The notes beneath the pieces were generated by a model. It ran no database searches. It saw nothing but the letters and a program-made list of their open reading frames with translations, and was not told the DNA's origin. From Natronomonas moolapensis 8.8.11 (GTDB lineage Archaea; Halobacteriota; Halobacteria; Halobacteriales; Haloarculaceae): a DNA stretch of 64,000 nucleotides. Each line of letters opens with the position of its first letter. Within the stretch, counting starts at the first letter, position 1. The position numbers were made by a program, and so were the translations under genes. The stretch spans positions 1,426,001-1,490,000 of the forward strand of contig NC_020388.1 in NCBI RefSeq assembly GCF_000591055.1. Reading direction: 5' to 3'. This document shows positions 1 to 64,000 of the stretch, piece after piece.

Positions 1-1
1 C

Positions 2-322
2 GACTGGTCGTACCCCGCGGCGAACGCCGGCCACGCCGTCTTCGAGGACGCCGACAACGACGCCTTCTGGGCGTTCACCATGGCTCTCTTCGAGGACCAA
101 CGGAGCTACTCGCTGGACGTCTTCGAGGAGATCGCCGAGGACGTCGCCGGCGTCGGGGCTGCCGCCCGGAGCGCAGCCGACGAAGGGACGTACCGCGACC
201 GCATCGACGCCGACCGCCAACGCGGCAAGAGCTGGGGCGTCCAGGGGACGCCGACGGTGTTCGTCGGGGACGAACAGGTCGAACTCGACGGGATCGCCGA
301 GGCGATCGAGAGTCGTCTGTGA
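2..322 (+). CDS. DsbA-like thioredoxin-fold oxidoreductase, C-terminal part
   Basis: The reading frame is open from the first bases of the window, so the N-terminus and the CXXC active site lie outside. The visible 106 residues are mainly helical and end in GVQGTPTVFVGDEQVE, the cis-proline (TPT) loop and final strand typical of DsbA/thioredoxin_4 proteins. In the family this loop packs against the redox-active cysteines and shapes the substrate site. The protein is acidic, as expected for a haloarchaeon. Family placement is fairly safe; the direction (oxidase or reductase) and the cellular location cannot be judged without the missing part. Confidence 0.75.
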   Translation, partial: DWSYPAANAGHAVFEDADNDAFWAFTMALFEDQRSYSLDVFEEIAEDVAGVGAAARSAADEGTYRDRIDADRQRGKSWGVQGTPTVFVGDEQVELDGIAEAIESRL

Positions 323-440
323 TTGAGCGCCGCTTACCTTCTATGCCTGACCTGCTTGACCGCTCGGCCGCGCTTGCGGTTCTCCAGGTACCACTCGGGT
401 TAGCGGTAACTCAAGTACACCGGGACCGTACTGTGGATCG

Positions 441-1451
441 ATGAGTGACTCGACGCCGACGCCCGAGACCGGTCCGACGCCGACGCCCGGCATCCACCAC
501 GTGACGTGCATCGCGGGCGATCCACAGCGGAATCTGGAGTTCTGGGTCGAGACGCTCGGTCTCCGACTGGTCAAGCGATCTATCAACCAGGACGACCCCG
601 GGACGTATCACTTTTTTTTCGCCGACGCCGAGGGAACGCCGGGAACGAGCATGACCTTCTTCCCGTGGTCCGACCTCTCTTCGGGCACAGTCGGAACCGG
701 ACAGGTTTCCCGAACCGCGTTCAGAGTCCCGTCGGGCAGCCTCGACTTCTGGGAGGCACGCTTCGACGACCACGGCGTCGAGTACGACGACCGAATCGAG
801 CGCTTCGGCGAGACCGTCCTCCCCTTCTGGGACCCCGACGGCCTGCCGGTCGAGTTGGTCGAGGTCGACGTGCCCGAGGACGACCCGACCGTCCCGTGGA
901 CGGCATTCGTCCCCGAGTCGGCCGCGATCCGCGGGTTCCACTCGGTGACGCTTTGGCTCGCCGACCCCGAACCGACCGGGGAGTTGCTCCGGACGATGGG
1001 GCTGGAGGAACGGGGCAGCGAGGCGTCGCCGGGCGATGCGTCGGGCGACGAACGGACCCGGTTTTCCGCAGCCGGCCCCGTCGGGAAACACGTCGACGTG
1101 GTTCCGACAGTCGAGAGCGGTCGGCAGGGCCACGGAACGGTCCACCACGTCGCTTTCCGGACGCCGACGGACGAGGACCAGGCGTCGATGCGGCGAGCCG
1201 TCCAGTCGGCGGGGCTGCGCCCGACCCGACAGATCGACCGCCACTGGTTTCGGTCGGTCTACGTCCGGGAGTTCGGGGGCGTGCTGTTCGAACTCGCCAC
1301 GAGCGGCCCGGGATATACGAGCGACGAGCCGCTGGCGGAACTCGGCGAACGACTCGTCCTTCCCGGCGAGTTCGAGGACCGACGCGGGGAGATAGAAGAC
1401 GCGTTACCGGACGTGACGGTCCCGCGTCCCGAACTGGCCGACGCCGACTGA
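441..1451 (+). CDS. VOC-family ring-cleaving dioxygenase-like protein
   Basis: This 336-residue protein has two glyoxalase/VOC modules in tandem. Repeated metal-site signatures are visible: IHHVTC near residue 18, HSVTLW around residue 166, HHVAF near residue 236, and the late acidic ligand in GVLFELAT. This layout is that of ring-cleaving or hydroquinone-type dioxygenases (PcpA/MhqO-like), which use Fe(II) to open aromatic rings; glyoxalase or thiol-detoxification roles are alternatives. The N-terminus is low-complexity (SDSTPTPETGPTPTPG). The start at 441 gives the first H-containing strand in the right place. Substrate unknown. Confidence 0.75.
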   Translation: MSDSTPTPETGPTPTPGIHHVTCIAGDPQRNLEFWVETLGLRLVKRSINQDDPGTYHFFFADAEGTPGTSMTFFPWSDLSSGTVGTGQVSRTAFRVPSGSLDFWEARFDDHGVEYDDRIERFGETVLPFWDPDGLPVELVEVDVPEDDPTVPWTAFVPESAAIRGFHSVTLWLADPEPTGELLRTMGLEERGSEASPGDASGDERTRFSAAGPVGKHVDVVPTVESGRQGHGTVHHVAFRTPTDEDQASMRRAVQSAGLRPTRQIDRHWFRSVYVREFGGVLFELATSGPGYTSDEPLAELGERLVLPGEFEDRRGEIEDALPDVTVPRPELADAD

Positions 1452-1455
1452 GGGT

Positions 1456-1545
1456 GACCGACACGGCCGACACGACCGGCACAACCGACACGGCCGACAC
1501 GACCGACACGCCTGAGACAACCGATTCGGCCAACACGACCGACAA
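1456..1545. repeat. Degenerate 9-bp tandem repeat (GACACGACC-like)
   Basis: Between the VOC gene and the next gene the sequence is built of imperfect 9-base units such as gacacgacc, gacacggcc and ggcacaacc, about nine copies. In one frame they would read Thr-Asp-Thr-Ala/Thr, but that frame has no good start of its own and lies just after a stop codon, so it is more likely slipped intergenic DNA than coding. Confidence 0.6.
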
Positions 1546-1587
1546 CTTCGCCCACGAGCTTTTGACTCCCCGACGCCGAACGTCGGT

Positions 1588-1926
1588 ATGACCGACGACT
1601 CCGACACGGCGTTCGAGACGGAACGGCGGGCGGCACAGGAGTTGCTGGCTGACGACTCGATCACGGCGCTGTACGTCGGCGTCGTCAGTGACGGCGACGC
1701 CCTCGAGACGACGTTCGCACAGACCGCGGAGGATCCACAACGGGAGGGTCTACAGGCGCTGTCGTTGCTTGCCGCGCACGTTCGACTCGTCGCGAACGAG
1801 GCTGGCGTCGACCCGGCTGCGGTAGCAGGGGATGCGGCGACGCTCGCCGGCCGGATGGACGAGCTCTCGCCCGGGGAACTGGCCGACGCGAGGGACGACG
1901 GCGGGGCTGGGCCGGACCCGGAGTGA
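1588..1926 (+). CDS. Small acidic haloarchaeal protein of unknown function
   Basis: This 112-residue, strongly acidic protein has helical segments (ERRAAQELLADD, LQALSLLAAHVRLVANEAG) and an Asp/Gly-rich tail. No catalytic motif or membrane segment is visible. Codon use and acidity match the neighbouring chromosomal genes, which supports its being real. I do not recognise the function. Confidence 0.6.
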   Translation: MTDDSDTAFETERRAAQELLADDSITALYVGVVSDGDALETTFAQTAEDPQREGLQALSLLAAHVRLVANEAGVDPAAVAGDAATLAGRMDELSPGELADARDDGGAGPDPE

Positions 1927-1977
1927 CCTCCGAGCGTGGGACCCGGGATCGGACGGCGTCTGCGTGTGGACTTCACT

Positions 1978-3510
1978 GTTGACATCCTCCTCCGCCTGAA
2001 GGCGGCGGAATCCCACGGCACCGCACCGCTGGATTGGGATATTAGGGTTTGCAGTCCACCACCTCTTCGCGAGGTTGGAATCCTCGGGAGAGGTCATGAA
2101 GGTAGACTTCGGGCTGTGCCAACCAGCCGGTACTCCTATCCCCACCCAAATCGGGAGCAGACTCGGAGTTACTTTGATTCAATTCGAGACGGATGTTCTC
2201 CGCCCCATTCACGTCAGCGTTGAACGCCGCGTCACACGGCTCGCAGACATACAAGCCACGTTCGACACGCTGACTCTCGTCTTCTCTACCGCAGACGCAA
2301 CACGTCTTGCTCGTGTCGCGCTCTGAAACCTCTACGACTTCGACACCCTCGACCTCGGCCTTGTATTCGAGAATCGAGGTGAAGCGGTCGAACGCCCAGC
2401 CGTGCAGGTCGAGATTCCCGTGCTTGCCCCAGTTCTTCGACTCGCCGTTGTCGTCTTCACGGACACCAGCGAGCTTCCCGATGTTGATACGCCCAACACC
2501 ACGCTCGATACACGTCTCAACGATGTGTTTCGCTAACGAGTGCAAGAAGTGGGTGCGGCGCTCCGACCACTTCGCGTGGAGACGGGTCGCTTCTTCACCA
2601 CCCGAGTCGTCGCACTTGGCGATTTCTTTCGGGAAGTAGTACCCGTCCTGTTTCAGGCGATTGCCGGGGTAGAGGTCGGCTTGTTCAGTGCTGTATGCGA
2701 CTGCCGCGAAGTTACAGATGCCGAGGTCAATGCCAGCCGTCTCGTTTCCGGGTGCGGTGGGTGTCTCAACTTCGTCCTTGCAGATGAGATGCAGTTCCCA
2801 CCGACCCTTTGACTTGTCGTAGACGGCTCTGACCTGTTGTAGGTTCTCAACAGTGACACCGGGGCGCGTCTCGTATTCGACAAGGATGTACTCCCATGCT
2901 TTCGGGTGTTCCTTGTGATTCGCGCCCTTTGAGAGACGGACACGGTTGTTGTTCGTGTCGTGTTTGATGCCGTTTTGCTTCCACGTCACGGTCGAACGCG
3001 GATGTTCCTCGTGGACGCGGTTGCCGTGGTCGTCGTAGTAGTTTTTTTTGCGGTAGCCGGGCGGATTCGCTCGATTGTCAGACTTCCTCTTTTCGTACCA
3101 CGAGTTGAAGGCTTCAGCGAGTTCCTCCAGAACGCGCTGACTGGACTGCGAGTGCAATCCCTTGTACTTTGAGTGACCTTTCAATTCGTCTTTGAGGTCG
3201 CCGTGGTCGGGAATCTCACCCGTATCATCCCACTTTTGTCGAGAGTGGTAGTTGGCGACGTTCCAGAGTTTGCTGGCACTCCACCCGTGCCGGTCAAGCG
3301 GGTCCTCTACCTGTGAGTGGTTGAGGATTTTCGCTCGGTGGGTTCGATGGATTTCCAGCATTCTGAACGCCTCTATAATCATTTATACTCGTATTTGTTA
3401 TAAAGGTTCGGTTTGAGAGCGGTGGAATATCCAGCCGTGCTATCGGCGGTGGGTTGTGGAGGAGTTGTCGGATTCATCCTGCGGCTAAAGCCGCAGGTAT
3501 TCTCCTTGCT
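1978..3510 (-). mobile_element. IS200/IS605-group element with only tnpB (IS1341-type)
   Basis: The element surrounds one tnpB gene and has no tnpA, so it is probably mobilised in trans. Instead of inverted repeats it has subterminal hairpins, as is usual in this group: tgcggctaaagccgca at about 3480-3495 near the 5' end and ccgcctgaaggcgg at about 1994-2007 near the 3' end, the latter followed (minus strand) by GGAGGATGTCAAC. These ends are approximate. In TnpB biology the 3' end region also gives the guide RNA (omegaRNA), whose guide would be the flanking DNA just below position 1978. Confidence 0.7.
2042..3382 (-). CDS. tnpB: TnpB RNA-guided nuclease of an IS1341-type element
   Basis: The 446-residue protein has the OrfB N-terminal helix-turn-helix region, a RuvC-like core and a zinc ribbon (TCCVCG...VCEPC). 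RuvC-I is ETAGIDLGICNFA and RuvC-III is AFNADVNGAENI. At the usual RuvC-II glutamate position the protein reads RINIGKLAGVREDD, with no Glu before the Leu, so the acidic residue may come from RED. Known TnpBs are omegaRNA-guided DNA nucleases that help the element persist. The start could be the ATG at 3382 or one seven codons in (MLEIHRTHRAK); each has an AT-rich TATA-like stretch about 25 nt upstream. Confidence 0.85.
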   Translation of the reverse strand: MIIEAFRMLEIHRTHRAKILNHSQVEDPLDRHGWSASKLWNVANYHSRQKWDDTGEIPDHGDLKDELKGHSKYKGLHSQSSQRVLEELAEAFNSWYEKRKSDNRANPPGYRKKNYYDDHGNRVHEEHPRSTVTWKQNGIKHDTNNNRVRLSKGANHKEHPKAWEYILVEYETRPGVTVENLQQVRAVYDKSKGRWELHLICKDEVETPTAPGNETAGIDLGICNFAAVAYSTEQADLYPGNRLKQDGYYFPKEIAKCDDSGGEEATRLHAKWSERRTHFLHSLAKHIVETCIERGVGRINIGKLAGVREDDNGESKNWGKHGNLDLHGWAFDRFTSILEYKAEVEGVEVVEVSERDTSKTCCVCGREDESQRVERGLYVCEPCDAAFNADVNGAENIRLELNQSNSESAPDLGGDRSTGWLAQPEVYLHDLSRGFQPREEVVDCKP

Positions 3511-3567
3511 CTCTATAAACACGGCGGATGCTTCGGGGCTTGCCCTCGAAGCGACTGACCGTGCTGG

Positions 3568-3573
3568 TTATAA
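3568..3573 (+). promoter_or_regulatory. TATA box of the KaiC-like gene
   Basis: TTATAA lies with its centre about 25 nt before the ATG at 3596. This is the spacing of a leaderless archaeal transcript and supports the internal start chosen for the gene. Confidence 0.6.
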
Positions 3574-3595
3574 TGCCGACTATCGAAAAGAGAGT

Positions 3596-5053
3596 ATGCC
3601 AGCTTCGACGGATACCTCCCGGGTTGAAACGGGGGTACCGCGCGCCGACGGCGTTCTGGACGGCGGGTTGCGCCCGGCATCGGCGACTCTTGTCAGGGGC
3701 GCCCCCGGCGCCGGAAAGACGATATTCGGCCTTCACTTTCTCGCCGCCGCGGGCGATCGAGACGAGACCGGGCTCTATATCAACCTCGGAGAGCCCGCCG
3801 GATACCTCCGAGAGACCGCCGAAAGCTTCGGTCTCGGCGTCAGCGACGTCGGCTTTCTCGACCTCTCACCGTCCGGATCGCAGTTTCAAGACGACGGTAC
3901 GTACGACCTGTTCAGGTCGGGAGAGGTCGAAAACCCCGCTCTCGTGGACTCGATTCGAGAGGAGATCGAGGCGATCGACCCAGACCGGGTGGTGATCGAT
4001 CCCGTCACCGAAATCCGACATCTCACACCCGACGAGCGCCAGTTCCGAACGCAGGTGTTGAGTCTCCTCGATTTCCTCAAGGCCAGCGGCGCGACGATAC
4101 TCCTGACCTCGCAGGCGGCCCCATCGATACCGGACGACGACCTCCAGTTCCTCGTCGACGCGGTGATCGATCTCCTGGTCGAGGGGAACCGACGGACGCT
4201 CTCGGTCTCGAAGTTTCGCGGCTCGGACGCGCGAGCGGGCCCACACACCGTGACGATCGACGACGACGGGATGCACCTGTGGCCAGCGCTCGACCCATCG
4301 CTACACGGGCGGGACGGTCCTCTCGGGACGCTCTCCTCGGGCGTTGACGAGCTCGACGCCCTTCTCAGCGGGGGGATCACGACCGGGACGATCGCGTTCT
4401 TGAGCGGGCCAACGGGGGTCGGAAAGACGACGACTGGCCTCCAGTTCGTGAGCGAAGCGGCGACCCGTGGCCGCCGGTCCGTCCTCTACAGCTTCGAGGA
4501 GAAGCGAAAGACGATTCTCACTCGAGCGGAGGCGACCGGCATTCCAGCCCGGGAGATGGTCGAGGACGGAACGTTACTCATCAAGGAAATCGGGCCCGAC
4601 GAACTCGCGCTCGACGAGTTTATCCACCGGATCCGGACCGAAGTCGAGGAGCGCTCGACGGAGATCGTGATGATCGACGGCGTCACCGGGTACGAACGGG
4701 CGTTTCGGGAGGGCTCCGATGACCCGACACACGACCTGGTGAAGATCGGGCGGTATCTCCGGAACATGAACGTGACCGGAATCGCAACGAACGAGGTCCA
4801 CCAGATCACCGGCGAGTTCCGGGCCACGGAACAGCGCGTGAGCCACCTCGCCGACAGCATCATTCTCCTCCGTCACGTCGAATACAGGGGCGAACTCCGG
4901 AAGGTTATCGGTGTGTTGAAGATGCGGACGAGCGACTTCGAGACGGGAATTCGGACCCTAGAGGTCACCGGCGATGGGCTGGTCATCGGCGACCCGCTCC
5001 CCGAGTTGCGCGGTATCCTGACAGGGACGCCGGACTGGCGCATGGAGGACTGA
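3596..5053 (+). CDS. KaiC-like dual RecA-domain ATPase
   Basis: Two tandem RecA/KaiC domains are present. The first has Walker A GAPGAGKT at residues 35-42 and the strand RVVIDPVTEI; the second has Walker A GPTGVGKT near residue 270 and EIVMIDGVTGYE as Walker B. The length, 485 residues, fits the haloarchaeal KaiC-like signalling ATPases, which are not clock proteins in the cyanobacterial sense. The reading frame is open from 3413, but the ATG at 3596 has a TATA box at leaderless distance and gives the expected N-terminus. It is followed after 18 nt by a histidine kinase gene, a common pairing that suggests joint signal processing. Confidence 0.85.
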   Translation: MPASTDTSRVETGVPRADGVLDGGLRPASATLVRGAPGAGKTIFGLHFLAAAGDRDETGLYINLGEPAGYLRETAESFGLGVSDVGFLDLSPSGSQFQDDGTYDLFRSGEVENPALVDSIREEIEAIDPDRVVIDPVTEIRHLTPDERQFRTQVLSLLDFLKASGATILLTSQAAPSIPDDDLQFLVDAVIDLLVEGNRRTLSVSKFRGSDARAGPHTVTIDDDGMHLWPALDPSLHGRDGPLGTLSSGVDELDALLSGGITTGTIAFLSGPTGVGKTTTGLQFVSEAATRGRRSVLYSFEEKRKTILTRAEATGIPAREMVEDGTLLIKEIGPDELALDEFIHRIRTEVEERSTEIVMIDGVTGYERAFREGSDDPTHDLVKIGRYLRNMNVTGIATNEVHQITGEFRATEQRVSHLADSIILLRHVEYRGELRKVIGVLKMRTSDFETGIRTLEVTGDGLVIGDPLPELRGILTGTPDWRMED

Positions 5054-5071
5054 CCGTCCGGGTGTAACGTA

Positions 5072-6889
5072 ATGGAACACACCACACAGCCCGACGACCC
5101 CGTACGCATTTATCCGTTGATCGCGGACAGCGGCAACCGGCGCGTGCTCGGCAAGTGGCTGGCCGACCACGAGACGTACGTCGCTGTAGACGACCACCCG
5201 ATAACCGAAGCGGATATCGACCTCTGTATCGTCGACGGCGAGGGGTTGCGCCGCCACAGAGACGACCTCGAGTCGGTCAAAAACGAGGCCAGACCGACGC
5301 TGTTGCCCGTACTACTGTTGCTCTCGGAGCGGGACGCGGAGATCATCGCGACGGATCGGAGCGAGATCGCCGACAACGTGTTGATGTCGACCGTCGACGA
5401 GGTCGTCTCCCTGCCGATGCGGCAGGCCGAACTCGAGTGGCGGATCGGGGCGCTGCTTCGGCTTCGCAGCCAGTCGCTCGAACTCGACGCCAAGACAAAG
5501 AAGCTCCGCCAGTTCCGGGAGGCCGTGGAAGCCTCCGGGCACGCGATATTTATTACCGATCCCGACGGACGTCTCACGTACGTCAACCCTGCGTTCGAGT
5601 CGGTCACTGGCTACGATGCGGAGGAAGTGATCGGCGAGACGCCGGCGCTTCTCAATTCGGGGGAGATGTCCGAGACGTACTACGAGAAGCTATGGGAGAC
5701 GATCGAAGCTGGAGAGACGTGGGAGGCCGAAATCGTCGACCGACGGAAGGACGGGGAGCTGTACACCGCCTACCAGACGATCGCGCCGATCGCCGACGAC
5801 GAGGTGCGTGCGTTCGTCGCCGTCCAGACGGACATCACCGAGCACAAGCAGCTCCGGGACCGGCTCAAGCGACACCGAGACATCATCCAGCAGCTCGAGG
5901 ACCCGATCATGCTCCAGGACGACGAGGGGCGCTTCGAGTTGGTCAACGAAGCCCTCTGTGAGTTCGCCGGGCTTTCGGCCTCGGAACTCGCCGGGCGAGA
6001 CGAGTACCTGTTCATGGACGACGAGGCGGCGGAGACGATCGAACGGCGAAAATCGGAGGCGCTCGACACCGGGGAGCCGGTCCGGTACTCGATCTCGCCG
6101 GAGTTCGAACGCTCCGGGAAGGAGGCCGTGTTCCGGACGAGCCGGTACCCGTACTACAACGAGACGGACGAACTCGTCGGAACGTTCGCCATCTGCCGGG
6201 ACGTGACCGACCTCGAAGAACGGACTCGGCAGTTGCGCGTGCTCGACAACATCCTCCGGCACAACCTCCGGAACGACCTGACGGTGATCCGTGGGCTGGC
6301 CGACCGCATCCGAACCGAATCGTCGGGGGAGACCGCCGAGACGGCGGAGCGGATCGTATCGCACGCCGACGATCTGATGACGACCGGCGAGAAGTCCCGC
6401 TCGATCACGGAGCTGCTCGGCGAGGAGCCGGAGATCAAACGGATCGACATCGCGTCGCTGGCGCGGTCGGTCGCCGAAGGGATCGGCGCCGAGCGGCCGG
6501 CCGCGCTGATCGACGTCGACGTGCCGGAGCGCGCGACCGCGGAGACGACGTTCAAATTCAGGGAGGCGATGGAGGAACTGATCAAAAACGCGATCGACCA
6601 CAGCGATCGGGAAACGCCGTCCATCGAGATCCGGATCCTGGCGACCGGGGACACCGTCGAGGTACGCGTCGTCGACGACGGTCCCGGGATCCCGGCGGTG
6701 GAGCGGGACGTCCTGGTGACCGGGCGGGCGATCGACGATCTGTACCACGGGAGCGGCCTGGGGCTGTGGCTCGTGTACTGGATCGTCGAGCAGTCCGACG
6801 GTTCGATCGACGTGACCGACGCCGAACCACGGGGAACCGAAATCGAGATCCGCTTGCCGCGGGTGGAGGACGACGACGCAGTCGAGTAA
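5072..6889 (+). CDS. PAS-PAS sensor histidine kinase with receiver-like N-terminus
   Basis: The 605 residues comprise a degenerate receiver-like domain (about 1-125, with LCIVDGEG in place of a clear phospho-acceptor strand), PAS 1 (about 140-255), PAS 2 (about 268-385) and a kinase core. The kinase motifs are intact: H box ILRHNLRNDLTVIRGL, N box ELIKNAIDHS, G1 DDGPGIP, G2 GSGLGLWLVYW. No membrane segment is seen, so it should act in the cytoplasm. It lies 18 nt after the KaiC-like gene and is probably cotranscribed with it. No partner response regulator is adjacent; this is usual in haloarchaea. The input signal is unknown. Confidence 0.85.
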   Translation: MEHTTQPDDPVRIYPLIADSGNRRVLGKWLADHETYVAVDDHPITEADIDLCIVDGEGLRRHRDDLESVKNEARPTLLPVLLLLSERDAEIIATDRSEIADNVLMSTVDEVVSLPMRQAELEWRIGALLRLRSQSLELDAKTKKLRQFREAVEASGHAIFITDPDGRLTYVNPAFESVTGYDAEEVIGETPALLNSGEMSETYYEKLWETIEAGETWEAEIVDRRKDGELYTAYQTIAPIADDEVRAFVAVQTDITEHKQLRDRLKRHRDIIQQLEDPIMLQDDEGRFELVNEALCEFAGLSASELAGRDEYLFMDDEAAETIERRKSEALDTGEPVRYSISPEFERSGKEAVFRTSRYPYYNETDELVGTFAICRDVTDLEERTRQLRVLDNILRHNLRNDLTVIRGLADRIRTESSGETAETAERIVSHADDLMTTGEKSRSITELLGEEPEIKRIDIASLARSVAEGIGAERPAALIDVDVPERATAETTFKFREAMEELIKNAIDHSDRETPSIEIRILATGDTVEVRVVDDGPGIPAVERDVLVTGRAIDDLYHGSGLGLWLVYWIVEQSDGSIDVTDAEPRGTEIEIRLPRVEDDDAVE

Positions 6890-6988
6890 CTCCACAGCAC
6901 GCTCGGAAGTGTTCTCGGAGCGACGACGCGACTGCCCGGACGACACAACTGCCCGGACGACGCGACCAGTCCGGGGGGACAGCTCACA

Positions 6989-7150
6989 TCAGTCCGTCAG
7001 CCCGTAGCCGCGTTTAAAAAGCGAGATGTCGAGCAGTGCAACGAGAACCGTCCCCCCTGCCAGCAAGCCGAACGAGAGTTGCGGATCGACCTCCGAAACG
7101 CCCAGGAACCCGTATCGGACGCCGTTTACCATGTACCACAACGGAGAAGT
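6989..7150 (-). pseudogene. 3' stump of an ABC-2 type transporter permease
   Basis: On the minus strand, codons from about 7150 down to the stop at 6989-6991 read SPLWYMVNGVRYGFLGVSEV, then a hydrophobic segment (LLAGGTVLVALLDISLF) and KRGYGLTD. This is the conserved C-terminus of DrrB/NodJ-like ABC-2 permeases: a PLWYxxNGxRYGxLG loop followed by the last membrane helix. Everything upstream is replaced by AT-rich DNA with an integrase gene, so the permease has been cut, most simply by integration of the element. The missing N-terminal part is not seen elsewhere in the window. Confidence 0.75.
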
Positions 7151-7197
7151 AGTATATAGGTGGTTAATTTTAAGTCAATACACCAAAGAAAGCCTGT

Positions 7198-8484
7198 ATG
7201 GGAAACCTGAACGATCCCGGTAAGTACAAAGACAAGTATGAGAAGGCCAGAGACAGGCTTCAGAGACAAGATATTAACGAAGAGGATAGGAAGGCCATAT
7301 CTGCCTTTGTGGACGACAGGAAGGCTAATAACGACCTAGCATACAGTTCACTTGAGCAATATACCACCGTCCTTCTCCGGGCGGCAAATCTGGCAGAGAA
7401 GCCCCTTACTGATTTTCAAGAAAAAGACCCAAAGGAAGGCAAATACCAAAGTGATTATTCCACGTTTATACAGGGAGTATCAGAAGGCACACTTCCTCAA
7501 GCAAAGGACGGGGGTTATTCGGACGAATATTGTCGTTCCTTCCGACAAGTGCTAAAACCATTCTTCCGGTTTATCGGGCGTGAATGGTCCGAAGATATTA
7601 GCATAGGTCAACCTACAAGAGGAAAAATCACGGAATCAGATTGTTTCACGTCGGACGAAACGGCAAAGATGTTTCAAGTTGCTGATTCCCGTGATAGTGC
7701 TATAATCGCTCTTTGGCTGGCAACAGGACAAAGAGCTAGTGCTATGGCTTCTCTGAAGCTCAAAGATGTATCCTTTACCGAAAACAGAGGAAGATTCAGA
7801 CTTAACCCTGAAGCAGTAGGTTTGAAAGGAGCAGAAGGGCTTAGGCCTATGCTATGGGCTTCCCCATACGTCAAAGAATGGGTAAACAATCACCACCCGA
7901 AGAGAGAAGAAAAGGAAGCCCCCCTGTTTTGCTGTAAACGTAGTGGACACAACTACTCTGTTGGTGATCCCCTGTCTTATGAAGCCATTAGGAGAATCAT
8001 AGAACGGGTTTGTGAGAAGGCAGATATTGATTCAGATAAAGCCCAAACCCACCGATTCAGACATACTGCTATCCGAAGAATGATACGCGACGGTTTGACA
8101 GAGCAACAGATTTGCTTTATTGTCGGGTGGCATGAGGATAGTTCACAACTAAGCCGGTATGGTAGCCTTTCAGATGAAACACACTCTTCGGATATTGAGG
8201 AAGAATACGGGCTTCGAGAGGAAGAAGAAGAGGGTATCGGGCCTTCGTTCGATAATTGCCCAAAGTGTGATACGCCCCTATCTGAATTGACTAAGCCCGC
8301 CTATTGCCCTTCTTGTGGGCTTCCTTTGAAACATTCAGCAGAGGAAACGGAAAAGCAAATTGAGGAAGATATAACGGAATCTGCTATTCAAGCCGATACA
8401 GAGGAAGGCAAAGATACGATACGGGAGCTAAAGCAGTTTTTAGATGAAAATCCCTCTCTCAAGAATGAACTAATAGGCGAGTAG
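7198..8484 (+). CDS. Tyrosine recombinase/integrase with C-terminal zinc ribbon
   Basis: The 428-residue protein has an N-terminal SAM-like core-binding domain and a catalytic domain with the standard pattern: Arg in TGQRASAM, HRFRH for HxxR, Gly-Trp-His in VGWHED, and Tyr in SRYGSLSDE. After the catalytic domain comes a two-CxxC zinc ribbon (CPKCDTPL...YCPSCGLPL) and a charged helical tail, as in several haloarchaeal virus and plasmid integrases. Base composition is clearly more AT-rich than the flanking genes, a sign of transfer. It starts about 50 bp from the broken permease gene and is the likely agent of that insertion. Confidence 0.85.
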   Translation: MGNLNDPGKYKDKYEKARDRLQRQDINEEDRKAISAFVDDRKANNDLAYSSLEQYTTVLLRAANLAEKPLTDFQEKDPKEGKYQSDYSTFIQGVSEGTLPQAKDGGYSDEYCRSFRQVLKPFFRFIGREWSEDISIGQPTRGKITESDCFTSDETAKMFQVADSRDSAIIALWLATGQRASAMASLKLKDVSFTENRGRFRLNPEAVGLKGAEGLRPMLWASPYVKEWVNNHHPKREEKEAPLFCCKRSGHNYSVGDPLSYEAIRRIIERVCEKADIDSDKAQTHRFRHTAIRRMIRDGLTEQQICFIVGWHEDSSQLSRYGSLSDETHSSDIEEEYGLREEEEEGIGPSFDNCPKCDTPLSELTKPAYCPSCGLPLKHSAEETEKQIEEDITESAIQADTEEGKDTIRELKQFLDENPSLKNELIGE

Positions 8485-8646
8485 GCTACCCTTTAGCTCC
8501 GGTTCTTCTGCTTTCTCTGCTTCCTGTCTCTCTTCCTCTTCAATCACGGAAAGCAAATCCTCTCCTATCCACGAAACAGGTAGATCACTATTTGCCACCG
8601 TTTCGAGCATATCCCGGTTTTCTTCGATTAGATCCTCATTCTTCAT
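8470..8646 (-). CDS. Small acidic protein convergent with the integrase
   Basis: A 58-residue frame starts MKNEDLIEENRDMLETVANS and ends KGSLLAY. It is very rich in Glu and overlaps the last 15 bp of the integrase gene in convergent orientation. On its own strand an AT-rich TATA-like stretch (ttttataat, around 8682) lies about 30-35 nt upstream of the ATG. Small genes next to integrases often encode excisionase or regulatory proteins, but no DNA-binding fold can be recognised here, so the role is open. Confidence 0.45.
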   Translation of the reverse strand: MKNEDLIEENRDMLETVANSDLPVSWIGEDLLSVIEEEERQEAEKAEEPELKGSLLAY

Positions 8647-8699
8647 ATATTCCCACTAACTTGAGGTAACTAATAATATTATAAAAAGGTTTTGTCTAT

Positions 8700-9179
8700 C
8701 ATTCTTCTTACATGGGGCAAAGAATCAGCAATATTTGCGAAACATACCCCCGAGTGAATTACTTTTTATAAACTTTAAATGGGTGTAGAAAGATTAGAAA
8801 TATAGATAGATGGTTTCATCTATGTATCTGATTCAGTTGGCCGTTTCACGACGCTCGACGCATCGAGCAGCCCGATATCGACAGTCCAACCCTTTGGTTC
8901 GAAGGCGAAATTCCCGGTGAACACACCTAGTTTCCGATGAAACTGCTATTCATAAACTGTATATCGCTACATGATTCTCTGAACAGTTGGAAGTTGAGAC
9001 TAAAGCGAGTTTAGCGGGGCTGTGATGCGTGGTTTCGATCGAATCAGTGAACAGAAACTGCTTCAGATCACCCTACGTCCGCGTCTTCCTGTCGTACCAA
9101 CAACCAGATCGTCGTTTTTTCGAGATTCTCGATAGCGTTGCCACTCGGAAATCTGCGCTGACCCAGATTGAACACTCTA
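8700..9179. other. Gene-poor spacer with a possible coding remnant
   Basis: No complete gene is visible. On the minus strand a stretch ending with a stop at 8820-8822 reads VFTGNFAFEPKGWTVDI and so on for about 35 residues with haloarchaeal codon use, but an in-frame stop lies just upstream and no start is evident; it may be the 3' remnant of a decayed gene. The distal part probably includes the end of the following transposase element, for which I found no inverted repeats. Confidence 0.35.
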
Positions 9180-10856
9180 CTACCCGATCCCTGTTTCCTT
9201 CTTCAGCAGCGTCAGCGTATTATCGGCCGTCACAATCGGCGAATGTTCGTACTCACCGGTCAACTCGACCTGCACAAGCAAATCGACTGCTCGCCAAATC
9301 GAGTACAGCAGACACGCGAACGCGAAATAGAAGAATCGCAGTCCGAAATTCTTCGAGGTCGTCGCAGCCATGAACCGCTCGATCGACTTATAGCCACTCT
9401 CGATTTCCCACCGGTACCCGTACTCTGTGAGGTGACCACTCCCGCAATTCGACATGAACACCGAATACTGCCGGTGGTCGTCGTGCTCGGAGTCCTCTTT
9501 CCGCCGATAGATCAGCGTCGTCTCATGCCACTCATTCTTGCCGAGATGGAGCTTCCGGTCGGTCTCGTACCGATCTTGGCCGTGTTGGAGCAGTCGCTTG
9601 GCCTGAGCTTTCTCGCTGGTCTGCATCCGCTTGGGCACGACGTACGACAGCCCGCGCTGACTAATCATCTCCAGAACGTGCTGGCTATCGAACTCCCGGT
9701 CCATCAGGACGTTATCGACGTGGACGAGGTTCTCAGCTGAATCCAGCAAGTCCGCGACGATTGTTTTGCGTGACTCGCCTCGTCGAACTGGTCGCGCGTC
9801 AAGCACGAGGGGGACAGCGTTGCCGACCAACTGGACGGTCGCCCACTGGTAGGCGTACTCGTCGTTCTTCTCCTTCGTCCTGATAATCTCGTCCTCGTGG
9901 TCCGTTCTATCCCCCGTGAAGGGATCGTCCTCGGTGATATCGATGGCAACGATGCCTGCGCGAAAGAATTTCTCTGTCTCCGCGACCGCGTCGATGAGCT
10001 GCCGGATCGCTCGTCGGTACATCTCTCGAATCCGCTCGATAGAGAGGTCGCGAATGTGGTCGCGATGAGCGTGTCCGAGTGGTGTTCGGTCCCGAGTTGA
10101 CTCGTGGATGAAGCTCCGAGCGCCTTCATTAGCGGCCAAGTTCTCACGGAGTCCCAGATAGGTCTGCAAGCCCCAGTAGGCGTTCTCGTGGATCTCACAG
10201 CCCTCGCCACGGTCCAGCGAGAACGCCGGAAAGACGACACGGCTGACGTGGTCAGTGACCTTCTCTGCCTGCTTCAACGTGGTTTGATCATCCGGGTCTG
10301 ACTCACCAGACTCGTTCCCGTGGTATCGGAGCTTTCGTGCCGGCTCACGCGGAACCGCGACACCTGCATTCCGTGCTTTGATGAGAATCGTTCGAGCCGC
10401 CGAATCGACAGTCTCCCTGAGGTCAGCGGTGAATCTCTCGTGCCAGCTTCGCCACAGTGTCGACTGATCCGGGATCGCCTCGAAACCGAGTTGCTCGCAG
10501 AGTTCAGGACGGGTCCCGAGGTAGTCGACGAGTGCTGTTTCGTGTTCCCACCCGTGGAGTTCTTTCAGTACGAACGCCCGAAAGAGGGCGTCCATCTGGT
10601 AGCGTGTCGACCCCTCATAACGGTCGTGGCCGCTGAACCGGAAGTAGGCTAGCGGGAGCGCACAAACGAATTCCTCGATCGAGTTGTGGTTACCGTGCTC
10701 GAACCACGTCTGTGCGACTGTCCGAACATCCGATTCTAGTCCGGCAAGCGACGTTCGATCATACAGCGGCGTCGAATCATATGATGGCCAAGTGATATAC
10801 GGGTGCTGGACAATCCGTCGAAAGACATCACGACGAGAGGCAAGTGTTGAGGACAC
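9180..10856 (-). CDS. DDE transposase, IS4-superfamily-like
   Basis: The 558-residue transposase is uninterrupted. Candidate catalytic residues are Asp in AGIVAIDITEDDPF, Asp in NVLMDREFDSQHV and Glu in YRWEIESGYKSIERF, the last resembling the Y-(2)-R-(3)-E-(6)-K pattern of IS4-type enzymes. The N-terminal third (WHERFTADL, DQSTLWRSWH) is helical and probably binds the ends. I could not identify terminal inverted repeats or a target duplication, so the element boundaries are not given. Closest named haloarchaeal IS not determined. Confidence 0.75.
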   Translation of the reverse strand: MSSTLASRRDVFRRIVQHPYITWPSYDSTPLYDRTSLAGLESDVRTVAQTWFEHGNHNSIEEFVCALPLAYFRFSGHDRYEGSTRYQMDALFRAFVLKELHGWEHETALVDYLGTRPELCEQLGFEAIPDQSTLWRSWHERFTADLRETVDSAARTILIKARNAGVAVPREPARKLRYHGNESGESDPDDQTTLKQAEKVTDHVSRVVFPAFSLDRGEGCEIHENAYWGLQTYLGLRENLAANEGARSFIHESTRDRTPLGHAHRDHIRDLSIERIREMYRRAIRQLIDAVAETEKFFRAGIVAIDITEDDPFTGDRTDHEDEIIRTKEKNDEYAYQWATVQLVGNAVPLVLDARPVRRGESRKTIVADLLDSAENLVHVDNVLMDREFDSQHVLEMISQRGLSYVVPKRMQTSEKAQAKRLLQHGQDRYETDRKLHLGKNEWHETTLIYRRKEDSEHDDHRQYSVFMSNCGSGHLTEYGYRWEIESGYKSIERFMAATTSKNFGLRFFYFAFACLLYSIWRAVDLLVQVELTGEYEHSPIVTADNTLTLLKKETGIG

Positions 10857-10918
10857 GGCTTTTCTAAAAATCGTGGTTTAAGTCCGTGACAGACAATTTG
10901 TAAATAATAAAATAAATT

Positions 10919-11764
10919 TCAGAATACTCCGATAATGAATCCACCGCCCATGATGATGAGGACGGCAGCAGAGAAGACCGGCAAATACGGCGTGTACTGT
11001 TTGACGGTCTCTTCGTAGTTCTGATAGCCCGCAATCAGCAGCATCGTCAGCCCCACAATACCGAAAATAACGGTAATCGCGTATACACTCATCAGTTCGA
11101 GACAGTAGTTCGATCCGGCACAGAGGGCGATGATTTCGAATTCTTCCTCGTGAGCAAACCCAAGCAGGAACGCGAACCAGGCGATTCCGAACAGTCCTCT
11201 TTCAGCAACGTCATCAGAACTCTCGTGTGCATGTGAGTGCCCACCAACGAATGGCAGTGCGTGCTTCAGGCGAGAGACGAGTCCCTCGTCGTCCTGTGAC
11301 TGTGGATGGTCGTGGGTATCTCTGTGACTGTGTCCGTGTCTGGAGTGGTTCGCCGACTCGTGGTCAGGGCTCTTGTGCTGGTGAGAGTGGTCGCTATCGT
11401 GATTGCCATGCGAGTGGTCGTGGTGGTATTCTCGAATTCCAAGGCCGATAAGCAGGACACCTGCAACCAGACTGACTGGGCCGCCGATCTGGATACCACC
11501 CAGAACAGTAACTGGTTCGTTAATTTGTGTGAGACTGAAATACGATTTCGCGTAGAAGAACGCACCAACCATCGCGATACTACTGATCAGGTGCCCGACA
11601 CCGAGGATGAAACTCGCCGCAAAGCCGTAGAGCCACTTGTTCGTCTGGTCCAACGCGTACGAGGCGGCAACAGGCCACCCATGACCAGGTTCAACCCCGT
11701 GGACGGCTCCAAGTGCGACCGCACCGAGCAATAATCCGAGAGTGTTTCCAGGTACCATCGTCAT
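10919..11764 (-). CDS. NicO/RcnA-type nickel or cobalt transporter
   Basis: This 281-residue integral membrane protein has about six hydrophobic segments and a long central loop (about residues 113-180) that is extremely rich in His, Asp and Ser. The N-terminal helix contains HGVEPGHGWP, the counterpart of the His/Asp metal-selectivity motif of NiCoT/NicO transporters. His-rich loops of this kind bind nickel or cobalt. The gene is divergent from a NikR homologue 101 bp away, which supports a nickel-linked role and regulation. Import and efflux both occur in this family and cannot be told apart here. Confidence 0.75.
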   Translation of the reverse strand: MTMVPGNTLGLLLGAVALGAVHGVEPGHGWPVAASYALDQTNKWLYGFAASFILGVGHLISSIAMVGAFFYAKSYFSLTQINEPVTVLGGIQIGGPVSLVAGVLLIGLGIREYHHDHSHGNHDSDHSHQHKSPDHESANHSRHGHSHRDTHDHPQSQDDEGLVSRLKHALPFVGGHSHAHESSDDVAERGLFGIAWFAFLLGFAHEEEFEIIALCAGSNYCLELMSVYAITVIFGIVGLTMLLIAGYQNYEETVKQYTPYLPVFSAAVLIIMGGGFIIGVF

Positions 11765-11829
11765 ACCCTGAACTCGGTAAGAGCACCGAATAACGGTTGT
11801 TAATACCTGATTGGGGGCATCGTCATACT

Positions 11830-11845
11830 CGGGACTCTTGTGTCC
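11830..11845. promoter_or_regulatory. Palindrome in the nikR/transporter intergenic region
   Basis: The divergent promoter region contains GGGACTCTTGTGTCCC, two perfect 5-bp arms around a 6-bp spacer, about 20 bp before the nikR start. It is a plausible operator for autoregulation by NikR, which binds dyad sites, but a chance hairpin cannot be excluded. Confidence 0.3.
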
Positions 11846-11865
11846 CGGGTACCCAGTACGACCGT

Positions 11866-12255
11866 ATGCGAACGAGTTTCAATATCCCGGATGCGGTTGT
11901 CGAAGAGTTCGATCAGGTCTGGCAAGACGAGGGACTAGACAATCGGTCACGAGCGGTTCGCGAGGCGATGCAGGAGTATATCGAGTCGCATTCCCGACTC
12001 GAAGATCTCAGCGAGGACGTTATCGCGCTCGTCGCCTTCGACTACCGCCATCACGAGGTGATCGGGGAACTTCACGGTGTTCAACACGACTATCAGGACG
12101 TGATTCTCAACACGAGCCACACACACCAAGGGGAGTGGTGTCTCGAGTCCTTATTCTGCCAGGGGACCGGCGAACGCATTCGGGAACTGACCTACCGCCT
12201 TCGTGACTTCGACGGCGTGAATCGGGTGAAAATCATGGTGATTCGAGATAAATGA
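11866..12255 (+). CDS. nikR: NikR-like nickel-responsive regulator
   Basis: The 129-residue protein begins with a ribbon-helix-helix domain (MRTSFNIPDAVVEEFDQVW...NRSRAVREAM) followed by an ACT-like metal-binding domain. Candidate nickel ligands are His in ELHGVQHDYQDV, the two His of SHTHQGEWC and its Cys. In E. coli NikR the pattern is H-x-H-x5-C; here it is H-x-H-x4-C, one residue shorter. The reading frame is open further upstream, but the ATG at 11866 starts exactly at the RHH strand. It is divergent from the NicO-like transporter, its probable target. Confidence 0.8.
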   Translation: MRTSFNIPDAVVEEFDQVWQDEGLDNRSRAVREAMQEYIESHSRLEDLSEDVIALVAFDYRHHEVIGELHGVQHDYQDVILNTSHTHQGEWCLESLFCQGTGERIRELTYRLRDFDGVNRVKIMVIRDK

Positions 12256-12285
12256 GTGCGGCAGATGCCCCGTGAATTCGCACGC

Positions 12286-12672
12286 TCAGTCCGCTGCCGT
12301 TGCCGTGTTGCCGGTCGACTCGGATGACGTGTTCAGGTAGAGGTAGACCAACACGAGGATCAAGGCGACCTGAACCGCCTTGTCAACGTAGTCGATCATT
12401 CCGTATTCCGACTTGGCCACGATCCAGAGGGGGAACTGCACGGCCGTATACGGAATTCCGATCAGGTAGAGCAGTCGCCGCCGGTAGTCGAAGAAAAAGA
12501 GCACAAGTGCACCGGCGTAGCCGACGCCTGCAAGTGCAACGGGAATCCGTCCCTCGACGAGACCAGCATAGACGTGGAGAACGCCAGTTACGATGACTAA
12601 CGCAACTGCTAGCCACTGGAGCTGGGTGAGTGATCCTATCCGACCCGCGGGATTATTTTGTGCTTTTGTCAC
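12286..12672 (-). CDS. Four-helix membrane protein of unknown function
   Basis: I place the start at a GTG (VTKAQNNPAGRIGSL), giving 128 residues; the frame extends upstream to 12816, but that extension is basic and unlike haloarchaeal protein. Four membrane helices are clear (LQWLAVALVIVTGVLHVY, VALAGVGYAGALVLFFF, YLIGIPYTAVQFPLWIV, VALILVLVYLYL). It resembles the protein encoded at 14716-15120 in length, helix number and the GVLHxxA motif in the first helix, so the two look like distant paralogues. Function unknown. Confidence 0.6.
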   Translation of the reverse strand: MTKAQNNPAGRIGSLTQLQWLAVALVIVTGVLHVYAGLVEGRIPVALAGVGYAGALVLFFFDYRRRLLYLIGIPYTAVQFPLWIVAKSEYGMIDYVDKAVQVALILVLVYLYLNTSSESTGNTATAAD

Positions 12673-12892
12673 AATACTATATCGTTCGTGATATGGGATA
12701 AGGACTGTTATTATCCGACTCCGGGTGTCATCATACGCTATTCGATAAGTTGTGGCGGTTTCTCGGTTATAGTGGCTGTAGCTGCGCTTTCGCTTAGAAA
12801 AGACTATTTTCCACACAACTGATACGGTTAGACGTTACTAGCTATGCATTGAGATGGCCAGTCTCAATTATTGCCGAACAGTAGCCTGAGCG

Positions 12893-13315
12893 TTACTCTT
12901 TGAAGCGATACCCCCATTTACGAAGGACGTCGGCGACTTCGTCAGAGTGCTCGGCGGCAACGTGCACCATCGCTTCTCGAACATCTGTGAGGTACACGTC
13001 AGTCCCCATCTCCTCCTCGACAGCTTGTTGGACATCGTCCTCGAGGCTGGCAGCCTCCTCACGGAGGAAGTACTGAATCATTGAGCGGTCGTCCTTCACG
13101 CCATCGCGCTGGAAAATGTACGGGAGTGTCTCGGCGTCGGGGCCTGGCTCAGTGTCGGCTGATCTGGCTTCATCGGCACCGTCGTCGAACGGGTCTGAGG
13201 AGTTACCTTCAGTTGGACTTGGATCGCTCTGCGAGCCGCTTGCATCGCTCTCGTCACCTGCACCCTCATCGGCGAATGGATCGCTTCCAGCCCCGCTTTT
13301 CATGCCGTTCGTCAT
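12893..13315 (-). CDS. Partner protein of ParA in a partition operon
   Basis: The 140-residue acidic protein overlaps the 3' end of parA by the four bases ATGA, so the two are translationally coupled. The N-terminal 60 residues are disordered and low-complexity (SDPFADEGAGDESD). The C-terminal part (LPYIFQRDGVKDDRSMIQYF onward) is a compact helical domain ending in LRKWGYRF. Small genes in this position usually encode the DNA-binding or adaptor protein of a type I partition system; no ParB fold is visible, so the role is inferred from position. Confidence 0.6.
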   Translation of the reverse strand: MTNGMKSGAGSDPFADEGAGDESDASGSQSDPSPTEGNSSDPFDDGADEARSADTEPGPDAETLPYIFQRDGVKDDRSMIQYFLREEAASLEDDVQQAVEEEMGTDVYLTDVREAMVHVAAEHSDEVADVLRKWGYRFKE

Positions 13316-14145
13316 GGTTTCACCCCTTCGACATGCCCGGCGAGATCGCGCATCTTCTCAAGCGTTTCGACCTCGTAGTCGCGACGCTGGCTGCGGTGGT
13401 TCTCGATGTAGTGAAACGCGGTGCAGCGCTGGGCCCAACAGCCCTCGAACAGCGACGAGCGATCCCGGATCGCGACCGGCGCATCGTACCCGTGGTCGCT
13501 GATCCGTTCAAGATAGCGCTCTCGGTCGCTGGTCTGGCCGACGCCGTTCGGGACGACTGCCAAGACGCCGACGTCGAAGCCCAACTGCTCTTCTAAGTTC
13601 ATCACGACGTCTTCGAGGCCCTCGATCGACTGCATCCCCTTGCCTGTAGGTTCGACCGGGATCACGAGCGAGCGCGTCGCGGCAACAGCATTGTACAGGT
13701 GTGGGCCCGCGGTTGCCGGTGGGTCCACTACGATCGTGTCGTATTTGTCAGGTATCCCCGCTTCTGAGAGAACCTGTCGCAGTCGATCGTTCGGTTCAAA
13801 TTCTTCCTCAAGATCAGCAGCGAACCCTTCTGCCCGCGTCAGAAGGTTATTCAGATTCTCAAGCATATTGTGCGATGGGACGACATCGAACCCAAATGGT
13901 GACTCCTGGATTAGGTCTACAAAGGGACCGTTTGGGCGGTCAATCAGGTGACGCGCGATGTTGTCAGCGTTGCTATCGTCTCGTGGGGCGTCAAGATCCA
14001 GCGGATACGTCAGAGATCCCTGCTGTGGGTCCAAATCGATTGCCAACACGTCGCGCCCGTGCTGGGCGTGGGCGTCGGCGAGATTCGACGCGAGGGTAGT
14101 CTTCCCGACGCCGCCCGCCTCGGAGTATGTGGTGTAGGTGAGCAT
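13312..14145 (-). CDS. parA: ParA/Soj-type partition ATPase
   Basis: The 277-residue protein has a deviant Walker A, EAGGVGKTTLASNLA, close to the start, a Walker A' strand VLAIDLDPQQGSL and Walker B YDTIVVDPPATAGP. These are the marks of ParA/Soj ATPases that position plasmid or chromosome DNA. There is no extra N-terminal regulatory domain (type Ib-like length). It forms an operon with the 140-residue gene that overlaps its stop. About 75-150 bp upstream lies a set of inverted repeats that may be the centromere and operator. Confidence 0.85.
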   Translation of the reverse strand: MLTYTTYSEAGGVGKTTLASNLADAHAQHGRDVLAIDLDPQQGSLTYPLDLDAPRDDSNADNIARHLIDRPNGPFVDLIQESPFGFDVVPSHNMLENLNNLLTRAEGFAADLEEEFEPNDRLRQVLSEAGIPDKYDTIVVDPPATAGPHLYNAVAATRSLVIPVEPTGKGMQSIEGLEDVVMNLEEQLGFDVGVLAVVPNGVGQTSDRERYLERISDHGYDAPVAIRDRSSLFEGCWAQRCTAFHYIENHRSQRRDYEVETLEKMRDLAGHVEGVKP

Positions 14146-14217
14146 ATCTAACTGTTAGGGCTCATTGGTTATAATATTCAGTCAGACATTTTGGCCAGGC
14201 TGACTATACATCCTAAT

Positions 14218-14296
14218 TAGTTATACTATTTAGTTAGACTTTCTAGTATAACTAAAGTCAGGACTAAGTTATACTAGCGAGTCTAACTGGTTAGAC
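14218..14296. repeat. Inverted repeats upstream of parA (parS/operator candidate)
   Basis: Two related motifs alternate. TAGTTATACTA occurs at 14218-14228, its inverse TAGTATAACTA at 14244-14254, and AGTTATACTA again at about 14267-14276. AGTTAGAC occurs at 14232-14239, its inverse GTCTAACT at 14281-14288, and GGTTAGAC at 14289-14296. The density and two-orientation spacing directly upstream of a parA operon suggest a partition site that also autoregulates the operon. Confidence 0.6.
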
Positions 14297-14361
14297 CGAC
14301 GTTACGTTGTGGCCTGTGTCCGCTCTCTCGTGCGTACGACTTGGTGTAACATTTTGACGTT

Positions 14362-14527
14362 CGCTCTTGCGTAGAAGACTGTTGGTAGAGAGCTGTCTGG
14401 TGATTTTACAAGAGCTGGACTACGTGATCAGTCGATCCAGAGCTGGGGCGAGATCGGTTGAACGAGAGATCTCTAGAAACTCAGCCAATCTACGAGACCG
14501 TCACCAACAATCTACGCCACAAGAGCG
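14362..14527. mobile_element. MITE with IS1595-type ends (166 bp)
   Basis: The left end CGCTCTTGCGTAGAAGACTG and the inverted right end CGCTCTTGTGGCGTAGATTG share CGCTCTTG and the following GTAGA...TGTTGG pattern. The same ends bound the IS1595-type element at 46752-47743 and a second small element at 39180-39333. There is no coding capacity, so it is a non-autonomous derivative. No matching 8-bp target duplication was seen. Confidence 0.6.
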
Positions 14528-14715
14528 TACAAGCCTTGATGACGAGCTCAGAGTTATCGCCCAGTTGATTGAGAGTATGTGCCCTCAACCGCGCTTGTTG
14601 TGTCGTTGGCGGATTACGGGCAAAAACTCCAATTCGGAGAGCAGATCACGAACGCGACGGTGTATTTCGCTGGTCGCACCAAACTGTTTTACTATCCCGT
14701 GTGAAATCTAATTGT

Positions 14716-15120
14716 ATGTCTTCGACACACGCGACCGGCTCAGAACCGCTGTTCTCCCGCCCGTCGAGCTCGGTCGGGACCATCGCGATCGTCATGGCCG
14801 CGATCACCGGTGTGTTACACCTTCTGGCGGTGATGAACGCGATCCAGTTCAGCCAGACGCTTGCGATCCTCTTTGCGCTCAACGGGTTGGGGTTCCTCGG
14901 GGGAATCGTCGTGTACCTCTCGCGGTTTTGGCGTCGACCGCTGTTTTTGCTCGCCGCGGCCTACGGGATCGTGACGATCCTCGCGCTGTTTCAGTTCCAG
15001 GGCTGGAGCGTCGACGCGTTCTATATGGGCGGGAGTCTCAACCCGATCGCCGTCGTCTCGAAAGTCGTCGAGGCGATCTTCGCCGCCTGCTGTCTGTACC
15101 TGTACGCCGCCGACGCGTGA
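14716..15120 (+). CDS. Four-helix membrane protein, paralogue-like to the 12.3-kb gene
   Basis: The 134-residue protein has a polar N-terminus (MSSTHATGSEPLFSRPSSS) and four membrane helices, the first being TIAIVMAAITGVLHLLAV and the last IFAACCLYLYAADA. A TATA-like stretch (ttttactat) about 25 nt before the ATG at 14716 fits leaderless transcription. GVLHL in helix 1 and the YRRRLLYL/WRRPLFLL loop resemble the protein at 12286-12672. Function unknown. Confidence 0.65.
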   Translation: MSSTHATGSEPLFSRPSSSVGTIAIVMAAITGVLHLLAVMNAIQFSQTLAILFALNGLGFLGGIVVYLSRFWRRPLFLLAAAYGIVTILALFQFQGWSVDAFYMGGSLNPIAVVSKVVEAIFAACCLYLYAADA

Positions 15121-15531
15121 GATAGTTCGCGGGCATCGGTCCGATACCGCATCCTCACCCGGCGGGCGCAGAAAAGCGGCCCCTTCTTGTGACTCCGATC
15201 TCCTCACTCGATAACTCAGTTTTGCACGTATCGTAGATGATATAAATCGCCAAATGGAAGCCGATCGATGGCGCTCATCGACTCTACCGATGAAGTAAGA
15301 CTGTCTATGACTCGAAGAAACGGTCCCGCTCAGGTCATCTTGTTGGGTGCTTGATCTGCGGAAGTTGGTGAAGAGAACGATTCTAACTCCAATTTTCGCC
15401 ATGAATATGTCAGTTTCACTACGTGCAAATCCGAATAGCAGTTCTCAGCTTCGTGTATGAGTTCAACCCGGAACCGGGGAGTCCATCTTTCCAGAACCGC
15501 CTTTTTATTATCGGCAAGCGTACCACTAACC
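15121..15531. other. 410-bp intergenic region, nothing recognised
   Basis: No convincing coding frame, RNA gene or terminal repeat is visible. Only the last 30 bp carry a recognisable signal, the TATA box of the polymerase gene. Confidence 0.5.
15502..15509 (+). promoter_or_regulatory. TATA box of the DNA polymerase IV gene
   Basis: TTTTTATT is centred about 26 nt upstream of the ATG at 15532, the expected distance for a leaderless archaeal mRNA. It supports this ATG over the earlier in-frame start at 15457. Confidence 0.55.
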
Positions 15532-16797
15532 ATGCCGGAGGGTGCGGCGACAGTCACAGATTTTGCTCCCACTGAGACTGATCCGCCGATCATTCTGCAC
15601 GTTGACTGTGACTGTTTCTATGCTGCCTGTGAGCGGCTTCGCCGACCTCACCTTGCCAACGAACCGGTCGTCATCGGCATGGGGTATGACCAAGCCGATC
15701 CGCACGGGGCTGTCGCGACTGCCAGTTACGAGGCCCGTGAATACGGCATCGAATCCGCCATGCCGATCAGCGATGCGCTGGAACGGCTTCCGCGACGCGT
15801 TGATGCCGACGCCGGTGATCCAGCGGCTCCCGATCCAGCTGACGCCGGGTACTATCTCCCGGTCGAGATGGACCATTATCAAGCAGTTGGCGGAGACGTC
15901 CACGCCCTCCTCGAGCAATATGCCGATCCGCTTGAACCCGTTAGTATCGATGAAGCCTATCTTGACGTCACCGATGCGACTACCTGGGCAGATGTCGATG
16001 CCTTCGCCCAGACGCTCAAAGCAGAAATCAAAACCACTGTTGGGATCCCTGTCAGTATCGGCGTCGCTCCCACAAAAAGCGCTGCCAAAGTCGCCTCCGA
16101 TCACGACAAACCCGACGGCCTCGTCGCCGTCCGCCCTGGAGACGTTCAGGAGTTTTTTGCCCCCCTTGATATCGAATCAGTTCACGGGATCGGGCCAGTT
16201 ACCGCCGGCAAGTTGCGGGAGCGTGGGATCGACACCGCCGGCGAACTCGCCACCGCCGATCCGGAGACGCTCGTGACTGCTGTGGGATCCAAAGGCCGGG
16301 CGATCCAACAACGGGCTCGCGGGCATGATCCACGCCCGGTGACACCGCCGGACGACCCGAAGAGCATCTCGAAAGAAACCTCGCTCGACCCCGAGGGAGT
16401 TACTGACTCGACTGTTAAAACCGAGGTCGTTCGAGAACTCGCTGAGCAGGTCACGGCCCGTGCGAGCAATAACAACGCTCTCTATCAGACGGTCGGCATC
16501 AAAGTCGTGCAACCCCCATTCGATGTCAACACACGAGAGCGATCGTTTAGCGGTCCTGTCCAAGATGCAGCCCTCGCTAAGACGGTGGCACTGGACCTGT
16601 TAGGCGAGTTTGAGACAGTGCCAGTCCGGAAACTCGGTGTCCGAGTGTCAAATCTCTCGGTTTCCGAACGAGAGCAGGCTCCACTGACCGAGTGGGAGCC
16701 AACTGATACAGCCACCTCCTCAACAGTACTCTCTGAGAATATTCGACAGCGGTTAGCGGAGCAAGGAGATCCACAAGCGACACTTGATGAGTTCTGA
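15532..16797 (+). CDS. dinB: DNA polymerase IV (Y-family, DinB/Dbh)
   Basis: The 421-residue protein has all Y-family catalytic motifs: ILHVDCDCFYAACE (metal-binding Asp and the YA pair before the steric gate region), SYEAREYGI, and PVSIDEAYLDVT with the SxDE carboxylates. The helix-hairpin-helix VHGIGPVTAGKLRERGI and a little-finger domain follow. It should synthesise past DNA lesions with low fidelity. The last seven residues, QATLDEF, fit the QxxLxxF pattern of a PCNA-binding peptide, as in other archaeal Pol IV enzymes. Haloarchaeal plasmids often carry such a gene. Confidence 0.9.
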   Translation: MPEGAATVTDFAPTETDPPIILHVDCDCFYAACERLRRPHLANEPVVIGMGYDQADPHGAVATASYEAREYGIESAMPISDALERLPRRVDADAGDPAAPDPADAGYYLPVEMDHYQAVGGDVHALLEQYADPLEPVSIDEAYLDVTDATTWADVDAFAQTLKAEIKTTVGIPVSIGVAPTKSAAKVASDHDKPDGLVAVRPGDVQEFFAPLDIESVHGIGPVTAGKLRERGIDTAGELATADPETLVTAVGSKGRAIQQRARGHDPRPVTPPDDPKSISKETSLDPEGVTDSTVKTEVVRELAEQVTARASNNNALYQTVGIKVVQPPFDVNTRERSFSGPVQDAALAKTVALDLLGEFETVPVRKLGVRVSNLSVSEREQAPLTEWEPTDTATSSTVLSENIRQRLAEQGDPQATLDEF

Positions 16798-16895
16798 AAA
16801 CCGAGTCTAGAGACGCGTCTCGCGAGCTTCGAGAGGGACTCGGCTCAATCGTTCAATCGGCACCCGCTCACATCTCAGCGTCGGACGGTATCGGA

Positions 16896-17297
16896 TTAGA
16901 GCCCGACGACGAGATCTGTTTCTTCGATCGGTGTCGCTCCCTGCTCGATCGCCTCTTTGACGGACAGTTCGTCTTTCAGCAGGAAAAACAGCTGCCCGTC
17001 GCGCTCCCAATTGAGCACCGAATCCCGGAGAATGTCGGCATGTTCGGTGTATTTGTCTTTGACTACGCAGTAGGATTCTAGGTCATCGGCAACGATTAAC
17101 TCGATGTATTCGTCAGCGAGTTGTTCCCGAACCGAATCGAACTCCTCGGCGGGAATCTCGAACCGATAGGCGTCCTCGTTGTAGTAATCGTTGAGCTGTT
17201 CAAAAAGATCTTTTCGGGTGAAGTAATGGGAAAACAGATACTCGCCATCGATGTGGAAGACGGTGATCCGGTCGGGATCGACATCGAAGGTCGGCAT
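16896..17297 (-). CDS. Hypothetical protein, 133 residues
   Basis: An acidic alpha/beta protein (MPTFDVDPDRITVFHIDGEYL... VKEAIEQGATPIEE). No catalytic motif or membrane helix is seen. It begins 6 bp after the stop of a 48-residue zinc-ribbon gene on the same strand, so the two probably share an mRNA. Function not recognised. Confidence 0.6.
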   Translation of the reverse strand: MPTFDVDPDRITVFHIDGEYLFSHYFTRKDLFEQLNDYYNEDAYRFEIPAEEFDSVREQLADEYIELIVADDLESYCVVKDKYTEHADILRDSVLNWERDGQLFFLLKDELSVKEAIEQGATPIEETDLVVGL

Positions 17298-17303
17298 GGT
17301 TCG

Positions 17304-17450
17304 TTAGGTCGGTGTGATGACCGCGACACAGTCTGGGCACTCGGCGTACTGGCTGTGCCCATTGACGGTTTCGTACTCGATGAGGAGGTCACGGTTCGTG
17401 ATCGGTGTCTCACAGTGTGGGCAGACACCAAGCGTGATGGTTGGATCCAT
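17304..17450 (-). CDS. Small double-CxxC zinc-ribbon protein, 48 residues
   Basis: The translation is MDPTITLGVCPHCETPITNR ... with a second pair in AECPDCVAVI. Two CxxC knuckles 29 residues apart are enough to bind one zinc. Such tiny zinc-finger proteins are frequent in haloarchaea and mostly of unknown role. It is directly upstream of the 133-residue gene (6-bp gap). Confidence 0.6.
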   Translation of the reverse strand: MDPTITLGVCPHCETPITNRDLLIEYETVNGHSQYAECPDCVAVITPT

Positions 17451-17676
17451 TGGGGCTCACCGTTTGAGGGGAAAGGTGCGTGTTGAGGGTGTGACCCCCT
17501 CTACAGAATCAAAAACGACGATCAATAAATAGCTCAGCCAGCCGGAGTGAAAGTGAAATAGAACCTGTTAGGCGATACAGCCGTTTCACTGAGCGGTTAG
17601 TATACTCAGTGTATGGGTCTCAGCGAGTCATAATCAGGTTGTTGGATTCAAGCATCCCTAACACGAGTGCTCAACC

Positions 17677-17925
17677 ATGCCCGACAGCTACCTCGTCGAA
17701 CTCAAAAACTCCGTGTTCCAAGAGACGCTGCTCTCCGAAGATGAGTTCGACCGCCAAATCGAGTTTCCGTCAGAAACCAACGCCGAAGAATGGGTAGTAG
17801 AACAGAATCGGACCCACTCCGAGATGGGCAAACTGACGCTACATACAGCCCATCCTAACGACAAATCCAACGTAGACGCGTACGTCATCTTCCAGCCACT
17901 GGGAAGATGGGTACCGGACTCATAA
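17677..17925 (+). CDS. Hypothetical protein, 82 residues
   Basis: The sequence MPDSYLVELKNSVFQETLLS ... YVIFQPLGRWVPDS is mixed alpha/beta and acidic with good haloarchaeal codon use. No motif is recognised and no neighbouring gene points to a function. Confidence 0.5.
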   Translation: MPDSYLVELKNSVFQETLLSEDEFDRQIEFPSETNAEEWVVEQNRTHSEMGKLTLHTAHPNDKSNVDAYVIFQPLGRWVPDS

Positions 17926-18017
17926 CGGCCATCCGGAGGACTGCGGTTTTCAGATCTACAATTCTACTAACCACGAGATAGTTTATCAAAAATCAGTAGT
18001 ATCCAGTCAAACCCACG

Positions 18018-18368
18018 TTAGAACTCAAAGTTTGGGATTAGGTCGTTCTCAACAAGATATGGGAGTACATGTTCCTCCCGCCAATCATGTAGTCGATCCA
18101 TCAACGTCTCTTCAACGTCGTGAAACGTCTCTTCAGTATGCTCTCTGTCTTCCAAGAGATACCACGTCTCGGTCGATGGATCAAATGCGAAATCAAAGAT
18201 CTTTTCATTTTTGTACAGTAGAAATTCCGTTATAATATCGTTGAACCGACATTCAAGCGGCAACGTTCCGGTTACTGCATCCGATTCGCCTAATGACTTT
18301 ACCGCCTCAGCCGACACTGGCTTTGGTGGGAGTCCCTCAAACACCTCTAATTCTGAATTATCACCCAT
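18018..18368 (-). CDS. Hypothetical protein, 116 residues
   Basis: The ATG at 18368 (MGDNSELEVFEGLPPKP) is preferred over the one seven codons upstream because it begins the acidic sequence. The protein contains an aromatic stretch (FNDIITEFLLYKNEKIFDF) and a charged helix with HDWREEHVLPYLVENDL. No family is recognised. The upstream region has been disrupted by an IS5 element 56 bp away. Confidence 0.5.
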   Translation of the reverse strand: MGDNSELEVFEGLPPKPVSAEAVKSLGESDAVTGTLPLECRFNDIITEFLLYKNEKIFDFAFDPSTETWYLLEDREHTEETFHDVEETLMDRLHDWREEHVLPYLVENDLIPNFEF

Positions 18369-18416
18369 GTTCCGTTCTACTCCCACCAAGCTACATAGCT
18401 ATTTGTCTGCGAGTGC

Positions 18417-18424
18417 CTGCAAAC
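18417..18424. repeat. Target-site duplication, left copy (CTGCAAAC)
   Basis: Exact 8-bp direct repeat with 19365-19372, flanking the IS5 element. It shows that this copy arrived by simple transposition. Confidence 0.85.
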
Positions 18425-19364
18425 GCCTCTGTTTAATCGCATGACGGAAGTGGAATCTCCTGTTTTGCGGCCTTCTTCATGTTATATACGACACACATTA
18501 GGGTGATTTCGCGGAATTCCCGATACCAGGCTCGCGCTCGCAGGGCGGAGCCCAGCGAGCGCTTGACGCTGGAGAAGACGGTCTCAGCCATTGACCGCTG
18601 TCCATAGAGTTCTTCGTTGATCCGGGCGTTGTGGACGTGATCGTATGGTTTGTTGATGCAGTGCTTGATGAGCGGTCTGATGCTCAACTCACGGAGATCG
18701 TCTCGAAGCCAGTTACAGTCATACCCCTTGTCAGCAGTAAGGACCCGCAACTCGCCCGCATGCCGGCGGGCGAGTTGCTCACATACTTCGGCGTCGCTTC
18801 CTTCCCACGTCATTGTGCAGTACAGATCGAGAATCACTTGCGTCTCCGTATCAATGAGTTTCGTCGCTTCAAGCGTCTGAACGCGGTAATTCGTCCGACG
18901 ACAGTAGTGTCGGCTGGCGGGTGAGCGGTCGAAATACGTTGCGTCGATGGCAGCGATATCTCCGGTGTCGTGCAGCTGGGCCGATTGGCCCAGCAGCACT
19001 CGGCAGATCCGCATTTCGAGTCTTTCAAACGCGAGACATAACGTGGAATAGTGCGGGAGATCGGACGGTTCAAGTCCGATCTCCCGCGTTATTCGGGGCA
19101 TTTCACTCAGGAGATCGATCGTCATCCGGTAGGTGGTATCAAGATAAATCCGCAGACAGTGTAGTGGTATCATCACGTAATCGGGGAACCCGCCGCCTCC
19201 TTCCGGAGCGGCGGGTTCCTCCGTATCGTCGGAAACTCTTTGAGCGATCCAAACACATCGCTCGGTGAAGCGGGAAATGAGGGTCGACACAATCATCATT
19301 CTCCCGCTTCAACGGCTTTGATCTCACGACGTGATCCACTGCCCGCTAGTGATTAAACACAGGC
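18425..19364 (-). mobile_element. IS5-family element, 940 bp, intact
   Basis: The ends GCCTCTGTTTAATC (left) and GATTAAACACAGGC (right) form 14-bp inverted repeats with one mismatch, flanked by a perfect 8-bp duplication CTGCAAAC. One complete transposase is inside. The element sits inside an older IS5 5' fragment, so this is a nested insertion. Confidence 0.85.
18433..19299 (-). CDS. IS5-family transposase
   Basis: The 288-residue frame is complete. DDE residues are visible: Asp in IAAIDATYFDRS, Asp in LTADKGYDCNW and Glu in YGQRSMAETVFSSVKR with the downstream Lys/Arg. The N-terminus (ISRFTERCVWIAQ, EGGGGFPDYVMIPLHCLRIY) is typical of haloarchaeal IS5 enzymes. With intact ends and target duplication, this is the transposon in the window most likely to be active. 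Confidence 0.85.
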   Translation of the reverse strand: MMIVSTLISRFTERCVWIAQRVSDDTEEPAAPEGGGGFPDYVMIPLHCLRIYLDTTYRMTIDLLSEMPRITREIGLEPSDLPHYSTLCLAFERLEMRICRVLLGQSAQLHDTGDIAAIDATYFDRSPASRHYCRRTNYRVQTLEATKLIDTETQVILDLYCTMTWEGSDAEVCEQLARRHAGELRVLTADKGYDCNWLRDDLRELSIRPLIKHCINKPYDHVHNARINEELYGQRSMAETVFSSVKRSLGSALRARAWYREFREITLMCVVYNMKKAAKQEIPLPSCD

Positions 19365-19372
19365 CTGCAAAC
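19365..19372. repeat. Target-site duplication, right copy (CTGCAAAC)
   Basis: Partner of 18417-18424. Confidence 0.85.
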
Positions 19373-19424
19373 AACTTTTAGCTAACGTGACTGCTTTACT
19401 CGTGAAGCGGGAAATCTTCGACAT
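19373..19424 (-). pseudogene. 5' fragment of an older IS5-family transposase
   Basis: On the minus strand a start at 19424 reads MSKISRFTSKAVTLAKSCLQ up to the insertion point and, across the younger IS5 element, resumes as ALADK followed by a stop. The beginning matches the N-terminus of haloarchaeal IS5 transposases and of the intact copy here (ISRFTERC). Only the 5' end is left. Confidence 0.55.
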
Positions 19425-19685
19425 GAACTATTGCCGATTTCCCGCTTCAACTCCCTAGTTCTAACGGTCGATTCCGACGCCGTCCAGCGATTCACCAGAG
19501 CCCCCAGACTTGGTTTGGGCGTCATGAGGAACCTGGCAACTCGGAAGGCTTGATCTCTCAGCCGTGGCAGATCAATATTGAAAGCCGCTTTCGTCCAGCG
19601 CCGAGCGGATCCGAATACATCGATATTGGATTGATTGCTACGCATCCCCGGAACAACAAAATAGGGGGGCCCAAAAGCAATCATA

Positions 19686-20033
19686 ATGGACGAGGGAACG
19701 CGGGTTGTCGATGGCGATGAGGACGATCCAAATGATGCTGTCGTCGTCTGGCGACCAGCCGACATGACGACGGCTGACTGGACATACGAGGCCGGCGGGG
19801 AAACCTACACCACAGCCGAGTCAAACCCCGACTATCCCGACGACGAGCAGTTGGTCGTAGTGGCCTTCGAACGCGCCCTCGAGGAGGCTTGGCCGGAGTG
19901 GACCACCGTTGACCCCAGTGATCTCTACGAGGGCGTCAAAAACCGAAATCTCCCGCTGTTTGGGTTCCCAGAGAGTCGATTAGAACCTATTGCTCCCGAC
20001 CCCCCCAACGACGTCGACAACAGCAGTGACTGA
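19686..20033 (+). CDS. Hypothetical acidic protein, 115 residues
   Basis: The protein has high Asp/Glu content (MDEGTRVVDGDEDDPNDAVV), a central AGGETYTTAESNPDYPDDEQL segment and a helix FERALEEAWPEW. No motif is recognised. The start at 19686 follows the decayed IS5 region and gives a fully acidic N-terminus. Confidence 0.5.
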   Translation: MDEGTRVVDGDEDDPNDAVVVWRPADMTTADWTYEAGGETYTTAESNPDYPDDEQLVVVAFERALEEAWPEWTTVDPSDLYEGVKNRNLPLFGFPESRLEPIAPDPPNDVDNSSD

Positions 20034-20267
20034 CTCGAAGGGCGGACAGGGTCTTTAGCGGACCCACAGAGCCATCGCTCAAAGGAGTGATATTGTCTCG
20101 GTATCGGCAACGCTGTTCTATAGGAGGCCATTGAGACGGGTCGAGCGCTCGTTTTATCATTTCTGAGCAGAGTATAGATCGGTTCACGAGCGAACCAGAC
20201 ATGTGGCTAGTTCGTTTTTTGCAGATGCGCTTGTAGTGTTCTGAGCCGGCCCCCACGATTAGTTCGG

Positions 20268-20276
20268 GTTTTATTA
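20268..20276 (+). promoter_or_regulatory. TATA element of tbp copy 1, conserved with copy 2
   Basis: GTTTTATTA lies 31-39 nt before the ATG at 20307, within a stretch (gattagttcgggttttatta, then agtct) that recurs upstream of the second tbp gene. The conservation shows the promoter was duplicated with the gene. Confidence 0.55.
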
Positions 20277-20306
20277 GAGTCTATCTCGATTGAGTTGACA
20301 CGTATT

Positions 20307-20870
20307 ATGTCTTCCGTCAGTAAAACGATCGATATCGAAAACGTCGTCGCTTCTACCGACATCGGACAGGAACTCGCACTCGAGAGGTTGGCGATGGATC
20401 TCAGCGGGTCGGAGTACAATCCAGATACGTTTCCAGGGCTTATCTATCGGATACAGGAGCCCGAAGCCGCGAACCTCATCTTTCGGTCTGGGAAAATTGT
20501 CTGTACCGGGGCCAACACCGTCGACGATGTACACAGCTCCCTCCAGACCGTCTGCGAGACGCTTCGTGATCTCGGAATTGACGTTATTGAGGCTCCGACG
20601 ATCACCGTCCAGAATATCGTCTTTAGCGCTGATCTCCGAGCTCAACTCAACCTCAACGCCATCGCGATCGGATTCGGGCTCGAAGACGTCGAATACGAAC
20701 CCGAGCAATTCCCCGGACTGGTCTACCGACTCGATACCCCCGACGTTGTAACGCTGTTATTCAGCTCAGGCAAGGTCGTTATCACCGGCACAAAAACTCC
20801 CGATGCAGCCGAAGAAGCCCTCGAGAAAATCTCCGGCAAATTGAGTGAGCTTGGACTGCTAGACAGCTGA
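20307..20870 (+). CDS. tbp: TATA-binding protein, copy 1
   Basis: The 187-residue protein consists of two direct TBP repeats. Each contains the core NVVAST/NIVFSA, the FPGLIYR/FPGLVYR motif and the TLLFSSGKVVITG-type strand (IFRSGKIVCTG in repeat 1). It should bind promoter TATA boxes and recruit TFB and RNA polymerase. Haloarchaea carry several TBPs, often on plasmids. The ATG at 20307 is preferred over an upstream TTG because the second copy has the same ATG and spacing. It is about 90% identical by eye to copy 2. Confidence 0.95.
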   Translation: MSSVSKTIDIENVVASTDIGQELALERLAMDLSGSEYNPDTFPGLIYRIQEPEAANLIFRSGKIVCTGANTVDDVHSSLQTVCETLRDLGIDVIEAPTITVQNIVFSADLRAQLNLNAIAIGFGLEDVEYEPEQFPGLVYRLDTPDVVTLLFSSGKVVITGTKTPDAAEEALEKISGKLSELGLLDS

Positions 20871-21081
20871 CAGAGAGCGAATATGAGTCTGGCTCTTAGT
20901 ATCGGCGTTTTCATCTGGATAACCGGCGTCATTGCGTACTGCTACATACGTACTCTCCATCTTGGAGCGATTCAAGCAGCAATGGGAGCAGAATTTACCG
21001 AATAAAGTCTTTGTGGTGGAAATAGATTTTTGGGAAACAAAATATATCTTTATTTTACTACAACCCGTACTCGCTAATGCA

Positions 21082-21312
21082 ATGGTAGTAGAAACAGCGG
21101 AACTTCAATCGGAGCTCAAAGCGAAGGGAGAATTAATGCTCGCCGTCTCAGAATTTGACGAGCCACTGGAGATGCACCTCCATGATACAGAGATCGAAGA
21201 TGGAGTGATAACCATCCAATTGACTGATGGTGTCCTCACCTTCAATGTTGATGAGGTAGTAGCCGTCTGGCATCATACACATTCACTCGCCGACTTCGGA
21301 CTGGAAGACTAA
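21082..21312 (+). CDS. Hypothetical protein, 76 residues
   Basis: The ATG at 21082 (MVVETAELQSELKAKGELML) has an AT-rich TATA-like stretch (tttatttta) about 28 nt upstream. The frame is open further up from a TTG at 20932, but that part is basic and hydrophobic and overlaps the promoter. The mature sequence is acidic and beta-rich (MHLHDTEIEDGVITIQLTDG). No family recognised. Confidence 0.5.
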   Translation: MVVETAELQSELKAKGELMLAVSEFDEPLEMHLHDTEIEDGVITIQLTDGVLTFNVDEVVAVWHHTHSLADFGLED

Positions 21313-21423
21313 CCCCGATAAACGGGACGTTGCCTCGTAGCAACTCGGCTGTGAGCAGTCTGTAACACCGCGATAGGCGTCGCTCAACGAGTCTCTGAAT
21401 CCCATACGTTAGTATATTGGTAC

Positions 21424-22961
21424 GTGTTTACCCCCAGATGGATATCGTCACTCTCTCGTGAGTGCCACCCAACTGGTGTCGTAGACTGATGCAACAGGCG
21501 GGCAAACACGCTTTCGAGGGATGGTCTCCAGACCGGAGACCATCCCGTCTCGCCTGTTCATGACCTCTTCGGAACCTACCAAGGAAGAGATCCTTGAGCG
21601 TCTGGTCGCACTTGAGAAAGAGAACGAGGAACTTCGAGAGGAGAACAAGCGGCTCAGAGCCAAGCTTCGGTGGTACGAGGGACCCCATACACCACCGAGC
21701 AAAGACCAATCGGACCAGGAGGAGTCGTCCTCGTCCGATGGGGACGAGGACGACGAACAACCACGTACTGACGGTGGCACGCCTGGCCGAAAGTCCGGAC
21801 ATGACCCGGAATGGCGCGACGCTCCTGACCCGGATCAAGAGATCGAGGTTACCTGTGACTGCTGTCCAGACTGTGGTGAAGCGTTCGACGAGTCGGCGGG
21901 CGTCAGCCCCCGACTCGTCGAGGAACTCCCGGATCCACAGCCACCAGAGGTCACACAGTACAACCGCCATCACTACGAGTGCCACTCCTGTGGTGCCGAG
22001 ACTGTCGCCTCACACCCCGACTGCCCCGATGAGGGGCAGTTCGGGGTGAATGTCATCGCACAGGCGGCGCTCTCTCGGTACGATCACCGCCTTCCCTACC
22101 GGAAGATCGCCGATCGCTTCGAACAACTCCACGGACTGGAGTTCACGGGTGCGTCCGCGTGGCACGCGACCGAGCGCGTTGCACGCGCCGGTCGCTGTGA
22201 ATACGAGCAGATTCGCCGTCAGATCCAGCAAGCCGACGTTGTCCACGTTGACGAGACTGGAATTAAACGCGACGGCGAACAGGCATGGATCTGGACGTTC
22301 ACCACCGAGGAGCACACGCTGTACGTGGCTAGGGAGAGTCGAGGAAGTGATGTTCCCGCGGAAGTCCTCGGCGAGGACTTCGCGGGAACAGTCGTCTGTG
22401 ACGGGTGGACGGCGTATCCGGCTTTCAGCAGCAACCTCCAGCGGTGTTGGGCGCATATTCTACGGGAGGCTGAAGACGCCGCCGAGAAACAGACGGAAGG
22501 CGAACCGATCTACCGTGCCCTCAAACAGCTGTACGTCGCTCTCCAGACCCGGCTGGAGAGCGACTTGACAGTCCGCGAGCGAGCAGAACTCCAACGTGTG
22601 GCGCGGAGAGAGCTTGAATCGCTGATAGAACGGTCAGTTCCTGACGGACCAGTGGCAACACTACTCGGCAAGATCGAAGGAGGCCTCGACCACTGGCTCA
22701 CCTTTATCGGTGAGCCAGCGGTCTCCCCAACGAACAACGCCGCTGAAAATGCGCTCCGTGAGCCAGTGGTTCTCCGGAAAATCATCGGAACACTCCGGAA
22801 CGACCGCGGTATGTTCGTGCATGAGACGCTGCTGTCCCTGCTGGCGACGTGCCGCCAGCAGGGACGCAATCCCTACGACGAGTTCAAGCGAATCGCTCGA
22901 AACAACGAGATGATTTCACGAGCTCAGACCGTACCCGCTGTTGCATCCTCGGGGTAAACAC
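21424..22961 (+). mobile_element. IS66-family element
   Basis: The ends GTGTTTACCCC (left) and GGGGTAAACAC (right) are perfect 11-bp inverted repeats around one transposase gene. The flanking 8 bp (attggtac and ataccccg) do not match, so the insertion was followed by a deletion or other rearrangement. The right end cuts a histidine kinase gene. Confidence 0.75.
21560..22957 (+). CDS. IS66-family transposase (TnpC-like)
   Basis: The 465-residue protein has the IS66 layout: an N-terminal coiled coil (EEILERLVALEKENEELREE), a disordered acidic linker, a zinc-binding pair CDCCPDCG/CHSCG, and a DDE core with Asp in VVHVDETGIKRDG, Asp in GTVVCDGWTAY and Glu in SPTNNAAENALREPV. No tnpA/tnpB accessory genes are nearby, as is usual for haloarchaeal members. 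The ATG at 21560 gives the normal N-terminus. Confidence 0.85.
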   Translation: MTSSEPTKEEILERLVALEKENEELREENKRLRAKLRWYEGPHTPPSKDQSDQEESSSSDGDEDDEQPRTDGGTPGRKSGHDPEWRDAPDPDQEIEVTCDCCPDCGEAFDESAGVSPRLVEELPDPQPPEVTQYNRHHYECHSCGAETVASHPDCPDEGQFGVNVIAQAALSRYDHRLPYRKIADRFEQLHGLEFTGASAWHATERVARAGRCEYEQIRRQIQQADVVHVDETGIKRDGEQAWIWTFTTEEHTLYVARESRGSDVPAEVLGEDFAGTVVCDGWTAYPAFSSNLQRCWAHILREAEDAAEKQTEGEPIYRALKQLYVALQTRLESDLTVRERAELQRVARRELESLIERSVPDGPVATLLGKIEGGLDHWLTFIGEPAVSPTNNAAENALREPVVLRKIIGTLRNDRGMFVHETLLSLLATCRQQGRNPYDEFKRIARNNEMISRAQTVPAVASSG

Positions 22962-24647
22962 ATACCCCGTTTCTATAACCTCTTTCTCCCGCTGTCGGTA
23001 CTGGTCGAAGTTCTCGATATTCTTGACGTTCGGTTCAATCTCGAACTCGCGTTGTCCCTCAAGTTCCTCCGCGGTCATTCCATGTAATGCAGCATTTGAC
23101 TCGTTCGAGAGGAGCACCTCGTCGTCTAGGTTTTTGACGAAGAGTGGATCTGGGACGAGATCAATAATTTGCCGGAGTTGTTCGTGTGCCCGCTCGATTT
23201 CTTGCTCACGTTCTCTTAGCTCCTCCTCGCGCTCTTTGCGTTCAGTAATATCGGTCTGAATACCGAGTAACTGCTCCGGTTTGCCATCACCATCGTACTC
23301 AACGATGCCACGCGCTTGGATCCACCGCTGATCCTCCGTGGGTGGCTGAACTCGGAACTCAGCCCGGTACTGGTCGCCCGTCTCGATAACATGATCAATT
23401 TGTTCTTCGACACGTTGCAGATCAGCCTCTGGAATCCGGTCGCTGAAGCCCGCAAAATCGCCAGGAAACTCACCGGCATCGTAGCCGAACAATCGCTCAC
23501 TGGTTTCGTCCCATACGAGTTCGCCGGTGTTGAGATTCCATTCCCAGACGCCCGTCTCCGTCTCCTCAAGTGCGAGTTCGAGCCGCGTATTCAATTCCTT
23601 GAACTTCTCTTCGCGCTGCTTCTGGGAGGTGATATCGTAAAGTAAGACAACACGCCCCTGCGTCGTCTGCTCACCGACCGGTGCGGTGGAGATAGAAAAG
23701 TGTCGTTGCTGCCCCTCAACGCTGACTGTTAGTTCGGTGTCGGCGCTGTCGCTGTCGATGGCCCGATAAAATACATCGTCCCGGACTGAGCCGAAGAACT
23801 CCCGAGCGTCCGTCCCAACGTAGTCCCGCCCGCTATCGAACAGTTCACGAGCACGCCTGTTTGCGTCGACGACACGGTCCTGTTCATCGAGTGTTACGAC
23901 CGCCGCGTTCAGTTCGGCCATTGCGGTCCGTCGAGCCACGGGAACGATGTCCAGAAGCTTCGTTCGAAAGAGCCCCACAGCCAGAAACGGGAGCGCCAGC
24001 AAGAATCCAAACGAGGAAACGTTGTAGGGCACGTCAACCAGCCCAAACGTCGAGACAACGCTCGCTGCAAATAATGGGACGAACGTGAGCGACAGCCAAC
24101 TGAACTGTTTTCGCCGAATGCCTGTCGATCGAAACCGTTCCCACACCAGCAACGCCTCGCCTGCAATCACCAACAGATAGCTCGCGGCGACGTGGAGCCA
24201 CCACCACGTTACGGTTCCCACGATTGCTTGATTTTTGTTTCGAACTACCCCTCCGACGACCCCAGGGCCAGGCTGGTACATGAAGCTGTGGAGTGGATTC
24301 GTCCAGAGTAGGAGTTGCAAGAGCACAATCCCGGCACCGATCACAACTGCAGTGTGTCGGACGAGGTTCGTTCGATTGGTTGTAAACAGCGCTAGAAACA
24401 GCCACCCCACCGCAGCGAGTTCGGTCCCCAGCACAAGGAGGTGGTAGCCGAATGTAACAAGCGTGTAGTTTGTGACGAAGTTTGCCCACGCCAGACTGAC
24501 CATCCATAGTGCAGTCCCGACGGTGAGCAGGGCGTACCCCTTGCTTCCAGGCGTGTCTATGTTATTGACTGCCGGCTTCAGAAGTGCCAAAGCCAGCACT
24601 CCCGCAACTAACTGAAGCCCACCAACGGTCTGTGCATCTATGACCAT
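22962..24647 (-). pseudogene. 7TM-PAS histidine kinase truncated by IS66
   Basis: From the start at 24647 there are seven membrane helices of the HisKA_7TM type (about residues 1-225), then three PAS domains (RTAMAELNAAVVTLDEQDRV; LELALEETETGVWEWNLNTG; LRQIIDLVPDPLFVKNLDDE). The frame then runs into the IS66 end after EKEVIETGYVFTP. The histidine phosphotransfer and ATPase domains are gone, and no continuation is found on the far side of the IS. The product, if made, would be a membrane sensor without kinase activity. Confidence 0.8.
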
Positions 24648-24738
24648 CTGCTACTGGCCGAGATTGGCTGACCAATCTATAAGAAACCACGTGGTCGATT
24701 TGGTATACAGAGAAACAAGGCGAGTGCCTCGGGGTCGT

Positions 24739-24803
24739 GACGGCCCTCGCGGTGCGTCGGGCCGTCCCCGCGAACTGACCATGTGACGACCGGTTCCACC
24801 GGT
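24739..24803. ncRNA. Candidate structured RNA or hairpin pair
   Basis: In a GC-rich island between AT-rich flanks, GACGGCCC (24739-24746) pairs perfectly with GGGCCGTC (24759-24766), and ACCGG (24789-24793) pairs with CCGGT (24799-24803). No coding frame is convincing. Direction is unknown, and it could equally be a remnant of a transposon end. Confidence 0.3.
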
Positions 24804-24958
24804 GACTCTTGATCGGTGAAAGCCTGTTAGTGAGTGGCTACGCCGTCGCGTCGGTGGCTGATCGCCGCGGACAGCGACTGTCCTCTCGTTGAAAAGCGAC
24901 ATTCATCCGGTTTCGATGGGGCCTCAGGATAGGATCAGAGCTTCAGAATAAATTATAC

Positions 24959-26001
24959 TCACGGACAGAGATAATTATAGATGTTTGGTGGGTCTATAGA
25001 CGCAAGCGCATCGAAGACGGCTTCTCTCAGTTCATCAAGTTCTTCGAAAAGTTGGTTACCAAGCCGCTGATTGAGTTTCTGCCAGCACCCTTCCGCGGGG
25101 TTCAGCTCCGGTGAACCCCGCGGAAGGTGGCACAGTTCGATCGGTGTGTCTTCAACGTAGTCGTGGACATCGTTCGCCGCGAAATACGGGGCATTGTCCA
25201 GGACAACACAGATTTTCTCGCCGAACTCGGTCTGGAGTGCGTCCAGTAACCGCGTCGTGATGTCAGCGGTAAAGTTGTCTTCACACTTCAGAAAGAAGGT
25301 GTCACCGCTGGCGGTGACACCGCCCAGCAGTTTGAGACTCTCCCACGCGCCCGACACCGGGAGTGTCGGGCGCGTTTTTTCTGGAAACCACGCGTGGACA
25401 AGATCCGTCGTGATCTCTTGGCGTGTCTGGTCGATTGCTATGATTGTGTAGTCGTCGTCCAGATCGTCCGTCTTTTTTTGAAGCCTTTGCGGAACGCATC
25501 CTGAGCTCGTTCATCAGCTTTGACGTACTCTGGCCGGGCTGTCTTCCAGGACAGCCCGGCCTCGGACATCAATCGCCGGATATGACGGCGGCAGTACTCA
25601 ATATCGAACTCATCTTCAAGATACTGCTGGGCTAGCGGAACCGTCCACGCACGCGCATCAAGTCCAACTTCTTTGGGAGAATCGTGGAGAGCTTCGATGA
25701 ATTGGTCGTGGTCAGCTTCGTCAAGTTCGCGTGATTGGCCGGGGCGAGGATCATCGTAGACGACCGACTCGAACGGCTCTGAGTCGAGCCGTTCGAGTCG
25801 GATCAGCCAGTTACGAACCGTGTTTGGATGGACATCATGCCGCTCCGCAATTGTCTGCTGCTCGACACCGTCCTTGTAGGCGATACCGGCAAGAATTCTC
25901 TGAACTGGTTTCTTTTCATCAACTTCGGCTAAAATCTCTTGGAGTTCGTCAACAGTGATCTTCTCCAAGTAGTCCATACCGTAAAAACAAGCTCTATACA
26001 C
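24959..26001 (-). CDS. IS630-family transposase in two overlapping frames
   Basis: The first frame (26001-25438) holds helix-turn-helix domains (IAYKDGVEQQTIAERHDVHP) and runs to KGFKKRRTIW. The second frame (to 24959) resumes KKTDDLDDDYTIIAIDQTRQ and carries the catalytic core: Asp in IIAIDQT, Asp in ICVVLDNAPYF and Glu in SPELNPAEGCWQKLNQ. They join at a run of seven A on the coding strand (coordinates near 25470) by a -1 shift. Many IS630 relatives express the enzyme by programmed frameshifting at such a site, so this may be a functional arrangement rather than damage. Confidence 0.75.
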
Positions 26002-26079
26002 AAATAAGTTTAGCCGTCAGTATAGCTGTGGATGCTTCGTGAGGTACTGATCCTGAAGAATACTCCGTATCACTCTCCG

Positions 26080-26643
26080 TTAGCTGTCTACCAGTCCAAG
26101 TTCACTCAATTCACCGGAAACCTTCTTGAGGGCTTCTTCGGCTGCATCAGGAGTTTTTGCGCCGGTGATAACGACCTTGCCCGAGCCGAATAATAATGTT
26201 ACAACGTCGGGAGTATCGAGTCGGTAGACCAGCCCGGGGAATTGCTCGGGTTCGTACTCGACGTCTTCGAGCCCGAATCCAATCGCGATGGCGTTGAGGT
26301 TGAGTTGGGCTCGGAGATCCGCGCTAGAGACGATATTCTGGACGGTGATCGTCGGAGCCTCAATAACGTCAATTCCGAGATCACGAAGCGTCTCGCAGAC
26401 GATCTGGAGGGAGCTGTGTACATCGTCGACGGTGTTGGCCCCGGTACAGACAATTTTCCCGGACCGGAAGATGAGGTTCGCGGCTTGAGGCTCCTGTGTC
26501 CGATATATAAGTCCTGGAAAATTATCCGGATCGTAATCGGAACCGCTGAGATCCATCGCCAAGCTGTCGAGTGCGAGTTCCTGATCAATGTCGGTAGAAG
26601 CCACGACGTTTTCGATATCGATCGTTTCACTGACGGAAGACAT
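26080..26643 (-). CDS. tbp: TATA-binding protein, copy 2
   Basis: This 187-residue protein is nearly identical to the TBP at 20307-20870 but in opposite orientation. Differences are scattered (for example IDQELALDSLAMDLSGSDYD against IGQELALERLAMDLSGSEYN). Both TBP repeats and all core motifs are intact. The promoter stretch gattagttcgggttttatta is also shared, at the same 31-39 nt distance from the ATG. The two genes flank the IS66 and IS630 insertions and the broken kinase. Confidence 0.95.
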   Translation of the reverse strand: MSSVSETIDIENVVASTDIDQELALDSLAMDLSGSDYDPDNFPGLIYRTQEPQAANLIFRSGKIVCTGANTVDDVHSSLQIVCETLRDLGIDVIEAPTITVQNIVSSADLRAQLNLNAIAIGFGLEDVEYEPEQFPGLVYRLDTPDVVTLLFGSGKVVITGAKTPDAAEEALKKVSGELSELGLVDS

Positions 26644-26845
26644 AATACGTGTCGACTCACTCAAGACAGACTGTAATAAAACCCGAACTAATCCCGGGAG
26701 TCAGCTCAAGAGGACGCAATTGGAGGGCTCCTTCGATGTGCTGTAAGGCTCCAAATCCCATCTTTTTCAACAGCACTCTTCTCTTCAGACGGGTCGCAAT
26801 TACAGAATACACTTTTGACGAGACGATCTTGGGTGCCGCTGCCTC

Positions 26846-27793
26846 CTACTTATTAATCATCTCGAAAACAGCCTCTGGGGAGTTCATCAATGTGTGGAGC
26901 GTATACGAGCCGCGGCCACGCCCACCGCCAGTTTTGTTGGATTCAGTGATTTCGAGAAACGACAACTCCCGAAGGAGATCTCGAACCCGGTCTAACCCGA
27001 GTGGGTCGCTCACTTCGGATTCGCAGATGGCCTCGTAAGTCTCGTACACCTCAGTCGTGCGGAATTCCTCACGACTGTCGTCCTTGGTATCGAGGTTTGC
27101 CAGTGCAAACAGGATGTATTTTGAGTGGGGTGGTAATCCCGACAGGAGTTCACATAAGCGGTCGGCCTCAGCGCGTTTCTGTGCTCGGTCGACATGATCT
27201 TCACGAACTTTCTCGGCTTCTTCTTTGGTCGCAATATCGCCAGCATTGCGTAGAATTCGAATCGCTCGTCGTGCGTCCCCATGTTCGCGAGCGGCCAGTG
27301 CGGCAGTTTTTGGGATGACAGCAGAGTCCAACGCCCCATCACGGAAAGCATCAGTTCGGGCTTCCAAAATTGCCTGTAGTTGGGTGCCGTCGTAGGGTGA
27401 AAAAACGAGTTCGTCGTCGCCAAGCGAAGATTTCACTCGTTCATTGAGGGATTTGCGGTAGTTGATTTTATTTGAAATCGCCACGACGCCGACGTCAGCG
27501 CCATTCTGTGTAGCCGCCTGTTGAGCACGAACAGCGACTGACTGGGAGACAAGTGATTTGCCGGTGCCAGTTTTCCCGTAAATGATGAAATTCGATGGCG
27601 GTTCATTTCGGATTACCGCTTCGAGTTTGGAGGCGACCTCTCCCATCTCGACATCTCGACCGATAATCCGGTTTTGATCGGGAACGTGGCCGACCTCCAA
27701 GAGTTCGGGACGGACAATCAACGACCGTTTCGTATGTGCATCGGCGAAAAGCGGGTCGTCAATTCCTGTCTGTTCGCCCGACTCATTTTCCAT
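26846..27793 (-). CDS. orc1: Orc1/Cdc6 initiator with internal deletion
   Basis: I place the start at the ATG beginning MENESGEQTGIDDPLF. The N-terminal arm, Walker A (IIYGKTGTGKS) and the sensor/lid and winged-helix parts (ISNKINYRKSLNERVKSSL; FSPYDGTQLQAILEARTDAF) are clear. However, ATQNGADVGVVAISNKI joins sequence that in normal Orc1/Cdc6 is followed by about 90-100 residues containing the Walker B LDEID, so this segment is missing in frame. The winged helix at the C-terminus (DRVRDLLRELSFLE) is intact. It could bind origin repeats but should not hydrolyse ATP. It is adjacent to a set of ORB-like repeats. Confidence 0.85.
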   Translation of the reverse strand: MENESGEQTGIDDPLFADAHTKRSLIVRPELLEVGHVPDQNRIIGRDVEMGEVASKLEAVIRNEPPSNFIIYGKTGTGKSLVSQSVAVRAQQAATQNGADVGVVAISNKINYRKSLNERVKSSLGDDELVFSPYDGTQLQAILEARTDAFRDGALDSAVIPKTAALAAREHGDARRAIRILRNAGDIATKEEAEKVREDHVDRAQKRAEADRLCELLSGLPPHSKYILFALANLDTKDDSREEFRTTEVYETYEAICESEVSDPLGLDRVRDLLRELSFLEITESNKTGGGRGRGSYTLHTLMNSPEAVFEMINK

Positions 27794-27827
27794 ACAGGCT
27801 ATATATAGACATGATATAAATACTTTC

Positions 27828-28308
27828 CCACCACATTCCAACTGTATTCGCTTGAATTATTGGAATAGAGAAGTTCTAGAGCGGATAACAGTTTGGCACC
27901 CCTAACAAGCTACACACCAAGTTCCAACTGTATTCGACCACACCCTCCGTTCCAAGTGTATTTGTTGACAATCATCGGTGGTAGCGTTCCACACATCGAA
28001 AACACCCCACGTTCCAACTCTAAGTTCTGATATGTGCGACGGAGAGCTGAGTATCAGTAACACAGTATCAACGGTGAGGCCACACACCCCGTATTCCAAC
28101 TGTATCTCTGACGAAAGCATGAGGTAGAGGCTAACGAGGTAGATATCTTCAATTTTTAAATTAGTATATCCTATCAAGCTATTTTAGAGTCTCTAACGCC
28201 CAAAAACGGGATATTTACACTTGGAATGGGGGGTGTGTTGTTCTACTAGATACCTCTAAAGAAGTCCATACCTATACTCAAATACAGTTGGAACGTGGGG
28301 TGGGTGTG
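27828..28308. other. Replication origin: seven ORB-like repeats around an AT-rich core
   Basis: Repeats of the type CACCCC-N-GTTCCAACTGTATTC occur in one orientation at 27828-27850, 27913-27936, 27937-27964, 28000-28024 and 28079-28108, and in the opposite orientation at 28216-28240 and 28281-28308 (TACAGTTGGAACGTGGGG). This arrangement, opposed boxes around an AT-rich stretch beside orc1/cdc6, is the standard haloarchaeal origin architecture, in which Orc1 binds ORBs and opens the core. Confidence 0.8.
28141..28195. other. AT-rich duplex-unwinding element of the origin
   Basis: The stretch gatatcttcaatttttaaat and the following bases to about 28195 is the most AT-rich part between the opposed ORB groups, where unwinding is expected. 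Confidence 0.55.
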
Positions 28309-29075
28309 ACCAGTGGGTATCTCGTATGTGGGTGCTGTTCGAGTTTTTCGAAGTTCGATTCAGGATCGTCTTCGGTAGAAAGTGAAACGATGTCTTCGGG
28401 AGGAATCATAATTTCTCCAACAGACTGCTCGCCGATAGTCAATGTGTTCATTATTTCTTCGCGGCGGTCCGCAGGCAGGTCGCCGTCTTCGAGTACTGAT
28501 CCAAGTCGGGTTCGAAGGTCAGCCCGGGTTTCGATGGCCTCTTTTTCGGTCTCTGTCCACGCCTGGGTCATCTTGATACCGAACAGGCCGAGCGTTCCCT
28601 TTGCAACCGAGTCACCGACCCAGATGGCCGGGGCGAGTATCTTGGCAAACCAGTACAGTGGACGTGCCCCGTACCGGGCGACCTGTTTAGAACGTTCGAC
28701 ACCGAGGTACGTCGGGGTCTGTTCGTCGTGGGTCAGATGGATCAGGTTGATGAGGAGAAACCCAAGGAGTGAACCGGCCCCGACCGATGCGAGGGTAGTG
28801 TTTTCCAATAACGGTTCGAACAGGGCTGCCAGTCCGGGTTCGGCGATGATCCCCAGTGCGATACTGGTCCCAGAGATCCAGACCTGACACGTCGTCAAAT
28901 AAAATTCCAGGTCGTTGGTCATCTCCCAAGCGAGTTCGAGTCCAGGCGTATTGAACTCCGATTCGGGATACTGTCTGACTCGGGTTAGTGCGAACTCGAT
29001 TGCGACGAAATACGCGTTCACCCCGATGAGGATGATGCCACCGAGTATCCGCAGTCCGATCTCAAGCGGTTCCAT
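28278..29075 (-). pseudogene. CNNM/CorC-type membrane protein truncated at the origin
   Basis: The 265 residues contain a DUF21-type membrane domain (helices within RILGGIILIGVNAYFVAIEF and later segments), then the start of a CBS pair (MNTLTIGEQSVGEIMIPPED). The sequence breaks off after HPHTRYPLV, where intact members continue with the rest of the CBS domains, and ends in the last ORB repeat. Family members are magnesium or cobalt efflux-related proteins. The fusion to the origin indicates recombination there. Confidence 0.7.
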
Positions 29076-29181
29076 TGTCTGGTCACATTAATCCCAGACA
29101 CGAAACAGTGTATAAATAGGAGGGAATGCGGATTTGACCTGACAAGACTGCAAGACACTGCTGTAAGGCGGGCCCATAATC

Positions 29182-29227
29182 TGTTCTATGACACACTCAT
29201 ATTGGACAGCCAGAGAGTGTCATAGAA
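29182..29227. repeat. 46-bp imperfect palindrome (GTTCTATGACACACTC ends)
   Basis: GTTCTATGACACACTC and its inverted copy GAGAGTGTCATAGAAC (one mismatch) are separated by about 14 bp. The same end sequence (ATTCTATGACACGCTC) bounds the small element at 44296-44558, so this is probably a highly reduced transposon remnant. Confidence 0.5.
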
Positions 29228-29294
29228 CTTTCACAAAGAATCTGTTTTCACCGGGGCAAGCGCTGAATGCCGGTAGGCATTCTTATTTGTCCTC

Positions 29295-29606
29295 TCAGTC
29301 ACGAAACTGCTTCCATCTAATAAGAAAGAACGGTAGCTGTGACTCGTCGCTCTGTTCCCGCAATTTCAGTTCTACCGATTCAATCTGCTCCGAGATCTCC
29401 TCTTGTCGACGTCGTACTGTATCTACCAACAATTGGGTTATAATCATAAGGAGGAGGCCTAATAGGACAATGCTGGTGAAAACACCTAAGACGCTCCCCA
29501 TTGACGCAAACACGGTCAGAAGGGCGGCCATGCCAATAAAAAGCGCGCCGAACAGTACGGTGCTAACAATCGTCGGTGAGGCGTTCGAATACCGGCATGG
29601 GATCAT
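29295..29606 (-). CDS. Small two-helix membrane protein with coiled-coil tail
   Basis: The 103-residue protein has two membrane helices (VSTVLFGALFIGMAALLTVF and VLGVFTSIVLLGLLLMIITQ) followed by a charged helix VRRRQEEISEQIESVELKLR that could form a coiled coil. No family is recognised. The start at 29606 is the first ATG in the frame. Confidence 0.5.
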   Translation of the reverse strand: MIPCRYSNASPTIVSTVLFGALFIGMAALLTVFASMGSVLGVFTSIVLLGLLLMIITQLLVDTVRRRQEEISEQIESVELKLREQSDESQLPFFLIRWKQFRD

Positions 29607-29674
29607 AGTCTCTCGGATCCAAGTTCGTCGGCGAATATAAAACGCGTATCGGACACTCTAATCGATATTTAACC

Positions 29675-29937
29675 CTATAGCGAGCGCCCTTCTAATGAGC
29701 CGCTGGGAACTGCTCTATACTCCTGATCGCCGTCCTCGGACCACCGTAGATGGTCGTCAGCCGGATAGGAGACCTCGTCGGCACGAAGGCCACACTGCCC
29801 CATGAGTTGCATTGCGACCTCTCGGATCCAGCCGCCGTGACCAGCTGTTCGCTCGAGGTGGGCCAACTCGTCACGAGAGAGCCAGTATTTAGCGACGTCG
29901 CCAGCGTCGTCGATCCGGACAATAAACAGATATTATA
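29675..29937 (-). pseudogene. N-terminal remnant of a haloarchaeal tyrosine recombinase
   Basis: On the minus strand the sequence reads VRIDDAGDVAKYWLSRDELA, HLERTAGHGGWIREVAMQLM and GQCGLRADEVSYPADDHLRW, matching the start of the catalytic domain of haloarchaeal XerC/D-like integrases including its first catalytic Arg (GLRADE). It stops shortly after, so the remaining active-site residues are lost. Confidence 0.6.
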
Positions 29938-30247
29938 AAGTATTCGATCATAAAAATGGTCGTTGAGGGGGTGATTCGGTGGTGAGGGGGGTGATTTGGG
30001 GGGTTTGTAATCGAGTTATCCTATAACCCGATTACGTTGAGTTCTCTTGAGGTCATGAGACAGTTATCGAACCAGTGACATTATCAACCGATGTCGTGCA
30101 AGATGTAACTTAAACTTGGTCTTGACATGTTGCTGCAACTAATCACTAGTACGATAGAGCGTGTGTCTAACGTCAGCTGGAGCAGGCCGAATGTAGTGAA
30201 CGACTCTAGTGATTACTATTATATACTACTAGTTTGTTACTTATTCT
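29938..30247. other. Intergenic region with inverted repeats
   Basis: No gene is seen. The region holds a hairpin (aatcgagttatcctataacccgatt, about 30012-30037) and a pair of inverted AATCACTAGT/CTAGTGATT repeats (30139 and about 30205) that may be the ends of a small decayed element. A TATA-like stretch near 30220 serves the next gene. Confidence 0.4.
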
Positions 30248-30478
30248 ATGGGACTCTTCGGTTTCCCAGAGTGCATGTACTGTGAAAAAAGTGTAGAAAA
30301 TACAAAATATGGGACCTGCGGGAACTACGAGGAGTATTGGCACTTGCCATGTGCCAAGCAAAATGTAGATTTTCGCCAGGCCCATGATGATGGGATAATC
30401 AAGGATAAGAACCATATGCAATTTAATTGTCCAAGATTTGGGCATATAATGCGCAAACCCGAAAGTTCGTACTTTTAG
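30248..30478 (+). CDS. Small putative zinc-finger protein, 76 residues
   Basis: Cys and His positions (MYCEKSVENTKYGTCG, then WHLPC) give a C-x2-C ... C ... H-x2-C pattern like RING/PHD or treble-clef zinc fingers. A TATA-like stretch (attatatac) lies about 25 nt upstream of the ATG. The gene is AT-richer than the neighbouring chromosome. Its partner is unknown. Confidence 0.45.
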   Translation: MGLFGFPECMYCEKSVENTKYGTCGNYEEYWHLPCAKQNVDFRQAHDDGIIKDKNHMQFNCPRFGHIMRKPESSYF

Positions 30479-30567
30479 TATTAAATGTTCACACTCAACT
30501 CTAAAATCGTTGGTCTGGGGGTTGCAACCGAGAATTATTAACTTATGATTTATAATATATACAGGAA

Positions 30568-31773
30568 ATGAAGTCACAAGATCATGATGTGGCCATCATC
30601 GGTGGCTCAGTATCGGGGTTGGCTGCAGCAGACAACTTCGTCGATTTGAAAAAAATAAACGAGGTACGTGTCTTTGAACGCCAGGAGTACGATGACAAAC
30701 GGGTAGATTGTGGTGAGGCCATTAACGACGCTACCCTCGTCCCGTTGGAAAAAAATCCCTCGAATGGATTTCTTAATAACGTCACGGGGTTCCAACTACG
30801 AGTATACACGGGTACTGATCGGAGTTCCGCTGAGGAACCACTGGGAGTCTCGAATCTTAGGTGTGATGCAGGTTATATTTGTGACCGTGATACAGTGGAG
30901 CAGCAGTGGGCCCGAAGGCTCTCTAAGAAAGGAGTTGTTTTTGAAACTGGTAAATCAGTCACTGCGGGGGAATATCATGATATAACCGAAGAATATGATT
31001 ATGTTGTGGACGCGACGGGTCAACCTTCCCTCACTCATAAGATCAACGATGAGGTTCCCGATTATACGGGGGACATGGTGGCTTTGAACGCCTCCGTGAA
31101 AGGAAACTTTTCTGACTACATTGAGTATCCTCGAATCTTCTTTGAAGGGTACGTCGGTTACTCTTGGTCGTTTCCAAAGTCGGAGACACATGCGAACGTT
31201 GGAATCGGGTGGGCAGGTGACCAACGACCGAATGATTACATGAGCGCGTTGGAGGCAGCAGCAGAGCGGAATGGCTTCCCGGTTCCAGCTCAGGAAGATG
31301 TGAATATCTATACGATCCCACGCGGTCCCAGTCTCGAACCCCAATCTGTTCACATTCCCGAGGACAACGTCTTCTTAGTGGGTGATGCGGCTGGTATAGC
31401 TAATCGGTATCAGGGAGAGGGTATCTGCCAAGGGATACGGTCAGCAAATATCCTCGCAGAACTGATTGCGGAGGGAAGAGAATCAGTCTATCCGGACGTA
31501 TTGTTCAATAATATGAAATCTGAATATCGTCTCGCTCGGTTAATGCGAGGTGCGTGGGTGGAACATGAAGATCCTCAGCTACTTGCCAGTGTCGCTGAAG
31601 CACTGGAAGGATTGACTATCGATGATATCACTCGTCAACCTCGACGTGTGATTGGGCGTGTGATTCAACATCCAGTCGTTGCTACACAGTTGGTTGCTGA
31701 TAGCGGGATGCTCAAGCGGCTGCTGAATGCGTACACTGACACCTGGGAATATGATACTAGAAAATCAGTGTAA
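30568..31773 (+). CDS. Geranylgeranyl-reductase-family flavoprotein
   Basis: The 401-residue protein starts with an FAD-binding Rossmann motif (VAIIGGSVSGLAAADNF) and has the GD motif (NVFLVGDAAGIANRYQGEG) that contacts the flavin ribityl/pyrophosphate. These are the marks of the geranylgeranyl reductase/halogenase-like monooxygenase group. Archaeal members saturate the isoprenoid chains of lipids or quinones. An 8-bp gap to the next gene indicates an operon with a multi-pass membrane protein. The exact substrate is unknown. Confidence 0.75.
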   Translation: MKSQDHDVAIIGGSVSGLAAADNFVDLKKINEVRVFERQEYDDKRVDCGEAINDATLVPLEKNPSNGFLNNVTGFQLRVYTGTDRSSAEEPLGVSNLRCDAGYICDRDTVEQQWARRLSKKGVVFETGKSVTAGEYHDITEEYDYVVDATGQPSLTHKINDEVPDYTGDMVALNASVKGNFSDYIEYPRIFFEGYVGYSWSFPKSETHANVGIGWAGDQRPNDYMSALEAAAERNGFPVPAQEDVNIYTIPRGPSLEPQSVHIPEDNVFLVGDAAGIANRYQGEGICQGIRSANILAELIAEGRESVYPDVLFNNMKSEYRLARLMRGAWVEHEDPQLLASVAEALEGLTIDDITRQPRRVIGRVIQHPVVATQLVADSGMLKRLLNAYTDTWEYDTRKSV

Positions 31774-31781
31774 ACTGAACT

Positions 31782-32828
31782 ATGTACGAACAATTCGATC
31801 ATAACAGTCACTGGGTGAGCAAGCACGTAGAGAGCGGTTTGTTCGGAATTGAGAACCCACTTTTAGTCAGTATATTAAAATTCTCTCTGCCTTGGAATAT
31901 ATTGTCGATCTCATATACGATCGTCTTTTGGGATTCGATATCAGGATCGTTCTTGTACGCTTCCATACTGGCCCTCACGTGGGTCAATATCGCACCGTAC
32001 TTAATATGGTTCTATGATGAGCGGGTTTTGCCAGGGTTCTTCGGTCACCTTGGTGAACTCATCTCTGATGCGGATACCCGCAATGAGATGGCGGAGAAGT
32101 ACAACGATTTCTTTGCTCAACACCGTATCTCGGTCGCTACTTTCTGGACGATTGCTACGGTATCTATTATATATGCAAGTGAACCTGCCTTGCAGAGCCA
32201 GGGCATGGTTGGTGCAGGATCGGTGTTTCTGTGGACTACGTATGCTTATGCGATCTACGTAGGGGCTATATTGAGCCATGGATTTGTCGGGCCTGTAACG
32301 ACGATACTTCTCATCCGAGAAATCACCGAATACGAGCTGGAAATCGACCCACTCCACCCCGACAACCTCGGAGGGCTCAGCAACGTTGGATATGTCTCCA
32401 TTCGGACGACCCTCCTGTTCTCATCGGCTTCCTTGATTTTACCCCTCCTGTTCTATTTTTCATCCTCAGGTGGCATCTCAGAGGTTATCTTCGTCTTTGC
32501 AAGTATATACGTCTTCACGATATTCGTGTCGTTCATTTACCCTACTACAATTGTCAATCGTAGAGCCCAAGAGTATCGAGACAATGTGCTTGAAGATCTC
32601 CGTGAAGAGTACAATCGTATAGAGAATGCCACGAACAACCCAAATAACGATGAACTCTCTGAACTAAACAAGCGATTAGAGCTTGAACGGGTCCAAAGGA
32701 ATTATGACAATTACAATTCGGTGAGCCTGTATCCCCTCCAATTGAATATGATAACTCAGCTAATCGGTTCTGTAATACTGCCTATTTTATTTATGTTCGT
32801 TGAGTTCTATCTACCGAATCTCATATGA
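31782..32828 (+). CDS. Multi-pass membrane protein of unknown function
   Basis: The 348-residue protein has about six membrane helices, a cytoplasmic charged segment near residues 265-315 (RRAQEYRDNVLEDLREEYNR) and a final helix. The motif DPLHPDNLGGLSNVG precedes a membrane helix; a similar DPRKMGGFQSIGELL occurs in the membrane protein at 37323-38396, and both end in a comparable hydrophobic helix, so they look related. It is 8 bp behind the flavoprotein gene and probably cotranscribed. Confidence 0.65.
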   Translation: MYEQFDHNSHWVSKHVESGLFGIENPLLVSILKFSLPWNILSISYTIVFWDSISGSFLYASILALTWVNIAPYLIWFYDERVLPGFFGHLGELISDADTRNEMAEKYNDFFAQHRISVATFWTIATVSIIYASEPALQSQGMVGAGSVFLWTTYAYAIYVGAILSHGFVGPVTTILLIREITEYELEIDPLHPDNLGGLSNVGYVSIRTTLLFSSASLILPLLFYFSSSGGISEVIFVFASIYVFTIFVSFIYPTTIVNRRAQEYRDNVLEDLREEYNRIENATNNPNNDELSELNKRLELERVQRNYDNYNSVSLYPLQLNMITQLIGSVILPILFMFVEFYLPNLI

Positions 32829-33422
32829 GAACCTCCGGTAGAATCGGATATCCTCCTCTTTAGAATCCGGGGTCGATATCTGGTTAGTCAGATTACCTAG
32901 TGCCCACGAGAGTCTCTGGGCAGTCTAGGGTTTCCTCACGGGTTCTGCACCGGTATCCAACGAGAGTATGGTGTGGAACTCCCAACGTTGGTAGATAGTT
33001 CTACTGTATCGACCGTCTAAAGATATCTCACTCTGATAGGGATTTCCTGTAGATACGCGCCCTGCATCTTGCACAACTATATCTGCCAATATTTTGATAG
33101 AGTCCGCTATTCATGATCCAGTAAATCATTAACCAACACAGTGGTGTCGGAATAGTCGAAGTGTTGGTTAAGTGGCTCGCGCCCACGCCCAATGTGCTGT
33201 CCGGTGGAACCGTGTCTCTCGATACCGATAAATTAAATTTTTCCGCGACATGTTTATTATCAGTCAGCAACTGGTAGCTATATTCGGCATAACAGGTTGG
33301 TGATGGAAATAAGTCGAAGTGTAGTGCCGGTTTATCAGACAACCCGGCAGTCACCTCGGCAGCCATATTCTAAGTCACTAACCCATTTATCAGACGCAAT
33401 AGAATAAATGGTGTGAGTTGTT
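32829..33422. other. 590-bp region with one doubtful small ORF
   Basis: A minus-strand frame (33028-33366, 112 residues, MAAEVTAGLSDKPALHFDLF...) has a TATA-like stretch at the right place, but its composition is not acidic and no motif is visible; I do not call it as a gene. Nothing else is recognised. Confidence 0.4.
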
Positions 33423-34598
33423 ATGCCATACCTTGGCTTGCTCAACGGAACTCAAGTAATCCCTCCACAGGTGGCTGATGGCACCACTGTCACCTGTCCC
33501 GTTTGCGAGTGTCAAATGGCCGTTGTGCAGTCGCATGAACGTGGCTCGGCGTTCGTTTCTCGGCATTTCCGCCACCACGAGCAGGAGCGGGCATCTGAAT
33601 TGAGCGCTCGATCCGGGCAGATAACTTTTGCCGACCTCGAAGCCACCGGCGAGTGCCCCGGCGAGTCAGATGAGCATCTGAAGATGAAATCAATCGCCTA
33701 CGCGCGACTCGAGCACGACTTCCCCGACGCATCTGTTGAGTTGGAGTCGAGCGTCGGCAACCGGATCGCGGACGTTCTTCTCGCCTTCGATGAGCCTCGC
33801 GCACCATATGCGAAGGGTATCGCAGCTGAGGTGCAGTATCGCAACCACGGAAAAGATATCGAGGCTGTCAGCGAGCACTACCTGGAACACGAATACAGTG
33901 TTGTATGGCTTAAAGAAGATGACTTCTCTGAGTATGATGTTGACCTCTCAGAAATGCTGACCGTCTGGCCCTGTGCTCTTCCGACGAGAACTGGGACAGA
34001 GGGCTACCCAGACGTTATCCGATGGCTATGGCAGGAGAAATCCCCAAACGTATCGTTAGAAATCCCGATCCCTGGGGAGTACTGGGCTTCATTTGATAAA
34101 TCAGGAGAGTGGGTTCCTATTGTACATCGACAACTGCGACAGAGGGGACGCGCTTGGGTGACGGTATCTCGTTCACCAACGCAGCAAGTTACGTTCCAGC
34201 TTGGAAAAAAGGGGCGAGGCTGGGACCCAGAAACGGAGCGTGTCACCGTTCAGGTTGAAGTAGACGACTGCACGGAATTGCGGTCATTTGCTAACCAGTT
34301 GAGCCAACGGGCGTTTGGGCAGGATCGTCCCTCGAAAAGAGATCGAGACCAGCCGTGGCATGATCTGATGACGGCTTGGTTTGCGGGCACGTCTGTAGTC
34401 ACGTCGTGGCTTTCCGCATCGCTATCTCCAGATGGTGATGTCGTTCTCTCGCTTGGAAAGAAACATCCAGCGGAAACAGAGCGAGTGAGCGCTCAAGTCG
34501 ACGAAACAGCGGTACAGGCGCTTCAGGAAGTCTCTGACCTGCTCGACAAAGCGTTCGAGATAGAGTCCTCAGACTCTGTTGATGTTTTCAGCAGGTAA
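33423..34598 (+). CDS. CoiA-like nuclease-fold protein
   Basis: The 391-residue protein has an N-terminal zinc-ribbon-like pair (VTCPVCECQM) and a following HFRHH segment, then a restriction-nuclease-like core: SDEHLKMKSIAYARLEHDFP, the Asp in NRIADVLLAFDEP and the ExQ pair in GIAAEVQYRNHGKDIEAVSE, ending YSVVWLKEDDF. This matches competence protein CoiA and related PD-(D/E)XK proteins. The C-terminal 180 residues are a repeated acidic beta-domain (YWASFDKSGEWVPIVHRQLR; VTSWLSASLSPDGDVVLSLG). In bacteria CoiA promotes recombination of incoming DNA; here the role is unknown. Confidence 0.65.
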   Translation: MPYLGLLNGTQVIPPQVADGTTVTCPVCECQMAVVQSHERGSAFVSRHFRHHEQERASELSARSGQITFADLEATGECPGESDEHLKMKSIAYARLEHDFPDASVELESSVGNRIADVLLAFDEPRAPYAKGIAAEVQYRNHGKDIEAVSEHYLEHEYSVVWLKEDDFSEYDVDLSEMLTVWPCALPTRTGTEGYPDVIRWLWQEKSPNVSLEIPIPGEYWASFDKSGEWVPIVHRQLRQRGRAWVTVSRSPTQQVTFQLGKKGRGWDPETERVTVQVEVDDCTELRSFANQLSQRAFGQDRPSKRDRDQPWHDLMTAWFAGTSVVTSWLSASLSPDGDVVLSLGKKHPAETERVSAQVDETAVQALQEVSDLLDKAFEIESSDSVDVFSR

Positions 34599-34884
34599 GA
34601 TATGTTGCCCCGACTGTAGCTACTACACAATTACAGTTAGTGTTGGCTCAGCTGTATAGCGATTTGAAAAGTCGGGATCGGTGTCTGTCGGTGTGAGCGA
34701 CAGGTGTATACCGATGTCAATTGACACGTCGAAGGTACCCCGTATTTGACTCATACGCTTCGCCGCGACGGTATAGACGCTGGATCCACGCCCAGGTCTG
34801 TTCGCGATCTGTGCCCAGACTACAGGCCTGGTGGCTCTGTTGAAGTCCTCAGAGAATTGCAGGATCGAACGGTAATTTGACCGA

Positions 34885-35705
34885 ATGCAGGCCCTCCCGG
34901 AGTCACGATTGCTCCGGTTTGTTGAGCAGGCGTATCACTTGGCCCGACGAGCTGTCGCTCGCTACTCCTCGAAATTCTCGAAACGACGGTACACACTTCA
35001 CCAGCACATCGTCTTGCTCTACCTCAAAATTCGGAAAAATACGACGTATCGGACGCTTCTCGACGAACTTATCGAGATGCCTCGGATTCGGAGCGCCATC
35101 GGACTTGAGGAAATTCCGTCCCCCTCGACATTGTGTAAGGCGTTTAACCGCCTGGACATGGCTGTTTGGCGGGGTCTTCTCAACCTCTCGGTTACGCTTC
35201 TCCCGACCAATGGCGTCGTCGGTATCGACGCCTCCGGCTTCGATCGCAGCCACGCCTCAAAACACTACACGAAGCGAACGAAGTTGACGATTCAACGGTT
35301 GAAAGTCACACTGCTCGTGGACACGAAAGCGAATGCCATCCTCAATCTCCACGTGACGACGACCAGAAAACACGACTCACAGATCGCACCGTCGCTCATC
35401 AAGCGGAATACAGATGAAGTAACGATTCTCCTCGGTGACAAGGGATACGACGACCAGAAGGTTCGCGCGTTAGCCCGTGAAGATGGTGTTCGTCCGGTCA
35501 TCAAGTACCGAGAATTTTCGTCGCTCAACAAGGCGTGGAATGCTCGGCTAGATGCCGACCTCTACGGCCAACGAAGTCAAAACGAGACAGTAAACTCCAG
35601 TCTTAAACGGAAATATGGGCATTCGTCCGCTCACGACACTGGTGGAAGCAATTCCGTGAACTCGTTGTCGGCTGTCTCACTCACAACATCGACACATCAC
35701 TCTGA
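34885..35705 (+). pseudogene. IS5-family transposase with a frameshift
   Basis: The N-terminal 240 residues are normal, with Asp in GVVGIDASGFDRS, Asp in ILLGDKGYDDQ and Glu in YGQRSQNETVNSSLKRKYG. After KRKYG one base is missing: in the neighbouring frame the usual ending FVRSRHWWKQFRELVVGCLT and HNIDTSL follows to a stop at 35703-35705. The protein made from the first frame would have an unrelated tail. Confidence 0.8.
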
Positions 35706-35826
35706 ACAGCGGATATCGATGAGCGAGACAGCGAAATAGGTCAGTGGATATGGCAGCCCTCAGAACTCCCAGAGCCGAAAGCCCGAACGCTGCGAGTATC
35801 AGACCAGTCCACATAGGACGAACCGA

Positions 35827-36318
35827 TCAAAGAAACCGTTCATCGGCCTGCTTTGATTGGATTGTTGATTTCGATGCGTTGATCCAGCCTGTGTCTGCAT
35901 CATTCGGAACATCGAAGTCAGGAACGAACGGTTTGATATCCAGCAACGGCGTCTGATCAACGACATCGATTCCCCTCACAGTCACCTCGTGATCTCTGAC
36001 GGACTCAATTTCGACAACAGAGAGTCCAATCTGATTCGGACGCTGTGGTGCCCGCGTGGCAAAGACGCCTCTTTTTTCGTCATCAAGAAACGGTTCAACC
36101 TGCAAGGAAGCGGTGTCACCAGATGCGTGAAAGTGATACAGCAAGATACAGTGGGTAAACCCGTCTAGGTCTTGCAAACCATCCGCGTATGACTCGTCAA
36201 CCTTGACAGTCCCAGCTGCGTCATCTGCTCCAGTCGGTTGGATCGGCATTCCATCTGGCGATTCGAAGGGCGTCCGAATCACACCAATTGACTCGTACTG
36301 GAACTGCTCATCAGGCAT
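35827..36318 (-). CDS. trmO: TrmO/TsaA-like tRNA methyltransferase
   Basis: The 163-residue protein is acidic and has the TrmO beta-barrel signatures: SIGVIRTPFESPDGMPIQP at the start, FTHCILLYHFH, TRAPQRPNQIGLSVVEIESV and TPLLDIKPFVPDFD. In characterised members it methylates N6 of threonylcarbamoyl-adenosine-37 in tRNA (m6t6A) using SAM. It lies inside an IS5 element, in opposite direction to its transposase, and seems intact while the transposase is broken. Confidence 0.8.
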   Translation of the reverse strand: MPDEQFQYESIGVIRTPFESPDGMPIQPTGADDAAGTVKVDESYADGLQDLDGFTHCILLYHFHASGDTASLQVEPFLDDEKRGVFATRAPQRPNQIGLSVVEIESVRDHEVTVRGIDVVDQTPLLDIKPFVPDFDVPNDADTGWINASKSTIQSKQADERFL

Positions 36319-36496
36319 GTCTATACTTCGGTCTTCGATTGAGAAATCAGTGTCGTGACCGACTTGCGCGCTTTATTCAGCATCGCCTCTCAAAACTATC
36401 AGCAGTTGAGGGTTTCAACAGAGCCTTTTATTTATTTATATCGTCCTTGATTCGCCGGCATCATCGTGCTCAATGAGCTCGTCCGTGTGAGCGGGT

Positions 36497-36903
36497 ATGA
36501 GCGAACCACTGTATCGATGTACGGCTCGGGACCTCGCGAATGCCGATCCATAGGCGCCGAGGGCCGACGAATCCGTCGGGATGGTGGCGACGTGGCTCCG
36601 AACGAACGGCTACGACGTCGCGCCCATCGTCGACGGCAACACGCGGGTCGGCTACGTCGCCTTGGAGGATCTCATGTATGCCCCGCCCGACGACCTGATT
36701 GCCGACCACGCCCAAGGGACTTCGCTGGATCGGATCATCAGCGTCGACGCCGCCTTCGGAGATGTGTTGGCCGCGCTGTACGAGTCGCCGTTTTATTCCC
36801 CGGCGGACAGAACCGCGTTGCCGGTGTCGCCGCCTCGAACTCCGACAGCGAGCGGTTCGAGCCGCTCTCGATGCGTTTGCCCAATTGGATGTGGCTGTAG
36901 GCC
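36497..36903 (+). pseudogene. CBS-domain protein, decayed
   Basis: From the ATG at 36497 the frame reads MSEPLYRCTARDLANADP and hits TAG at 36551-36553. Beyond it the same frame continues ADESVGMVATWLRTNGYDVA and PIVDGNTRVGYVALEDLMYA, a CBS domain, to ESPFYSPADR. Then two frame changes (NRVAGVAASNSDSERFEPL; AVRAALDAFAQLDVAVG) are needed to follow the protein. One nonsense and at least two frameshifts show it is dead. Confidence 0.6.
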
Positions 36904-37175
36904 TCGATCGGTCCGTCTACGGCCGCCGATACCGCACGCGTCAGTGCTTTTGGGAGGTCATCGATGGCGATCAGCGTCAACTCGTGGCTCCCGAGATGGT
37001 AGCCAGTCGCCATGCTCTCCGGCGCGACGGCGATGATCGCCTCCTCGTCGAGTGCCTCGCGCCGCAGTTGTGCGTCGCGGCTCTGGACGAGCGGGGCGTC
37101 CAACTCCGCGACCGGAAACAGCTCGCTGACGACACCGAACTGGACCGTCTCCCGCTCCGCGAAATCGTACGACAT
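36870..37175 (-). pseudogene. 5' part of an unknown gene, truncated
   Basis: The minus-strand frame from the ATG at 37175 reads MSYDFAERETVQFGVVSELF and so on for about 100 acidic residues with haloarchaeal codon use (IIAVAPESMATGYHLGSHEL). It then runs into the antisense strand of the decayed CBS gene, where it becomes basic and low-complexity, so the rest is lost. Not assigned to a family. Confidence 0.4.
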
Positions 37176-37322
37176 ATGCATCTATTGTATACTATAGATT
37201 ACTTTCACCTACTTTTTCTAAATGAATCCTGAATTGGCCAATAGAATGTGCCTGCGACTGTAACGCTCTGAAAGGGAATAAAAACGACTGTACCGTCTAA
37301 AGACTTCCATGACACGCTGACC

Positions 37323-38396
37323 TTAGACAACTAGATTGAGGGCCTGCGGGAGCAGGACGCTCAGGAAGATTTGCGACCACATCGTAAATGTCGTTGGATA
37401 GGTTTGCGTATCCTGTACGTGCTGTAATCGGTCTCGGATTCTCTCGTACTGATCTTGGTCAGTAATCTCTGTTTCTCGAATCTTAAACGGGCGCTCCATT
37501 ACATCAGTAAGTTCACCCTCGAGTTCTCTGATCCGTCTCTCTTTTTGATTTTTCATGATAGAATGAATTCGGTACATCGAATACCCGATAGTCACGATTC
37601 CAACAATCCAAGCGGCTGAGAGCACAACCTCGACAATAGGGGCATTCGGAGCGCTATACGGTGCTGCGGTGTATTGGGACATAATGACCGGACCCTTCGT
37701 CTGAAAGAAGTATAAAATTAGAGTCAGCGTGTACAAATAATACGACCGCTTGAGCAGTTCTCCGATAGACTGGAAACCGCCCATCTTCCGCGGATCGTAA
37801 AAAAATACACTGACGCCGACCTTCTTAATCCGCCGTGGCACAGCGAAGTGAACGGTGAAATATGCGAGCACAAACTCAACCAAGACTGGGATATACACGA
37901 ATGTGTAGGCTAACTGTGAATAAATAACTGATCCGATCCCGTTTATTTGTATGAGCTCCCCAAATCCCAGTACAAAAATATTGAAGCCCTGTATAGCCAC
38001 CCATGCAACTATTGCCACTGCCATTTGAACTCGAAACGAAACCAGATCCTCAAACAGAGCCTGATCAGTTGATATATCCCGATCGTCGATTCGGAGCGCA
38101 GTGATTGCATCGGCATAGGTGTCATTTATATACCGGGCCCCCACGACAGAGAGAATCACCATCGCAGGTACTGCTAGTGAGTTGGGTTCAATAATGAATG
38201 AGTTTTTTCCAGAAACGAAGTAATTGTACAGATCGAATATTCCGTATTCGATGAATAAGACCAGTCCAACAAGAAGATACGGCGGATAAAGATTAAATCG
38301 GGGGATGCGGTGAGCAAGCGAGTCAACGTGGGAACGCTCGGCAATCCGTTCGATAAGAAGCTGACCTCGATATTGTTCCGAACCTGTCGTGGACAT
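37323..38396 (-). CDS. Multi-pass membrane protein related to the 31.8-kb gene
   Basis: The start at 38396 (MSTTGSEQYRGQLLIERIAE) is chosen because the longer frame runs into the promoter and IS6 end. The 357-residue protein has about six membrane helices, a DPRKMGGFQSIGELLKRS loop, a charged cytoplasmic segment (YRIHSIMKNQKERRIRELEG) and a C-terminal hydrophobic helix, the same layout as the protein at 31782-32828. Function unknown. Confidence 0.65.
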   Translation of the reverse strand: MSTTGSEQYRGQLLIERIAERSHVDSLAHRIPRFNLYPPYLLVGLVLFIEYGIFDLYNYFVSGKNSFIIEPNSLAVPAMVILSVVGARYINDTYADAITALRIDDRDISTDQALFEDLVSFRVQMAVAIVAWVAIQGFNIFVLGFGELIQINGIGSVIYSQLAYTFVYIPVLVEFVLAYFTVHFAVPRRIKKVGVSVFFYDPRKMGGFQSIGELLKRSYYLYTLTLILYFFQTKGPVIMSQYTAAPYSAPNAPIVEVVLSAAWIVGIVTIGYSMYRIHSIMKNQKERRIRELEGELTDVMERPFKIRETEITDQDQYERIRDRLQHVQDTQTYPTTFTMWSQIFLSVLLPQALNLVV

Positions 38397-38452
38397 ACGT
38401 ACTTGAGTAGTTGATGTTGAGGAATATACATAAAATTGGGTGCAGCTAAAAT

Positions 38453-39148
38453 GGCGGTGTTCAGATAAGAATGAAAAGTGAGACGGTACGTTTTTTGAGT
38501 GCTCTATGCCCAAAAACGCCCACCTCAACGGCTGTTTGGACGAGATCGAATTAGGTTTTGTGGAGCGAGAAGCGACACCGAGATTACTGATGAAGCTTGG
38601 TATTCAACTCCATTTAGCTGGCCTATCACTTTCGAATACCATTTCTATTCTTGAGATATTCGGTGTCAGTCGAGCTCAATCTACTATTCACAACTGGGTT
38701 CACAGGGCAGATCTACAGCCCGAGTCTGGTCGGAATCCGGATCACGTTGCGGTGGATGAGACCGTGATCCGACTCAATAATGAGCAGTACTGGCTGTACG
38801 CTGCTGTCGATCCTGAGACAAACAAATTACTACATACAACGCCTGAACCGACGACAAACAAGGTAATCGCTCACGCGTTCTTTGCCGAACTCCGCGAGAA
38901 ACACGACGTTGACGACGCGGTGTTTCTCGTAGATGGCTCGCACTCACTGAAAGACGTCTGTCGCCGCCACAGCCTCGATTTCAGATATGAACGCCACGGA
39001 AATCGGAATAGCGTCGAACGTGTCTTTCGAGAGGTAAAACGACGAACTATCATTTCTCAAACTGTTTTAGCAACGTCGAAGCCGACACCGACGACGGGTG
39101 GCTTCGACCCTTCGTCTTCGCATGGAATCAGCGTACCTGAACACTACC
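38453..39148 (+). mobile_element. IS6-family element, copy 1, 696 bp
   Basis: Ends GGCGGTGTTCAG (left) and CTGAACACTACC (right) are imperfect inverted repeats shared with the copy at 57212-57907. The flanking 8 bp (gctaaaat and gttgccac) differ, so this copy was involved in a rearrangement, perhaps by recombination between IS6 copies. Confidence 0.75.
38506..39140 (+). pseudogene. IS6-family transposase, copy 1, frameshifted
   Basis: The frame carries DDE residues (Asp in DHVAVDETVIRLN, Asp in VDDAVFLVDGSHSL, Glu in NSVERVFREVKRRT). After VKRRT it lacks one base relative to copy 2, so the expected NFSNCF...WLRSF ending is replaced by an unrelated tail in the original frame. Confidence 0.75.
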
Positions 39149-39179
39149 GTTGCCACCTAGGCAATCAAAATTGAGCGGA

Positions 39180-39333
39180 CGCTCTTCGGTAGGGGATTGT
39201 TAATACTGCTTCTCACAGGAGGGCCGGAACAGAGGCCCCCCGTTTGAGCGCTTGACCAGCTAATTCTTGTCCCAGCAGACTCAAACAAGAATCGTAAGAC
39301 AGCTCTACATCAACAATGTGCTACGTAAGAGCG
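39180..39333. mobile_element. MITE with IS1595-type ends, 154 bp
   Basis: The left end CGCTCTTCGGTAGGGGATTG and inverted right end CGCTCTTACGTAGCACATTG match the ends of the MITE at 14362 and of the IS1595-type element at 46752. There is no coding capacity. It lies directly upstream of the first receptor kinase and may have brought or altered its promoter. Confidence 0.5.
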
Positions 39334-39375
39334 TTGAACAAAACACATAATGTACCTCCAAAACCATCCAACAGT

Positions 39376-41640
39376 ATGGCAACCGGGAGGGGGATAACCC
39401 GACGGGATTTCATTAAGTTGAGTATCGGAACCGTTGGAGCAGGAACGGTTGCCTCCGGGACGGCCACAGCCAGCAGTGGTAACTGGCCAACGTTTGGTCA
39501 CGACGAACAGAACCGTCACTACAACCCTGATTCAAGTCTAGATGGTGACTCCGCCTCGGAACGGTGGATGCTTAGTATCGGTGATAGGGCTAGTTCAGGT
39601 ATCCCCGTAATCGAGGGGGAGGTGTATTTCTCTGACTCATCTGGCCTCGTTTATCGAGTTACCGAGCAGGGTAACACGACCACGTATGATCAAGGCGTTG
39701 GATCGCTTCCGTCGGATCTACGCCTTCCGAGTGGAACATCGACACCAACCGTTACTGGTGGGCAACTGTTTGTTGGCGGGCTCGACAGTCATGTATACGC
39801 GATTGAGCGCGATACGGGTGACACGACCTGGTCGTTCGAAGCCGATAGTGCCATCTATACCTCGCCGACAGTCATCGGGGATCATGTGTATGTAGCGTCA
39901 GCGGATGGAACAGTTTATTCCGTCACCCGGGATTCTGGAGACGAATCATGGCGCTACCAAGTTGATGGTATGATTGCTACCGTACCCTGCTCTATTGATG
40001 ATGTATTAGCCGTGGCTACTCGAGACGGGGCTATTCATATAGTTGATATAGCCACTGGAGAAGGAACTGTTGCATTAGAGACAGACTCAGAAGTATTTGC
40101 GTCGCCAGTTGCTACCGAGGGTAATATATATTCTGTGACACAGAGAGGCGCTGTCTATGCTATTGACTCGACGGGAGGGACCGTTCAATGGGAGGCTGAA
40201 TTAGATCGAACAGTTACCAGAACACCCGCACTGACTGACGATCGGCTATATGTTGGAACCGAGGGCGGAACGATAGTTGCTATTGATATAGTTACTGGTG
40301 ACTCGCTTTGGGAAACTGCGGTGGCTGGTGAAATCACTACTGGACCCGTTGTGACTACTGATATAATCGCTGCCGGGACGGCGAATGGAACCATCCACGC
40401 GCACTCCATATCCGAGGGAGAGCCGCTATGGACATTTGATGCGGGAAATGCTATTACGACACCATTGAGTGTCGCCGATGACGTGTTGTATTTCGGTACA
40501 GAAATTGGCACAGTATACGCAATAACGAGTAGCTCCGGGTTCGCATATACTGCACAGACATTCGCTGGCTCAGCTGCATCGCGTGCGACGGCGACCGCTT
40601 CCGAAGTTCCTTCGCCGTTCCTCTGGATATCGGGCGGAATCGGAACACTCGTTGCAGCCGGGTACACTGGAAAGAGGCTGCTCAATAGGGGCACATCCAG
40701 TGAGTCATCGACGACACTCAAGGGCTCCAAGACAAATACAATGTTATCGGGCGATGCGCCTCCGATACGAGATAACAAATCAATGTCGGACAGCACGTCG
40801 AAATTACTCGGAGATGATGTCTCCTACAGTGACTTCGATATCAAAGAACAACTCGGAGCAGGTGGCTCTGCTGACGTCCACAAAGCCCAGATCATGACTG
40901 ATGGAACATCGCAGACAGTAGCTCTGAAAACACCGCGGACGTCCGGTGATGATACCGTTGACGCGTCTTCGTTCTCGGAGTTCTTTAACGAGGCAGAGCT
41001 CTGGAATAGCATCGACGATCACGACCGCATCGTCACCGTTCACGCCTGGGGTGAGACACCCCTCCCGTGGATCGCAATGGAGTATATGCAAGGTGGAACG
41101 CTACACGACAACGCAGCATCGTTATCGTTTGAGAATCTCTTCATCGAACTCGAGGGGATTTCTGAGGCGCTCCACCATGCGCATCGACATGGAATCACGC
41201 ACACGGACATCAAACCGGCGAATATTCTGTTCACCGAGTCGCCCACCGGTGGAATCGGAAAACTGACTGACTGGGGATTGGCGAATGTTCTGCTAGATCA
41301 CTCCATGAGCGTACACGGACTGACGCCAGACTATTCAGCTCCTGAACAGGTTCGCCCCGAGATGTATGGCGGTACGGATGATCGAACGGATATCTACCAA
41401 CTGGGAGTTGTCGCGTACGAACTATTTACCGGCAAACTCCCGTACGAAGGTGCGTCATACGCCGGTATGGTTAATTCGATTCTTAATGAAGATCCACAGT
41501 TACCCTCCGAGCTAAACCCGGAGTTGCCTAGCGAACTCAACGAGGTACTGCTAACCGCGATTGCCCGAGAGAAATCCGACCGCTACGAGACTGCGCTTCA
41601 TTTCCGCGATGACCTGCGTCGGGTATATCATTCAACCTGA
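39376..41640 (+). CDS. Tat-exported PQQ-propeller receptor Ser/Thr kinase
   Basis: This 754-residue protein begins with a twin-arginine signal (RGITRRDFIKLSIGTVGAG). Residues about 35-395 are a beta-propeller of PQQ-type repeats (YAIERDTGDTTWSFEAD; YVASADGTVYSV and so on) predicted outside the cell. One membrane helix follows (about 412-430), then a cytoplasmic kinase: Gly loop LGAGGSADVHKA (about 493-504), Lys518 in VALKTPR, HTDIKPANILF with Asp611, and DWG with Asp632. HRD is HTD, but the catalytic Asp, Lys and Asn are present, so it should be active. Signal and transmembrane helix give a receptor topology. Two pseudokinase receptors follow on the same strand. Confidence 0.8.
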   Translation: MATGRGITRRDFIKLSIGTVGAGTVASGTATASSGNWPTFGHDEQNRHYNPDSSLDGDSASERWMLSIGDRASSGIPVIEGEVYFSDSSGLVYRVTEQGNTTTYDQGVGSLPSDLRLPSGTSTPTVTGGQLFVGGLDSHVYAIERDTGDTTWSFEADSAIYTSPTVIGDHVYVASADGTVYSVTRDSGDESWRYQVDGMIATVPCSIDDVLAVATRDGAIHIVDIATGEGTVALETDSEVFASPVATEGNIYSVTQRGAVYAIDSTGGTVQWEAELDRTVTRTPALTDDRLYVGTEGGTIVAIDIVTGDSLWETAVAGEITTGPVVTTDIIAAGTANGTIHAHSISEGEPLWTFDAGNAITTPLSVADDVLYFGTEIGTVYAITSSSGFAYTAQTFAGSAASRATATASEVPSPFLWISGGIGTLVAAGYTGKRLLNRGTSSESSTTLKGSKTNTMLSGDAPPIRDNKSMSDSTSKLLGDDVSYSDFDIKEQLGAGGSADVHKAQIMTDGTSQTVALKTPRTSGDDTVDASSFSEFFNEAELWNSIDDHDRIVTVHAWGETPLPWIAMEYMQGGTLHDNAASLSFENLFIELEGISEALHHAHRHGITHTDIKPANILFTESPTGGIGKLTDWGLANVLLDHSMSVHGLTPDYSAPEQVRPEMYGGTDDRTDIYQLGVVAYELFTGKLPYEGASYAGMVNSILNEDPQLPSELNPELPSELNEVLLTAIAREKSDRYETALHFRDDLRRVYHST

Positions 41641-41815
41641 ATTCTGGTTTGTTAGATACCCCCGCTGAGATGCAAGGTTTCTTTGAGGGGGCTTAGGTGC
41701 ATTTGATACGGGGTTTAATGGCTATGGTGGAAAAACGTCATTCCGTGCACTAATTTAATATAATCGACACAAAATACTTTTAATCAGTGTTTGTAACCAC
41801 CTGACGAATGGGGAA

Positions 41816-43993
41816 ATGAGCCAATTCAGTTCAAAAACTACGGGGGGTCTCGGTAGGCGGGCTTTGTTACGAAAGTCAGTGGGTGTGGGGGTTGCATCGA
41901 CGATCGGCGTCCGAAGTACTAGAATAGCCGCAGCTGCCGGGGGTGACGAATTGTGGCGGTTCGAAGCTGACTCCATAATCGTGTCTTCTCCAACCGTGGT
42001 CGATAATACCGTTTATTTTGGAACTAATGGAAGTGATGTACACGCAGTAGACGCAGAAACTGGTGAAGAGCAGTGGCGGTTTGAAGCTGACCAGTACATA
42101 AATGCAACACCAACGGTCGTCGACGAAGTCCTATATATATCCAGTAATGATCATCATATCTATGCTCTTGACAGAACCAGCGGAGATGAATTGTGGCGTT
42201 TCGATACGGGTCATGTGAGCAGGTCATCGCCAACTGTCGCAGACGGGACGGTATTTGTAGGCAACGGAGACTCCGGAGGAAAAGACACTACAGGCGCTGG
42301 TCTCTATGCAGTTGGTGCAATCTCAGGGGAGGAAAAGTGGAAATTTGAAACTAACGATCGGATATCGTCTTCACCGGTCGTCAAAGACGATATTGTGTTG
42401 TTTGGTAGCTATGATGGAAATTTGTATGCGTTGAACTCCGAGACCGGCGAACAGAGATGGGCCAGTGAAACCGGTGGGGGGCAGTCTTCGCCAACAGTAG
42501 CAGACGAGACAGTCTATATTGGTGGATGGCAGGACGGAAACGTTTATGCGTTTGACGTAGACAGTGGTGATCTACGTTGGGAGTTTGAAACCGATGATAT
42601 TGTCAGTTCGTCACCAACAGTAGCTGCAGGATCCGTCTTTGTTGGGAGCGCCGATAACAACGTGTATGCAATCGATGCGGACAGCGGGGAACCGGAGTGG
42701 GTTTTTCAGACAGGTTCTACAGTAGCGTCATCACCGACTGTCGTAGGGGAACGGGTGTTTATTGGCAGTGGTGACGGAAACGTATACGCTCTTGATAGCA
42801 CTGAGGGCACCGAGATATGGCGATTCGAGACTAACGATGAAGTCTCCTCGTCGCCAATTGTCGTTGACGGTGTTGTATACATTGGGAGTCGGGAAGGGCG
42901 TGACGAGGGGATAATATACGCACTTGAAGCCGGTATCGACGGTTCTAGTGAGGGGTCTCGAGCACATGATGGTTCATTAAACCATCACGAGACATGGCGG
43001 CACGCAGGCCAAGACATCAATATCGACGCATTCTCCGGAGGCGATGACGGGGGTACGAATCCTGTCGCAGCGATATTCCGGCGTGCTAGTGAAGACACCG
43101 GTCTTGTTGGCACCATACTTGCCGCCGGAATTGCCAGCGGTGGGTATCTAACGTATAAATGGCGTCAATCTTCAAGAGAGAATGAGGAAAAGGCGACAGA
43201 GACTACGGGTAGCGTGGCAAATCCGTCGCATGCTGGGCCGGGGAATGGCGACGTCGGGATATCGTCCTACAGTGAGTTTGATTTCAGAGAAACTGTTAGG
43301 GAGGGATCTCAATATCAAATTGAGGCAGCCGTAACTCGGGGGGACCACCAGTCTGCCTGGGTCATCACATATAATTCACAGGATAGCGAGACTATTCAGG
43401 CGACAAATATCGAAGAATTCAATGACCGAATCGAACCCTGGACAAAATTCGAGGACCACCCACACCTGATCTCAGTCTACGGATATGGCACGGAGCCGTT
43501 ACCATGGGTCGCGGTCGAACCGGCAGACTATCCGACGCTTATTGAGACAGCTGCAGACTATTCGCTTTCACAGCGAATTGCATTTGTTGAGGAAGCGTGC
43601 GAAGCGGTTCACCATGTCTCTCGGTACGGATTCAATTACGACGTGCTTGCCCCCGAAAGTCTCCTAGTTACCCCCGAAGACACGCTGAAACTTCGAGGGG
43701 TCCTTGATTACATAACCCCGACAGAAAAAACGCCATACGAACCACCAGCGAAGAAACAAGGACAGACAGCTGAGAGTGCAGCTGTATATCGGCTCGGTGC
43801 AATAGGATACGAGATTCTTTCGGGGCAACCACTAGATGATGCTGGCTCGTCGGTAACCCCACCCTCAGAACGAAACCCAAAGTTACCGAAAAAACTCAAT
43901 AGAACTCTGTTAATGGCGCTAGCAGCAGATCCTGATGATCGTCATGAAACGGTACTCCATCTACGGGACGAACTAGATCAAGGTCTACGATGA
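41816..43993 (+). CDS. Tat-exported PQQ-propeller receptor with pseudokinase
   Basis: The 725 residues start with a Tat signal (GLGRRALLRKSVGVGVAST), then an eight-repeat propeller (ELWRFEAD...SSPTVVD...VYALD units about every 40 residues, 43-370), one membrane helix (429-448) and a kinase-fold domain (485-725). The kinase is degenerate: no Gly-rich loop, AWVITY where the Lys strand belongs, FNYDVLAPESLLV in place of HRDxKPxN (Lys and Asn lost) and LRGVLD in place of DFG. The C-terminal DDRHETVLHLRDEL is as in the active kinases. It probably modulates or anchors the neighbouring kinase rather than catalysing. Confidence 0.75.
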   Translation: MSQFSSKTTGGLGRRALLRKSVGVGVASTIGVRSTRIAAAAGGDELWRFEADSIIVSSPTVVDNTVYFGTNGSDVHAVDAETGEEQWRFEADQYINATPTVVDEVLYISSNDHHIYALDRTSGDELWRFDTGHVSRSSPTVADGTVFVGNGDSGGKDTTGAGLYAVGAISGEEKWKFETNDRISSSPVVKDDIVLFGSYDGNLYALNSETGEQRWASETGGGQSSPTVADETVYIGGWQDGNVYAFDVDSGDLRWEFETDDIVSSSPTVAAGSVFVGSADNNVYAIDADSGEPEWVFQTGSTVASSPTVVGERVFIGSGDGNVYALDSTEGTEIWRFETNDEVSSSPIVVDGVVYIGSREGRDEGIIYALEAGIDGSSEGSRAHDGSLNHHETWRHAGQDINIDAFSGGDDGGTNPVAAIFRRASEDTGLVGTILAAGIASGGYLTYKWRQSSRENEEKATETTGSVANPSHAGPGNGDVGISSYSEFDFRETVREGSQYQIEAAVTRGDHQSAWVITYNSQDSETIQATNIEEFNDRIEPWTKFEDHPHLISVYGYGTEPLPWVAVEPADYPTLIETAADYSLSQRIAFVEEACEAVHHVSRYGFNYDVLAPESLLVTPEDTLKLRGVLDYITPTEKTPYEPPAKKQGQTAESAAVYRLGAIGYEILSGQPLDDAGSSVTPPSERNPKLPKKLNRTLLMALAADPDDRHETVLHLRDELDQGLR

Positions 43994-44186
43994 GAGTGTT
44001 ATAATACTCTAATTTAAGTTATCTTCTGTAGAAATTAATAGATTAGTGAACCATTTCATGATAACCAGATCGGTGCCAGATATATTCAGTACCTCACCAA
44101 GGATCGCCAGTTAGTCGCATCTGGACCAATTCACAGATAACGAAAATAAAATATATTATGCAGGGAAGATAGAATCATGTATAACT

Positions 44187-44295
44187 ATGTCGGTGGGGGC
44201 TAATAGGAGAGAGGTACTAAGCATAATAAGTTCAGGTGTTGGTATAATATTTGGACTTAGTAACATTGGAAATGCACAAGAAATAACCAGAGAGG
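44187..44295 (+). pseudogene. 5' fragment of a Tat-secreted protein cut by a small IS remnant
   Basis: From the ATG the frame reads MSVGANRREVLSIISSGVGI then IFGLSNIGNAQEITRE, a clear twin-arginine signal peptide with Arg-Arg, hydrophobic core and Ala-x-Ala-like end. It is interrupted by the element beginning at 44296. Only the signal is left, so this is a third exported protein of the receptor cluster that was inactivated. Confidence 0.55.
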
Positions 44296-44558
44296 GAGCG
44301 TGTCATAGAATACGCCCCACTCTCTTATCGGTCTGGTTATCATTTTAATCCGTAACAGGTGTACAAGTGCCTGCACTTAGTGCACGGCTTTACGAAGCGG
44401 TTAGAGAATACCCGTCTATTTGTTGGTACTGACATTTTGTGTCTATCGACCATCGCGTGCCTCACAACGAACGGCTGCTGTGGGAACGGGTTCGACCGTC
44501 CCGGAGCTACTGGATCCGAATACGTGGGTGATCACGAGACCTATTCTATGACACGCTC
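44296..44558. mobile_element. Non-autonomous element, 263 bp, with GAGCGTGTCATAGAAT ends
   Basis: GAGCGTGTCATAGAAT (44296-44311) and ATTCTATGACACGCTC (44543-44558) are perfect 16-bp inverted repeats. The interior has only a short coding-like remnant (PALSARLYEAVREYPS) with stops, so it is an internally deleted transposon. No target duplication found. The same end occurs in the palindrome at 29182. Confidence 0.7.
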
Positions 44559-44758
44559 AATTTTAAGTAAAAAGAAGATAGATACCATGCTAATGCGCGG
44601 GTATTGGGAATTGGGGTTGCTCAACGGCAGTAATGGATGGACTCACCATGGTTTTGAAAAAACGTTAGCAGTCGAAACATCTAATGAAGGGCTCTGTTTC
44701 GAAAAAATCGGACTCAATCCCAGATGGACAGCTGGATCAACAAAGTGATCCTATAGAC

Positions 44759-46699
44759 ATGTTATCGAGACGGCATTTACTACGCACTTCAGCCTCCTTG
44801 GGTACTGCTGGGATAGTTGGCGTTGCTACGGTGGCTGGACAACAAGAAGAAACATTTCAAGCGAACAACGATCTGGTCAGTTTAGGGCTTTCTCCAGACT
44901 ACATTAGTTCGGGTAGATATGCTTCATCGCTCGAATTTGATGGAGAAAACAGATTGAAAAGACCGTTTCGTTTCTCCGGATACACACCTGAGGAAGAGCG
45001 ACTAAACTATGTCGAAACTGTCGAATCTACACGCCTCTCTGGCGAGGGCTGGCAGGGATTCTCACTAATACGAACCTTCGAATTCAATACGGAGACAGAA
45101 TATAGGATTGAACAGCGCTCTCTTGTCCCGCCGGAGGAACCACTCGTTTTAACCGAAATGATACTTGCAAATACCGGAGAAGAGTCACTTACTATTCGGC
45201 GACCGGATAATCATATACACAACGGTTGGGTTCTTGCTGTTGTCCCGCCGCTTGCAAATCCTGAGGGAACGTATCGGTATTCTATTGATGGGGATTCCCC
45301 TCAGAGTTTTGCGGAGAGCGACCTCTGGTATACCCATGAATTGACCGATTCAACGCATTTCATTACCCAGTTTGCGGACCGATACGGAATCACGCTGAGT
45401 TATTTAGGTGGTCATACGGATCCGGTTCAAGCCATCACCGATAACCGGGGGATCAACGGCTCCGATCTAGAGTACGAGAATAAATCGGAGTTACCTCGAA
45501 GCGAGGAAAACCCACCTGCTCGTGTGACCGAGGGCTTCAGCGTCGATACCATTGATTTCGGTGTTGATGGCCTTTCGTTGGATGCCGGTAAAACCGCCTC
45601 ATACACTCACTCGCTCAGTATTCATGAGGGGGGTGACGAAGCGATCAGCCGTGCAGAGGAACTTACCGAGAGAGCTAGCACTCTATCCGATGAGTCCCCC
45701 TCAATCTCTGCTCTTACTGGAGAGGGCAATGATTCGATAACTGGCGCGGTGTTCCGGCGCTTCTCAAACCCGGGGAATTCACCCCTACTATTGGGGCTTG
45801 GAGGAATGATGGGCGCTGGTGCAACGTATCTTGGATATCGAAGGCTACGCCGTGATACGAGTAGAGACACTTCTACAGAGGACAATCAAGAATCGATAGG
45901 ACGACAACCGACTACCGAATCTCAAGAAGTATCTCTTTCAGTCGACGACTACGAATCGCTTGAAATCATTGAGACTGTTCGAGAGTCCGATACAGTTCGA
46001 GTACAGAAAGCATCACCCGGTGAAACCCAGGTATGGGTCCTTACGTTGACTGTAGAACCGAATGAAACACTCAGCGCCTCCGATATTAACCACTTCGTCG
46101 ATACGGTCCAACCGTGGTCACAAATAAAGCCGCATCCGAATCTCTTGTCGGTAGTCGAGACTGGAGAGGAGCCTGTCCCATGGGCTGCAATTGAGCCGGC
46201 GGATCATCCCTCTCTCTCCGGCTATATCGGACAGATTTCGGTCGATACGTGTAGTAAGTGGCTTAAGCAGATCTGTGAAGCGTTACATCATACTTCCAGA
46301 TACGGGCTGGTTTATCAGAATCTTACAACAGATAATCTCTTATTACCCGATGATTCTAACGTAAAACTTCGTGGGCTGCTTGACGAATTCGAAGCGCGTA
46401 ACCCTTGGTATATGGCTCCTGAAGAATTCGATAATACAATAACCGAACAAAGTCTCGTGTATCGAACTGGGCTTGTCGGATACGAGCTATTAACTGGATC
46501 TCTTCCATATGGCTCGTATCCGGATGGAGATCCCCAGACTGTAGTTCAATCCAAGGAGTGTATAGCGTTATCCGAGCGATTGGAGTCTTACCAGACGGCA
46601 CTCGGCGACATATTGTCAGAAGCTCTTTCGCCATATCCCGAAGATCGCCACGAGACCGTCCTTCATCTCCGGGACGAGGTTGAGGAACTCCGCAAATAG
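44759..46699 (+). CDS. Tat-exported receptor with novel ectodomain and pseudokinase
   Basis: From the ATG at 44759 the protein (646 residues) has a Tat signal (MLSRRHLLRTSASLGTAGIV), a 300-residue extracellular domain that is beta-rich and not a PQQ propeller (WQGFSLIRTFEFNTETEYRI), a membrane helix (about 341-360) and a kinase-fold domain. The latter is degenerate: YQNLTTDNLLL in place of HRDxKPxN and LRGLLDEFE in place of DFG, with no Lys strand. A start at 44684 would add 25 residues before the Tat motif. The layout copies that of the 41.8-kb gene with a different sensor, which suggests sensor swapping on a common cytoplasmic module. Confidence 0.7.
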   Translation: MLSRRHLLRTSASLGTAGIVGVATVAGQQEETFQANNDLVSLGLSPDYISSGRYASSLEFDGENRLKRPFRFSGYTPEEERLNYVETVESTRLSGEGWQGFSLIRTFEFNTETEYRIEQRSLVPPEEPLVLTEMILANTGEESLTIRRPDNHIHNGWVLAVVPPLANPEGTYRYSIDGDSPQSFAESDLWYTHELTDSTHFITQFADRYGITLSYLGGHTDPVQAITDNRGINGSDLEYENKSELPRSEENPPARVTEGFSVDTIDFGVDGLSLDAGKTASYTHSLSIHEGGDEAISRAEELTERASTLSDESPSISALTGEGNDSITGAVFRRFSNPGNSPLLLGLGGMMGAGATYLGYRRLRRDTSRDTSTEDNQESIGRQPTTESQEVSLSVDDYESLEIIETVRESDTVRVQKASPGETQVWVLTLTVEPNETLSASDINHFVDTVQPWSQIKPHPNLLSVVETGEEPVPWAAIEPADHPSLSGYIGQISVDTCSKWLKQICEALHHTSRYGLVYQNLTTDNLLLPDDSNVKLRGLLDEFEARNPWYMAPEEFDNTITEQSLVYRTGLVGYELLTGSLPYGSYPDGDPQTVVQSKECIALSERLESYQTALGDILSEALSPYPEDRHETVLHLRDEVEELRK

Positions 46700-46751
46700 G
46701 TCCCTGAGTCGTTTCATTCTAAATACGCCATTAGATAAGCAAAATCTATTT

Positions 46752-47743
46752 CGCTCTTGTGAAGCAGATTGTTGATAGCGAGAGCTGCGGCTGAAAGTCG
46801 AAGAGAGCAAGGGCACCGCGACAGCGGTGCCCGATATGTTCCCAATACGCCGGTTCGTGTCGGAATCGGCTGCAGCGGACCTGCTCCAACAGGTTCGCTG
46901 GCGTGATGGCGTGGAGTGCCCCCGCTGCCGTTCTGACCTGACGGTCAGAAACGGCAGCTATCGGGTGTATCAACGGTATTTGTGTGAGAATTGCGGTCGG
47001 ACGTTCAACGAGAAGACCGGCACGATCTTTGCTCACGCGAAGCTCTCGCTGAAAGAGTGGTACTTCACGATTTACGTCTTCTTGCGGTTTAACACGAGCA
47101 TTCGGCAGATTGAGGCGGAACTCAATCTTTCCTACAGAACGGTGAGACGACGTGTCGAGCGCTTCGCCAGAGCGCTTGATTCGCCTTCGATCAGGCTGTC
47201 TGGACCGGTCGAAATCGACGAAGTGTACGTCTCGGCTGGCCTCAAAGGCCGCGAGCGTGACTCCGGTCACGCTCGCGTGGCCTGTCCACGCGTGGACGAG
47301 GATCGTACGACGGCGACAAACCGCCGGTATTCACCTTGGTCGATCGTGGCTCGGACGATCGGTACGTCGTGCCAGCGAAATCCGCCGAGGAATCGACCAT
47401 TCGACTCCTGCTCGCCAACTGCGAACAGGAGTCAATAACCGTCTATACCGACGGATTTCAAGCGTACGAACCGCTCGAAGACGACGCATTCACCCGCGAA
47501 TACGTCGTCCACGGCGACGGAGAATACGCTGACGGCGACATCCACGTCAACACCTGCGAGAGCCACGCGTCGCTGACGCGACGGTGGCTCTCGCCCCACC
47601 GAGGAGTGTCAAAAGACAAGCTAACGCCGTATCTCAGATCCTTTCAGCTCCGCTGCGAACTCTACAGAAAACGAGGTGACGAAGCACTCAAACATGCTTT
47701 CGACGCCGCCCTCTGAAAATCAACAACGTGCTTCACAAGAGCG
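46752..47743 (+). mobile_element. IS1595-type element, 992 bp
   Basis: Ends TCGCTCTTGTGAAGCA and TGCTTCACAAGAGCGA are perfect 16-bp inverted repeats counting one base beyond each coordinate. The transposase inside is broken. This element is the likely parent of the MITEs at 14362 and 39180. Flanking 8-bp sequences do not match. Confidence 0.7.
46836..47716 (+). pseudogene. IS1595-family transposase, frameshifted
   Basis: The first frame carries a zinc ribbon (VECPRCRSDL...LCENCGRTF), HTH-like helices and the first catalytic Asp (GPVEIDEVYVSAGLKGRER). It then loses frame near 47265, and the second frame supplies FTLVDRGSDDRYVVPAKSAE, Asp in ITVYTDGFQAYEP and Glu in VNTCESHASLTRRWLSP. The shift makes it inactive. 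Confidence 0.75.
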
Positions 47744-48008
47744 ATTGTCTTATTTAGTTTTAGGTCAAAACATTTTTAAGAGAGATCTCAACTGATTTTT
47801 GTACAGGGAAGAAATATCACCGCTGTCACGCGGTTCGTTAACTAAAGACGAATGGTCTGATCGGGTTTCCTAATAACCAATCACCAGCTAAAATATATAA
47901 CAAATCCACAGGTGATCTTGCGAACAGGCTCCGTGTTGCTCCGAATTATGTATCTTATCTACCTCCGCTTGACTGATAACCCTCCCAACGATCTAGCGAT
48001 AGAGAACC
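47744..48008. other. Intergenic region between IS1595 and the DnaK-kinase gene
   Basis: No gene is seen. It contains TTAACTAAAGACGAATGG at 47838-47855, which matches the right ends of the small repeat elements at 53030-53245 and 57184-58104. Confidence 0.45.
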
Positions 48009-51000
48009 TCAAATAGACTCAAACACCTCTTTTAGATCGTCTCGGAGATATAACACGTGTTCGTACCGATCAGCTTTGCGACGCTTGAGGGCTTTCAGAA
48101 TAATTTCGTCGAGTGCTGCTGGGATATCAGCATGCTCGCTCGGCGGAGCCAAGTATTCATTTTGAATCTTGTTTACTATCTCGAATGTCTGGCCCGTGAA
48201 CGGTGGTCGCTCCGTAAAGAGCTCGTACGATACAGCCCCAAGCTGGTAGATATCGGTAGCGGTATCGGTGTCACCGTAGGCTTCAGAATCAAACTGCTCG
48301 GGAGCAGCGTACTGCGGTGAGATCCCTTCAACACTTTGAGAGTGGTCAAGCAAGTGTTTTGAGAGTCCCCAATCAGCAACTTTTGGTGGATCCCATGCAT
48401 CCTCAACCTCTCGAAACAGAATATTCTCGGGCTTCAAATCAAGATGAGCGACGCCGCGATCGTGGGCGTGACGTACCGCACGGGTTATCGTCAGCGCTGT
48501 CCAGCATTTTTGCCGTATATCCATCCCGGCAATACGCTCGCCAAAATGCCCGCCATCCATGTACTCCATTCCGATCCATGGCAATGGCTCGGACCCGTAG
48601 TCAACAACGGAAACGATGTGGTCGTGGTCATCAAGTTGTTGCCATAATTTAGCTTCGTCTACTATTTGGTTAACAGCTTCAGCGTGGAGTGTTCCCTTCA
48701 TTCTGGGTGTTTTGATCGCCAGTCTTAGTCGACCATCGTCAGTTTCGATGGTAGCTCGGTGGACATCGGCGTTTCCACCCTGGCCGAGTGGCTCTTCGTA
48801 ATCGAAGTCCTCGTAAGTGAATGAGCGTCGAGGTGGACTTGGAATCGTCTCTGGAACGGGGCGGGTGCCACTGCTGACCACGACTTTTGCCTCACGTTTG
48901 ATATTTCCATCCCGCTCGTATCCGACTTCCCTAACCCGTACCACCCGACCCTCTGTGAGTTCACTTTCGGTTTTTGACCAGACTTTGTGCCGATACGGAT
49001 CCGTAGTACTGCCGGGATCCGGATCGATAACTGCGTACCCAGCTGCATACAGCGTCTCGTCAAGCCGTTTGATTCCGGCGTCGAGGTTCGCGGTGGTCAG
49101 CTCACTCTGCTGGAGCTTGTTTCTGAGGTCCTCTAAAGCTGTATAGAACCGTAGTATCTCATCGGGTACTGCAGCCGTTTCTTGATCAAAATTATCCGGG
49201 AAATAGTCAAGCAGCTCCTCGATCTGATTCGTAATCGGCTGGATATGATTGTCCGCTGGGGCTGTCACGTGGGCGTTATCTTGATAATAGACCTGAGCTC
49301 GGGTGAGGGTGTTCCGGATATCGATCGTTCCGTCGACTAACGTCTCTAAGAGCTTCTCTTCGTCCTCAAGCTCGAATGGTTCATTTTCTTTGTCCCACTC
49401 AGACTCGATAACCTTCTCAAGCATCGAACGGAGCTGTTCCTCATTTTTGAATTTCCCCGGCCCACGAGCAAGCTCGGTTAGAAGTTGCTCGTCGGTTTCA
49501 AAATCGACTGCCTGATCAACAAGTAAATCTATGAGCTTCGTCGTACTTTCCAGATCAGCTGCTTTTTCAATGATCTTCGTTTCGTTCTCAAACTCGACAG
49601 GGCCCTCGAGAAGTAGTGTTTCAAAACGATCCTCAATCGAGGCTAGAGCGGGAAGCGAGCGCTGGCTAAAGATTTCTGATCCAGTTACCGGCGTATCCGA
49701 AAGCTCATCAATCGTAATCGATTCCTCATCATCAGTTTCGATATTTCGTGCTTCGACAGCGATGATGCCGTTTTCATCTATATCAAGGGTGATCTCGATC
49801 TGTGGAACGCCAGCTGCCGCAGGTGGGATATTTGAGAGGGTGAATTCTCCAAGTAATTCGTTTTCTGCGGCGATCTCGCGTTCGCCTTGGAATATCCGAA
49901 TCCGAAGCCGAGTTTGATCGTTATGACTGGTCGTAAAAACTTTTGACGCCGCTGTCGGAATCGTTCTGTTCTTCTCGGTAAGTCGCTCAAAGAGCCCGCC
50001 TTCGACCTCAATCCCGAGGCTCAGCGGCGTAACGTCTAATAGGATGATATCGTCAACCTTGCCTGAAAGTACCCCGCCTTGCACTGCAGCCCCTTTCGCA
50101 ACGGCCTCGTCGGGATTGACGCTTTTATTCGGCTTCTGGTTGGTAAATTCCTGGATTTTGTTCTGAACCTGCGGCATCCGCGTTGAACCGCCCACGAGAA
50201 CAACCTCGTCGATGTCATTTACCGGGTAGCCGGCATCGTCAAGCGCCTGCTCAGTCACCTGGATGGTCTGTTCAAGTAGGTCGTTTGTGATCGACTCAAA
50301 TTCCGCTCGAGAGAGCTTTTGCTCAAGATCAATCGGCCCGTCTCCGGTTGTGGCAATAAACGGGAGGTTGATTGCCGTTTCCATTCGTGAAGATAGCTCA
50401 AGCTTTGCTTCCTCAGCAGCCTCGGCTAGCCGCCGGAGCGCCTGCCGGTCGTCGCGGAGGTCGACCCCGTGTTCGTCTTCGAAGGAGTCGGCCAGATATT
50501 CGATGATCGCCTGGTTCCAATCATCCCCACCGAGGGTATTATTTCCGTCAGTCGTGACAATTTCGAAGACACCACCACCGAGGTCGAGAACCGAGACACT
50601 GAACGAGCCGCCGCCGAGGTCGTACACGAGTACTTTCTGGTCTGATTCGTCGTCGTAGCCGTACGCCATCGCCGCCGCCGCTGGCTCATCAATGATGCGG
50701 TCGACCTCAAGGCCGGCTAGCTCGCCAGCGTCCTTCGTTGCTCGGCGCTGGCGGTCGTTGAAATAGGCTGGGACCGTGATAACCGCCTTTTCAACCTCAT
50801 GACCGAGAGACTCCTCGGCATTTCGTTTGATTTTCTTGAGTACCATCGCCGAGATCTGCTCGGGCGTGTACTCGTCGCCGCCCGCCTCGACGGTGTAGCC
50901 GTCCCCCCCCACGTGACGCTTGATCGATTCGACCGTATCCGCAGGATTTTGTATCGCTTGATCCTCTGCAGGCTTGCCGACCAGCGGCTCGCCCTCATCT

Positions 51001-51137
51001 GTGAAGGCGACGACCGATGGCATCGTTCGTTTGGCTCCACCGAGAGCGGTAATCTTGGGAGAGCCATTTTCCATTACCGCAACTGCTGAATTGGTTGTCC
51101 CGAGATCAATTCCAATTATATCACGCCCGGGGACCAT
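48009..51137 (-). CDS. DnaK-GrpE-like-Ser/Thr kinase fusion, 1042 residues
   Basis: Residues about 5-385 are an Hsp70 ATPase domain ([53 protein letters not shown]). Residues about 390-485 are a substrate-binding beta domain. A helical linker with four [12 protein letters not shown]-like repeats (about 512-600) replaces the usual lid. Residues about 630-757 resemble GrpE, ending DPYRHKVW...[20 protein letters not shown]. Residues 775-1042 are an active-looking Ser/Thr kinase with Gly loop [14 protein letters not shown], Lys809, [11 protein letters not shown] (Asp900) and DWG (Asp922). In the Hsp70 domain, the phosphate-2 motif reads [10 protein letters not shown]; the Asp that is normally at the second S position (Asp201 of E. 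coli DnaK) is missing, which may lower ATPase activity. The chain thus joins chaperone, exchange factor and kinase. It is transcribed toward the receptor genes and away from the ISH3-like element. Confidence 0.85.
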
Positions 51138-51200
51138 TCTATTCGTGCTACATTCTCGGTAGATCGCATTTAATCGTTCCGACGGTTGGGGGCCCGAATT

Positions 51201-52661
51201 CGGTACTTCCCAACCGGCGTAATCAGCTGAATCGAATCGCCGAGTTGATGAAGAGAAAGTGTCTGGATCTGGATGTGTTCAATATCCCCGATCCAGACAA
51301 TTACATTTCGGCGTCGGACGTCAAAGACGTAGCGGAAGAAGTCATTACTCCCCTCCCGTTGCCGGGTGTCGAGGGGAGCCCCCTCGACCCCGGCGACATC
51401 TGGCTCGTCGTCATTTTGGCTTGCGTCAACCAGACCTCGATCTGGGAAACATGCAAAGACACCAACGGAGCGCCCTGTGACGACACTACCTTCACGTGGC
51501 TCCACACCCTTGATCGTGGCTGGCTTGAGTTCGTCGCCAACCTTCTGCTCGGACGCCTCGCCATGACGATTCTCGACCCTGATCAGTCGAGAATTATCTC
51601 TGTCGACTTCATCGACAACCCCTACCACGGTGAGTACTACGCCGACGAAGGCGAACTCTGCTTAATGGCTCCCAAAGACGGGACGACCACCTGCCACCGC
51701 TATTACACGGCGTACGTCGTCTCCAACGGAAAACCGGTGACGCTGGCGATGACCTACGTCCGCAACGACGAAGACGAAACCGAAGCGGTCGAGCGCGTGC
51801 TCGCCCGCGTCGAGAACTATCCCTTCGAAATAGACCTTCTGCTTGCCGACAGCGGCTTCTACAACGAGCGCGTCATTCGCCGTACTTGTGATATCGTCGC
51901 AACAGTCGTTCATGTGCCCAAGAAGGGCGAGCGGATGAAGGACAAACTCGACGTCCACAAGTCGTACTGCGATAGATCGTTATTGTACAAAGACCGCGAG
52001 CGGGAAGCGCAGTTCCCGCTCGCGGTCGCTGTCTCCTAACAGAACGGTGATCGGGGCAAGCACGGCGAAGTTGTTCGTGGCTACGTGGCTTGTGGCGTCA
52101 CTGATCGGTCACCAAAGCAGGTTGAACGCCTTTACAGGAAGCGTTCAGGTATTGAAACGACCTATCGCTCACTACGGCAAGCACGCGGGATCACGACGAC
52201 GCGTGATCCCGTCGTGCGATTTGCGATCATGTTAGTCGCAGCACTGTTGGAGATCCTGTGGCTGGTTCTCAGGTGAGCGGTCGTCGCCCGCCCACGGCGG
52301 GGCGGGCGCGACCTGCCTAAAGAGTTCATGTTCAAGACGTTCTGCGACTGGATTCGTCACGAGCTCGAAGAGCAGTTGCGTCGGCAGTGGAAGATCAAAG
52401 CGAACGGGGTCGGTGCACCAGCGTCACAGGCAATGGCCGCGGGCTGACCGGGGTCAGCCCACGGCCTGTCCGTTGGGCGATGAGCGGCAGCTTTCGGCAA
52501 CTACTGCCGAAATTCGGTTGATCTGGTCTGTTCGAGGTGGTGTCATGGAACCGCCCCGGTCTACTCTGCGGTAGCAACTGGGACTGACCGTCTAATCATA
52601 CAGAAAGAGACTGTTCTGTGGCGTTCTGGCAGCACTCTCTCGACTCGTTTGGGAAGTACCG
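51201..52661 (+). mobile_element. ISH3-like element, about 1.46 kb
   Basis: CGGTACTTCCCAA (51201-51213) and TTTGGGAAGTACCG (52648-52661) are inverted copies flanking a broken transposase. Exact outer boundary and target duplication were not resolved. It lies directly upstream of the DnaK-kinase gene and within 40 bp of its promoter. Confidence 0.6.
51248..52447 (+). pseudogene. ISH3-family-like transposase with two nonsense codons
   Basis: The reading frame contains Asp in IISVDFIDNPYHGEY, Asp in LLLADSGFYNERVI and Glu in YRKRSGIETTYRSLRQ. It is interrupted in frame by TAA at 52037-52039 (between AVAVS and QNGDRGKHG) and by TGA at 52274-52276 (after WLVLR); the same frame continues to 52445-52447. 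A single base change at each stop would restore the gene. Confidence 0.75.
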
Positions 52662-53300
52662 ATCGTCCATCTCTTACTTCGTGCAGTATCTTGTGAAACT
52701 GATGTTTTGATCATTGGACAAGTCGGCTAAAATTGAATCGTCCGATCTCAAAATCTGCTGATAGAGCGTTGTTATCGGCTGAAAATTGAATATCATATAT
52801 CGGATATCGCCGCTGTCTTGCGTTCAATAGAGCATGATCCTTCGGTCGAATCGTTCTTTGAGCGCGTACAAGATGTAAAACACATATTTTGTATCATATT
52901 TTAATTGGCTCCGAATGGATCGACAATTCAGGGGAAGGGGAGATCATCGTGGTCTGAAACCAATTCTACGGGAAGAAGCCTCGGGGCTGACCCCGAGGCA
53001 GTTCACGAGATTCAAACATACCCATCCATCTTTAGCTAATACTCACAGTAATACTGAATAACCGCGTATCGAAGCCGAATTGCGTCGCAACACGCTCGCT
53101 ACAACCCGAAAACACAGTTTCCAATCGTCGTGTACCGCCTGTTCCCGGTAGTAAAAACATCTCAGTCGCTAGTTTCGTCGTTCTAATACCACGGGAAATA
53201 ATTCTCTCTATAAATATTACTACCAGTCTTAGCTAAAGACGAATGCAAACATACCCTTCCATCCGGTGGTTCAATATGTGATGCTTTCTACGCACTACCT
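52448..53300. other. 850-bp gene-free region with a small repeat element
   Basis: The first 200 bp are the noncoding end of the ISH3-like element. Then follows anonymous AT-rich sequence to 53029 and the 216-bp repeat element described separately. No gene or RNA is recognised in the rest. The last 55 bp must hold the promoter of the large kinase gene. Confidence 0.5.
53030..53245. mobile_element. Small repeat element (MITE-like), 216 bp, copy 1
   Basis: The left end CTTTAGCTAATACTCACAGTAATA and right end TTAGCTAAAGACGAATG contain inverted CTTTAGCTAA/TTAGCTAAAG. A second copy with CTTTAATTAATACTTTCAGTAATA and TTAATTAAAGACGAATG spans 57184-58104; with its IS6 insertion and 8-bp duplication removed it is 217 bp long. 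Only the ends are similar. The element is flanked by direct repeats CAAACATACCCATCC and CAAACATACCCTTCC. Confidence 0.5.
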
Positions 53301-56300
53301 ATGGGTGTCGGAGATGATCAAGAAGGAGATGAAACGATCGATCTCTCAGACATCTTTCTGTACTCTCTCCTCGGTGCTGAAGCCATTCATGTGCTCTTTT
53401 TGATTGGGAGTACCGTTCTCGAAGAAGGATTTCTTTCCGAGGTCCTACTCTGGGGGGGGCTTCTCACTATTCTGCTAGTCCCAGTGTTGGGGTATCTCGA
53501 TCTTCGACGTCTCCGTACAGCGGGCTACTGGGAACCGCATGGCCGGGGCTCATTCTGGGTTCTTGGTATGCTTTTCCCGTTCGTAAGCCCCTCCGTCGTG
53601 ATCGCGTACGTTCTCCGTCGACGCGAACTCGTGACACACGACGGTTTCTGGGGACGATGGGCATACGTTAGCGGTACGGCGGTCGCTGCTTTGACCCTCT
53701 CTATTGTCGGATTACTCATCTTTGGGGATCCATCCACCGAGGGCAACACAATAGGACAAAACGTTGCAGTGTCGATCTTTATCGCATTCACGCTTCTACC
53801 GAGCCTGACGACATATTTCGATCTCCAGTATCTACGCCGAGCGTGGAGCCACGACTTCTCATTTATAAACTGGCTCTGGGTTCCTATGATGCTCGTATGG
53901 TTTTTCCAGATCATATTCTTCACCGCTTACGGATACTGGCGAAGGAAATTCTTGGACGGTAAGCGATGGATCAAAACCACCGAGGACACCCTCAACAAGA
54001 CCCGTTCACAGCTTGAAGAAGGTGTTAGTGCGCTCGAAAGCGACCAGTACGACAGCGCGCTGTCGTGTTTTAATCGTGCAGAGCAGTCACTAGACAACGC
54101 GAACGCGATCGTTAGGAGATTTATCGATGAGTCCTCTGATGAGTACCCGAAACACGCCCAGAAGGTGATTTCAGAAATCTCCGAGATGCAGCGGCATATA
54201 GAGGGTAATCGAGCGCATTCTGAGGCCGCAATCGCACTCGAAGCCGGTCTAGATGCGCTCGATGACAACAAGATCGAGTCGGCTATCGATTCGTTCGAAA
54301 CGGCTATCGACCGAAGCGAGACAGCACTCGGCACGGTTGATGAGCAAGCCACCACAAACAAAATCCGTAAAACATCGCTGCGTGCACGCAACGAACTTGA
54401 GGCAACCCTCGAACAATATATCGACGAGAGAATACTCCCACTCGAAAACCGGATTGAGACCACTTACGAGGATGGTATTTCGGCGCTCAAAGCTGGCAAC
54501 TACGACGAGGCCGCTGACTGCTTTTCCGAAGTTGACGACTACCTCAGTGAACTTCAATCACGGGTCAAAGCCTACGGTCTCAATCGGGACCTACCAGTCG
54601 ACAGTGACGACGTCGCCGAGAAGATGACCACCGTCGAGCGACAGCGTATCGTTTCGGAGGAACTCGATCCGTTGGCCGACCAGATCGAATCGATGTATGA
54701 GGAAGGTGTGTCGGCACTAGAAGCTGGCAATTACGAGGCGGCATTAGACCGGTTCGAAGAGGCTAAGGATGCTATCGAACAGTTTCAGTCAGTCCAAGCG
54801 AACCACGGTTTTGACCGCGATCCACCGATAACTAGCGACGAGGTAGTCGATCAAATCGACACCGTTGAATGCGAACACGAGCGGGCAGCGATCGAAAGCT
54901 GCCTCAGTCGCGTTGGGGAAGCTCGTTCCGAAGGCAAATCGGCGATGGGCGCAAACGAGTACGACCGTGCCGTCACAACACTCGAACACGCTCGCGAAGA
55001 ATTTAAAGACGTATCGTCGCTCATCGCCAAATCATCTCTTAATGAATGGGATCTTGAGGAGCGTGAATCAACGCTGAATGAGCTATACGAGACTGCGGTC
55101 ACAGAGCGCGAAACACAACGATATCGTGACTCCAAAGAGCGTGGTGAAACACTGCTTGATGAGGCTATCGCCAGCGCTGAGGCGGGGAACTACGCCACTG
55201 CAATCAAAACCTGCAACGAGGCCCATGAGGCCTTCGAAGAGGCTCAAGCGGTCGCTGAAGAGTTATCGGTCGTCGGTGGGGACCAAATTGAGGATCGACT
55301 TGATGACATTTCCGACCTGCTTTCGGACTACCAAATCCGGGAACTGAGCGAGCGCGTCACTGATGCGCGCGTCTCCGTGGACGAGGGTGACCGCGAGCAA
55401 TACCTTACGGCTGCCAACGACTTAGATGAGCTTACCGCAGAACTAGACGGACAGGAAATCGACCGCGAGCGTGATCTTGCGGTTCTCCGCGAAGAAGCCG
55501 AGCTTGAGCGCCTCAAGGCGTTGTTGCTTGCCGAACGAGAGCGATCTATAGAAGCAATTGAAGCGTTCCGAGACGGTGACTACGCGACCGCCCGAGATTA
55601 TTTCGAGGACATACAGTCGGTTGTTGCCGGAATCCGAGCCGATGCGGAGGAGGCCGGGGTCACGGATTACGATGGAGTTATCGAGCAGCTTGAATCGACT
55701 TGTGAGCGAAACGCGACTGCGGCAAGACGAGGGGCATTGGGTATCGATGATGATCCGACAGTCACGCCAATCACGGTCTCGATGGGTAATAGAAATGATT
55801 CTAGCCAGTCACCAGATGACTCTGTTTCTGTACCGGTAGCCACTGACGACCCCGCTTCATCGATACGTCGATCCGGTGGAGCGTCCTTGGATGACGCACT
55901 ACTGGATGCACTACCTGTGGCGGAGGTTAGGGGCCATATTGGATCGGGCGGTAACGCGGATGTCTATGAGGTTCGCCTCGACTCCGGGGAGCGAGCGGCG
56001 CTGAAGGTGCCACGCTGGCAAGGGACGCTCTCGGCAACGTTGATCGATGAGTTCGAGAACGAAGCCGAAACGTGGAGCAAACTCGATGAGCATGACGGAA
56101 TCGTTTCAGTGATCAACTGGGACAATGAGCCACTCCCGTGGTTGTTGCTGGAGTATCTACCTGCATCTCTGGCAAATCGGATGGATTCACTATCGGTCGA
56201 TTCAGGTGTCAGTGTGCTCGTCGATGTGGCTGATGCGTTAGAGTTTGCCCACGGTCGTGGCGTCGTCCATCTTGATGTCAAACCTGAGAATGTCCTGCTA

Positions 56301-56690
56301 ACTGACACTGACACCCCAAAGGTTGGTGATTGGGGGCTCTCACAAGTTGTCCTCAACCACAAAAGAACCGGGATGGGACTGACACCCCCTTATTCCGCAC
56401 CAGAACAACTCTCGGACGAGTATGGCGATATCGACCGAAGGACTGACATCTACCAGCTGTCAGCACTTGCTTACCGCGTCCTGACGGGGCGGGTACCGTT
56501 TGACGCCGATCGTCCGATTGACCTGCAACAGCAGATACTTCGCGAAGATCCGACCCCGCCTTCAACAATTAACCCGGCACTAGACCCGGCTATTGATGAT
56601 GTACTAGTGAGGGGACTTGCTAAAAACCCGGACGATCGGTATGAGGCTGCTGTCCTCTTTCGAAACGCGATCTCATCGCTGGCCAGGTGA
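53301..56690 (+). CDS. Membrane protein with MIT/TPR-like repeats and Ser/Thr kinase
   Basis: The 1129 residues start with about six membrane helices (residues 20-225, e.g. IHVLFLIGSTVLEEGF). The middle part (about 235-830) has eight degenerate two-helix repeats of about 80-90 residues with a core like EEGVSALEAGNYEAALDRFE, YEDGISALKAGNYDEAADCF and SEGKSAMGANEYDRAVTTLE; they resemble TPR or MIT hairpins. The kinase (871-1129) is intact: Gly loop GHIGSGGNADVYEV, Lys902 (ALKVPR), Asp992 in HLDVKPENVLL and DWG with Asp1010. It shares GxGGNADV and the DDRYEAA...FRN C-terminus with the other kinases here. The repeats may dock the MIT-type or ESCRT-like partners encoded downstream. Confidence 0.8.
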   Translation: MGVGDDQEGDETIDLSDIFLYSLLGAEAIHVLFLIGSTVLEEGFLSEVLLWGGLLTILLVPVLGYLDLRRLRTAGYWEPHGRGSFWVLGMLFPFVSPSVVIAYVLRRRELVTHDGFWGRWAYVSGTAVAALTLSIVGLLIFGDPSTEGNTIGQNVAVSIFIAFTLLPSLTTYFDLQYLRRAWSHDFSFINWLWVPMMLVWFFQIIFFTAYGYWRRKFLDGKRWIKTTEDTLNKTRSQLEEGVSALESDQYDSALSCFNRAEQSLDNANAIVRRFIDESSDEYPKHAQKVISEISEMQRHIEGNRAHSEAAIALEAGLDALDDNKIESAIDSFETAIDRSETALGTVDEQATTNKIRKTSLRARNELEATLEQYIDERILPLENRIETTYEDGISALKAGNYDEAADCFSEVDDYLSELQSRVKAYGLNRDLPVDSDDVAEKMTTVERQRIVSEELDPLADQIESMYEEGVSALEAGNYEAALDRFEEAKDAIEQFQSVQANHGFDRDPPITSDEVVDQIDTVECEHERAAIESCLSRVGEARSEGKSAMGANEYDRAVTTLEHAREEFKDVSSLIAKSSLNEWDLEERESTLNELYETAVTERETQRYRDSKERGETLLDEAIASAEAGNYATAIKTCNEAHEAFEEAQAVAEELSVVGGDQIEDRLDDISDLLSDYQIRELSERVTDARVSVDEGDREQYLTAANDLDELTAELDGQEIDRERDLAVLREEAELERLKALLLAERERSIEAIEAFRDGDYATARDYFEDIQSVVAGIRADAEEAGVTDYDGVIEQLESTCERNATAARRGALGIDDDPTVTPITVSMGNRNDSSQSPDDSVSVPVATDDPASSIRRSGGASLDDALLDALPVAEVRGHIGSGGNADVYEVRLDSGERAALKVPRWQGTLSATLIDEFENEAETWSKLDEHDGIVSVINWDNEPLPWLLLEYLPASLANRMDSLSVDSGVSVLVDVADALEFAHGRGVVHLDVKPENVLLTDTDTPKVGDWGLSQVVLNHKRTGMGLTPPYSAPEQLSDEYGDIDRRTDIYQLSALAYRVLTGRVPFDADRPIDLQQQILREDPTPPSTINPALDPAIDDVLVRGLAKNPDDRYEAAVLFRNAISSLAR

Positions 56691-56694
56691 GGGT

Positions 56695-57012
56695 ATGACA
56701 CCTCCTCGGGGTAAACGCCGAGGTCTCCACGCGCTTGGAATCGGGCGAACCAGCGTCAACGGTGACAACATTCTCTTTGCAGATACTCCGGTTTGCACAC
56801 AAGCTGTCGATCCCTTGATCGCGTCGCAAAGCCGTGAAGAATTTTCAACTCCGAGAGTAAACGCGAACTCATAAACGAGACTTACGAACACAATGTTCTC
56901 TGGCGCGATATCGAAACACGACTCGGAGAATTCCTCAAGAAAGCAAAGAGTAACCGAATTGAACCATCCGCACGTCTTGACCAAGTCAACGAGGCATCCG
57001 TCTTTAGCTAAG
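56695..57012 (+). pseudogene. Small gene behind the kinase, split by a frameshift
   Basis: The ATG lies 4 bp after the kinase stop and reads MTPPRGKRRGLHALGIGRTS, then NILFADTPVCTQAVDPLIAS to SREEF. In the neighbouring frame the sequence continues NSESKRELINETYEHNVLWR and DIETRLGEFLKKAKSNRIEP to a stop in the repeat end at 57010-57012. One extra T in the TTTT run near 56844 would join the two, giving about 106 residues. Function unknown; cotranscription with the kinase is likely. Confidence 0.4.
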
Positions 57013-57109
57013 ACGAGAACCGCGTGACAGTAACGGCTTATCGAGGCTACTTTTCGAGAGGAATGAGGAGGAGAAGTCTGTGCACGACTCTCGCTCCTCA
57101 TCGAGAATC

Positions 57110-57183
57110 ATGCGTCGGCTTACTACACTGTTTCCCTCCGAGTTCCTCGAAGAGCACGCCGAGGAACTCGGCGTGGTATTGGT
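57110..57183 (+). pseudogene. N-terminal fragment of an ISH8-type transposase
   Basis: The frame from 57110 reads MRRLTTLFPSEFLEEHAEEL GVV and then runs into the start of the next repeat element. This N-terminus is characteristic of a haloarchaeal IS4-family (ISH8-like) transposase. No further part of it is present in the window. Confidence 0.5.
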
Positions 57184-57211
57184 CTTTAATTAATACTTTC
57201 AGTAATATGAT

Positions 57212-57907
57212 GGCGGTGTTCAGGTAAGAATGAAGAGTGAGGCGGTACGTTTTTGAGTGCTCTATGCCCAAAAACGCCCGCTTCAACGGCTGTTTGAACG
57301 AGATCGAATTAGGTTTTGTGGAACGAGAAGCGACACCACGATTTCTGATGAAGCTCGGTATTCAGCTCCATCTTGCTGGATTATCGCTTTCGAATACCGT
57401 TTCGGTTATTGAGATATTTGGTGTCAAACGGAGTCGATCTACTGTTCATAATTGGGTCCACAAAGCTGATCTACAGCCCGAATCTGATCAGAATCCGGAT
57501 CACGTTGCGGTCGATGAAACAGTGATCCGACTCAATGATGAGCAGTATTGGCTGTACGCTGCTGTCGATCCCGAAACAAATGAATGACTGCACACACGGC
57601 TTGAGCCAACCACAAACAAGGGTATCGCTCACGCGTTCTTTGCTGAACTCCGCGAGAAACACACCGTTGATAACGCCGTGTTTCTCATTGATGGTTCACA
57701 CACACTGAAAGACGCCTGTCGCCGTCACAGCCTCGATTTCAGATATGAAAAACATGGAAATCGGAATAGTGTCGAACGTGTCTTTCGAGAGGTAAAACGA
57801 CGAACTACCAATTTCTCAAACTGTTTCAGCAACGCCAAAGCAGAAACTGCCGACGAGTGGCTCAGATCGTTCAGCTTCGCATGGGATCAGCTTATCTGAA
57901 CACTACC
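57212..57907 (+). mobile_element. IS6-family element, copy 2, 696 bp, with AATATGAT duplication
   Basis: Ends GGCGGTGTTCAG and CTGAACACTACC as in copy 1. AATATGAT at 57204-57211 and again at 57908-57915 is an exact 8-bp target duplication. So this copy inserted cleanly, into the small repeat element. Confidence 0.85.
57264..57899 (+). pseudogene. IS6-family transposase, copy 2, with a premature stop
   Basis: The protein is over 80% identical by eye to copy 1. A TGA at 57585-57587 follows VDPETNE, where copy 1 has NKLLHTT. Beyond it the frame is intact: HTVDNAVFLIDGSHTLKDAC, NSVERVFREVKRRTTNFSNC and WLRSFSFAWDQLI to the end. The Asp and Glu motifs of the DDE site are present on either side of the stop. 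Confidence 0.8.
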
Positions 57908-58113
57908 AATATGATGTAGCTTCGGTTTTTACCCAGATTCGACGATGTTACGCCGGTTACACGGAGAAATTAGCACTTCCCAGGGACGCTTATCGCTCGA
58001 TATCGGCAGCACCAAGATCTAAACCGTGAGCTATCTTGTTCTCGATACCTATAGACATAATTCAGGTCCAAATATTATTATTGGGCTTAATTAAAGACGA
58101 ATGGATGTTAGAA

Positions 58114-60108
58114 CTACCCGACGTCCATTGCAAGCCCTTGGCCGTCCACGTAGAACTGCTCGGCTCGGCCATCCGCTTCTAGCCGCTCAAAAGCACGTTT
58201 GATGATGTGACGGTCGAATCCATGCTCTGTGGAGATCTCTTCGAGACCAATGGTTTCGCGACCAATCTCGTTGAGATACCCAGATTGAATCGTTTCGATG
58301 CACGCCTCGACACGCTCAGCACTGACAGCCCGCTCAAACAACGAGATATTGTCAGCGACAACCGGATCAGACTCATCGTATATGAGACTGCCATTACGGA
58401 GGTCAACAAGACAGATGCTCACTTGTCGGCTGTAGTGGGTGCGTGCAAGCTCATCGGTCGCGATTTTTGATTTAACCTGGTCGGTCCAACCGGTCGGAGA
58501 TGCGATACCGAGTAGATATGTGACGTCTTTTCGATCAGCCTCGCGGACAGCATCGTTAACGAAACCCAATAGATCCTCGATATCGGCAGCGGTCGCATCA
58601 AACCCGTTCGCTGCGTGGGCTTCTAAATCTGAGTATACTGTCGCTTCGATAATCATCTCCGTCTGTTCGGAGAGGCCGAGATACTGACTTTCCGTTATTT
58701 CATACCGTGTCGTTGGATTCGTCGGATAACTCTCGACATGCTCGCCGTTTTTGTCATCCAATAACTGCACCATATGTGGTGCCCGGTTACGACGCTGGCT
58801 GCGCCGCTCCCAGTAGCCGTCTGGAATGTTGTAATTCCGGTCGGGAAGCCGCAAGGAGTCGATCTCGTGCATCTTCGTATCGAAGCGACCGACATAATCC
58901 ATCTCGAAGAGTTTCGCTGTCGAAGCACTGACAACTTCGGAGCCGTCAATCCCATCCACTTCTGCGGCAGGGTCGCTCCCTGAACTGATGGATCGCCCTA
59001 TGTCATCGACCTGTCTCTCGAGATCCTGTTGACGCTCCTCGAGACGATCACGAGCATGCTCTATTTGTTCACGCTCGCGCTGGAGCCGATCGATTTCCGC
59101 TCGGAGCTCCGAGCGTTGTTCAGTGATACGCTTGAGCTCGCTCTCCACGATCTCCGTAGCGTCTTCACGTCTGCTGTCGCTGCTCTGTTGTGCCTTTTGC
59201 CGAGCCTGTTCAAGTTGTTCAATGTTTTCGCCGAGCTGTGTCTCAAGTGTCTGAGTCCGCGCAATAGCAGTTTGTAACTCGACAAGGACCTCGTCATCGA
59301 GGCCACCAATGTCCTCGAGTTCAGCGCGGACCTCTTCAATATCAACAGTTTCGCTGGCAAGGTCACGCTCGACGCAGTGAAGTTGCGATTCGAGCTGTTT
59401 TCGCTGCTGCTGGAATCCCGTTTGCAACGATGTTTCGAGGTCGTTCAGCTCTGCTTGGAGCATCTCCTTGATTTGCTCACGTTCGCTTGAGGCGTCAGCA
59501 ACGGCTTCGATTGCCTCTTCGATGCTCTCAACCATATGCTCCATTCCATGCGTTTCGACATAGACGAAGAAGCCCTGCCGGATGCGTTCGCGGCGATCGT
59601 TGTATCGGTCGACGAGCCGCTCGATTACGTCCTGTTGGACCTCGGGGTTATCGATGAGGTCATCCATGTTGGCAATCTGCGTGGAGGTGTACTCTTGAAC
59701 GAGTTCGTACACTTCTCCTTCCATCCGGCGGATACGCCCCTCAATCTGCTCTTGATCGAGCGCATCAAACTGCTTGTAGCGATCAAACTCAACGACAGCT
59801 TGCAGTTCGGCCTCAATGAAGTCGTCCTCCATCGCTTTTGGCAGTTCTCCTTCGGCATAGAAACTCGCTGCAAGTAACAACCGTGCAAGTCGAATCTCCC
59901 CTCGCAGTCTATTCTCCTCGCTACTAGTGAGGAAGTCGCTGCACTCTTTACCGAACTCCCAGTTGAGTTCTTCTTCGTTCGATTTGATCTCGTTATATCG
60001 TTCGATTCGCGACCGATCCGGCATCCGCTTGAGCGCTGCGAGGTCCTCGTTTAGTATTCGTTCGCTCGTGTACGTGAGTTCGTTGAGCCAGTCTTGACAG
60101 TCGGTCAT
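58114..60108 (-). CDS. Long coiled-coil protein with winged-helix-like C-terminus
   Basis: This 664-residue acidic protein has an N-terminal helical domain (about 1-200), a coiled coil (about 210-385, Glu/Gln/Arg heptads such as LKRITEQRSELRAEIDRLQR) and a globular C-terminal part (about 410-600, LLDDKNGEHVESYPTNPTTR; GIASPTGWTDQVKSKI). The end, about 615-664, reads GLEEISTEHGFDRHIIKRAF ERLEADGRAEQFYVDG, like a winged helix. The gene overlaps the preceding one by ATGA. No enzymatic motif is seen. It lies back to back with the ESCRT-like operon and shares its operator type, so it may be a scaffold or effector. Confidence 0.6.
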   Translation of the reverse strand: MTDCQDWLNELTYTSERILNEDLAALKRMPDRSRIERYNEIKSNEEELNWEFGKECSDFLTSSEENRLRGEIRLARLLLAASFYAEGELPKAMEDDFIEAELQAVVEFDRYKQFDALDQEQIEGRIRRMEGEVYELVQEYTSTQIANMDDLIDNPEVQQDVIERLVDRYNDRRERIRQGFFVYVETHGMEHMVESIEEAIEAVADASSEREQIKEMLQAELNDLETSLQTGFQQQRKQLESQLHCVERDLASETVDIEEVRAELEDIGGLDDEVLVELQTAIARTQTLETQLGENIEQLEQARQKAQQSSDSRREDATEIVESELKRITEQRSELRAEIDRLQREREQIEHARDRLEERQQDLERQVDDIGRSISSGSDPAAEVDGIDGSEVVSASTAKLFEMDYVGRFDTKMHEIDSLRLPDRNYNIPDGYWERRSQRRNRAPHMVQLLDDKNGEHVESYPTNPTTRYEITESQYLGLSEQTEMIIEATVYSDLEAHAANGFDATAADIEDLLGFVNDAVREADRKDVTYLLGIASPTGWTDQVKSKIATDELARTHYSRQVSICLVDLRNGSLIYDESDPVVADNISLFERAVSAERVEACIETIQSGYLNEIGRETIGLEEISTEHGFDRHIIKRAFERLEADGRAEQFYVDGQGLAMDVG

Positions 60109-60644
60109 TGTTGATCAGGTGCTTGACTTGCTGCGTATTCGGTCAATTCGGCCTCGAAAAACTCTGCGAGAAACGATGGGGCCGGCGGATATCCGTTGAT
60201 ATTGATTTGGGCGACCACCTGTCCCTCTGTCTCGTTCAGTCTATAGCCTACTTCCGCACGTCCCTTCTTAGTGTATACTTCATATTCGTTTCGCGCAGCT
60301 GATTGTAGGACCGCCTTCTTCTTAGACAGAATATACTCAACGAACGTTTCTACTGCATCTATTGACGCAGCGATCCGCTGCTCTACCGTGACGCTCTCGG
60401 GTTCAACGTCCGTGTCAACCGGTTCAAGCCGGCAGATATCAACCTGCTGTTCAGGGACCTTGGCGACTAATTGCTCATACAGCTCGTCACGATCAACTCC
60501 TTCTGCGATGCGGACAAGCCCGCTGGGGCGGTTGATCTCTCCCTCGTCCCAATTATTAAACAGGTACTCCGCACGCTTTCGTTCTGCATCTTCCTCATAA
60601 TCGACAATATAGAGGTATCGCCCTTCGTTGTTATCTTCGGACAT
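60105..60644 (-). CDS. Protein of unknown function, 179 residues
   Basis: The start at 60644 (MSEDNNEGRYLYIVDYEEDA) has GGGAGG about 7 nt upstream as a ribosome binding site; a longer frame to 60749 would lie over the operator. It is acidic, with RKRAEYLFNNWDEGEINRPS, a helical centre and the strand VGYRLNETEGQVVAQININ. It overlaps the long coiled-coil gene by four bases, so the two are coupled and probably form one complex. Confidence 0.55.
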   Translation of the reverse strand: MSEDNNEGRYLYIVDYEEDAERKRAEYLFNNWDEGEINRPSGLVRIAEGVDRDELYEQLVAKVPEQQVDICRLEPVDTDVEPESVTVEQRIAASIDAVETFVEYILSKKKAVLQSAARNEYEVYTKKGRAEVGYRLNETEGQVVAQININGYPPAPSFLAEFFEAELTEYAASQAPDQQ

Positions 60645-60763
60645 GGATGCCTCCCTTTGAGGGTGCCCCAAACTCTCCCCATTTGATGATGTTTGTATCG
60701 CTGGACAGTTGGCCGATTGGTCGTCCCACACTTGGATTCTAGTGGCCACCTACATATATTTAC

Positions 60764-60776
60764 CTCCATTTTGGAG
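60764..60776. promoter_or_regulatory. Operator palindrome CTCCATTTTGGAG
   Basis: CTCCA-TTT-TGGAG is a perfect 5-bp palindrome with 3-bp centre. It touches the TATA-like stretch (tacatatattta, 60751-60762) of the leftward operon. The related palindrome at 60847 sits beside the rightward promoter. Confidence 0.55.
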
Positions 60777-60846
60777 ATAACTCTTAGTTGTTCCAAATGC
60801 CACCGATATGGCTCGAAATGTCCAAAGAACGGGGTCTGAACGTATA

Positions 60847-60861
60847 TCTCCATATTGGAGA
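60847..60861. promoter_or_regulatory. Operator palindrome TCTCCATATTGGAGA
   Basis: TCTCCA-TAT-TGGAGA is a perfect 6-bp palindrome with 3-bp centre, 70 bp from the first. It precedes the TATA-like stretches of the rightward operon. The pair in a divergent region suggests one regulator for both operons. Confidence 0.55.
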
Positions 60862-60940
60862 CAACAATAAAGGTACATATAGTACAAAAACTTAAGTAGT
60901 TAGTGCTTAATGGAGTGAGTAGGGGGTTTGACTCAGGCAG

Positions 60941-61219
60941 ATGAACGTCACACTCTGGATCCCGGCGGTGCTCGTGATTAACCTCGTCTTAGGGGGGCTG
61001 TTGATGATCGGCGTTTTCAGCTTCATGGAGCGCCGCGTCTCACTCGGTGCCCTCGGTGGAATTGTAGTCGGGACGGGGGTTATCTACACGCAGGCAACCC
61101 TAGGTGAGGAGATGCTCCAGGTCACCGTTGGTGAAATGAAGTTGCTGGTTATCGCGGCCTCTCTGGGTGCAGTCATCGGAGTGGTCGGAACCGTCCTCGC
61201 TGTCGAACCAGACCTCTGA
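60941..61219 (+). CDS. Small three-helix membrane protein
   Basis: This 92-residue protein is nearly all hydrophobic: helices WIPAVLVINLVLGGLLMIG, LGALGGIVVGTGVIYTQAT and LLVIAASLGAVIGVVGTVL. A short positively charged turn (FMERRVSLG) orients it. It is the first gene of the operon with the ESCRT-like genes, 47 bp before the next start, and may be its membrane anchor or target. Not assigned to a family. Confidence 0.55.
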   Translation: MNVTLWIPAVLVINLVLGGLLMIGVFSFMERRVSLGALGGIVVGTGVIYTQATLGEEMLQVTVGEMKLLVIAASLGAVIGVVGTVLAVEPDL

Positions 61220-61266
61220 GTGGCATAGAATATAAATAACCACACTGAGCGATACAACATACCACA

Positions 61267-61932
61267 ATGGAACTACGAGATTGGGTTCAGGAACGATTTG
61301 GCACCGCAGATACAGAAACGCTCCTTGACGAGAGCGTCTACGGACAAAACGAACTACGGTCTGACAAAAAGAAGCTTGAACAAGGTCTGAAACAGCTTGA
61401 AAGCGATATGGACACCCACTCGAAAAAGTACCAGAAGCTACTGGAAAAGGGTGCCGAGGCCGACGAAATGCGACGCCGACAGTACGCACAGAAGGCCAAA
61501 TTCGAGAAGAAAAAATACGAGATTAAAAAGAAGAAACACAAGGCAAACAGCATCAAACTCGGGACGATCATCTCTATCGAAGGGATGCGCGAAGTCATGA
61601 ATATGCACGAGAGCCAAGAGCTTAGCCTTGATGAGGCGATGAGCCAAGATATCAATGCACAAGAAGTTCAAAGCGAGATCATGGACCAAATGGCGCAGTT
61701 TGGTCTCGAACTAGAGGATATGCAGCAGGTTCAAGATGCTCTCGATGTAGAGATCCTTGATGAGGATCTTGAACAGGGAGCTTCCGAAGAGCTCGAAGCT
61801 ATGGAGAAGATGGCAGCCGGCGAAATCTCCAGCGAACAAGTTGATGTCGAGGAAGACATGGAAGTGGAAGCTGACGACGTTAGCGTTGATGTCGATATCG
61901 AGGAAGACATGAACGAGACGGACGTGTTCTAA
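61267..61932 (+). CDS. ESCRT-III/Snf7-like coiled-coil protein
   Basis: The 222-residue protein has a short amphipathic start (MELRDWVQERFG), a long basic helical pair (about 28-105, KKKLEQGLKQLESDMDTHSK; EKKKYEIKKKKHKANSIKLG), further helices (about 105-160) and a very acidic tail (DMEVEADDVSVDVDIEEDM). This basic-core, acidic-tail layout is that of ESCRT-III/CdvB proteins, which polymerise on membranes. The family call is by layout and by the Vps4-like ATPase encoded 6 bp downstream; no clear MIM motif is seen. A plain coiled-coil adaptor remains possible. Confidence 0.5.
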   Translation: MELRDWVQERFGTADTETLLDESVYGQNELRSDKKKLEQGLKQLESDMDTHSKKYQKLLEKGAEADEMRRRQYAQKAKFEKKKYEIKKKKHKANSIKLGTIISIEGMREVMNMHESQELSLDEAMSQDINAQEVQSEIMDQMAQFGLELEDMQQVQDALDVEILDEDLEQGASEELEAMEKMAAGEISSEQVDVEEDMEVEADDVSVDVDIEEDMNETDVF

Positions 61933-61938
61933 TCGATT

Positions 61939-63090
61939 ATGTCGCTCGAAAAGAGCGCACAGAAGAGTCATTTTGAATCCGAGTACAAGAACTACCGAGA
62001 ACAGGCCGAACGAGCTCGCAAAGAAGGAAACGCAAAAAAAGCAGCTCGATACTATCGACAGTGCGTTGAGGTTCTGCAAGATATTGCCGAGTTAGAGTCT
62101 AGTGGACGGCTTACGCAGGAACGGCTTGAGCTGGCAAAGAACCTCAACACTGCGGCTGATCGGCTTGAGAACGATCAACCGCTTGTCAGTGACGAGACTG
62201 ATAGCGAATCGTCAACGGGCAGTGGGTCCGGCAGTGGCGGTAATGAGGGACGTCCTGCAGGGGGCGATGGGGATGGCGACGAAGCTGACCCATCTGCGTA
62301 TCTCGAAGATCCGCCCGATCTCAGTTTCGGCGACGTTGGTGGGATGACTGATCTCAAGGAAACGCTGAAGGATCAGGTCATAGATCCGCTTGAACGCCCA
62401 GAGCTATATGAAGAGTACAACCTCGGCGTTGTCAACGGCGTTCTGTTATATGGGCCACCAGGAACCGGGAAGACGTATATTACAGAAGCACTCGCTGGCG
62501 AGCTTGATTACAACTATATCGAAGCCCAGGCGTCGGACATCACCAGTTCCCTCGTCGGTGAAGCTGCCGAGAACATGAGCGAGATGTTCGAAGTCGCCCG
62601 GGACAACCAGCCCTGTCTCCTGTTCATGGATGAGATCGAGGCGATTGCTGCCGAACGTAGCGGGGGCTCACAAAAGACGATGAGTGAGAGCCAGATGATC
62701 ACTCAGTTTCTCACGGAAATGTCTGAGACCAAAGGTGAAGATGTCGTCGTTGTTAGCGCAACGAATCTCCCTGACGAGATTGATGCCGCGGCATGGCGTC
62801 GATTCGACGAGCGAATCGAGGTACCACCGCCGGATGCGACTGCTCGTGGCGCGATTCTCCGAGTTCACCTTCGCGAACGTCCCGTCTTGACCGACGAAAT
62901 AGAGTGGGACCAAATCAAGGAACGTACTGATGGCTACTCGGCAAGCGACCTCGAGATTATCGCTTCGACAGCTGCCCGGAAAGCACTCAAAGAAGCTCGT
63001 GCCTCGGATGAAGTTGTCCCGATAACGCAAAAACATCTCGAGATGGCCATCGAGTCGACGAAGTCTAGTCTTGAAGCATGGGATAAATGA
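61939..63090 (+). CDS. MIT-domain AAA ATPase, Vps4/CdvC-like
   Basis: The 383-residue protein has an N-terminal three-helix MIT-like domain (about 1-75, EYKNYREQAERARKEGNAKK; AARYYRQCVEVLQDIAELE), a Gly/Ser/Asp-rich linker (88-120) and an AAA domain. The latter has Walker A GPPGTGKT (172-179), Walker B LLFMDEIEAI (Asp231-Glu232), sensor 1 VVSATNLPDEID and arginine-finger RRFDERI. This domain order and length are those of Vps4/CdvC, which pulls ESCRT-III subunits from polymers. A C-terminal helix (EMAIESTKSSLEAW) completes it. FtsH/Cdc48-like enzymes lack the MIT domain. Translationally coupled to the next gene by ATGA. Confidence 0.75.
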   Translation: MSLEKSAQKSHFESEYKNYREQAERARKEGNAKKAARYYRQCVEVLQDIAELESSGRLTQERLELAKNLNTAADRLENDQPLVSDETDSESSTGSGSGSGGNEGRPAGGDGDGDEADPSAYLEDPPDLSFGDVGGMTDLKETLKDQVIDPLERPELYEEYNLGVVNGVLLYGPPGTGKTYITEALAGELDYNYIEAQASDITSSLVGEAAENMSEMFEVARDNQPCLLFMDEIEAIAAERSGGSQKTMSESQMITQFLTEMSETKGEDVVVVSATNLPDEIDAAAWRRFDERIEVPPPDATARGAILRVHLRERPVLTDEIEWDQIKERTDGYSASDLEIIASTAARKALKEARASDEVVPITQKHLEMAIESTKSSLEAWDK

Positions 63091-63827
63091 AGAGCTATTT
63101 GACACCCAAACGCGACGCAACCCACGCCGAGACGGTTCGACGAATCCCGATTAACGGGCCCGTTGGGCTCTATCGGCTTGATGACGGAAGCCACGCCGTT
63201 ATTGCTGAGACCGACGATGAAACGATCGAACTTGGCGTCCGAGATGCTGCCGTCTCTCGAAAAAAGGGCGGGTCAGCACCAGTTGAACTCCTCCCCGACG
63301 CTCGTGGAATCCGTGTCCGCAATCAAAATAGCAAGAATCCAGTGAGCGTGAAAACAACCCTCCGTGAGCAACAACTCGCCGAAGGGGAGAATACAGTTAT
63401 CAAGGACGATTGTATCATCGAACTCGGTATCACGACCGAGATTCGCGCAACGGTCGAACGAGACCGTAACACCCTCTCGAAAGAGGAACTTAAGGAAAAG
63501 CTTGGAATGAAACAGGAAGGAGATGTCATGGAGGGTGTATCCCCAGCGGCTCATGCCCGCGCAATAGCGGTCAACTTTAGAAAAGCCACCAACGAATCGG
63601 TTCCTGAATGCCGAAAGTACGCAACCGAATTGAAGAACTTCGTCGCAGAACATGAAGTTGAGGACCCCGATTACGAGCCAGTCCTCGACGAGCTACAACA
63701 GGTAACCAAGCGGCTCGAAAACAAGTCATCTGGGGCACTCCGAGGGAGTGGTATCGACGAAGAGTGGAACGAAGAAATTGACCTGCTAGCAGATCGCGCC
63801 GAGAAGCTGTACGGGCGAGCTGATTGA
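63087..63827 (+). CDS. FHA-like phosphopeptide-binding protein with helical tail
   Basis: The start overlaps the AAA stop. Residues about 35-125 form a beta-rich domain with features of FHA: DDETIELGVRDAAVSRKKGG (the R-x-x-x-S-R/K turn that binds phosphothreonine in known FHA domains), then GIRVRNQNSKNPVSVKTTL and the loop GENTVIKDDCIIELG. The tail (about 150-246) is helical (RKATNESVPECRKYATELKN). FHA domains read phosphothreonine, so it should link the island's kinases to the ESCRT-like machinery. The assignment is by pattern and not proven. Confidence 0.55.
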   Translation: MKSYLTPKRDATHAETVRRIPINGPVGLYRLDDGSHAVIAETDDETIELGVRDAAVSRKKGGSAPVELLPDARGIRVRNQNSKNPVSVKTTLREQQLAEGENTVIKDDCIIELGITTEIRATVERDRNTLSKEELKEKLGMKQEGDVMEGVSPAAHARAIAVNFRKATNESVPECRKYATELKNFVAEHEVEDPDYEPVLDELQQVTKRLENKSSGALRGSGIDEEWNEEIDLLADRAEKLYGRAD

Positions 63828-63857
63828 TCGGTAAACAAGTGTGGAACGCTCTGAATT

Positions 63858-64000
63858 ATGAATACACACGAATTAACGGACGTTGGAATAAAAAGGGATG
63901 CGAACGAAGACGCCGTTCTGACAGCCTCAATCGGGGAACAGTACCTACTGGTTGTTGCGGACGGAATGGGAGGTCACGCTGCCGGTGACGTTGCAAGCGA
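63858..64000 (+). CDS. PP2C-family protein phosphatase, 5' part
   Basis: The first 47 codons read [20 protein letters not shown], then [18 protein letters not shown]. The D-x-N-E-D of metal-binding motif and [11 protein letters not shown] are the two N-terminal signatures of PPM/PP2C Ser/Thr phosphatases (Mn/Mg-dependent). The gene runs off the window at 64000. Thirty bp after the FHA-like gene, it is probably in the same operon and supplies the opposing activity to the kinases. Confidence 0.85.

Follow-up and report, generated by a model that had tools for sequence, protein, structure and literature searches.

Three consecutive genes lie on the forward strand of the window (the whole stretch of 64,000 nucleotides of Natronomonas moolapensis DNA analyzed here), which we name K1, K2 and K3. 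They are listed below with the elements found around them.

39376..41640, forward strand: K1, with a Tat signal, a PQQ-type beta-propeller, one predicted membrane helix and an active-looking Hanks kinase domain (about 40825-41637)
41816..43993, forward strand: K2, with a Tat-type RR signal, a PQQ-type propeller, one predicted membrane helix and a pseudokinase domain (about 43268-43990)
44187..44295, forward strand: start of a truncated ORF with an RR-type export signal (NRREVLS...NAQEITRE), the remnant of a fourth exported gene
44296..44558, no strand assigned: 263-bp MITE-like element with perfect 17-bp terminal inverted repeats (GAGCGTGTCATAGAATA)
44684..46699, forward strand: K3, with an RR signal, a beta-rich ectodomain (about 44840-45745), one predicted membrane helix and a pseudokinase domain (about 45941-46696)
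46746..47750, no strand assigned: insertion-sequence remnant separating K3 from K4, with zinc-ribbon transposase-like ORFs, from an ORF reading

The initial annotation had described a Tat signal, an ectodomain, a membrane helix and a kinase fold in each of the three genes, and this layout was confirmed at the sites given, the helix being likely. The twin-arginine motifs are RRDFIKL in K1, RRALLRK in K2 and RRHLLRT in K3, and of the three proteins only K1 passes the cutoff of the NCBIfam model TAT_signal_seq (18.2 versus 16.7 bits). An alternative upstream start at 39316 would lengthen the K1 ORF, and for K3 a start at 44759 is likelier. In each protein a single best hydrophobic stretch (residues 431-449 in K1, 428-446 in K2 and 366-384 in K3) lies ahead of the kinase domain and is followed by Lys/Arg. 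The hydropathy of these stretches is weak (1.23, 1.25 and 1.03, respectively), so that a single helix between ectodomain and kinase domain is likely rather than proven. We also considered cytoplasmic ectodomains, but the RR signals and the membrane stretches followed by Lys/Arg predict that the ectodomains are outside.

Pfam and NCBIfam profiles matched a PQQ/BamB propeller in K1 and K2, and the profile search found none in K3. As proposed initially, the K3 ectodomain is of another kind, unrelated to PQQ and with no match in Pfam. The AlphaFold model of this region was poor (pLDDT 46.5, from an alignment of 4 sequences only). Submitted to Foldseek, it gave weak matches to the YidC periplasmic domain and to sugar enzymes of the galactose-mutarotase-like kind (best E 7e-5, TM ~0.45), which do no more than hint at a beta-supersandwich.

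It had also been claimed that a MITE cut a fourth exported gene at 44295. Both the truncated exported ORF and the 263-bp element are present. The element is single-copy in the genome at the blastn level, and six other places in the genome carry near-matches to its terminus, versus none for a reversed control pattern. However, no target-site duplication is visible at the element and no downstream remainder of the exported gene was recognized beyond it, so that the cut itself is only plausible.

The three kinase folds differ in their catalytic residues. K1 keeps all the catalytic motifs (GAGGSADV, VALK, HTDIKPAN, DWG and APE) and matches Pfam Pkinase with 122 bits for a cutoff of 31.7. It is thus predicted to be an active Hanks-type (eukaryote-like) Ser/Thr kinase, in line with the initial view of an active-looking kinase bearing a PQQ propeller. 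K2 has no Pfam kinase match, but a kinase profile made from eight seeds of the island, K2 among them, aligns with it throughout (299 bits); K3 matches Pkinase with 39 bits. At the motif positions, K2 reads REGSQYQI, VITY, YDVLAPES and TPYE, and K3 reads RESDTVRV, VLTL, YQNLTTDN and a retained APE, with DWG absent from both. The P-loop, the beta3 Lys, the HxD Asp and the DFG/DWG motif are therefore missing in K2 and K3, as first suggested from their degenerate active sites. The two proteins are sisters (38% mutual identity) despite their differing ectodomains; they have in common a shortened activation segment and a conserved DDRHETVLHLRDE-type motif in the C-terminal lobe. Motif tables and the alignment to the island kinase profile thus bear out the initial picture of a mix of active and inactive kinases that have their C-terminal module in common.

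Some so-called pseudokinases do catalyze, and strand beta2 of K3 has a Lys, so that one could wonder whether K2 and K3 catalyze in a noncanonical way, like SelO or WNK. This is highly improbable, since the beta3 Lys, the HxD Asp and the DFG Asp are lost together, a pattern that fits neither WNK nor SelO, and since the activation segment is also shortened. No active variant that we considered fits their motifs.

The many insertion sequences around these genes, the truncation of the neighboring exported gene and an FHA-like gene (listed below) for which ten sampled genomes of the same genus hold no counterpart could also suggest that K2 and K3 are decaying relics. However, the two genes keep intact long frames at about 38% identity. 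The identity of their kinase domains at codon positions 1, 2 and 3 is 0.494, 0.657 and 0.322, with no stops, whereas all 400 simulations of neutral evolution to 60% identity acquired stops, which indicates that these domains are under purifying selection. The search for close orthologs suited to dN/dS found none. The AlphaFold model of the K3 pseudokinase domain is a confident kinase fold (pLDDT 93.9), whose nearest solved folds are kinases of the PknB/Stk1 type. The neutral simulations and the codon-position pattern speak against decay, which is largely refuted and which we regard as hardly credible. Altogether, K2 and K3 are pseudokinases, with a kinase fold maintained by selection and catalytic residues lost.

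K1-K3 open an AT-rich island of about 34 kb with abundant insertion sequences and a GC content of 51.6%; the published value for the N. moolapensis genome is 64.5% (PMC3623002). The island contains all eight Hanks kinase or pseudokinase genes found in the genome, namely six active-looking kinases plus K2 and K3, and every above-cutoff PF00069 match of the 2.9-Mb genome is inside it. The three genes first noted are part of this larger locus: five more kinase genes follow, together with ESCRT-, FHA- and PP2C-type genes. The other features listed in the window are the following.

48009..51137, reverse strand: K4, a fusion of HSP70, a GrpE-like region and an active-looking kinase, 1042 aa
53301..56690, forward strand: K5, with a polytopic membrane N-terminus, a TPR-like coiled region and an active-looking kinase, 1129 aa
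58114..60108, reverse strand: coiled-coil protein, candidate arCOG09748 ESCRT-locus component, from gene context and description
60105..60749, reverse strand: candidate arCOG08177 ESCRT-locus component
61267..61932, forward strand: candidate ESCRT-III-like protein, from its position beside Vps4 and the published locus type
61939..63090, forward strand: Vps4/CdvC-like AAA ATPase with an N-terminal MIT-like region
63087..63827, forward strand: FHA-like protein, candidate arCOG13166, with conserved LG..D..VSRK and N-G-V motifs

The CdvC model covers residues 11-377 of the Vps4-like ATPase (E=4e-52, below the equivalog cutoff). The candidate ESCRT-III belongs to a small coiled-coil family that adjoins the Vps4-like gene in related loci, and matched no Pfam or PDB profile. 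The FHA-like protein matched neither Pfam FHA nor PDB profiles; its assignment is based on the FHA-like S-R and N-G motifs of its alignment and on its position. Next to its gene, the island encodes a PP2C phosphatase which scores 263.8 bits with the Stp1 family model (cutoff 230). PADLOC matches in favor of a defense system were to generic kinase or AAA models (PD-T4-6, mad6, IetA), and this reading was rejected as unspecific.

The Halo_FHA ESCRT loci of haloarchaea include STK and STP genes in some cases, according to a published survey (Makarova et al., mBio 2024, PMC10936438). As described there, they have in common with the island a Vps4-like ATPase, a small ESCRT-III-like protein and an FHA-like protein (both candidates here), two accessory proteins, and Ser/Thr kinase and phosphatase genes. 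By gene content the island matches this locus type, with putative ESCRT-III and FHA identities. This ESCRT/FHA/PP2C context, which the initial annotation lacked, gives the better clue to the output of the receptors.

A tandem active/pseudo pair with the Tat-PQQ-membrane helix-kinase layout recurs in two other haloarchaeal genomes, G357 and G234, with different residues lost. In G357 the two genes overlap by 4 bp and are located about 4 kb from an ESCRT-III-like gene. In G234 the pair and the ESCRT genes are on separate contigs, so that their linkage in this genome is unproven. Tandems of two active PQQ kinases, as common as the active/pseudo ones, are found in G372, G476 and G479.

In G234 the partners are 100% identical over 32 residues, from the end of alphaC to the hinge, versus 56% over the rest of the kinase domain; at the nucleotide level this block reaches 95%, versus 66-74% when active and pseudo relatives from G357 and G372 are compared. 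The corresponding values for the G357 pair are 91% and 55%, and the matched patch is also seen in the active/active pair of G372; it is absent from the K1-K3 trio (K1/K2 34%). High third-position identity could not be retained as proof of gene conversion, as a cross-genome control shows that the block is better conserved generally; the within-genome identity excess is strong in G234 and moderate in G357. Sequence exchange between tandem partners may keep a 32-residue surface matched. A first tree with an AU test rejected a single pseudokinase clade (p=0.005). This rejection may be biased by the exchange block shared by tandem paralogs, and we no longer take it as evidence for repeated independent origins: without the block and very long rows, p rises to 0.30 for a single clade and to 0.43 for G357 and G234 alone. 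One ancient pair and several origins both stand on these trees. Among possible relatives, viral contigs gave two weak kinase matches only, and a PQQ kinase from a Halapricum plasmid was discarded for its reverse layout, with the kinase first and no export signal.

Since the live/dead pair recurs in distant relatives, the dead partners are suggested to be kept as regulators or co-receptors. Purifying selection on K2 and K3 and the recurrent tandem of G357 and G234 indirectly support such pairing, and most likely K2 and K3 regulate an active kinase as putative hetero-oligomeric co-receptors. Points against it are the equal frequency of tandems of two active kinases, the lack of a matched patch in K1-K3 and its presence in the G372 pair, the separate contigs of G234 and the weak hydropathy of the membrane stretches. 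On the other hand, their dead folds could serve as adaptors or scaffolds that dock substrates or FHA/ESCRT proteins and leave kinase activity unchanged. Retention of the fold with loss of catalysis, the C-lobe motif conserved between K2 and K3 and the several nearby active kinases, which need no activator, agree with such a role. It nevertheless appears somewhat unlikely, as a pairwise regulator accounts better for pseudokinases that repeatedly sit right beside an active PQQ receptor kinase.

We propose, as a tentative model still short of probable, that K1-K3 form the surface-sensing arm of a phosphorylation island tied to a Halo_FHA-type ESCRT system, K2 and K3 acting as pseudokinase co-receptors. 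K1 would be a Tat-exported single-pass receptor kinase with its propeller outside and its kinase domain in the cytoplasm, and K2 and K3 would adopt the same topology with dead yet folded kinase domains. A ligand or the redox or envelope status would be sensed by the propeller of K2 or the ectodomain of K3, and kinase-fold contact would then switch an active partner on or off. As the island holds six active-looking kinases, this partner need not be K1; it could be K1 first, and possibly K6 or others. The FHA-like protein would read the resulting phosphorylation, which the neighboring PP2C phosphatase would reverse and which would control the ESCRT-III/Vps4 machinery. In this model we infer the topology, the ESCRT-III and FHA identities, the choice of partner, the contact, the direction of control and the ESCRT output.

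The receptors could instead monitor the envelope or redox state in general, with an output that has nothing to do with ESCRT, and have only the island in common with the ESCRT genes. The AT-richness and the many insertion sequences of the island agree with this reading, and no ESCRT gene was found beside the PQQ kinases of G476 and most of those of G479 within the stretch examined. We consider this unlikely, since every Hanks kinase of the genome sits in this island and kinases adjoin Halo_FHA-type loci in several genera, as well as in the published survey (PMC10936438).

A parallel can be drawn with the PASTA kinases PknB and Stk1, which provide the closest solved kinase folds and are single-pass receptors, as predicted here, with a Stp1-family PP2C partner. 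Here, however, the kinase is C-terminal and not N-terminal, a Tat signal is present, and a propeller or beta-rich ectodomain takes the place of PASTA. The match to the PknB NCBIfam equivalog reaches 188 bits (cutoff 450) and PASTA repeats are lacking, which sets these receptors apart from the PASTA-domain kinases. Among eukaryotes, HER3 (ErbB3) is a receptor pseudokinase that stands beside live relatives, and for K1-K3 we likewise propose that a dead receptor controls its partner allosterically. The ectodomains of HER3 are not homologous to those of K1-K3, whose hetero-dimerization is hypothetical. One could go further and imagine haloarchaeal receptor kinase/pseudokinase hetero-dimers that resemble HER2/HER3 in function, with Tat-exported propellers, a contact surface kept by sequence exchange, and phospho-threonine/FHA signaling that controls ESCRT, although we hold this full scheme to be distinctly unlikely.

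In actinobacteria, ActPs1 pseudokinases also combine a pseudokinase with a PQQ-type domain (PMC12599244). Their PQQ domain lies on the C-terminal side of the pseudokinase, whereas the K2 propeller is N-terminal, behind an export signal, and pairing with an active kinase is not described in the part of this report available to us. Kinases at Halo_FHA ESCRT loci have already been reported; the available part of that survey (PMC10936438) treats STKs in general terms and does not mention Tat-exported PQQ receptor kinases, receptor pseudokinases or active/pseudo pairing. Our literature search for archaeal receptor pseudokinases found no report. What is new is that an active receptor kinase has receptor pseudokinases as neighbors, and that such a tandem pair is found again in two further genomes of haloarchaea.

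Transmembrane signaling through Ser/Thr kinases is little known in archaea. Should the dead receptors gate the live ones, this domain of life would have receptor pairs in which a pseudokinase acts allosterically on a kinase. The island constitutes a small and complete set of sensors, kinases, phosphatase, phospho-reader and ESCRT-III/Vps4, with which the control of archaeal ESCRT by phosphorylation could be tested directly in haloarchaea.

The initial annotation had described three consecutive genes, each with a twin-arginine signal, an ectodomain, one hydrophobic stretch and a kinase fold, and we recovered this layout at the positions claimed:

K1, 39376-41640: twin-arginine signal, PQQ/BamB-type propeller, weak hydrophobic stretch, C-terminal kinase-type domain
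K2, 41816-43993: twin-arginine signal, PQQ/BamB-type propeller, weak hydrophobic stretch, C-terminal pseudokinase
K3, 44684-46699 (likely start 44759): twin-arginine signal, non-PQQ ectodomain, weak hydrophobic stretch, C-terminal pseudokinase

In all three, the single weakly hydrophobic stretch is followed by basic residues and directly precedes the kinase-type domain. K1, proposed to be an active-looking kinase with a PQQ propeller, indeed has the propeller and the complete kinase motif set. The active sites of K2 and K3 are degenerate, as had been suggested: both lack the glycine loop, the β3 Lys, the catalytic Asp and the DFG/DWG motif, and their activation segment is shortened. The different ectodomain announced for the third gene was also found, since profile searches detected the propeller in K1 and K2 and not in K3, whose ectodomain is unrelated to that of K2. 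This K3 ectodomain is beta-rich and has a few homologs in non-kinase proteins, i.e. other exported or adhesin-like ones. The fold matches of its model, of low confidence, were supersandwiches of the YidC-periplasmic and mutarotase-like types, a hint that it could be a sugar- or protein-binding sensor.

A fourth exported gene, supposedly cut by a MITE, is borne out in part. A MITE-like element with perfect 17-bp inverted repeats at both ends occupies 44296-44558, its complete form being single-copy in the genome with similar termini at other sites, and an exported ORF starts upstream (from 44187). Neither a target-site duplication at the element nor any remainder of the ORF was recognised.

The kinase domains of K2 and K3 share 38% identity and cluster in every kinase tree built, both as long branches. 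Judging from sequence, the two genes represent an ectodomain swap on a shared pseudokinase chassis. With AlphaFold, using an alignment of active relatives, the K3 domain was modelled as a complete two-lobed kinase fold (mean pLDDT 93.9), and the best-matching solved structures are PknB/Stk1-type kinases. Decay of K2 and K3 was considered and rejected as very unlikely: about half of all bases differ between their kinase domains with both frames still open, codon-position identity is 0.49/0.66/0.32 (positions 1/2/3), and when the K1 domain was allowed to drift neutrally to 60% identity in simulations, 0/400 runs remained stop-free.

Few genomes encode a full Tat-PQQ-TM-kinase protein: at least 7 of the 472 searched in four families do. 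The pseudokinase form occurs in four of seven such haloarchaeal genomes, namely our own (K2), G357 (residues VAVA, HLHLKP, DWWRG), G234 (HSAGNGRV, HLGLTP) and G421 (HLELTP, SGWG), and adjoins an active PQQ kinase in three of these (K1/K2, G357 and G234). The G357 genes overlap by 4 bp inside its ESCRT locus; the G234 pair and the ESCRT genes of that genome sit on different, unjoined contigs. Active/active tandem pairs are found in G372, G476 and G479. In the three-gene array of G479, one PQQ kinase (stretch L200, 13177-15504) has its catalytic-loop Lys replaced (HLDLVPSN) and its P-loop altered, possibly an early step toward a pseudokinase. Another haloarchaeon, G213, carries a pseudokinase cluster (L212-L213; G213:C42:50001-90000): seven kinase-like proteins in array, several with PQQ repeats, all without the HxD aspartate (HGAL/HGYL/HGGI/HLSL types).

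In the first kinase tree, each foreign pseudokinase stood beside its own active partner and a single pseudokinase clade was rejected. Caution is needed here because, by codon profile, the two members of each foreign pair hardly differ between the helix C end and the hinge, a stretch more alike than its general conservation would give. In the G234 pair, 32/32 residues are identical, with 95% nucleotide identity versus 66-74% across genomes, and in G234 and G357 the DNA identity of this patch is far above that of its surroundings. Tandem PQQ kinase paralogs (L087 750-5457; L084 4497-9154; L111 7410-12362) have in common a 30-50 codon helix C-hinge patch of 89-95% DNA identity, likely produced by local gene conversion. 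Once the stretch and the longest unrelated rows were removed, the signal dissolved (AU p=0.30 for a single clade), so that the active/pseudo pair would be either an old one with sequence exchanged locally or one that arose repeatedly; in both cases, live and dead partners would go together. PknB dimerises back to back on the N-lobe/hinge side, where the matched stretch of G234 and G357 is also located, whereas we found no such matching in our K1-K3 trio.

The window covers positions 1426001-1490000 of a single 2.91-Mb contig. All seven Pfam-cutoff kinase matches of the whole genome fall between 1.466 and 1.498 Mb and, with K2, make eight kinase/pseudokinase genes. Besides K1-K3, these are:

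K4, 48009-51137 (minus strand): 1042-aa fusion of HSP70, GrpE-like and Ser/Thr kinase parts
K5: polytopic, TPR, kinase
K6, past the window end: Tat-PQQ-kinase
K7, past the window end: kinase, no sensor recognised
K8, past the window end (L021 11066-13147; G000:C1:1497066-1499147): N-terminal kinase, RR-type membrane segment, two copper-protein (halocyanin)-like domains

The chaperone and exchange-factor-like part of K4 is a possible sensor of its kinase, and K8, in which the layout is inverted (kinase first), may be a redox receptor kinase. Interspersed with these kinases are genes for a Vps4/CdvC-like AAA ATPase and an FHA-like protein, a small coiled-coil gene that occupies the ESCRT-III position, two accessory genes and a PP2C phosphatase whose score exceeds the curated cutoff. 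The FHA-like and ESCRT-III-like proteins had no match in profile searches and are candidates by position and motif. The FHA-like protein was matched in 19/394 genomes of the order. Two genes without significant Pfam matches (60105-60749 and 58114-60108) are found together with Vps4-like genes at numerous haloarchaeal loci and probably correspond to arCOG08177 and arCOG09748 in the ESCRT survey (PMC10936438). The gene set of the island agrees with the ESCRT loci that Makarova et al. (PMC10936438) name 'Halo_FHA', some of which they state to contain STKs and STPs. We saw loci of this type in Halonotius, Haloquadratum, Halorhabdus, Haloglomus and Halobaculum species. The GC content of the island is 51.6%; for the single 2.9-Mb chromosome of Natronomonas moolapensis, 64.5% has been published (PMC3623002).

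The association of kinases with ESCRT loci is already known; for archaeal receptor pseudokinases that pair with a live receptor, we found no description in the literature searched. The ESCRT-type setting and the eight kinase genes provide a context beyond the reach of the initial annotation, whose interpretation is partly supported: the mix of active and inactive kinases with a shared C-terminal module stands, and hetero-oligomeric signalling between them is possible. The most economical reading would be a receptor kinase with pseudokinase co-receptors, which would each report a different cue from outside and, through fold-to-fold contact, modulate a live kinase. The FHA-like protein would read the phosphorylation product, PP2C would reset it, and this signalling may act on ESCRT-III/Vps4.

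Follow-up and report, generated by a model that had tools for sequence, protein, structure and literature searches.

An ESCRT-related operon amid nearly all the Hanks-type kinases of a haloarchaeon

In the literature that we found, archaeal ESCRT systems beyond the CdvABC system of the TACK archaea are described mainly from sequence. What do they do in archaea whose division relies on FtsZ, and what might an ESCRT-like operon with its own phosphosignaling genes contribute there? The locus studied here lies in a window of 64 000 nucleotides (G000:C1:1426001–1490000) of a complete 2.91-Mb haloarchaeal genome. The original prediction, made from the letters alone, had proposed an ESCRT-like module tied to FHA and PP2C/kinase signaling. 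We find that the locus is very probably a Halo_FHA-type archaeal ESCRT system, a clade described by Makarova et al. (2024, mBio; PMC10936438), and that Hanks-type Ser/Thr kinases cluster around it.

Organization and conservation of the locus

Five plus-strand genes form one tight operon (60941–64583), with the junctions first reported for it: 6 bases separate the coiled-coil (ESCRT-III-like) gene from the ATPase gene, which overlaps the FHA-like gene by 4 bases. It opens with a small membrane protein of 92 aa with two hydrophobic segments (60941..61219, +), followed by the ESCRT-III-like protein (61267..61932, +), whose open reading frame encodes 221 aa, the 222 residues originally given for it including the stop. 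Next come a Vps4/CdvC-type AAA ATPase of 383 aa with an MIT-like N-terminus (61939..63090, +) and a 246-aa protein with an FHA-like domain (residues ∼1–125) and a helical C-terminal domain (63087..63827, +). The last gene encodes a PP2C phosphatase of 241 aa (63858–64583, +; L001:9858–10583; PP2C_2 PF13672, E = 3e-16); the window holds its 5′ part (63858..64000), and 583 bases lie past the window end.

The original prediction was confined to these five genes and missed the surrounding kinase cluster and a divergent minus-strand pair (58114–60644). One member of the pair is a TBP/DUF3568-type protein of ∼179 aa (60105..60644, −), with an ATG at 60644 and a longer open reading frame from GTG 60749, which is arCOG08177-like as judged by position, size, and description in PMC10936438. 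The other is a 664-aa coiled-coil protein (58114..60108, −; arCOG09748-like, ESCRT-II-like) that probably carries a C-terminal winged helix (wH), as suggested by the description in that paper and by the appearance of the sequence.

The operon arrangement is conserved well beyond chance, at ∼16 further loci in other haloarchaea. Usually, the wH and TBP-type genes diverge from the small membrane, ESCRT-III-like, Vps4, FHA-CdvA-like, and PP2C genes, in that order, with kinases alongside. The minus-strand pair accompanies the operon in most relatives compared, and the wH gene is kept in nearly all loci compared, including those of the Main clade, whose genomes we label methanogen from PMC10936438 and from their phylum. 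The small membrane protein measures 92–109 aa across most relatives, and its homologues in nine loci share near-identical motifs (EMKLLVxAA, GEE/GEQ). Single members can be absent from related loci: PP2C is missing from several, and next to the Halonotius operons (L002–L005) neither a TBP-type gene nor one for the small membrane protein was detected. At three loci (L043, L044, and L046), the FHA and CdvA-like domains are two separate nearby genes, the split FHA genes bearing zinc-ribbon sequences, and in genomes G234 and G282 a long distance separates the FHA–PP2C pair from the Vps4 locus.

Relation to described ESCRT systems

The Vps4-type ATPase retains an intact and invariant Walker A motif (GPPGTGKT), Walker B DE, and arginine finger (RF..R). 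Its original reading as an MIT-AAA ATPase held for the AAA domain (PF00004, E = 2e-36), whereas the MIT match (PF04212, residues 21–77) was weak (E = 0.024; 15.2 bits vs a cut-off of 30), and a Pfam search for MIT across the genome gave no match. In a tree of 28 Vps4 sequences, the window protein groups with FHA-associated haloarchaeal Vps4s, apart from those of the methanogen Main clade (100/98).

This placement matches a published system, contrary to the original statement of knowing no described system of this kind: PMC10936438 already includes STK and STP in its Halo_FHA clade. There, the FHA-CdvA-like family is named arCOG13166, with the C-terminal domain of the FHA-like protein as its CdvA-like part; some Halo_FHA loci are reported with arCOG09748, arCOG08177, STK, and STP genes; the position before Vps4 is assigned to ESCRT-III; and sorting of phosphorylated cargo is inferred. 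The window likewise has a Vps4 of this clade, an FHA domain with a helical C-terminus next to it, STK and STP genes, and arCOG09748- and arCOG08177-like genes, the arCOGs being assigned by description; a probable ESCRT-III gene occupies the position before Vps4. Relative to that paper, whose consulted sections do not mention the small membrane protein, the new elements are the conservation of that protein, the presence of wH and TBP-type genes at most loci, splitting of the FHA and CdvA-like genes, kinase islands of up to 14 massed kinases, kinase fusions to Hsp70-GrpE or UvrD, and the missing canonical FHA arginine.

Three other systems share parts of this inventory. Elsewhere in the phylum, further lineages have a set of TBP, wH, ESCRT-III-like, Vps4, and kinase genes without FHA, which matches the Main-clade euryarchaeal ESCRT of PMC10936438 with its Vps4, ESCRT-III, arCOG09748, arCOG08177, and kinases. 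No FHA gene was found alongside Main-clade-type loci, and their Vps4s occupy a separate branch. The CdvABC system of TACK cell division also pairs a MIT-AAA ATPase with an ESCRT-III-type polymer protein, and the C-terminus of the FHA protein is CdvA-like as reported in PMC10936438; unlike CdvABC, the window locus has kinase, PP2C, and FHA genes and no Snf7/CdvB sequence match, and the genome has FtsZ-family genes. Bacterial signaling of the GarA/OdhI type combines an FHA fold with Hanks kinases and PP2C, and GarA and OdhI are the nearest PDB sequences, but the window system is coupled to an ESCRT-like machine and does not have the canonical phosphothreonine-binding arginine.

The ESCRT-III-like protein

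The position of the ESCRT-III-like gene upstream of Vps4 and its family are conserved, whereas the direct link to Snf7/CdvB is weak. The protein is homologous to methanogen proteins adjoining Vps4/wH/TBP genes. Across the family, the first half is basic or near-neutral and the second half strongly acidic; in the window protein, the first half is helical and the N-terminus looks amphipathic (MELRDWVQERFG). In a profile comparison with CHMP4B/Shrub/Snf7, the score was 27.7, while shuffles averaged 16.1 and reached that value 4 times in 300; the match falls in the α2 register, with KKxYE, GT, SIE, and RE common to both. Where the CHMP4B sequence used overlaps PDB chains 3um3 and 4abm, it matches them.

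Other searches for ESCRT-III similarity returned little. A Snf7 Pfam search gave no match in the genome, and none of 16 ESCRT-III-like homologues scanned against Pfam gave a family match; the Snf7 model has low sensitivity for archaea, since it did not reach its cut-off in the control, Sulfolobus acidocaldarius, either. Searching the PDB with profiles built from the ESCRT-III-like alignments yielded nothing meaningful. AlphaFold, run on the 221-aa protein with a five-sequence alignment, produced a poor model (pTM 0.26) with a single long helix (27–115) and no visible hairpin, and Foldseek with this low-quality model found no matches.

An alternative is that the AAA ATPase acts on an unrelated coiled-coil protein, in which case the system would not be a membrane-remodeling ESCRT. 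The missing Snf7 match, the model lacking a hairpin, and the shuffles that equal the profile score point in that direction, but the charge asymmetry, the α2-register match with its shared motifs, and the constant place before Vps4, where PMC10936438 assigns ESCRT-III, make it improbable. The 221-aa protein is thus a probable ESCRT-III, resting mainly on context and on that published assignment, with weak profile similarity.

The FHA-like protein

A PDB profile search with the FHA-like protein returned FHA proteins of the GarA/OdhI type in eight of nine matches (E 0.07–0.35), and the top Foldseek matches of its low-confidence model were the FHA domains of ArnA and APLF (probability 1.00, E = 5e-3). 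Each match is weak singly, but all agree, and both the β-sandwich fold and sequence motifs of FHA are present; the helical C-terminus is seen in the AlphaFold model. All 20 homologues share Leu49, Asp53, Val56, Ser57, and Gly114; Arg30 and Arg58 each occur in 19 of them and Asn84 in 18–19. The canonical GR arginine, which binds phosphothreonine, is absent from the aligned position in all 20, nor is there conservation of the SxxH histidine.

The FHA-like domain could accordingly serve for structure or oligomerization rather than as a phosphopeptide reader, with the kinases and PP2C acting directly on ESCRT, wH, or membrane proteins, a reading that we take seriously though we would not wager on it. 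The VSR serine and the β6–β7 loop asparagine persist where the arginine is lost, and the AlphaFold strand order places the missing residue in the β3–β4 loop. Against this, the model has pLDDT <50 in that region, either of the conserved Arg30 and Arg58 could substitute, and FHA co-distributes with PP2C and the kinases. The GR position is occupied by ET in one reading; the near-invariant YR at 29–30 is an alternative, retained because the FHA model is weak there. Direct reading of phosphothreonine by this domain is, in our judgment, rather doubtful. A non-reader FHA domain is a variant of the Halo_FHA-type account, and both can hold.

Of the original link between an ESCRT-like module and FHA, PP2C, and kinases, the gene conservation, the Vps4 tree, the FHA matches, and the co-distribution bear out the main part, whereas the missing arginine weakens the phosphothreonine-reading part.

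Kinases massed around the operon

Nine Hanks kinases were detected in the genome, eight of them within a 31-kb stretch around the operon; catalytic motifs are intact in six and degenerate in two. The cluster includes a 1129-aa membrane protein with ∼6 transmembrane segments (TM), a TPR/coiled region, and a C-terminal Ser/Thr kinase (53301..56690, +), and a 774-aa PQQ β-propeller protein with a Ser/Thr kinase whose catalytic motifs are intact (39316..41640, +). Two pseudokinases lie nearby: a 725-aa PQQ β-propeller protein whose degenerate kinase domain has lost the catalytic Lys, HxD, and DWG (41816..43993, +), and a 671-aa protein with a degenerate kinase domain (44684..46699, +). A 1042-aa protein (48009..51137, −) is a triple fusion of Hsp70 (DnaK; E = 1e-191, residues 7–509), GrpE (E = 2e-7, 613–755), and Ser/Thr kinase (Pkinase; E = 3e-31, 780–1025); a related long match is present in genome G352, and a limited literature search found no papers on such fusions. 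Overall, the domains partnered with kinases include PQQ propellers, plastocyanin, TPR, HEAT, and Hsp70-GrpE, and UvrD helicase–kinase fusions occur in two other genomes.

This massing around Halo_FHA-type loci is a new detail beyond the 2024 description: across 16 genomes, 69 of 111 kinases lie ≤50 kb from an ESCRT-III-like gene. Kinases are dispersed in genomes G234 and G282.

Distribution and mobility

The locus is patchy, and most haloarchaea are without it. Strong matches to the ESCRT-III-like profile occur in 21 of 394 genomes of the class, FHA in 21 (19 of them shared with ESCRT-III-like; hypergeometric p = 4e-28), full-length PP2C in 16 (13 shared; p = 1.5e-16), and close kinases (E < 1e-50) in 21 (17 shared; p = 1e-22), with p-values that treat genomes as independent, ignoring phylogeny, and with strong/close cut-offs picked after the tables were seen. 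The original prediction had considered that Vps4 neighbors elsewhere might consistently lack its partner genes; neighborhoods without FHA do exist, mostly on other Vps4 branches, and FHA is present in most ESCRT-III-like carriers, as counted above, which leaves the prediction standing on this count. Taken together, the gene set, its conservation, and its linkage to and co-distribution with kinases and PP2C are demonstrated or strongly supported.

No FHA or ESCRT-III-like matches were found in 10 other genomes sampled from the same genus. Many IS elements are present at the locus, the GC content of the island is lower than that of the window start, and two IS copies, 97% identical and in opposite orientation, bracket ∼31 kb containing the operon and most kinases; because of these bracketing copies, horizontal spread of the island appears likely.

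Such features also suit a phosphorylation-controlled defense or stress island, in which kinases would act as sensors of infection or damage, with membrane repair or sacrifice falling to the ESCRT-like machine. Patchiness, absence from the sampled congeners, low GC, and IS elements fit it, as do the UvrD and Hsp70-GrpE kinase fusions; PADLOC gave matches of the kinases to PD-T4-6 and mads kinase models and of PP2C to a candidate-system model. However, these matches are generic, such as might come from any kinase or AAA protein, and PADLOC matched no complete known defense system. The wH/TBP/ESCRT-III-like/Vps4/kinase set is, moreover, found in methanogens too, fitting an older cellular system, and we consider a defense role unlikely.

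Proposed mechanism and implications

Primary cell division is likewise an unlikely role, given the FtsZ-family genes of this genome and the absence of the locus from most haloarchaea; this agrees with the earlier suggestion that the module has another job in an FtsZ-dividing host. Phospho-controlled membrane remodeling is the function that we favor, by a modest degree of confidence. Kinases with different sensor domains (PQQ/plastocyanin, possibly outward-facing; TM/TPR; Hsp70-GrpE) would phosphorylate shared targets, and the FHA-CdvA-like protein would couple the assembly of an ESCRT-III-like polymer at the membrane to the phosphorylated state or to phosphorylated partners. The small membrane protein perhaps anchors this polymer, and the wH and TBP-type proteins may be cargo or assembly adaptors. 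Vps4 would remodel the polymer and PP2C would reset the signal, the likely output being membrane remodeling that serves protein sorting, the release of vesicles, or quality control of the membrane.

As a whole, a Halo_FHA-type ESCRT system in a kinase cluster, working in this way, is the explanation that we hold to be reasonably probable. More tentatively, the loci may be modular kinase–ESCRT islands whose numerous sensor kinases (PQQ, plastocyanin, TM/TPR, HEAT, Hsp70-GrpE, UvrD-helicase fusions, and pseudokinases) feed one ESCRT machine in a general response to cell-envelope or proteostasis stress.

From the massing of kinases, we predict that they phosphorylate the ESCRT, wH, TBP-type, or FHA proteins. 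Having kinases and a phosphatase of its own, this compact operon offers a testable handle in a group with tractable genetics. An ESCRT-related gene set amid nearly all of the archaeon's eukaryote-like kinases points to phosphorylation-controlled membrane remodeling, and the locus bears on how regulated membrane remodeling arose before eukaryotes.

Genomic context of the ESCRT operon

Two inverted IS copies with 97% identity, one at window positions 38453-39096 and the other past the window end (16412-17056 of L001, the extracted stretch of the same genome), lie ∼31 kb apart, and the intervening DNA includes the ESCRT operon and most of the kinases; a third copy (86%) is found at window 57210-57907.

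The window also encodes an Hsp70-GrpE-Ser/Thr kinase triple fusion (48009-51137, minus strand), to which a long match (1228-aa frame) near the ESCRT locus of genome G352 is related (C5:431417-433024). UvrD/REP helicases joined to Ser/Thr kinases adjoin the ESCRT loci of two other haloarchaea (L035:10883-15640 and L039:3637-7605). Single contig stretches carry the ESCRT locus together with 12-14 kinases in G040 (C2, 224 kb, which by its small size could be a secondary replicon) and G058 (C1).

In G213 and G271 (loci L065 and L066), the ESCRT-III-like domain is joined to an extra C-terminal domain in a 402-aa ORF, and neither an FHA nor a Vps4 gene was found beside this fusion.

Elsewhere in the N. 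moolapensis genome, 8 kb (G000:C1:1902422-1910630) holds three divergent tubulin/FtsZ/CetZ-family genes, which may form a distinct locus of a different kind. At L001:17066-19147, a kinase is followed by two plastocyanin domains, and this protein may be a redox or copper receptor kinase.
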